The position numbers and the translations under genes are program-made. From a virus, in IMG/VR virus record IMGVR_UViG_3300020473_000097, positions 1 through 29,141 of that record: a stretch of DNA of 29,141 nt. One strand, 5' to 3'. Below, one piece after another: positions 1-29,141 of this stretch; position 1 is the first letter of the stretch, and every line of letters begins with the position of its first letter. A model generated the notes under the pieces. That model was not told where the DNA came from, searched no databases, and was given only the letters and a program-made list of their open reading frames with translations.

Positions 1-847
1 CAATCACAATGGCTGATTTTGTAACACCACCGTCATTAATTTTAAAATTGATGTCTCCGTCCGCGGTGGTGTTTTGGATATTAAGATCATTTGATGACAT
101 ACCAATCGACACATCACCATCTGCACCTAAAACTAAAGATGCGTCATTCTGTATAGTAATTGTGCCAGTTGTTGTGTCATCTGCATTAGATCTCAAATAG
201 TTTGCCGCGGCAATACCACCAAGTGCATCTGCATCTGTGGCTGTTCCTGTGAATTTGATTCCTGATATTGTGCTTGATATCTGTGTACCAGCAGTAATTG
301 TAGAAAATCCTGTAATGGTTGTACCAGGAGTAAACGAGTTTTGTGATGTAATAGCAACCACATTGTCTGAAATAGTGTGTGCCAAATATGTTTGTGTGAC
401 ACCTGATGTGTCTGTTACTGTTGATACAATAGTTCCTGATGTTGTACCACCTGATGATGATGTTGGACCAACTAATATCCATGCTGATCCCGAGTACACA
501 TACAACTGACCATTTGCAGTATCATACCATAGATCACCCTGTGCCGCTGAACTTGGACTTGACTGTGAATTTACAGCAGATCCTGTTGTTTTAAACTGTG
601 CGCCATCATACACTTTTAATTGATTCGTTGTTGTGTCGTAAAATGTTTGACCAACTAAAGGAGATGCTGGTGCATTGGCTGTTGTATTTGCAAAGTTTTC
701 TGATAATTTAATTTGGTTCTCGTTCAGTACCTCACCATACCCTGCATAGTTTTTACCAATCAGTGTTATACTGTAGGTTGTATTAATGGCACCATCGGCT
801 ACTGTGACTAATGCCGTTCCGTCTGTTTTGTTAATTGTATATGCCAT
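1..847 (-). CDS. Tail-fibre-like virion protein, second paralogue (3' end beyond window)
   Basis: I translated the minus strand from ATG at 847; it stays open for 282 codons to the left edge, so the C-terminus is missing. The first residues, MAYTINKTDGT, are identical to those of the 694-aa protein encoded at 1942-4026. The two then align through GKNYAGYGEVLNEN, two copies of a module around LWYD/FYDTTT...YxG, and a downstream stretch NYLRSNADDTTTGT...LGADGDVSI...NDGGVTK. These Asn/Asp/Gly/Thr-rich repeats are typical of trimeric fibre shafts of marine T4-like phages, so a fibre or fibre-attachment role is inferred. AAGGA at 856-860 lies 8 bases before the ATG. There is no signal peptide or membrane segment. 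The exact fibre type (long, short, whisker) cannot be told. Confidence 0.85.
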   Translation of the reverse strand, partial: MAYTINKTDGTALVTVADGAINTTYSITLIGKNYAGYGEVLNENQIKLSENFANTTANAPASPLVGQTFYDTTTNQLKVYDGAQFKTTGSAVNSQSSPSSAAQGDLWYDTANGQLYVYSGSAWILVGPTSSSGGTTSGTIVSTVTDTSGVTQTYLAHTISDNVVAITSQNSFTPGTTITGFSTITAGTQISSTISGIKFTGTATDADALGGIAAANYLRSNADDTTTGTITIQNDASLVLGADGDVSIGMSSNDLNIQNTTADGDINFKINDGGVTKSAIVI

Positions 848-867
848 TGTTTGTATCCTTAATTATA

Positions 868-1437
868 CTATTTTTTCTTCCTTAGGTCAAGCATTTGCTC
901 ATGTGTTGTCTGTAATTCTGGCTTTGTCTTCACTTTGACTTTTCCCTTTTCGTCCTCTGCTATTTCAAATGCATCACTCTTTAGAGCACCTTGTCTTAAT
1001 TCATCAGCAACAGATATGTACTCATAGGTATCTGGATTTGAACTATATATTTTAATCTGCTCTTTTACTTCTTTTCTGTATCTATCAATATAGTCACGCA
1101 ATTCTTCAAAACGTGGCGTATTAGGCAACTCGCTTTGATTCAGCATCTCTATTATTATATTTATTTGTTTGTGTACTGGATACTTTTGTAAAACTTTAAC
1201 ATTGGCACCATAAATTAGTTCACTTTCCTTAATTACAGGACGATCATGCATTGGTTTAACTGATCCAGTTTCGTAATTGCCATCATAATATTCTGTGTCA
1301 ACATCAATTTCAACTTCTTTTACTAAAAAGGCCGCTCTTTCATCAATACGCTTGTCTTCTTCCATTTCTTTTGTAAGAACACCCATGAATATTCCATTGG
1401 GTTTTGAAAAAAGTAAATTTAATTTTTCTTTTGCCAT
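868..1437 (-). CDS. Unknown 189-aa protein between fibre genes
   Basis: The product is soluble and highly charged, rich in Lys and Glu, and ends in a basic LRKKK. The frame stays open up to 1470, but I chose the ATG at 1437 (MAKEKLNLLF). It shares its A with the TAA stop of the oxygenase gene (TAATG) and has a strong AGGAG 7 bases upstream at 1445-1449, which favours coupled translation from that codon. The middle, around residues 80-130, is predicted helical (KYPVHKQINIIIEMLNQ followed by RYRKEVKEQIKIY). I do not recognise the family. The Y-P-x3-Q pattern faintly recalls small fibre-assembly proteins, and its place between two fibre paralogues fits an assembly chaperone, but this is only inference from position. 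Confidence 0.75.
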   Translation of the reverse strand: MAKEKLNLLFSKPNGIFMGVLTKEMEEDKRIDERAAFLVKEVEIDVDTEYYDGNYETGSVKPMHDRPVIKESELIYGANVKVLQKYPVHKQINIIIEMLNQSELPNTPRFEELRDYIDRYRKEVKEQIKIYSSNPDTYEYISVADELRQGALKSDAFEIAEDEKGKVKVKTKPELQTTHEQMLDLRKKK

Positions 1438-1937
1438 TATGCTACTCCTGCCGAAGATGGAAACCAACACAATGCTAAACTGTATTTTGGCTGTTCATCT
1501 TCCCCAATTGGGGTTACTTCATGTGGTGTTGATATATGCATATCCATTAGTGCTCCTGGCTTTTCATCAACCAAATGTGCTTTATCATTTTCGTCATAGT
1601 ATTTAAAGTGTGGACGATCGGCCTGCAAGAAAACCAATTTGAACTTGTAATAACCTTCCCAAGTATCTCTGTGTTTGGGCAAGAAGTCACCTGCTTCATA
1701 TTTGTTAAGATGTGCTGTGCAAAATCCATCATCTTCATCAGGAACAGTATCAAAAATTGCCTCTTTCAACTCAGTTGGCATATTCCAATGTTTTATCTGT
1801 TTGATACTACCTGGGTTTTCTGGTGAGCCAAAGTAATCACCTTTCGGATCTCTTATTTTAAACATATGATCGTATTTCTCACAAAGTTTTAATATTCTTT
1901 TTGGGTCTGTACAATAATTTTCTATCAAATTATACAT
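1437..1937 (-). CDS. Fe(II)/2-oxoglutarate-dependent oxygenase, prolyl-4-hydroxylase type
   Basis: This is a 166-aa single-domain protein with a double-stranded beta-helix signature. HxD is seen at H89-R90-D91 (FLPKHRDTW) and the distal His at H139 (ISTPHEV). K151 lies 12 residues later, where the family carries the basic residue that binds the 2-oxoglutarate carboxylate. The family couples decarboxylation of 2-oxoglutarate to hydroxylation of protein side chains, nucleic-acid bases or small molecules; marine T4-like phages often carry such genes. The substrate here is unknown. The gene lies inside the fibre region, 4 bases after the 694-aa fibre gene. AGGAA at 1947-1951 lies 9 bases before the ATG, and the 189-aa gene overlaps its stop by one base. 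That linkage suggests either a virion-protein substrate or simply late expression. The catalytic residues look intact. Confidence 0.87.
   Translation of the reverse strand: MYNLIENYCTDPKRILKLCEKYDHMFKIRDPKGDYFGSPENPGSIKQIKHWNMPTELKEAIFDTVPDEDDGFCTAHLNKYEAGDFLPKHRDTWEGYYKFKLVFLQADRPHFKYYDENDKAHLVDEKPGALMDMHISTPHEVTPIGEDEQPKYSLALCWFPSSAGVA
1445..1449 (-). promoter_or_regulatory. Ribosome-binding site that sets the 189-aa start
   Basis: AGGAG on the minus strand lies 7 bases before the ATG at 1437. It decides that start over the in-frame ATG at 1470, which would overlap the oxygenase gene by more than 30 bases. Confidence 0.7.
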
Positions 1938-1941
1938 AATT

Positions 1942-4026
1942 TTATGTTCCTGATGTGTACCCCCAACTTGATCCAGTGTGAGTGTATATCAAGTCATTGT
2001 TACGACTTGGATTATTTACTGTACTTGTTGTGCTGATTGAAGATATTACAAAAACACCAATTACCCTGCTTTTATTAATTGACGATGACGATGTAACACT
2101 TTGCTGTGTACTGGCAATATGAGCCTTGTCACCACTGTTAAATTCACTTGCAGGAGCCAATGCGTTTAATAATTCAACCACAGAGCCTGATCCTGATCCT
2201 GTAATGTCTAGACCTTTTGTGTCCAGACTAAGATAGATATCATTTGGCACAGCCGCAATCTGAGTAGATATGTATGCTTTGATTGATTGCTGAGTTGCCA
2301 ATGCAGTTGCTGAATCACTTGAAAAGTTATCTTCGTCTAATACTGCTGTTACAGTTGCTCCACTTGCCAATGTCAAACTTGTATTAACAGTAATACCTCC
2401 ACCATCTACTATAGTGATAGCATCATCACCATCTGTGAATTCAATCTTTGGAGTTTGCAAAGATGTTGTGCCTTTTACTGTTGTTCCTTCTATAGTGCTT
2501 GTTGAAGTTATTGCACCCGAACCAACTGTGCCTGCCAAAGTTACGTTGGCACCTGAGAATGTTGCCGCAGTGGTTGTGCCTGATTTAATAATCAAGTTTC
2601 CACTTGTGTTAGTAAGACTTCCAAAAGTAACGCCATTGTCTTTGACAAAAACATCACCACCGTTAGCGTCTAGTATAATATCGGCCTCTGCATCTACTGT
2701 AAAATTATTAGAGGCAGTGATAGTTAAATCAGTTCCATCACCTTCAATTTTTTCTCCGTCATCACCAAAAGTTATTCCTATGTTTGCTGGTATGTCGATA
2801 TCACCGGATGTGCTGGTAAGTCCACCGTCTATAATGTCTACTTTTCCTGTGCCGTTTGTTTCTAATTTGAGGTTAGCATTAGAAGAAGCAGTTGCCACAG
2901 AATTGTCTGTGAGTGTTAGATTGCCTACAAAGAGTGTTCTCCATCTTTTACTGTCTGAGCCAATGTCAAAAGTCAAAGTCGTGTCTGGTCTTATGTTTGA
3001 AGCAATGTCTGCCGCAATAGTAAATGTGTCTGTACTAGATCCACCTAACGTAAGGTCACCGTCTAAGACTAGATCACCTGTTGCGTGTATTGATCCTGTA
3101 ACATCTAAAGCAAAAGATGAACTTGGTGATGTGTTTTGAATTCCAACTGACCCTGTGGCTCCATCTAGTGTTATTGGTGTTTTAGTAACACCACCATCAT
3201 TGACTGTAAATTTTATGTCTCCATCAAGTGTTACATTTGCAAAGATTATATCAGACGTATCAACAGTTAAACTTAAATCGCCATCGGCACCTAATGTCAT
3301 ACCTGAATCTGTTGCTATACCTATTGTGCCACTTGTTGTGTCATTAGTGTCAGAACGTAAAAACTGTTCTGAACTTATATTGTCTAATAAATCAGAATTT
3401 GTTGCTGTGCCATCAAATCTAAATAATGTCGAATCCCCTGAATTTTGAATGTTTATTCCTGGTCTAAACACCGCATCGCCATACCCGGAAGGCGTTGTCT
3501 TTGCTTCAAAAGTTTCATCGGAAATAATTGCTACTCTGATACCTGCCACATATATTGAAGCAACTGTTTTTGATGTGTCATCAGTCTTTGTAATTGTTTC
3601 AATGAATATCCCTGTTTGATTTGCTCCTGCTGTAAATGCCGGACCAATGACATCAAATCCTGCACCATTGTAACCTTTTAATTGATTAGTGGTTGTGTCA
3701 TACCATAAAGTTCCTTCTTGAATACTTGCTGTTGGGGGTGATGCAGTTGTGGCTATGCGTGGACTACCTGTTGGTATCCATGATGTGCCTGTGTACACAT
3801 ATAATAAATCATTTGTTTTGTCCCACCAAAGTTCTCCTTCTACAGGTGCAGTTGGTTGATTAGCACTTGATGAATTTTCTAATAACTTTACTAAATTTTC
3901 GTTGAATACCTCACCATAACTTTGATAGTTACGGCCAATAAATTTGACAGTGGATGAAGTTCCTAACGTGCCGTCTTCGACAGTTTCTAAAATTGTTCCA
4001 TCTGTTTTGTTTATGGTATATGCCAT
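1942..4026 (-). CDS. Tail-fibre-like virion protein, 694 aa
   Basis: The N-terminus MAYTINKTDGTILETV is shared with the truncated paralogue at 1-847 and probably forms the attachment domain. Residues about 60-130 hold two copies of a short module (GELWWDKTNDLLYVYTG and GTLWYDTTTNQLKGYNG). The centre is made of Gly/Asp/Thr-rich beta repeats such as NDGGVTK, LGADGDL and GDDGEKIEGDGTDLTI, which are common in marine phage fibres. Near the C-terminus is ALATQQSIKAYISTQI, another recurrent fibre motif, often followed by the distal or trimerisation part. There are no membrane or signal segments. The start has only a weak Shine-Dalgarno (AAGA, 3 bases away) and lies 5 bases after the 203-aa gene, so translation may depend on its neighbour. 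Fibre function is inferred from composition, motifs and position. Confidence 0.88.
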   Translation of the reverse strand: MAYTINKTDGTILETVEDGTLGTSSTVKFIGRNYQSYGEVFNENLVKLLENSSSANQPTAPVEGELWWDKTNDLLYVYTGTSWIPTGSPRIATTASPPTASIQEGTLWYDTTTNQLKGYNGAGFDVIGPAFTAGANQTGIFIETITKTDDTSKTVASIYVAGIRVAIISDETFEAKTTPSGYGDAVFRPGINIQNSGDSTLFRFDGTATNSDLLDNISSEQFLRSDTNDTTSGTIGIATDSGMTLGADGDLSLTVDTSDIIFANVTLDGDIKFTVNDGGVTKTPITLDGATGSVGIQNTSPSSSFALDVTGSIHATGDLVLDGDLTLGGSSTDTFTIAADIASNIRPDTTLTFDIGSDSKRWRTLFVGNLTLTDNSVATASSNANLKLETNGTGKVDIIDGGLTSTSGDIDIPANIGITFGDDGEKIEGDGTDLTITASNNFTVDAEADIILDANGGDVFVKDNGVTFGSLTNTSGNLIIKSGTTTAATFSGANVTLAGTVGSGAITSTSTIEGTTVKGTTSLQTPKIEFTDGDDAITIVDGGGITVNTSLTLASGATVTAVLDEDNFSSDSATALATQQSIKAYISTQIAAVPNDIYLSLDTKGLDITGSGSGSVVELLNALAPASEFNSGDKAHIASTQQSVTSSSSINKSRVIGVFVISSISTTSTVNNPSRNNDLIYTHTGSSWGYTSGT

Positions 4027-4031
4027 TTATC

Positions 4032-4643
4032 TTATGTGTCAACAAAGTTTGTTAAACTTTGAATCCTTACTGTATAATCTATTTGTATTAATCTATTCAA
4101 TGATTTTTGTACAGGATGAAAAATTACATGAGTAAGAAGTTTTCCTTCTCCTGCTGTGCCTTCCCATGAATACAAAGCAATCTCGTCAAATACAAAAGTG
4201 TCTGACATTGTAGTTGTATTATCAAACGCCGCCTGTCCTGATGGCTCACCATAGTCAAGTAAAGCAGTTACAATTATGTCGGTAAACTTGTTGCCAGTTG
4301 TGTGTCGCACTACAATTTTATTTCTGGCAGTATCATTGTTTAAGGCTGATAAATCATTTATACTTTTAAAATACGTTTGATTATATAAACTAGAATTGGC
4401 TCCTGAATTGTTTGGAGTAAGATAAGTTATTACTCCTGTTGAATCAACTGCCGTACCGCCATTACCAAAATGCATTTCTTCTATGTAACCAGTTGCTCTA
4501 TTAGTGACAGAATTTGCCAGTGCTTGTGAAAAATTCTCATAATGGATAGCATTTTCTTTTTGGACTAATATTTGAGGATTATTTTTTTCAGTTACATCAC
4601 TAATTTTAACAAATCCTCTTATATTTTGTTTTGATTTGTCCAT
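4032..4643 (-). CDS. Virion structural protein, 203 aa, baseplate/fibre-associated
   Basis: This is a soluble mixed alpha/beta protein. It starts with a module around GFVKISDVTE...ILVQKENAIHYENFS, followed by Gly/Asn-rich text (MHFGNGGTAVDSTGVITYL). It ends in a pattern common to phage fibre and baseplate adaptors: DEIALYS, a turn, then LTHVIFHPVQKS and a final beta strand. I recognise it as a type found in marine T4-like phages but not as any named T4 gene; by position it lies where T4 has gp8-gp10. Its ATG shares a base with the TAA of the 43-aa gene upstream, and GGAG lies 6 bases before it. The N-terminal module is echoed in that upstream gene, which suggests duplication. Confidence 0.8.
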   Translation of the reverse strand: MDKSKQNIRGFVKISDVTEKNNPQILVQKENAIHYENFSQALANSVTNRATGYIEEMHFGNGGTAVDSTGVITYLTPNNSGANSSLYNQTYFKSINDLSALNNDTARNKIVVRHTTGNKFTDIIVTALLDYGEPSGQAAFDNTTTMSDTFVFDEIALYSWEGTAGEGKLLTHVIFHPVQKSLNRLIQIDYTVRIQSLTNFVDT

Positions 4644-4774
4644 TAATCTCTCCGTTGTAGAATAATTTCACCGGTCTCAGCATCAGATATTTCTATAAAT
4701 CCTTCAACCAAAACACCTGAGTTTTCGTCTAATTTAGGTGTTTTTTTCTCTTCTTTTTTTGGTTCTTTATTCAT
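4643..4774 (-). CDS. Small 43-aa protein resembling the N-terminus of the next gene
   Basis: Reading the minus strand from ATG at 4774 gives 43 codons, starting MNKEPKKEEKKTP and ending GEIILQRRD, with TAA at 4643-4645 overlapping the next ATG by one base. AGAG at 4782-4785 lies 7 bases before the start. The first third is Lys/Glu-rich and probably disordered. The last third, GFIEISDAETGEIILQ, matches the start of the 203-aa protein encoded just downstream (GFVKISDVTE...ILVQ). The tight coupling, the ribosome-binding site and an open frame that exactly fills the 150-bp gap argue for a real gene. It could be a free copy of that N-terminal module, a leader peptide for coupling, or a decayed duplicate. 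Its function is unknown. Confidence 0.7.
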   Translation of the reverse strand: MNKEPKKEEKKTPKLDENSGVLVEGFIEISDAETGEIILQRRD

Positions 4775-4791
4775 GTTTGATCTCTATGTAT

Positions 4792-7700
4792 TTATTTCGG
4801 CAATCTTGACTCACCTTCAAGTAAGAATTTTGCCGGTACCGTAGTTGCATTTTGCATACCTTTGGCATTTGTAGCACTAGCAGGATCAGTTCCTTGATCA
4901 TACCATATTCTTCCTGTTTTGTGCTGTATTTTAATTGTTCTGCCACTAGCAGGTGCAGAAGTAAAGGTTATCCCTCTTGCACTATCTCCACCTATTGTAT
5001 AGTTGGCACTTGAATCATCATTTAGTCTACGCAATCTAATTCCGCCAACAAACACAGTTACTTCATCTGCTTCTGCAGGTTGTGTTGTCATGTCAAAGAA
5101 TGTTGTTGATCCATCGCCAGTGTAGGTGTCTGTTGTAATTGCATCACCAGAATTAGGTATAGTTTGGTTGGTCGACGCATCAACAACTTCTGTTCCACTA
5201 GGATAATTCGCTTTGGCTCCGGTTCCTAAGGTACCTCTTCGAATATTTGATAGTGTATTCCCATCTTTTGTGCTGTACTCGATTCTTTCCTTATCGATAA
5301 ACACCACTCCTGGGTAAGTTGTTGAAGGCGTCGCCAACACACTTCCGTCACGCACTGATATAGTGGTGTCAGAAATCAGTAATGGACTAGATAATTCAGT
5401 TATGTTTGCTTTTGCAATACGTTTGTAATGATATCTGTCCAAAATATCTTTGAAAATTCTAAAGCCTGTGGCAGGTGCAAGTTTGTCAGTGCTGATTGCT
5501 GTGACTACGACTCTGTCGACACTTGATCCATCCGTAATAAATCTTGGAGTAGGTATGTTAATTGTTTTAGAATCATCTTCTACACTGAAATCAACACCCT
5601 GTATTAATCTTTCTCCATTATATGTTACCCACAAGTAATTTGTATTTGAAATAATGTTGCTCATTGTGTATGTGTTTGATTCTTGCTGTTCGATTTGTAA
5701 TGCTTGATCATATCCCACTCGATATAATGTGATACTTGCAGTACCTGATGATGTTTCTGCACAGGATAAGACTGCGTTGCCACCTGAAACACTTGCACTG
5801 AATGTTAATAGACTTGCACTGGTTGGTTCATTGCTACTTAAAATGCCGAATTGGTTAAGATTTGCAGTAAGTCCATTTGCGGCCAAGGTAAGAATACCAG
5901 TTTCTCTATCACCGCCTCCTCCAATAATAGCAGAATAATAGTATATTGCTGATTGGTATTTGTCTGTGGTTTGACCTTGTGGTATTGAATCTAAGGTTAC
6001 ACCTGATCCATCTACTGTTTGTGGAGCAAAAAACTTTGTCCCCTCATCTTGGAATGTTGATGTGGTGCTACTCAAGGCAATTCTGTACAACCTCAGTAAT
6101 GTTGTTGGATCATCAGTATTTGCTTTGAGTTGTGCTGTACTTCCTGACATTGCTCCAGTAAATGTCATAAATTGCGTTGCTGTTGTATTTAGAATACCGT
6201 AGTGTGTTGTGTTAGCATTGGTACCATCAAAATGAAAAGTTACATATCCTGATTCATGTCCATCAACATCTCCTTTGGCATAATAAAAATACGTTGCCTG
6301 ATTCGTGTTATTAGTGGTTGAATCAATAACAGTTGCAGTACTATCATTCATATCAACAGCAATTACTGCCTCATTGATTCCACTTGCGGCCACTGTTGAC
6401 TCATCAAGATGTGTTTGCCAAAATCTTACATCTGCTGTGCCTGAAGTAGTTGTGCCTGTGATAGACACTTCAGAACCTGATATGCTGGCACTATACTCAA
6501 TTGTTTTTGTTGTGTCTGTAAACACCCTACCAAGCGATGATAAGAATACATTAGTTCCATCTGATAAGACTGTCAAAGTTTCTATTTGTGTGTTGCCATC
6601 CGAACCAACCGCAGAAATTTGATACTGAACTGCTTTCTTGGATGTTGTGTTGAAACTATCTATTGTTTTTCCGCCTGTGCCAACATTAAGTACTTCGCCA
6701 GCAAAATTGTTAGCCCCATAAAACGCCGCTGTGTTTTTCACACCACTGAATGTCTGTGTCTCGATATGCATTTCATCATGATTAGAAAATGTTGTTACCT
6801 TTATTACATCGCCTGCAGTAAATCCGCCTTGATCAACATTTAAATTTAATGAAGTGCTGTCAATTGTGTAATCATGTCCTGATTTTGTTGTGATTGCAAT
6901 CGCATCACCTTCGACAGGAGTGCCTGAAAATGTAACCTGGAATGTGGAGGCATCATAGGTCCAGTCTGCATTTACCTGTTGTCTGATCCCGTTGATATGT
7001 GCTTCTATATCACCTTGCACAATGTTTTGTCTTTCTGCTGGATCAGTTGGTATATCAAATATTCTTGTTGATCCGTCACCTGTGAAGTATGCTGTATCCG
7101 GCGGAACTAATCTAAGATTATTTCTAGTAACAATAGCGGCTGAATGGAAAGGTGGTGCCGACGATGGTGGAGATTGTAAAACGTAATTTTCAGTTGACCC
7201 ATCAAACAAGAATGTTTCAGTTTTTACTTCATTGAAAGTTTTTGTTGTTGTGTCTGTGAGTAGAATCTGTATGACAGAGTTTGCTACAGGCGCCGAACTA
7301 AAAGTTAAGTTTACACTTGAACTATCACCTGCATCTGAAATTGTAACAGTAGTTTTTGCCCCATTTACTGTTACATAGGCACGGCCAACTCTACTGATGG
7401 AACCAGCAACATTGAATACTGTGGTTGATCCATCTCCAGTTGCAGTAGTTTGATTAATAACATTAGCACCGCCTGTGCTAAATGTTTGTATCATAATATA
7501 ATCATTGACTGCCGGAGCAGTTGTAAATGTTATTGTTTTGTTAGGATAGTCTATGGTAAAATGAGTCGCTGTTGAGTCATGTATATTATCTAACAAATGA
7601 TTGTTTTTGTAAACAAAAATTGCTTCGTCGCTTTGTGGTAATAATGATAGTGCAAAGGTTGTGGTTGATCCATCTCCAAGGTATGTATTAATATCCACAA

Positions 7701-10700
7701 GCGGGCCTCCATCTGCTGGTTTAGAATAAACTTGTATGTCGACAGTATCAAATGTAATACCAGGCACTACTTCTTCTGGTGCATAGGTACTGAATTCATT
7801 GCCTGCAAACTCATCACCTTGTACAATTATTTCTTCTGGACGTGTACCGATATCGGTTGAAAATTTTCCTCCCTCAAGTTTTGTGTCATAGTCTGCGTAT
7901 GTGTCTGTATCATCAGAAATAACACCTGCATCATACTTACCTGCGTCAAATCCACTGCCTATGTCATAGTTAGATCCTGTGTCAAAAGTAATTGATCTTA
8001 CTTGTACACCACCATATTCAAGGCCGCTCATCAACTGTGAGTATGATTCTGGACTAGATGATCCATCTCCCATTAGTCCTGGCATTCCAACTCCAGGTGT
8101 ATAATAAGCAAAAATTCTATCTGCGGCATGCCATCTTTCTAAATTCGTATCATCAAATGTATTTGAACTTGTAAAGTTGGATGTTACTTTGTATATCCTG
8201 TTGTCAAATCTAACATTTTGGTCTGTGGTGAACGCTGTATTAATTTCCCAATCCACAATATTTTTTGTTGTTAAATCATTAGTGCCTTTGATTCTATCAA
8301 AAGCAAGTGTAGTATCAAATTCTCTTATCTTCCCATTTATTAATTTAGGATATAATCTTGCAGTTCTTGTCACTCCAGTACCACCGCCTGACACAGTAAT
8401 TGTTGGAGTCTGAGTATAACCACTTCCAGTGTTGTTTACAATTACTCTTGAAACTTCTCCTGCTGACACAATGGCAGTTGCAGTAGCCTGTGATGCGGTG
8501 TCTAATTTTACTTCATCAACATCTATGAATGCTCCGTATCTGTTTTGTTCTGTGTAAGTTTGTGACTGTGGCACACCATAGAATTGTGGCCCTACTATAT
8601 ATGGATATTCAGGAGTAAGATCGTCGTCTAGTGTTACAAAATATGCGTATGTGCCAGCAGTAAACTCTGGAGTAACACAGGTCCGTCCATTGTACTGGTC
8701 TAAGTCACCAAGACCATCAACGTATTCATAGTCATCTGTGAATGTGCCATTGTATGCTGATCCGTCTGCTCTTGTGCCGCTTTTTAATCTGTAAGAAGAT
8801 TTCATCAACTTTATACTGCTGGTTGCATCCAAGGCAGAAGAATATGCGTAGGCTCCGTAGATTGGATGTCCGTCAAATGCCCAACCTATTAAGGCACTAT
8901 GGGTACTTGCTGACTTTGTGTATAATAATCCAGGATCAGCAAGGTAATAATATTTTCGATTTTCATCTGCGTTCATCCTTGCATTTGAACTATCTATAAA
9001 TCCAGCACTTTTTCTATCAAGCCATTCATCTTTGTACATTGTGGTGCTGTCTATTGTGGTGTTAATTTCATTTCCTTTTGCACTATGGAAAGGCACACCA
9101 TTTGTTGCAACTCCAACATATCCAATTGCTTCAGTTTTGTTTGTTCTTACTTCAGGCGTTATCTTTATTTTAAACTGATAATTGTGTTTTTTTGCTCTTG
9201 CACTTACTAATTCTAAATTTTCCCCTATTGCGTGTGCTGGCAGGCCATCTGACTTTACCCAGAAATGATACACAGAATAAAAATTAGTTACTAATTCTGA
9301 ATTAAAATACACATTTGGAATATTTTGTGTGCCACCTGAGAATGTAATGGTTGGTGCTTCAGTGTAACCTGCTCCACCATCGGATATAGTAATTTCATTC
9401 ACATAGCGATGATAATTATCTGCAAATATTTTGTAAGGATTTTCACTAAACTTGGCAGGATAAGTGTCAAATCTAGGAGAAATAATTTTGCCTTGTACTA
9501 TATCGTAATATGGAGGAATATCAAAGTCTGTAAGATCCATTCCCATTGTTTCAAGTTGTGAGTAATTTACTGTGTAATCTCTTACTTGACTGTGCAAAGG
9601 TTTAACTTCATTGATATAATTTAACACATAATCAATTGGATCGTTTTTGTATTCAAAATCTGTATTCAAAGTTGAGTAAGTGTTGTTAATTTTAAGGAAT
9701 CCAGTTCTCAATACCCAATCAACATATTTTTGTTCTGACAATATACGCCTTACCATTGTAAACCAAAGTTGATTCCATTCACTTCCCAATTCTTCAACAA
9801 GTAAATCTTTCACAACTCCTTCAACAAGATTTCTTATTTCGACAGTTGGTTCTTGATCATAGTTTGAAGCATCATATGTGCCACTATCATAACCGATTGC
9901 GCCTTCAGAATATGCATAAGCAGTTTCATTAATTGTAATTGTACCATCTTCAAGACCTACTGTGTCGAATCCTGTCTCAGTTTTTAATCTTAATTCAAAT
10001 TTGCCATTAAGTGCTCTTGTAATTTTGACAGTATCCCCCGGTATTGCAGGTACAGTTGGTACTTTGTCAACAGTTGATACTGTGTATGATGGGGCTGTTT
10101 CATCACTATATCCTTCAGCATACCAATTTTTGAAGTCCCAGTAAATTCTTGTGTCAAAAGATTGTGTCTTCACACGTTTCCATCCTAGTGCCTGACCCGA
10201 ACTGTCCTCGCCAAACCCTTGCCATTCATACAGTGACCAAAACGAGTTGGCAGTTTCATCTTTTGTGACTAACACTTTGTATTTGTCGCCCACTGTATCT
10301 GTATTGATGTAACTTAATTCAGCGAATGAACTTACTTTTTCATTAAATTCTTTAAGTGTTTCGCTTGGGAATGGATCAAATCTTTTAAATTTAGACAAAT
10401 CATAACCTTGGGCAAACTTATATTTGGCTAATATTTTATTCACTTCAATAAAGAAAGCCTCTGTCGCTCCTGCTCTGTTGACAAACATAGACTGTCTTTC
10501 AGGCTTTGTTTCTATTCCATATTTTCTTGATTCAGATATATCTCTATCTGGCACAACCTGTGCATATTTGTCATACCCAATAAGAGAATCGATTAATTTT
10601 TCTGTCAAACTATCTGGTGGTAAACTGTTGGGGTCTCCTTCTGCCATCAGTTGCCATTCAGCATGTTCATCAACATCAGCATCTGTTGATTTGTATTCAA

Positions 10701-13700
10701 TATGTGCAACTGTATCAGTACCGCTTAAAAATGCTCTACAGTTTGCGTAGAACAATTCATTAGATCCTGTAACTCCTACGTAGGCGTACCCTGTTGTTAA
10801 AGGTGATTCAATCAGTCTTGCCACACGTTCAGCACTGATGGATCTACCTGGAGCATTCGGAACTGTGGTTGGTCTGTCTACCCAGAAATAATATTTGGTC
10901 TCAAATATACCCTTTCGATTGTTAAACTTTGATCTTTCAACATACACAGTATTATCATATTTAGGTATCCCTGTTACTCCCAAGGCTGGCCCTGCTGTTG
11001 ATTCACTAATTGTCCTATAGTTTTGCGGTAGTAGGTCTGATTCTACCCATTCATAAACTTTTATTTTTGTGCCTGGAAATAAAGCACCCCATTTATTTTT
11101 TTTGTAGTTGTTATTAAACTGTTCATAATATTGAAACTTTGTGTCTTCCAAATCCCACCAAAGTTCGCCCACTTGTTTTTCACCCCATGATCTTGTTTCT
11201 TGTACTGTAACAGTATCATTACCAATTGTGTAAATTGCTGGATCCCATGGACACTCATATTTTATTTCTTGTGCCGCCGCTCCTGGCAGTTTGCCTTTGG
11301 CAGGATCAATCCAATCAAGAAACTGTACAGTTTTTGATGTTGCTTTGTCAAACAAGTAATTTTTTGTTATTCTGTATGGATTAACAAGTTCAGCAGTCCC
11401 AACACTTCCGTCTACATTGGTGCTACCAGCATAGCCATCTGTCGTCCAACCATACACAAGGTCACCAACTCTAGCATACTCTTTTACTAAACCAGCGTCT
11501 ATAATAGTTGAATCGTTAAGTACTATCTCCAAACCAGGTGCTCCCACAAACACAAAGTCTTCTTGTACAGAAAGTGCGTCACCCCAGCCATCTCCTGTTT
11601 TAACATCCAGTGATGTGATGTCTTGATCTTTCAAATAAAAATCATTATATCTTCTAAACATTTCAACTTTTCCAGTTTCAGAAATAGTTGTTGTAAACCT
11701 TGTGGCTCCTTTGTCAAAAGTTGTTGAAAAATCATATGTGGTTGTACTTCCATCTGATCTTGTGCTGTCATCTCCCCTGAACCTTACATCAAAAGTTGTA
11801 AACACTTTTTGATCACCTTTGTCAGATGCTATGCCGATTTCGGTACCATCTGCATTAGCACTTATAAATGCACCGAAACCACCATTTGCTTTAGGAACTT
11901 CTGCAATCAATGTTTGTTGTAACACATATCTATTGGATTGCACTACCTGTTCTGGTTGTATTGGATCATCATTAATATTGATATACACAGTATTAGAACT
12001 GTCATCTAAAGAATAATATCTTGATGTTGATCCATCGTTTGGATTTAAAATTTCTCCATCAACAGTCATCCAAAAAGTATCTGTCCTTGTAGTTGAATCA
12101 TCTATGTCAGAATAAGATCCTTTGAATGGAAGTGTCCAACTAGTGGTTGTTCCATCTGATAACAGTTTAGTTTGTTCAATTTTGTAAACATAAACTTTCC
12201 CTTGATTTTCAAAAGTGTCTGATGCTTCTACTGATGACACAAATAGATATTCGCCATCTGCTGAAATATCCATGCTGTGTCCGAATCTATTTCCTGCAAT
12301 AGGTTTTGTGCTGAAATCACTTTCACCTTCAGTTAGAATTTGCACACGTTTGAAATCGCTTGTTGTATTTGTACCCCTTGCGTATATAAACACATTTCCT
12401 GCCGACGCTGTTGAATCTCCACGTGGATTGTCTGCTTTCGGGCATGACACAATTAATGTTGTGCCATTTGTGTTTGTTTTTATTATTTCACCAAAGCGTA
12501 ATCCATTTACTGCCTGATCAGGAGTAATTTGTGTTAAGAAATCATACTGTTCTGTACTAAAGTCTTGTTTAAAACTGTACACATATATACAACCACGTTG
12601 ATTATTATGACCTGGTGCACCAACAAATATATAGTTTCCATCATCGGATACTGCCACTCCGGCACCAAACTCTTCATTTGATAATCCTTCTGGCGATGCA
12701 ATAATATCTTTTACTTGATATGAGTTGTCTTGTAATGTGTATATAACAACTGAACCTTGTGCTGTGTTGTCAGCGTTATCAATATCTTTTATTCTTGTCA
12801 CTCCTGAGTCTGGACTTACTAATTGTTCGCCTACAGCAAAATTTGTTGATCCGTTGTTCTTGACATATATGACAGGTTGAATCACTGTAGAGTCTTCTGT
12901 ATTGTACTCTCTGTAGTTCATCACTGTGCCTGTAGCACCCGTATCTGAGCCTGTAACTGTAACTCCAATTGGATAAAAAGTATCTAGTATATAATCTGTG
13001 CTGTCCCCAGCATCACCTGTCAATATAATTTTAACAATATCTTTTGAATTAGGTGCGCCGACTACCATTACTGTTCCATTATCGTTTGTTGCTATTGCTT
13101 TACCAAACTCATCATCGTTGCCAAACACAGCACCCACCTTGTTTGGAATTGGCGTTGTTATTTCGCGTAGAGCCTGTAAAGAACTTTTTTCACCAATTGG
13201 TCGACCAAATATATAAACTTTTCCACCATTTGCATCTCCTGGAGCACCAACCATTACACTTGCCGCGGCAAGATATTTAGAAGGTGAAACAACGACCGAT
13301 CCAAATTTCACATTGCTCCTGTTTCCATTCGGCCTTAAAATAAGTTGTCCGGTTTGATCTGTGTATGGTGATTGTTTCTGCAACACTTCCCACTTGGTCG
13401 GAGTACCTTCCCAATTATTATCAACAAACACACGATCACCATCTTTCCACCCTAAAGGAGGAGTGGCCTGTGCAACTCCTGATGTATCTTTTATTCTAAT
13501 GGAATCAAAAGTAAACAATAAACCTGCTGAACTATCCCCGCCTGCGGGATCAGTTGGCACATATGGTCTATTCCAGTCAACACTGAATCCTTTTTGACTG
13601 AATGTCGAGTCCAGTTCTTCTTTTACTTGATACACACCATCTATTTCTGGTAGCATACCTGATATAAACACATAATCTTTTGACGTAAGTCCATGCGGCA

Positions 13701-16700
13701 CAGTGGTAGTGAATGTTACTGTGGTATCATTTACAACTTTATAATCAGTAATTCGGATATCTGTTTCTGTTACTCTCAATACGTCCCATGAATTATTGTT
13801 TGGCTTATTTGGATTATCCTTAAATGTGCCTACCCAAATTAAAGATCCATTTTTAAAATTTGCAGTATCTAAGTCAATTAATTCTGCAGAGGTAACAACT
13901 GTGGCGTCGACTTGATCTTCACGCACATACCCTGCAACTTCATATTTAAATATCTCTCTCAGTGTTTTTGTTTCTGGATATGTTGAAAACGGAAATCCAA
14001 CATAATCAGTATCAGCACTATACATATCATCAGGACGAACCTGTACAGAATTTGATCCTGTAATGTAATTGGTAGCACCATCTAATAATTCTACAGGCAC
14101 AACTTGCTCTGCACCTTTCGATTCATCCACCACAAATTCAAGCATTTTTTGTATGCGATGACCTCCAAACAACCCAACTCTAAACGCCCATTCTTCAAAT
14201 ATTGAGTAATTTGCTGTGTCTGACACCTGTGCATTTAAAAGTTTTGTTACTGCATCAATAGTGCCTTTTTCTTTAATAAAACCTTGATAAAATTTGTACT
14301 GTGTTGTTTCATCAAGATCAAGATTTTCCAAATATGATCTTGTTTGATACCCAACTAAATGCTGTGCCAATTTTTGTTGTTCAGCATCAAAGTTATCAGA
14401 TTCTAATTCGTAGAAATCTCTAAACTGATCTGCTTTATAATCCAAGTTAGGTAACAGTTGCGATTTTGGTGGTTCTTCTTTGAATACAAATTTAGTGGCA
14501 TCAAAATTTTCATTGCTTGTATGTTTAGTTTTTACTGCATAGTTTTTACCTTGGAACTTTACAACTGTTCCTATGTCATAGTCTTTATACTGCTCCCAAC
14601 TATCTACCCTTGCTTCATCAAAAACAAATCCTGGAGAATACATATCTCCATTCCAATCATCTGTTTTAAATCCGCGTATGAAAAGTCTTGGCTGTCTAAA
14701 ACCAATGGCCGCATCTAGTAGTATGTCATTAAACACAGTTTTGTTATCAAACAATAAAGCATGTTCTTTTTGCACTATGTCTAATGTTATATTGTACAAA
14801 CCAGTTGAGTCTGGATTTGTTTTTACTGTGAAAACTCCATTTTCACGTATGGTGCTTATATCTTTTGTTGCAACTGCTAGACCATTTTGATTCAACACTG
14901 AGTAAGGCCTATATTGGTTTACTAAACTATCAACAACACCAGACGTGTTTTTGTATCTTAGTTCATAGGCTGAAGGACTTAATGTAATTGTTGTACCGGC
15001 TCGCCAATTTTGTTGTGTCCAGAATAAAAATTCTTTTCCTGACAAAAGAAAATCTGCAGGCTCGTTGATGTCTGGCGTCATACTGTCAAATTCAAATCCA
15101 ACTGATTCTAAGTATCTACCATATGAAATAATAAAGTCGAATATGTCTTCCACATTGCGATATCTTTTGCCATATGGCACAATTTCAGGCACAGGATCAA
15201 AGTCTTTAAACAACTGTGCTCTTACACCACCACGCACTGGTAAGGTTGATCCCATGTTTGTCCAGAAATTTATATCAAAATTTGTTGAAGAAGGTATATC
15301 GCGTTTGGCTCTATAGAACACATTGATATATCTTACCACAGCATCTTTGGCATAGAATCCGCCTGATACCCAATCTTGAAAGGCTTCTGTGGCACCCCCA
15401 ACAGTAATAGAAGTTGAATTATTATTTTGTTTGCTAGGTAAAACTTTGAAATATCTTTCTGCTTGATTGTAACCACTAATTTCATATCCTGCAGAACTAT
15501 CATCCATTTCAACTCTTTGCACAATCACAGCAGAATAATTTACGGTTGTGATTGGTGTACTTTTGTTCATGAATATTCTATAGTTTTCTTCAGGAATAAA
15601 AATACTTCTTGCTGTTGATAATGGACTTGTACTTCCTGATATAATTTTTAAATTTGTTTTGTTTGTGAAGCCTGCCATTTTGTACATTAATCTAATTGAT
15701 AAATTATGTACTGGAGTCTGTATGTCATTTACGGTGTTGCCATTGATTGCTCTCACATAGTTTGATATAATATTGATATATCCTGCTGTTCTGTTTACAG
15801 AGCCGTCTCCATTTTCATCTATGTAAGGGAACACTAGTTTACTAGGTTCCATAAATCTGCCAGAGGATTTATACACCAACTGTCCTGCTGAATTAGTAAC
15901 TAATCTGCTAACATCAAAAGTTTCACCGAAAAATTTAGCAGGATACAATAATGCACAAGCCATTGTTTTTGCAAAACAATATTCTGATGATCTTCGCCAA
16001 GCAGTTTCTGCCGGACCATGATCTCCATATTTCCATGAACCACTGCGTTGTGAAATATTTGTACTCGATCCTTTGATAGTTCCTGCATCACGTGGAGCAG
16101 TTAAATTTCCGTTATCATCTACTGGTATGTTGTTTAGCAAACCTGGTCTTCTAAAAGTTAAATTCTTGCTAGATGATCTTGGACCTTTGTGTATGTGCCC
16201 TGTTGCTAAATCATCCCATAGTGTTGTGTTGCCACGTGTGTATGGTGCTGGGCCATATCTGTTTTCCCACCACGTTGGCTTTTCTTTAAATCCTAACATT
16301 TCCCATGGAGTAGTGTGTGGAGTGTCTGTGTCATAGAAATATTTGTATATTCCTCTCCAATGACCAGGTAACTTTTCTCCATCTACACTATTTCCTAATT
16401 GTGAATAGTTCCATGTAAATTGATTCCCATCATCATAATTTGTGTGGCTACTATAATCTACACCATTACGTCCTACCCAGTCATAAAATTCACCATCCAT
16501 TACAAGATTATATTCTTCTCTTGTGTAACTGTCTGCTCCAGTTGCCTTTCTGTAAACACCTGGTTCTTGTGTCAAAGGAATAAAATCATCCCTCATTTGT
16601 ACTTTTAAATTATTATAAATTCTAAGTTCTAATTCCAATAGCAGTTGATCTCTCAAATCTCCAAAAGTTTTTGTGAGTGAACCATCATGTCCTTTTATGA

Positions 16701-19700
16701 CTCTGACCGCTGTGCTGTCTAATGACTGATATGTGTCATCAGCAAAAATTGTTGGCACAGAAGATTGTGCAAGACCTAATTTTGCAGGTGTTGGAGGAAT
16801 GTACGAGCCATTAGTGTTGTTATAATCATGTATGACAAATCTACCACCAATATCAAAATTTTGTGATTCAGGATTAATCATTACAATGCTAGAATTTTTA
16901 GTATCAAAAATGTAATCTCGACCAAGCACTAACTGTCTTTCTTGACCATAGATGTCTGAATAATAAACATACAATGCACGTTTAGATAATGTGCTGGTGT
17001 CAAAAACTGAATTAATTGCGTAAACTTCATTGTCAGGATCAACAATGGTGTAAACTATTTCTGATCTGTCCCTTCCGTATCCAACCATGTCATCATAATA
17101 AAATGGAAATGTTGGGGTTCTGCTTTTGCCCATTTCGACAATAATAGTATCAACATGATCTTTGATTGAACCACTGAACGGTAAATCAACTGCCATTTTC
17201 AAAAATGATTTTTTCCATCTTGCATATTCTGTTCCCACATATCGCATTGCAGTAACAAAATTTGCTTTGCTATCTTTAAGAAAAAATGAAGCAAGTGGCA
17301 TTGAGCCTTCATGTGTCATTATTCTTTCGCCATATGTTTTTGGCACAGGCAGATCTCTCAAATTTCCTGCTCCAGGTTGTATGCCTTCATAGTTAGGATG
17401 AGAATCAGTTATGGATAGCACATGGTCACTTATTTCATGTAACGTGAACAAAGGAACTCTTTGGTTTAATCCATTACGTTCTATATTAAATGGAATTTCA
17501 TATTTTCCGAAACCATTTTTACTTTGGGTTGATTTACATTTTATTGTTATTGTGTCTCCTGCTTTTCTTAGTGCAAAAAATTGTACAAACAAATCACCTC
17601 TTACTGTGCTGTCTAAATCTGATCGTGTAAGGAAATAATCTTTGCCTTCTATTACTCTTCTGCCATTTACAAACACTCTGACAGTTAAATCATTTATAAA
17701 AGCGGCTTTTGTAAAACTTCTAATTTGAAACAATTCTTTTTCATCGCCAACAATTTGTACATCACTGATCCACTGGTCTGTCGTTTTGTAATATTTTTCC
17801 CAACCATTGCCATATGTAAAATCTTCTAATGTTTTGTTTTTCCTGTAGAATGTTGTATCGAAAAATGTAAACAGCGATTTGCCTTGGTCGTCTGCGTACT
17901 GGAAAAATCCGGATGCCAAATTATTATCAAACTGAATGTCTGATTGGGCACCTAAACTTGCGTATGTTATATTTTTCTTATATACAGTATCAAAAGTTCC
18001 GTTGTCTGATTCATTGACAGCAAAAATTGTACTACCTTGGAAGTCACTTGCACTATATGTGTCATTGTCACTGACAACAACGCCGTTGGCATCATACAGT
18101 TCAAACTTAGGTGCCTCATTTATAGCCAAATGTTGTTGTGAATATATCCAATTGGTGCCGTCAAAGTGATATGTCAAACCTTCAAGGTTAAGGCCTTTTT
18201 TTATTAACACACATTGATCTTTCTGCACTACTGATGAATCCTCTGCTTCTACAAGATTTATTTTTTTACTCACTGTGCTGTCTAAAGATGCAAAGGTGAC
18301 GTATTGCACAACCCAAATTTTGTTTCTAACATCTGGATCATTATCAGCAGAAAATACAACCCTGTCACCATCTTTCAAATCTACACCATCAACAAAGGCA
18401 AGAGTTTGACCTTTTACATTAGAAAAAGCATCTGTTTCAGCGATATCAAACAGATCAATTGGATCTTTTGCTACTGCTCCGTGATTGTGTAATTGTAAAT
18501 CTGCATCGAATTCAATAATTGGACGTTTGGCTCTGAATGCTTCATCTAGTTCATACGGCAAAATTGTTGATGTTGAGTCACTGTTATATTTTGCAGTATC
18601 TTTAATAACGTCTCTGTGGAACCATCTGTTTAGTCTTGACCATGCGTTATTGTCTACACTGGATCTATTGATTGTAAAATAATCTTGTTTTCCGGGATAA
18701 AAATCTTGGGCATCCCAATAAAATGTATCAAATTCTTGTGTGCCATTTTCATCCCATGGAGATCCAATTGGAGTTACTAATTCACTGTATGTGTTTACAA
18801 TCGTGTCAACATCGACAAGTCTAATTTTTTTCCCTACACCTTCAACATAATATTGTTTGCCTGTACGATTTACAGGATCGGATGGATCTAAATCTCCGCT
18901 GAAATAAACTTTTAATCCATTTGTAAATTTTACACCATTAGATGATTGATAATATTTTTTATTTACAACTTCTGCAAATACATTTGGTTTCACTACTGTT
19001 TCATCAAGATCTCTTATTATTATTGTGCCATGCATGGCTTGGTGATATTGGCACTGATAGTACAATACTGTTGGGTGTGTTGTTGATCCATCTGTCAATA
19101 ATGGTACTTCAAATTCTACCGTGCCTTGTTCTGCACCGTTATTGTTTACATAACCTCCTTGTACACCATCATCAGTGCCGAGGCTGTTTAATGTTTTAAT
19201 CCAAAATGGATGCCCAGGTGCATTTACTTCAAATCTATATGTGTTGCCTCGGTATAATGTTATGACAGGATTTGTAATACCATCATCATTGAATGTGTAT
19301 CCTCCTCTGGCATTATTGACCACAGAGAAAGTTGATACCCCACCTGGTTGTTGAAGATCAACTAACACAGGAGCCGGACCATTAGGTATCCAATAATATT
19401 CTCTAAAATTAACTAACTTGTCTAGGTCAACAGGTGGAGCAAAAGAGTAAGATTCTCCTTGAAACATTCTGCTGTGATTAATATCATCTGTTGTGTTTTC
19501 TGTATGACCTCCATAAGTTTTTACTTGGTTAATAAGATCCAAGTAATCACAAGAAAATTCAACATTGCCATTCTTATCCACATAAGTTGTTGCAGGTTCC
19601 AATTGATAGTCTTGTCTATCTGCTGTGCTTTCTTTGACATATCTGTCTGTGCTTTTGAAGACCTTACTTGTTTTACTACCAACATATCCATCAACTTTTG

Positions 19701-19815
19701 TAAGTTTTCCAGGTTGTGACAATTGGTCAAGTGTTGAATTTAAAAATCTTCTATTTTTATCTGTTTGAAAGATTTGAGGTAATTGCTCTAATGTTCTGCG
19801 AGTAGTTGTTGCCAT
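4792..19815 (-). CDS. Giant multidomain baseplate-associated structural protein, 5007 aa
   Basis: One uninterrupted frame of 5,007 codons starts at an ATG sharing its A with the gp6 stop; GGAGG lies 12 bases upstream at 19828-19832. Modules in order: a conserved N-terminus (about residues 60-150, including KLVNFREYYWIPNGP); a cupredoxin-like domain (161-271); a long region with WRGIYKYFYDT and TPWEMLGF motifs (about 1090-1250); seven FG-GAP-like repeats (about 2169-2780); a GxGYTxxPTIT motif, a YHYH domain and a second such motif (about 3470-3790); GDGST modules (about 4040-4319 and 4896-4976); three tandem beta modules (about 4384-4706); and an EYSTKDGN/RRGTLGTG motif (about 4792-4869). No signal peptide, membrane segment or protease motif was seen. 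In T4 the gene after gp6 is gp7 (about 1,030 aa), a peripheral wedge protein. A comparable but much larger baseplate component is inferred from position; adhesion is a second possibility. Confidence 0.88.
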   Translation of the reverse strand: MATTTRRTLEQLPQIFQTDKNRRFLNSTLDQLSQPGKLTKVDGYVGSKTSKVFKSTDRYVKESTADRQDYQLEPATTYVDKNGNVEFSCDYLDLINQVKTYGGHTENTTDDINHSRMFQGESYSFAPPVDLDKLVNFREYYWIPNGPAPVLVDLQQPGGVSTFSVVNNARGGYTFNDDGITNPVITLYRGNTYRFEVNAPGHPFWIKTLNSLGTDDGVQGGYVNNNGAEQGTVEFEVPLLTDGSTTHPTVLYYQCQYHQAMHGTIIIRDLDETVVKPNVFAEVVNKKYYQSSNGVKFTNGLKVYFSGDLDPSDPVNRTGKQYYVEGVGKKIRLVDVDTIVNTYSELVTPIGSPWDENGTQEFDTFYWDAQDFYPGKQDYFTINRSSVDNNAWSRLNRWFHRDVIKDTAKYNSDSTSTILPYELDEAFRAKRPIIEFDADLQLHNHGAVAKDPIDLFDIAETDAFSNVKGQTLAFVDGVDLKDGDRVVFSADNDPDVRNKIWVVQYVTFASLDSTVSKKINLVEAEDSSVVQKDQCVLIKKGLNLEGLTYHFDGTNWIYSQQHLAINEAPKFELYDANGVVVSDNDTYSASDFQGSTIFAVNESDNGTFDTVYKKNITYASLGAQSDIQFDNNLASGFFQYADDQGKSLFTFFDTTFYRKNKTLEDFTYGNGWEKYYKTTDQWISDVQIVGDEKELFQIRSFTKAAFINDLTVRVFVNGRRVIEGKDYFLTRSDLDSTVRGDLFVQFFALRKAGDTITIKCKSTQSKNGFGKYEIPFNIERNGLNQRVPLFTLHEISDHVLSITDSHPNYEGIQPGAGNLRDLPVPKTYGERIMTHEGSMPLASFFLKDSKANFVTAMRYVGTEYARWKKSFLKMAVDLPFSGSIKDHVDTIIVEMGKSRTPTFPFYYDDMVGYGRDRSEIVYTIVDPDNEVYAINSVFDTSTLSKRALYVYYSDIYGQERQLVLGRDYIFDTKNSSIVMINPESQNFDIGGRFVIHDYNNTNGSYIPPTPAKLGLAQSSVPTIFADDTYQSLDSTAVRVIKGHDGSLTKTFGDLRDQLLLELELRIYNNLKVQMRDDFIPLTQEPGVYRKATGADSYTREEYNLVMDGEFYDWVGRNGVDYSSHTNYDDGNQFTWNYSQLGNSVDGEKLPGHWRGIYKYFYDTDTPHTTPWEMLGFKEKPTWWENRYGPAPYTRGNTTLWDDLATGHIHKGPRSSSKNLTFRRPGLLNNIPVDDNGNLTAPRDAGTIKGSSTNISQRSGSWKYGDHGPAETAWRRSSEYCFAKTMACALLYPAKFFGETFDVSRLVTNSAGQLVYKSSGRFMEPSKLVFPYIDENGDGSVNRTAGYINIISNYVRAINGNTVNDIQTPVHNLSIRLMYKMAGFTNKTNLKIISGSTSPLSTARSIFIPEENYRIFMNKSTPITTVNYSAVIVQRVEMDDSSAGYEISGYNQAERYFKVLPSKQNNNSTSITVGGATEAFQDWVSGGFYAKDAVVRYINVFYRAKRDIPSSTNFDINFWTNMGSTLPVRGGVRAQLFKDFDPVPEIVPYGKRYRNVEDIFDFIISYGRYLESVGFEFDSMTPDINEPADFLLSGKEFLFWTQQNWRAGTTITLSPSAYELRYKNTSGVVDSLVNQYRPYSVLNQNGLAVATKDISTIRENGVFTVKTNPDSTGLYNITLDIVQKEHALLFDNKTVFNDILLDAAIGFRQPRLFIRGFKTDDWNGDMYSPGFVFDEARVDSWEQYKDYDIGTVVKFQGKNYAVKTKHTSNENFDATKFVFKEEPPKSQLLPNLDYKADQFRDFYELESDNFDAEQQKLAQHLVGYQTRSYLENLDLDETTQYKFYQGFIKEKGTIDAVTKLLNAQVSDTANYSIFEEWAFRVGLFGGHRIQKMLEFVVDESKGAEQVVPVELLDGATNYITGSNSVQVRPDDMYSADTDYVGFPFSTYPETKTLREIFKYEVAGYVREDQVDATVVTSAELIDLDTANFKNGSLIWVGTFKDNPNKPNNNSWDVLRVTETDIRITDYKVVNDTTVTFTTTVPHGLTSKDYVFISGMLPEIDGVYQVKEELDSTFSQKGFSVDWNRPYVPTDPAGGDSSAGLLFTFDSIRIKDTSGVAQATPPLGWKDGDRVFVDNNWEGTPTKWEVLQKQSPYTDQTGQLILRPNGNRSNVKFGSVVVSPSKYLAAASVMVGAPGDANGGKVYIFGRPIGEKSSLQALREITTPIPNKVGAVFGNDDEFGKAIATNDNGTVMVVGAPNSKDIVKIILTGDAGDSTDYILDTFYPIGVTVTGSDTGATGTVMNYREYNTEDSTVIQPVIYVKNNGSTNFAVGEQLVSPDSGVTRIKDIDNADNTAQGSVVIYTLQDNSYQVKDIIASPEGLSNEEFGAGVAVSDDGNYIFVGAPGHNNQRGCIYVYSFKQDFSTEQYDFLTQITPDQAVNGLRFGEIIKTNTNGTTLIVSCPKADNPRGDSTASAGNVFIYARGTNTTSDFKRVQILTEGESDFSTKPIAGNRFGHSMDISADGEYLFVSSVEASDTFENQGKVYVYKIEQTKLLSDGTTTSWTLPFKGSYSDIDDSTTRTDTFWMTVDGEILNPNDGSTSRYYSLDDSSNTVYININDDPIQPEQVVQSNRYVLQQTLIAEVPKANGGFGAFISANADGTEIGIASDKGDQKVFTTFDVRFRGDDSTRSDGSTTTYDFSTTFDKGATRFTTTISETGKVEMFRRYNDFYLKDQDITSLDVKTGDGWGDALSVQEDFVFVGAPGLEIVLNDSTIIDAGLVKEYARVGDLVYGWTTDGYAGSTNVDGSVGTAELVNPYRITKNYLFDKATSKTVQFLDWIDPAKGKLPGAAAQEIKYECPWDPAIYTIGNDTVTVQETRSWGEKQVGELWWDLEDTKFQYYEQFNNNYKKNKWGALFPGTKIKVYEWVESDLLPQNYRTISESTAGPALGVTGIPKYDNTVYVERSKFNNRKGIFETKYYFWVDRPTTVPNAPGRSISAERVARLIESPLTTGYAYVGVTGSNELFYANCRAFLSGTDTVAHIEYKSTDADVDEHAEWQLMAEGDPNSLPPDSLTEKLIDSLIGYDKYAQVVPDRDISESRKYGIETKPERQSMFVNRAGATEAFFIEVNKILAKYKFAQGYDLSKFKRFDPFPSETLKEFNEKVSSFAELSYINTDTVGDKYKVLVTKDETANSFWSLYEWQGFGEDSSGQALGWKRVKTQSFDTRIYWDFKNWYAEGYSDETAPSYTVSTVDKVPTVPAIPGDTVKITRALNGKFELRLKTETGFDTVGLEDGTITINETAYAYSEGAIGYDSGTYDASNYDQEPTVEIRNLVEGVVKDLLVEELGSEWNQLWFTMVRRILSEQKYVDWVLRTGFLKINNTYSTLNTDFEYKNDPIDYVLNYINEVKPLHSQVRDYTVNYSQLETMGMDLTDFDIPPYYDIVQGKIISPRFDTYPAKFSENPYKIFADNYHRYVNEITISDGGAGYTEAPTITFSGGTQNIPNVYFNSELVTNFYSVYHFWVKSDGLPAHAIGENLELVSARAKKHNYQFKIKITPEVRTNKTEAIGYVGVATNGVPFHSAKGNEINTTIDSTTMYKDEWLDRKSAGFIDSSNARMNADENRKYYYLADPGLLYTKSASTHSALIGWAFDGHPIYGAYAYSSALDATSSIKLMKSSYRLKSGTRADGSAYNGTFTDDYEYVDGLGDLDQYNGRTCVTPEFTAGTYAYFVTLDDDLTPEYPYIVGPQFYGVPQSQTYTEQNRYGAFIDVDEVKLDTASQATATAIVSAGEVSRVIVNNTGSGYTQTPTITVSGGGTGVTRTARLYPKLINGKIREFDTTLAFDRIKGTNDLTTKNIVDWEINTAFTTDQNVRFDNRIYKVTSNFTSSNTFDDTNLERWHAADRIFAYYTPGVGMPGLMGDGSSSPESYSQLMSGLEYGGVQVRSITFDTGSNYDIGSGFDAGKYDAGVISDDTDTYADYDTKLEGGKFSTDIGTRPEEIIVQGDEFAGNEFSTYAPEEVVPGITFDTVDIQVYSKPADGGPLVDINTYLGDGSTTTFALSLLPQSDEAIFVYKNNHLLDNIHDSTATHFTIDYPNKTITFTTAPAVNDYIMIQTFSTGGANVINQTTATGDGSTTVFNVAGSISRVGRAYVTVNGAKTTVTISDAGDSSSVNLTFSSAPVANSVIQILLTDTTTKTFNEVKTETFLFDGSTENYVLQSPPSSAPPFHSAAIVTRNNLRLVPPDTAYFTGDGSTRIFDIPTDPAERQNIVQGDIEAHINGIRQQVNADWTYDASTFQVTFSGTPVEGDAIAITTKSGHDYTIDSTSLNLNVDQGGFTAGDVIKVTTFSNHDEMHIETQTFSGVKNTAAFYGANNFAGEVLNVGTGGKTIDSFNTTSKKAVQYQISAVGSDGNTQIETLTVLSDGTNVFLSSLGRVFTDTTKTIEYSASISGSEVSITGTTTSGTADVRFWQTHLDESTVAASGINEAVIAVDMNDSTATVIDSTTNNTNQATYFYYAKGDVDGHESGYVTFHFDGTNANTTHYGILNTTATQFMTFTGAMSGSTAQLKANTDDPTTLLRLYRIALSSTTSTFQDEGTKFFAPQTVDGSGVTLDSIPQGQTTDKYQSAIYYYSAIIGGGGDRETGILTLAANGLTANLNQFGILSSNEPTSASLLTFSASVSGGNAVLSCAETSSGTASITLYRVGYDQALQIEQQESNTYTMSNIISNTNYLWVTYNGERLIQGVDFSVEDDSKTINIPTPRFITDGSSVDRVVVTAISTDKLAPATGFRIFKDILDRYHYKRIAKANITELSSPLLISDTTISVRDGSVLATPSTTYPGVVFIDKERIEYSTKDGNTLSNIRRGTLGTGAKANYPSGTEVVDASTNQTIPNSGDAITTDTYTGDGSTTFFDMTTQPAEADEVTVFVGGIRLRRLNDDSSANYTIGGDSARGITFTSAPASGRTIKIQHKTGRIWYDQGTDPASATNAKGMQNATTVPAKFLLEGESRLPK
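4890..7700 (-). repeat. Dispersed GDGST beta modules in the giant protein C-terminus
   Basis: Modules start with GDGSTTTF or a close variant (GDGSTTVF, FDGSTENY, GDGSTRIF, GDGSTTFF). Most continue with a strand carrying V/I-x-V-N/G-G-x-R/K/H and an xTFTSAP-like turn, ending in a hydrophobic strand. They lie near 7700-7485, 7450-7255, 7215-6860 (two starts) and 5130-4890. The same module is frequent in phage tail-fibre proteins. It wraps around the three tandem modules described separately. Confidence 0.6.
5700..6665 (-). repeat. Three tandem beta modules in the giant protein (residues about 4384-4706)
   Basis: Three consecutive units of about 80-95 residues share one layout: an aromatic strand (VQYQISAV, ATYFYYAKG, SAIYYYSAI), a Glu-Thr/Ser-Gly turn, a strand ending near DGTN or LAANG, a YGIL/FGIL-type strand, an F/Y-x-A/G-x-[MVI]-SG turn and a closing strand (VRFWQTHL, LRLYRIAL, ITLYRVGY). 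Identity between units is low, so this is old duplication visible only at protein level. Units lie near 6665-6385, 6310-6075 and 5990-5700. Confidence 0.6.
8566..9228 (-). other. YHYH domain in the giant protein (about residues 3530-3750)
   Basis: The hallmarks of the YHYH family are present in order: GVATNGVPFHS, then LIGWAFDGHPIYGAYAYS about 70 residues later, and a closing NGRTCVTPEFTAGTYAYFVT with PYIVGPQFYG. The family occurs in bacterial secreted proteins and marine phage structural proteins; its function is not established. Confidence 0.75.
11475..13310 (-). repeat. Seven FG-GAP-like repeats in the giant protein (beta-propeller)
   Basis: Seven degenerate units share the layout FG-x-A-x(2-4)-D/N-x-D/N-G-x(3)-V/F-V-G-A-P followed by G-x-V-Y-V/I-Y. 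Approximate unit positions on the minus strand are 13310-13200, 13125-13045, 12680-12570, 12505-12375, 12290-12180, 11890-11795 and 11590-11475. The clearest unit reads FGAGVAVSDDGNYIFVGAPG. Seven is the blade number of integrin-alpha-type propellers. Units 4-6 have lost GAP but keep FG and the Asp/Asn-Gly turn; insertions separate several units. Confidence 0.75.
19003..19335 (-). other. Cupredoxin-like domain in the giant protein (residues 161-271)
   Basis: The segment shows the order of a blue-copper domain: a beta strand ending in NTYRFEV, a first His in NAPGHPFW (H202), more strands, then LYYQCQYHQAMHGTI. The last part gives C255, H258 and M261, the C-x2-H-x2-M spacing known from amicyanin. 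Together with H202 this is the complete type 1 ligand set. The residues are seen directly; the fold and copper binding are inferred. Confidence 0.75.
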
Positions 19816-22800
19816 TAATATCCGGAACCTCCACTACCTGACGATGTTGATGTTGTCGTTGTTGTAGTGGTGCCGGATGTTGTTGTTGCAGTAGACACTG
19901 ACGTTCCTGTGGCAGAAGTTACTGCTTCTGTGCCTGAGGCTCCAGTTGTAGATGTTACAACTGCTCCTGTGGCTTGTAAGTTTGTTGCAGTAAGTTTGTC
20001 TATTATTTCAACATTATCAACAGTTGCACCACTGATAAAAATTTCATCAGCATTGGCTCTTATTTCAAACAAAGAACCAAAGAAGTTATCTGCACTCTTA
20101 GGCACAATAACCACTGATGCTATGTTTGGAGCCAACACACCGTGAATATAAGTGGCAAGTTCTGTAAAATAGAACGTGTCACCAAAGTTCCAGTTATCTA
20201 AGATGAAATAATCATTAATAGCCGCTATGACTGATGATTTTATTTCGTTGTCTGTCAACACTAGATCAGGATTTTTGACAACTTTGAATGTTGCTTGTAA
20301 ATCATCTTCTGCTTTGGAACCGAATAATAATCTATATTTGATTGGAACAAATATAATGTCGTCTGATATGGCACGTTTTGTGGAAAGTTCTTTCAAATAT
20401 GCAGTGGTGAGTGTCTCAACTGTTGGTGCCCCTGGTTCTGCACCTTCTTGTCCGCCATCTATCCACTGTCTATAATCTGTGTCATATGCTTTTGTTAAAG
20501 TATAAATTTCTTGCAAGTTACTCACACTAGGATCTATTCTTCTATCCTTTGGTGCTCCATGTTTGTATTGATAAATCAAGTCTGCCCTGCCCAGTCTTGC
20601 AATATAATCAGTGTTTGTTTCTAATAATCCAGTTGTAGAATTATATTGTTTTACTGCATCTTCAGTTTCATGGAAAAAATAAAACAGTTGTCCATCTTCA
20701 AAATCACTTGGTGAACTTATTTCAGATTCACGTTCACGCACAACAAAATTGTCTGTGGTGTAATCAAACTGATTGAATCCATTGCCTATATTTTTTTTGA
20801 AGAAAATATATTTTTCTGTTGGATTTCGATTTGGATTCACAACTGATGTGAATGAATCAGGATCATCTAGTGCGCCATCATCATCTGTGTCTAAAAATCC
20901 TATTTTCATTTTTCTAGTGTCGTTGTAACCATCTAAATCTACAGCATTTCCTACTATTTCAAAATTGTAATCCTGTGTAAGTGTAGTTGAATCTGGCCCA
21001 GAATTGGATTTAAGAATTTTGATAAGATCTTTTACTGTTCTTCCTGTTTGTGAATCATAAATTTTTGTTGTTTCATCAAAATAAAATCTATTTTTTTCTT
21101 TGCTTTCAAATAGATATTCAAGATTTCTGTATGTTACTGTGTATGTTTCTCCATCGGAAGTAAATTTAAAGAACCATGAAGCATCTTTATTAGCACTTGT
21201 AGTGTCCCCAGCAAAAGAAGTGGCAAAAATATTACTTGATGATAAATTTACACTTGTAATAGTTTGATATGTGCCTCCACCTGTCACATCTTGATCATAT
21301 CGCAGTCCAAAGTTTAAATGTTGTTCCACTAATCCTATTATTTCTGTTTCTTGTGATGTGGTCAAAGCAGTCTGAATAGGATATACTATTTCAGTCAACT
21401 GTGCATTGTTAGGAACAATATCTGCAAGAGTGATTGGACCAGTACCATCTAACAAATTTCCTACACCCTGATTACTACCATCACCAACTACCTTTGTAAC
21501 TTTGGTCCATAAAACTTCTGTACCGTCTGTAGATGAACTAGTTAGTGTGCCATCTGGTTTAAAAAATTGCCCTGATGGTGGTATAAATTTAAGAAGTGAT
21601 CCAACTATTACATATTTCAAATTTGTTGTGCTTGATTCACCGGTGGACAATGGACCTTCTTCAAAGAAGTACCCAGTTGATGTGTTTGTACCTTTTGTTG
21701 TTAGGTTCCATTTTCTACTTGTACCACCTGACTTTCTTGCAAATTCACTTAGATAAAAATTATACAAACTCTTTCCTGCCAGTAGCGGATTCAACGTGTT
21801 TCTTAAAAAAGATAGTATTTCACTAGAACTTGTAAATGTAAATGTAGTGGTTGGATTGGATTTTTGCAAGTAAATCAAACCATCATCTAAAACTAATGAT
21901 GTTGCTGAAAAGGCACCAGTAACATCTTTCAAATCATAATATCTGCTAGTACCACTTATGGCTCTGTTGACAGATCTAACCTTAGCAATGCTTTGATTAA
22001 TTGTTAGTGGTACAACTTGATAATCCTCTCCAGTAATCATTCTATCACTGGTGTAGTAACTTTGTGGAGCCAAAACTTTAATGGATGCATTTGTTTCTGC
22101 CGTAGTTGCATTTGATATAGTTTGTTGTAGACTTGCACTAAAACTTAAAGTATGATTTTGCCCATCTGCGTTTACATAAGGAATATCTACAGTAATGTCT
22201 TGCATGTCTCCCGGCACTATTTGATATTGAAGTCCATTACTTGTTCTGTAGTAGGATCTGAAGTTGCCAATTGGAATATTACCAAATGTACCATCAGCAA
22301 AAGTCAAATCAACTTGATCATTGGCTTTTGTCACTGCGGTATACACATTTCTATTGTTCACTGCCACTGAATTGTAAATCACATTGTTGCCTGCGATGCT
22401 AGGAATTTTGGTCCATTGTGTGTCCAACAAACCTGAATCTGTCAAACTGTACAACCATACATCATTGTCATTTATGTTATCATATGGCAAATTAACAATT
22501 TGGTTAGATGTAGATTCTTGAATATTGAAATCGACACTACCTAAACTACCTTGTTTGAAATACAAAAAGAATCCAGTGTTTGCAGAACCAAAACCAGCAC
22601 CATCATTTTTGTAAATCATTGAAAAATTGTTTGATGGAATCGGTGATTCTTCATATATAAAATCTTCTCCTAAGAATGTTGCTGGCACAATTTCAAATGG
22701 CATAGTGATTCCATTTACGTTTCTTGTAAATGTGAACAATGGCACATCATTGTTAGAAGTGGCTAGTTTGTACTGTTCTGTGGCTATGTTACCAATAGTT

Positions 22801-23330
22801 CCTGACAAAATTGGTCTACCAAATTTTTGTCCTGAAGCCAAAGCGGCGTTGAATATTACTGTGAACTGCTCTAAAAAGTTTGAATTTGCGGCATCGTTCC
22901 ACACAATGGCTGTGTTTGCTAAATCAATGCCTCCTGAATCTGTTACATTTTCTGTTGTGGCAATTGATGTGACTTTTAAAAAGCCAGTGGCATTTTGATT
23001 TCTTTTAGGAGCATAACTTAACAGTCTAGCAAGTCGCAAAATAGACTCACGTCTTGATGCTGTATCAATAAAATTTTCTCTTGCATTAAGATCAACTCTG
23101 AAAGAAATTGCTTGTGCCGTGTATGCTATCAAGTCAATCAGTGCTATGTATTCTGAAGATTCAATATAATCATTAAAAGTTTCTGGATAATTTTCCTTCA
23201 AATAAGCAATCATAGTTCTTCTTATGGTGTCAAAATCATAAGAAGTGAAATCAGCCTTTTTGAAAGTTTGATAAATTTTGGTCCAATCCTGGTTGACCAA
23301 TAAACTATTTTGACGTTCTGTTGAACTCAT
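19815..23330 (-). CDS. 6: Baseplate wedge protein gp6
   Basis: gp6 dimers link neighbouring wedges into the continuous inner ring of the T4-type baseplate. The N-terminal 110 residues carry the strongly conserved marine gp6 text, including DFTSYDFDTIRRTM, SSEYIALIDLIAYTAQ and the ARENF and RRESILRLARLLSY segments. A central part (VPLTINQSIAKVRSVNRA) and a C-terminal gpJ-like region also fit. At 1,171 aa it is much longer than T4 gp6 (about 660 aa). The last 50 residues form a Thr/Ser/Gly tail (STATTTSGTTTTTTTS) ending in GGSGY. It follows the only exact late-promoter match in the window; AAAGG at 23337-23341 lies 6 bases before the ATG. Its TAA overlaps the start of the giant gene, so the two are probably coupled in amount. 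Confidence 0.94.
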   Translation of the reverse strand: MSSTERQNSLLVNQDWTKIYQTFKKADFTSYDFDTIRRTMIAYLKENYPETFNDYIESSEYIALIDLIAYTAQAISFRVDLNARENFIDTASRRESILRLARLLSYAPKRNQNATGFLKVTSIATTENVTDSGGIDLANTAIVWNDAANSNFLEQFTVIFNAALASGQKFGRPILSGTIGNIATEQYKLATSNNDVPLFTFTRNVNGITMPFEIVPATFLGEDFIYEESPIPSNNFSMIYKNDGAGFGSANTGFFLYFKQGSLGSVDFNIQESTSNQIVNLPYDNINDNDVWLYSLTDSGLLDTQWTKIPSIAGNNVIYNSVAVNNRNVYTAVTKANDQVDLTFADGTFGNIPIGNFRSYYRTSNGLQYQIVPGDMQDITVDIPYVNADGQNHTLSFSASLQQTISNATTAETNASIKVLAPQSYYTSDRMITGEDYQVVPLTINQSIAKVRSVNRAISGTSRYYDLKDVTGAFSATSLVLDDGLIYLQKSNPTTTFTFTSSSEILSFLRNTLNPLLAGKSLYNFYLSEFARKSGGTSRKWNLTTKGTNTSTGYFFEEGPLSTGESSTTNLKYVIVGSLLKFIPPSGQFFKPDGTLTSSSTDGTEVLWTKVTKVVGDGSNQGVGNLLDGTGPITLADIVPNNAQLTEIVYPIQTALTTSQETEIIGLVEQHLNFGLRYDQDVTGGGTYQTITSVNLSSSNIFATSFAGDTTSANKDASWFFKFTSDGETYTVTYRNLEYLFESKEKNRFYFDETTKIYDSQTGRTVKDLIKILKSNSGPDSTTLTQDYNFEIVGNAVDLDGYNDTRKMKIGFLDTDDDGALDDPDSFTSVVNPNRNPTEKYIFFKKNIGNGFNQFDYTTDNFVVRERESEISSPSDFEDGQLFYFFHETEDAVKQYNSTTGLLETNTDYIARLGRADLIYQYKHGAPKDRRIDPSVSNLQEIYTLTKAYDTDYRQWIDGGQEGAEPGAPTVETLTTAYLKELSTKRAISDDIIFVPIKYRLLFGSKAEDDLQATFKVVKNPDLVLTDNEIKSSVIAAINDYFILDNWNFGDTFYFTELATYIHGVLAPNIASVVIVPKSADNFFGSLFEIRANADEIFISGATVDNVEIIDKLTATNLQATGAVVTSTTGASGTEAVTSATGTSVSTATTTSGTTTTTTTSTSSGSGGSGY

Positions 23331-23355
23331 TAGGAACCTTTATATTATATGAAAA

Positions 23356-23363
23356 TATTTATA
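23356..23363 (-). promoter_or_regulatory. T4-type late promoter TATAAATA ahead of gene 6
   Basis: The minus strand reads TATAAATA exactly, the sequence recognised in T4-like phages by the gp55 late sigma factor with gp33 and the sliding clamp. It ends 25 bases before the gp6 ATG, so initiation about six bases downstream would leave a leader of roughly 20 nt that still contains the Shine-Dalgarno. I found no other exact match on this strand between genes. Promoter activity is inferred. Confidence 0.7.
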
Positions 23364-23368
23364 CGTTT

Positions 23369-23387
23369 TTATAATGTGCTATTATAA
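23369..23387. repeat. AT-only inverted repeat after gene 25
   Basis: TTATAAT and ATTATAA are perfect reverse complements separated by five bases (gtgct on the plus strand), directly after the gene 25 stop. The stem is only A-T pairs and no T-run follows in the direction of transcription, so it is a poor terminator. It could be a weak 3' hairpin or protein site, or chance in AT-rich DNA. Confidence 0.35.
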
Positions 23388-23855
23388 TTAGTAGCCTGCT
23401 GATGTGGTTGGACTCATGCTACTTGACACACTCAAAGACTGTGTTTCATCAAAATTAAGTGCCAATTGCTCCTGTACATTAAGTTGTCTGTACAAAACAC
23501 TCATTGTAATTTGCAAACCATGTTCAAAATAATCTACATCAACACTTTCAAGTTCAACTCTAGGATCTTGATTGATAATATTTTGCACATCTGCAACAAT
23601 GGCATCGCTGGTTGCCTGTGTGTTTGGCTCAAATATAGAATCCCATATGATTGTGCCAACTTCCGGATTTTCAAGTTTTTCACCTTTGCGTATGTTAAAG
23701 TGATTCAATAAGTCTGCTCTTACAAGTTCATAATCATACAGAGCAACATCTTGAAAATCACGACCAACTGTTGAAAATCCTTTGAATAATTGCGTCCTTT
23801 TTTCATTTGTACTTTGTAAAGGCCGTCTTTGATTGGAATATGTTACTTTTGCCAT
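23388..23855 (-). CDS. 25: Baseplate wedge / sheath initiator gp25
   Basis: This is a 155-aa member of the GPW/gp25 family, which sits on the inner baseplate and starts sheath polymerisation. The family signature is present: GTIIWDSIFEPN near the middle and then QDPRVELESVDVDY, matching the conserved FEP and PRV-L elements. The ATG at 23855 (MAKVTYSNQRRP) is preferred over an in-frame ATG at 23909. The latter would add 18 unrelated residues and overlap the PAAR gene, while the chosen start lies 8 bases after the PAAR stop with AGGG 11 bases upstream. The C-terminus is Ser/Thr-rich and ends in TSAGY, similar in style to the GGSGY end of gp6. Confidence 0.94.
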   Translation of the reverse strand: MAKVTYSNQRRPLQSTNEKRTQLFKGFSTVGRDFQDVALYDYELVRADLLNHFNIRKGEKLENPEVGTIIWDSIFEPNTQATSDAIVADVQNIINQDPRVELESVDVDYFEHGLQITMSVLYRQLNVQEQLALNFDETQSLSVSSSMSPTTSAGY

Positions 23856-23863
23856 ACTAATAT

Positions 23864-24151
23864 TTACCCTGCAAATACTTTGCTTGATCCAGCCGCAACT
23901 GATGTACAACCTGATATACCATCACCTATTCGGCCACAACCTTTTGTATCAATAAAAACTTTGCTCGACCCTGTGGCAATAGGGGCCGCGTGTGAAGGAC
24001 AAGGGATTGGCGGTAACAAGTGTGAAGTGTTATTGTCGCCTTGACGAGATATACCTATACCGTCAGCAAACACCTTACTAGAACCTGCCGCCCTAGTCAT
24101 GCCTGAGCAATGTGCAACATCGGCATCGCCTATTCTTGTGACTGCTGGCAT
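23864..24151 (-). CDS. PAAR-domain spike-tip protein (gp5.4-like)
   Basis: The 95-aa product is a full PAAR domain, the small metal-stabilised cone that caps the gp5/VgrG spike and is first to touch the host. Three RxGD turns are each followed five residues after the Asp by a likely metal ligand: R6-IGD with H14, R36-QGD with H44, and R74-IGD with C82. That matches the two-His-one-Cys site expected of the family. GSSKVF is repeated three times (residues 23-28, 61-66, 88-93), revealing the internal pseudo-symmetry. The start overlaps the stop of the 64-aa gene by one base and has a GGGGAG-type ribosome-binding site. The spike gene lies two genes upstream, as expected for its partner. No C-terminal effector extension is present. 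Confidence 0.95.
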   Translation of the reverse strand: MPAVTRIGDADVAHCSGMTRAAGSSKVFADGIGISRQGDNNTSHLLPPIPCPSHAAPIATGSSKVFIDTKGCGRIGDGISGCTSVAAGSSKVFAG

Positions 24152-24345
24152 TATTTTTCTCTCCCCATTAATTCTTGTAATTTGTCATTGAACGTTGCCA
24201 TAAATTCGTGATCTTCATCTGAGTGTGGATCAGGTGGAAAGTCAGGCTTAAAACTAATGACGTGATCAAAAGTTGCTGGTATATCTTCATAATTTGTGTA
24301 TGTGACGACTTCACGGTTTACCATAATTTTAAATTCACCTTGCAT
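24151..24345 (-). CDS. Small acidic protein between spike and PAAR genes, 64 aa
   Basis: It begins MQGEFKIMVNREVVTYTNYE, followed by IPATFDHVISFKPDFPPDPHS and an acidic helix ending MGREK. It overlaps the spike gene stop and the PAAR start by one base each, so all three are likely translated together. AGGGAG lies about 10 bases before the ATG. I know of small genes in this position in marine T4-like phages but no function. A role in spike or tip assembly is inferred from position alone. The many His/Asp/Glu residues (PHSDEDHE) might bind metal, which is a guess. Confidence 0.82.
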   Translation of the reverse strand: MQGEFKIMVNREVVTYTNYEDIPATFDHVISFKPDFPPDPHSDEDHEFMATFNDKLQELMGREK

Positions 24346-26651
24346 TACTTGTCTGCTCCCTGACCAAATTTACTTTTGCCCAAACCTTTCGATTGGAAAT
24401 TTTTCCAAGATGGTTTTTTAACTCCACTTACTGCTCCAATGCTTGGTTTGGAAAATCCAGGTTTCACATTGCCTGTACCTACATCAGCAGTATCTCCGCC
24501 GGCGGTCGCACCGCCACCTCCACTGTATGGTGCTGTCTTACCACCTGTGCTTGATTCATTGCCTTCTCTGTCTGTAGACTCTCTACTAAATCTTGCTCGG
24601 TCTGAGTTTTCATGCTGTTGATATGGTTCATGAGTAGGCACACGTTTAGACACTGACACAATTATTAAATTGCCACCACTGTCAACTCTTGCCTGTACAG
24701 CACCGTCTGCCTTTTGATATGGATAATCAATCGCTTTGCCTGTTTCCGGATCGTTGGGCAATGCATCTGGCAGAATGTGTGTTGTAAGACCGTCAATTGG
24801 ATCAGCATTTTTGGCAGGAGTAACTAATGACAATGCTGTTGAATCTCCATCTGACTCATCTTTGTACACAGAATTTTTTGGAAACACAATATCGTTTGTG
24901 CCATCCAAGAATGAATCTGAAGCCACAGCACCTCCTGCCACTGTAAGCACACTTGATGCAGTATTACTGCCACCTTGTAAATCAATAATACCACCTACAT
25001 CAACATTGTAGTCTGTTCCTGCAAAGGCATTATAATCTGTTGCCGCCACGACATTTACATCTCTACCACCAAACATTGAAAGGTCTTGATCTGCTCTTAT
25101 ACCCACTTGATGTGCTAATAATGATATTGTTTTGTTGTCGGTCTTTTTTGCTTCAATGTTAATGTCATCATCTGCATACAATTCAAATTTGGATTGTGTT
25201 TCAACATTAATTTTGTCTGCAGAAAATATCTGCGTATCGCCACGTGCTATAATATTAAGATCATCTAATGCTTCTATGTTGACATTACTTGTTAAAGTAT
25301 CACCTGTGTTTGCTTCATTTCCTGCAAGTATGTCTATGTCACCAGTTGCTGTAATTTTAATTCCTTTACGTTTAATAATTTCTTTGTTACCATCTTCTCT
25401 CGAATCACCTGTACCAACCTGATTGGTTCTAATATGTATTTCTCCTCGGTCAGCATTAATTTTTGTGTTGTTGAAAGAAAGTATTTCAACATTACCACTG
25501 CTTGAATTATCTGGCTGATCCACAAGGAATTTGTCTTTCCTTTGTACAGCACTTTCAATACGCACTCTTCCTGTGATGTTGTCTTTGCCACTTACTATTC
25601 CAGTTGCTTTGATGTTTACATTTCTGCCTGCTTCTAAATTAAAATCTCTGTCTGCAAAGAAATTCATGTCAACAGCAGATCTAACACTGATACTGTCTGA
25701 TCCAAATATATCAATTTTTCCGTCCCGTGATAATTCAATCCATGCTTTTCCAGTTGAGTTTGATATGTACACAATGTCTTCTGTGTCATGTAGTAAAATT
25801 TGGTTTCCACTTCTTGTTCTTAGTTTAATCATTTCATTAGTGGGTTTGTCACCGGTTCCTACTCCGCCAGGCACCACTTCACCATCATCCATTATGAATT
25901 GATGTCCTCCAAGTCTTGAATTCTGTCCGTCACCGTGTGGATTGGTTGCTTGACTTCCCTTTTTTGCTACTTTTTGGCCATCTTGTGCTAATGGACCTGG
26001 TGTGGCTATTCCAAATGCTTGACTGGGTGACTCTCGCCTTGCAGATGATGTGGTAGTGCCTCTTACGTTGTCTGCTAACAGACCTGATATCACCAGTGAA
26101 TTTGAAAAAACTTTGTTTGTTGGTTTTGTTGTGCCAGTGTAATTTGGATTGTTTGGATTACTCTTGTTTATTTCGCCTGTTGGTAGTAGTGTGGCACCTT
26201 CAAATTCATCACCACCCGTCACATTGCCAACATCAGAAAATCCACCACCAGGTACCATATTGTTAATTTGTTGATCTGGAATCACTGCGAACCAATATGC
26301 ATTATTCATATTGCCATCTGCAAAAGTGACTAATACTCTGGTGTCAATATCCACAGTTGGAAACCACATACCATATGATTTTTGTGTATCTTTAAAGTCT
26401 TCTGAGTCATTATTATATCGCAAAGGTGTTTGTCCCCAAAAAGGTGACGCATATCTGCATGATAGGTAATTGTTGATGTTGTCCTGATCAGGTCCTGACA
26501 ATGAAGGAATGTACACTAAAATATTTCCCATGCGTTGTGGATCGTTAATTTCTTTTACTATACCAATGTATGGACCTGCATTGTTTGGTGCATCCATGTC
26601 TTTTTTCAAATTTGCATTTGGTCCTAATCTTGATCTCGAATCAATCGGCAT
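24345..26651 (-). CDS. 5: Baseplate central spike protein gp5-like, no lysozyme domain
   Basis: gp5 trimers form the central needle under the hub. Residues about 27-125 match the gp5 N-terminal OB-fold (GPYIGIVKEINDPQRMG, later YGMWFPTVDIDTRVLVTFAD and YWFAVIP). From about residue 285 the C-terminal part follows: LRTRSGNQILLHDTEDIVYI, then WIELSRDGKIDIFG and many short alternating strands rich in Asp/Asn (for instance FADRDFNLEAGRNVNI), the triple beta-helix pattern shared with VgrG. The last 120 residues are Gly/Ser/Lys-rich and look disordered. T4 gp5 has a T4-lysozyme domain between these parts; here the linker (about 130-285) is Gly/Asn/Thr-rich without a lysozyme-like Glu-x8-Asp-x5-Thr triad. 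AGGAAG at 26659-26664 lies 7 bases before the ATG. Confidence 0.92.
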   Translation of the reverse strand: MPIDSRSRLGPNANLKKDMDAPNNAGPYIGIVKEINDPQRMGNILVYIPSLSGPDQDNINNYLSCRYASPFWGQTPLRYNNDSEDFKDTQKSYGMWFPTVDIDTRVLVTFADGNMNNAYWFAVIPDQQINNMVPGGGFSDVGNVTGGDEFEGATLLPTGEINKSNPNNPNYTGTTKPTNKVFSNSLVISGLLADNVRGTTTSSARRESPSQAFGIATPGPLAQDGQKVAKKGSQATNPHGDGQNSRLGGHQFIMDDGEVVPGGVGTGDKPTNEMIKLRTRSGNQILLHDTEDIVYISNSTGKAWIELSRDGKIDIFGSDSISVRSAVDMNFFADRDFNLEAGRNVNIKATGIVSGKDNITGRVRIESAVQRKDKFLVDQPDNSSSGNVEILSFNNTKINADRGEIHIRTNQVGTGDSREDGNKEIIKRKGIKITATGDIDILAGNEANTGDTLTSNVNIEALDDLNIIARGDTQIFSADKINVETQSKFELYADDDINIEAKKTDNKTISLLAHQVGIRADQDLSMFGGRDVNVVAATDYNAFAGTDYNVDVGGIIDLQGGSNTASSVLTVAGGAVASDSFLDGTNDIVFPKNSVYKDESDGDSTALSLVTPAKNADPIDGLTTHILPDALPNDPETGKAIDYPYQKADGAVQARVDSGGNLIIVSVSKRVPTHEPYQQHENSDRARFSRESTDREGNESSTGGKTAPYSGGGGATAGGDTADVGTGNVKPGFSKPSIGAVSGVKKPSWKNFQSKGLGKSKFGQGADK

Positions 26652-26658
26652 AATTTAT

Positions 26659-26664
26659 CTTCCT
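26659..26664 (-). promoter_or_regulatory. Strong ribosome-binding site of the spike gene
   Basis: AGGAAG overlaps the TAG stop of the hub gene and lies 7 bases before the spike ATG. This arrangement lets a terminating ribosome re-initiate. Confidence 0.65.
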
Positions 26665-28828
26665 ATCTTGGTGCAACATACTTAGGTATGTAACCTTTCA
26701 CAGCCTTTTCCTCACTGGCATCACTGCTGAATACTTTTTTCACAGTTCTGAATATATCACTGACAGACACACCTGTGGCTTGAGAATTTTGATTTTTGAC
26801 ACGGACACCCTGTAAAGATTGTGTGAACAGTCCGTTTTCAAACACATTGCTTACCTGTAATAATCTGTACACACCACTAAAGACTGCTTTTTTGGTCACA
26901 GGCGTATATCCTTTTGCTTGATCAATATCTCCACGTGCTGGCTGTTTGAAATTCACGTTGACATATACCATTCCATCTGTGCTACCCAAATCAGTTTCAT
27001 TCTGCACAAACTGTTGCCCCATTTTTTGACCATCATTGAAATATTCTTTGGTTAAAATGTAAACTGGATCACCTATTATTGCAAGATCCAACTCGATCAA
27101 ATCAGCGGCAGGATCGGCAAGTATGTCAGCCAAATGCTTTGCACGAATTACATTTTTACTGCTATTGTCAATTGGATCATCTTTAACATCATCTGCCGGT
27201 TTGATAACCACAGGATTAACTTCTTCTCTGTTAAAACCTTGCATAGCAATTTTGCCTTTGCCATCAACAAATAAATTGTCTGTCACAAGTGTAAAAAAAT
27301 TTGCTAGAGCACTAGACCGCGGACCTATCCCACCGCCTTGCGGTTTGTCTTTATTTTCTGCTTTTGCCTGATTAGCGTACATTTGTGCGGCCTGATAAAA
27401 TAATGCATTGTATTTTATTCTAAAGTCAATAATATCATCATTTTTTCCTGTGTACAAATAATCATATGTCCTTGTAATATCATAACCATTAATATTCGCA
27501 TGGGTGTCAGTAATCAATAAATTTGCATCAATTGTTGATTTGTGTATCATGTATTTTACTTTATATGCTGGGGAGTTGCCTCCATTCTCTGGTCTAATTA
27601 TTTCAATCTGTGGAACAATTTGATACCAATCAACTTTACCGTTGGTTATTGCTCCATCTCGTACAAATTTATTTCCTTTGGCATCTTCTTCAAATATTTT
27701 TGTGCAATACTCAGAATTGAGCATCACCTTGTCTAAAATACCTAAAATATCTTCACCACGCTGAAATTTCATACCCCTAGTTGCAACTGAATAATCAGTT
27801 TTAGGATCAAATGCAGTATCACCAGTTTTGGTTATTGGTCTTGACAGTATTTTTTCTTGGCCATCTACTTCTTTTCTAAGTTCTATTTCGTTTGGAAATA
27901 ATGCTTGATCTGCCTTAGATGATGACATTCTTTGTTCAATTAGTTGTGCTTCACTTTCTAATTGATTTATTTCTGATTGCGTAAAATTATCTCTTTCAGT
28001 GGTTTCTATTGTTCCTTCTCGTAGATTTGGATTTGCTGGTTTGGCAACTGGCGCTTTGATACTTTGCACTTTCGGATTGTCTAAAGATGTTGCCACAAAT
28101 CCCATTGGTACATTCACAAGATCTTCATTCATTTGTATTTCATATACGTTAGGAGTTTGAATATTTTCTTTTGTAGCATACTCTGACTCGTGTGCAGTCA
28201 ATCTATCGGCAAAATCTTTTAGTTCACCTAATTTGGACATGTTCACTGTGTTTGCAATTTTACTGTAGGCAATGCTGTCCATCGTTGCCATTGCATTATA
28301 AGGAATAAAAGATAAATCATAAGTAGCCCCACTTGCATTAACTTCAAAATCACAGGCAACTATTTTGATTGGTATATGTTTAATAAGATCACTTGATGCT
28401 CCAGAATTAGCATCATTTTTAAAATTGTGATCAGTGCTCGGTTGAAAATGTATGCTTATCAAATAAGGCGCTTGTAGATAGTTTGTGCCAAAACCTGCTG
28501 ATCTTGCCGCCGCTTGAAGATCCTCGAGAAAAACCATACTGAATGGTTCGAAAATTTCCATTGATCCTTTTGTTGTATTGCTTGTCCTTGTCTTCCTGTT
28601 GTATGCCATTATTGAATCAATCTCTAATCGATTTACAACATAATCTAGGTTGGTTGCCCCTCCAACACGTTTGGAATTTCCACCTGTTCCAGCAGTTTTA
28701 AGCACAACATGATTCTGCAAATTAAAGCCTGATCTGTATGCTCTATTGTATTCCAATTGGCCCAATGCTTTTAATGAGATTGTGTAAGTGTAGCCTCTAA
28801 AATTATGAAGAATATTTTCCGTTACCAT
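26663..28828 (-). CDS. Baseplate hub protein, gp27-like by position
   Basis: This is a 721-aa soluble protein without signal or membrane segments. It opens with YTYTISLKALGQLEYNRAYRS; residues about 90-130 hold EIFEPFSMVFLEDLQ and YLQAPYLISIHF. Next comes a conserved-looking strand region (HIPIKIVACDFEVNASG), then a long charged linker. The C-terminal third has TRTYDYLYTGKNDDIIDF and ends in FSGVYRLLQVSNVFENG, a pattern also seen at the ends of phage hub proteins. It sits immediately before the gp5-like spike, the place of the gp27-type hub. That identity is inferred; T4 gp27 is only about 390 aa, so this protein is either much enlarged or a different hub component. The start lies 2 bases after the previous stop and has no clear Shine-Dalgarno, which suggests coupling. 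Confidence 0.72.
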   Translation of the reverse strand: MVTENILHNFRGYTYTISLKALGQLEYNRAYRSGFNLQNHVVLKTAGTGGNSKRVGGATNLDYVVNRLEIDSIMAYNRKTRTSNTTKGSMEIFEPFSMVFLEDLQAAARSAGFGTNYLQAPYLISIHFQPSTDHNFKNDANSGASSDLIKHIPIKIVACDFEVNASGATYDLSFIPYNAMATMDSIAYSKIANTVNMSKLGELKDFADRLTAHESEYATKENIQTPNVYEIQMNEDLVNVPMGFVATSLDNPKVQSIKAPVAKPANPNLREGTIETTERDNFTQSEINQLESEAQLIEQRMSSSKADQALFPNEIELRKEVDGQEKILSRPITKTGDTAFDPKTDYSVATRGMKFQRGEDILGILDKVMLNSEYCTKIFEEDAKGNKFVRDGAITNGKVDWYQIVPQIEIIRPENGGNSPAYKVKYMIHKSTIDANLLITDTHANINGYDITRTYDYLYTGKNDDIIDFRIKYNALFYQAAQMYANQAKAENKDKPQGGGIGPRSSALANFFTLVTDNLFVDGKGKIAMQGFNREEVNPVVIKPADDVKDDPIDNSSKNVIRAKHLADILADPAADLIELDLAIIGDPVYILTKEYFNDGQKMGQQFVQNETDLGSTDGMVYVNVNFKQPARGDIDQAKGYTPVTKKAVFSGVYRLLQVSNVFENGLFTQSLQGVRVKNQNSQATGVSVSDIFRTVKKVFSSDASEEKAVKGYIPKYVAPR

Positions 28829-28830
28829 GA

Positions 28831-29141
28831 CTAAACTTTATAATTACTTCCGATACGGTTTCTATATAAATCTCGTGCCTTTGATTCAGTACTGGACATT
28901 ATCCTAGCAGGATCCTGCACTGACACTCCTTCTATAGATTCTTTGGCATCGAAAAAGTTTACTGCTCCTGAAGATCCTTTGTAGTTTGGTTGACTGAATG
29001 TTGGAGTAACACTTGCACCGCCACCATTGCCGGCACCTGGCAGTCCGCCCAAGTTGACGCCAGTGACTTCACTTAAAACATTAAATCCATTGCTGTTAGT
29101 AAGATCACCAACAGCATCACTGACTGGATTAAGATTAGGAC
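28831..29141 (-). CDS. 3' end of an unidentified virion gene (5' end beyond window)
   Basis: The minus-strand frame is open from the right edge to TAG at 28831, giving 102 visible residues and no start. The visible part begins NLNPVSDAVGDL, passes through a Gly-rich hinge (GLPGAGNGGG) and ends in a charged stretch with RDLYRNRIGSNYKV. A TTG at 29052 could be mistaken for a start, but the frame continues upstream without a stop, so it is internal. There is no recognisable domain. Its place before the hub gene suggests a baseplate or tail-assembly protein. Confidence 0.75.
   Translation of the reverse strand, partial: PNLNPVSDAVGDLTNSNGFNVLSEVTGVNLGGLPGAGNGGGASVTPTFSQPNYKGSSGAVNFFDAKESIEGVSVQDPARIMSSTESKARDLYRNRIGSNYKV

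Follow-up and report, generated by a model that had tools for sequence, protein, structure and literature searches.

The DNA analysed here (the window) is a linear virus fragment of 29 kb (29,141 nucleotides). On its minus strand, genes for a gp5-like hub, a PAAR spike, gp25, a gp6-like wedge protein and a giant protein of 5007 amino acids follow each other in this order and form a contractile-tail baseplate cluster; all genes and domains of this cluster for which coordinates are given below lie on that strand. The gp5-like baseplate hub protein (24345-26651) was recognised by phrog_13211, baseplate hub and tail lysozyme (E 6e-40), the PAAR spike-tip protein (23864-24151) by the Pfam profile PAAR_motif (E 8e-7), the gp25-like wedge protein (23388-23909) by the Pfam profile GPW_gp25 (E 4e-8) and the gp6-like wedge protein (19815-23330) by phrog_10646 (E 2e-300). 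The PAAR gene overlaps the gp25-like gene when the latter is listed from its TTG start, and the true start of gp25 is probably located further in. The giant protein is encoded by a single open frame (4792-19815), to which the gp6, gp25, PAAR and gp5-like genes adjoin. It was matched by phrog_10938 (virion structural protein) with E-values of 1e-276 and 7e-56, and this match together with the neighbouring gp6 gene identifies it as a gp7/VrlC-like wedge protein. Orthologues are present in RaK2, PA5oct, Atu_ph07, Phosso and further jumbo myophages, and in the four named phages the gene order beside gp6 is the same.

Two stretches of the giant protein are conserved among phages and border a slot near its N-terminus. 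The N-terminal core, residues 1-149 (19369-19815), forms the upstream edge of the slot and was found in 87 phage records, 84 of which cover at least 80% of the query, while the core downstream of the slot, residues 276-700 (17716-18990), was found in 84 phage records and 80 IMG/VR loci. The gp6 of the window likewise matches 84-87 phage records. Further along the giant protein, a CBM_5_12 carbohydrate-binding module (residues 1740-1769, 14509-14598; Pfam E 3.8e-6, above the cut-off), four FG-GAP repeats (the best at residues 2371-2413, 12577-12705; Pfam E 2e-10) and a YHYH domain (residues 3547-3733, 8617-9177; PF14240, E 5e-41) provide a possible adhesion context. Elsewhere in the window, positions 2-847 and 1942-4026 encode structural-type proteins with an identical N-terminus (MAYTINKTDGT...), and one gene has apparently arisen from the other by duplication of a fibre or decoration gene. 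Between them, at 1437-1937, lies a gene for a 166-residue protein with an HxD...H pattern (PKHRDTW ... STPHEV) that resembles 2-oxoglutarate/Fe(II) oxygenases and has no Pfam match.

The slot of the window protein holds a domain with a predicted cupredoxin fold. Its family profile delimits the domain to residues 162-267 (19015-19332, E 3e-35), so that the location given in the initial annotation (19003-19335) was right and its exact ends were slightly too wide. An AlphaFold2 model, built with 43 related domains as input, is all-beta with eight strands (pLDDT 87.8, pTM 0.82). When it was compared to the PDB with Foldseek, 208 matches with E-values up to 1e-3 were obtained, and the best 50 of these are cupredoxins or multi-domain proteins made of cupredoxin domains, including rusticyanin, laccases, copper nitrite reductases and pseudoazurins. 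Structure prediction and Foldseek thus agree on the Greek-key beta sandwich that had been proposed, with moderate TM-scores to solved cupredoxins (0.40-0.58 by query length). In a search of viral structure models the domain matched, among others, tail proteins of cyanophages and, with TM-scores of 0.62-0.69 by query length, small 'beta-sandwich' proteins that stand alone in Pithovirus LCPAC302/304 and Marseillevirus LCMAC201/202.

At the sequence level, the window domain alone had no match in Pfam, NCBIfam or PDB searches, and it matched neither the Pfam family Copper-bind (PF00127, gathering cut-off 21.2 bits) nor the amicyanin family TIGR02657 (NCBIfam cut-off 110.2 bits). Since it passes no family threshold by itself, the link to cupredoxins runs through its relatives. 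Single family members match Copper-bind (6e-4) and amicyanin (5e-4 for the best relative), and three bacterial members (L090, L093 and L095) share their genomic sites with Copper-bind matches of 24-32 bits, above the cut-off (L202, L205 and L206). Comparison of the family with bacterial plastocyanin-like proteins by hhalign gave an E-value of 8e-7, and in this alignment the Cys and the second His each meet their counterpart. Searching the PDB with the family profile returned azurin, plastocyanin, laccase and nitrite reductase with weak E-values (from 0.0016). The C-x2-H-x2-M-x-G end of the profile aligns with azurin, plastocyanin and copper nitrite reductase, and over the Cys-His-Met loop the azurin and copper nitrite reductase alignments are in register, which supports the earlier reading of this loop as a cupredoxin site. 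By this convergence of modelled structure and sequence we regard the assignment of the cupredoxin fold as firm.

The four residues that had been proposed as copper ligands are present in the 5007-residue frame with the order and spacing claimed for them. They are H202 within GHPF (19210-19212), C255 at the thiolate position (19051-19053), H258 as the second His (19042-19044) and M261 at the axial position (19033-19035), and among family members outside the giant proteins these positions are His in 98%, Cys in 94%, His in 96% and Met in 97%, respectively. The window copy thereby has the ligand order of the cupredoxin superfamily, His ... Cys-x(2-4)-His-x(2-5)-Met. Its C-x2-H-x2-M spacing was correctly described as that of an amicyanin-type loop, as the title of PDB entry 2vmj contains the identically spaced CTPHPFM. 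In 2000 shuffles of the giant protein, which contains 12 Cys, 57 His and 50 Met, this motif, preceded by a His at a distance of 30-80 residues, was expected 0.0015 times per protein, and 0.0085 times when any cupredoxin-like spacing was allowed. No other such motif occurs among the window proteins, and no significant match of the family profile to a second cupredoxin copy was found elsewhere in them. C255 is the only Cys of the giant protein between residues 90 and 534 and has no disulfide partner inside the domain, so that a disulfide role was rejected.

Outside the giant proteins the domain is widespread. By tblastn it was found in 319 phage records, almost all of cyanophages, often at the C-terminal end of gp9-type fibre connectors, under names that include baseplate wedge tail fiber connector and tail fiber, and it occurs further at 58 IMG/VR loci and 32 bacterial or archaeal genome loci. 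The C-terminus of phrog_677 (positions 302-410 of 412) matches the window domain with an E-value of 8e-18, and GHPF and YYxCxxHxxM are both included in this match. A full ligand set is present in 104 of the 118 distinct copies of this wider family (25/28 from annotated phage records, 38/39 from bacterial or archaeal genomes and 41/51 from IMG/VR contigs). In the genome scan the search pattern was selective for the first His and not for the Cys, the second His or the Met, so the conservation of the latter three is independent evidence. Of the eight most conserved columns of the family, four are the ligand positions. Moreover, exactly one Cys is present in 97/106 copies with a full ligand set and none in 49 of the 52 ligand-less giant-protein copies, a distribution that suits a copper thiolate site. 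The initial annotation had stressed that structural phage proteins are not known as copper proteins; the window protein is not an isolated case, as the module recurs in many tail proteins of cyanophages, and copper binding stays putative throughout.

Several further arrangements of the module were observed. Seven alphaproteobacterial loci (L067, L069, L071, L077, L080, L083 and L084, from OCS116, PS1 clade and Rhodobiaceae) carry a divergent and a canonical copy in tandem, both with full ligands. In cyanomyophages (L062, L187, L191 and L194), a large protein encoded just downstream of gp9 contains a second, divergent domain with the pattern H-P-x-x-F-S-T ... Y-x-C-x-x-H-x-x-M, possibly a further module of the cupredoxin type. 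In Synechococcus phage RB11-B (L185), a tail fiber repeat protein has a ligand-less copy (YYQASNVAGMGG), indicating that the site was also lost outside the giant protein.

A different picture emerged at the orthologous slot. Relatives of the giant protein were collected via the region downstream of the domain, so that the domain itself was not selected for, and nearly all of them carry it in the same place. Only one of their 53 distinct copies (L001/L099) has the full ligand set, and this is the closest relative of the window, with 82-88% identity. One ligand-less group reads GNPFSIKT...YYQSESDINLGG and similar, and in a larger group the terminal loop is missing as well. Ligand-less copies are still recognisable as members of the family (hhalign E 2e-31), and an AlphaFold2 model of such a group (pLDDT 78) matches mainly cupredoxins. 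Related uncultured phages therefore keep the fold at the slot without the copper site. The ligands, expected to be invariant among homologues, are strongly conserved in the wider module family and mostly missing at the orthologous slot, where 52 of 53 sets are incomplete. Free variation of His, Cys and Met, which had been named as an argument against the site, is thus seen in part, in giant-protein relatives that mostly lack ligands though the domain is kept.

In other lineages the slot is occupied differently. Unlike the window, the giants of RaK2, PA5oct, Atu_ph07 and Phosso (phrog_10938) have no cupredoxin there: PA5oct, RaK2 and the uncultured relatives L172/L173 lack any domain at the slot, and in Atu_ph07 and Phosso (L179/L180) a different stretch of about 75 residues (YVGDG...) lies between residues ~150 and ~245. 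This stretch resembles repeats near the C-terminus of the window giant protein (GDGSTT...). The slot is thus variable between phage lineages, being empty or filled by a different small beta domain or a cupredoxin domain, and within the baseplate protein the latter is an inserted, exchangeable module.

We also compared the histories of the flanks and of the domain. In the tree of the flanking regions, the giants that bear the domain form one supported clade with the window and L099 as its deepest branch, and the grouping of the two ligand-less sets is weaker (95/75). A domain tree of 132 rows placed the window without support, and a smaller domain tree, from which the ligand columns were removed, grouped it with one ligand-less clade (93/89); in this smaller tree a single origin of all giant-protein copies was not rejected (p 0.38). 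A single insertion of a copper-type domain followed by loss of the site in sister lineages is the simplest history and the one that we favour, short of proof; alternatively, the domain of the window lineage may have been replaced independently. Between the window and L099, dN is 0.079 and dS 1.75 at 87% identity, and all four ligands are intact in both, so the ligands of the window lineage have been kept intact under purifying selection. Where the Cys had been lost, most independent comparisons showed a change of the two His in the same direction and none showed the opposite, with too few pairs for the sign test to be significant.

The window domain shares with plastocyanin, azurin and amicyanin (PF00127) a beta sandwich, a His followed by C-x2-H-x2-M-x-G near the C-terminus and a Tyr two residues before the Cys. 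These cupredoxins are stand-alone secreted electron carriers, whereas the window domain is an internal module of a 5007-residue virion protein, and the first-ligand segment GHPF[WY]IK is particular to the module family. A phage counterpart is the C-terminal domain of the gp9-type 'baseplate wedge tail fiber connector' of cyanophages (phrog_677), which has the same four ligands; there the domain caps a small connector, while in the window it is inserted near the N-terminus of a giant wedge protein. The At5g54830-like domain (PF25489), described from a plant multidomain protein, is matched weakly by 17 of the 43 aligned family members (best 4e-6). Two inspected matches span most of its model and score below the cut-off, and the window domain does not match it. 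A metal site in a phage tail protein is known from the iron-binding HxH tail fibres of T4 gp37 and alterophage R22Y (PMC11705849). Those fibres differ in fold and ligands from the window domain, as they bind iron through His-only sites along a trimeric needle.

Taken together, we propose that a cupredoxin module was inserted after residue ~150 of the gp7/VrlC-like wedge protein of an uncultured jumbo-type myophage. H202, C255, H258 and M261 would bind one copper ion in type 1 geometry, and the ion would lock the sandwich at its loop end, thereby stabilising an exposed decoration domain of the baseplate, which may make protein-protein or host-surface contacts. A slot that may be empty, filled by another domain or occupied by a cupredoxin, either ligand-bearing or ligand-less, suggests an exposed decoration on a conserved core, and the neighbouring domains hint at host binding by the domain. 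In sister lineages the equivalent domain would work metal-free. Because 52/53 copies from giant-protein relatives have incomplete ligands, copper is not needed at the slot in general. The window-lineage domain probably binds copper and can probably do its job at the slot without it; copper is thus probably an optional stabiliser and not the core job of the domain. Type 1 copper sites hold copper very tightly, which makes it conceivable that virions take it up from seawater after lysis. As a whole, we give this account a little better than an even chance of being correct.

Its most serious competitor is a metal-free scaffold, in which the fold alone matters for adhesion or packing, the window ligands are a remnant or hold adventitious zinc or another metal, and the virion is free of copper. 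It would explain why ligand-less copies that retain the fold dominate the giant-protein slot and why, in the flank tree, the window and L099 are a small branch beside large ligand-less groups. A pure scaffold would, however, have no need for four positions that are among the most conserved of the wider family, nor for ligands that remained intact in the window and L099 at a dS of 1.75 and 87% identity; the concerted shifts of the two His after loss of the Cys, too few for significance, point the same way. We therefore consider the scaffold improbable, though well worth keeping in mind. That the motif arose by chance in an unrelated beta domain has practically no probability: His, Cys and Met are only a few letters, but the low expectation under shuffling (0.0015 per protein), the conservation of the motif across hundreds of relatives and the structural matches to cupredoxins refute it.

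Two further explanations give the copper an active role. Since type 1 copper sites are generally redox-active, the copper or a free Cys could sense the redox state or catalyse oxidation at the cell surface. No electron-transfer partner, second copper domain or conserved redox neighbour was found, and relatives keep the fold without the ligands. With no redox partner in sight electron transfer is unlikely, and we judge a redox switch very improbable. Alternatively, virions could take copper from the water and use the exposed site to recognise a copper-binding or copper-uptake protein on the host surface, as a copper counterpart of the 'Ferrojan horse' idea, which concerns iron in phage tails. 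Marine phages have family members in their tail fibres and gp9-type fibre connectors, which is consistent with this, as is the proposal that the iron-binding HxH fibres of T4 and marine phages exploit siderophore receptors (PMC11705849). However, many relatives use the slot without ligands and the module is also found in bacterial proteins, and we think such a contact site quite unlikely. The optional stabiliser remains our preferred reading. Extended to marine phages at large, it would mean that many of their virions carry type 1 copper centres in baseplates and tail-fibre connectors, in which seawater copper stabilises or aims exposed binding domains, and that jumbo phages later lost the copper at one site and kept the domain; this wider proposal is tentative and, in our estimate, somewhat more probably wrong than right.

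The cupredoxin fold itself is well known, and its setting in a virion baseplate or fibre connector appears to be undescribed in the literature searched, in which no relevant paper on cupredoxins in phage baseplates, tails, cyanophages or virions was found (preprints and most subscription journals lay outside the search). The same search yielded no paper on a lead to Knickkopf/DOMON plastocyanin. A copper-dependent function in the giant protein can be claimed only with reservation, since the ligands have been lost at the orthologous site. At the same time, orthologues with a full site, a lost site, another domain or an empty slot form a series in which the role of the metal can be tested directly, and if the copper reading for marine phages is true, the loss of the site in jumbo phages is a natural metal-free comparison. 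The cupredoxin fold also provides a functional lead for the gp9-type connector of cyanophages, whose C-terminal domain has until now been annotated by position only. Should the domain bind copper, phage virions would count among the copper proteins, and very abundant marine phages would carry several sites in each baseplate, which would be relevant to the copper chemistry of seawater and to how the exposed domains of phage tails are kept folded.
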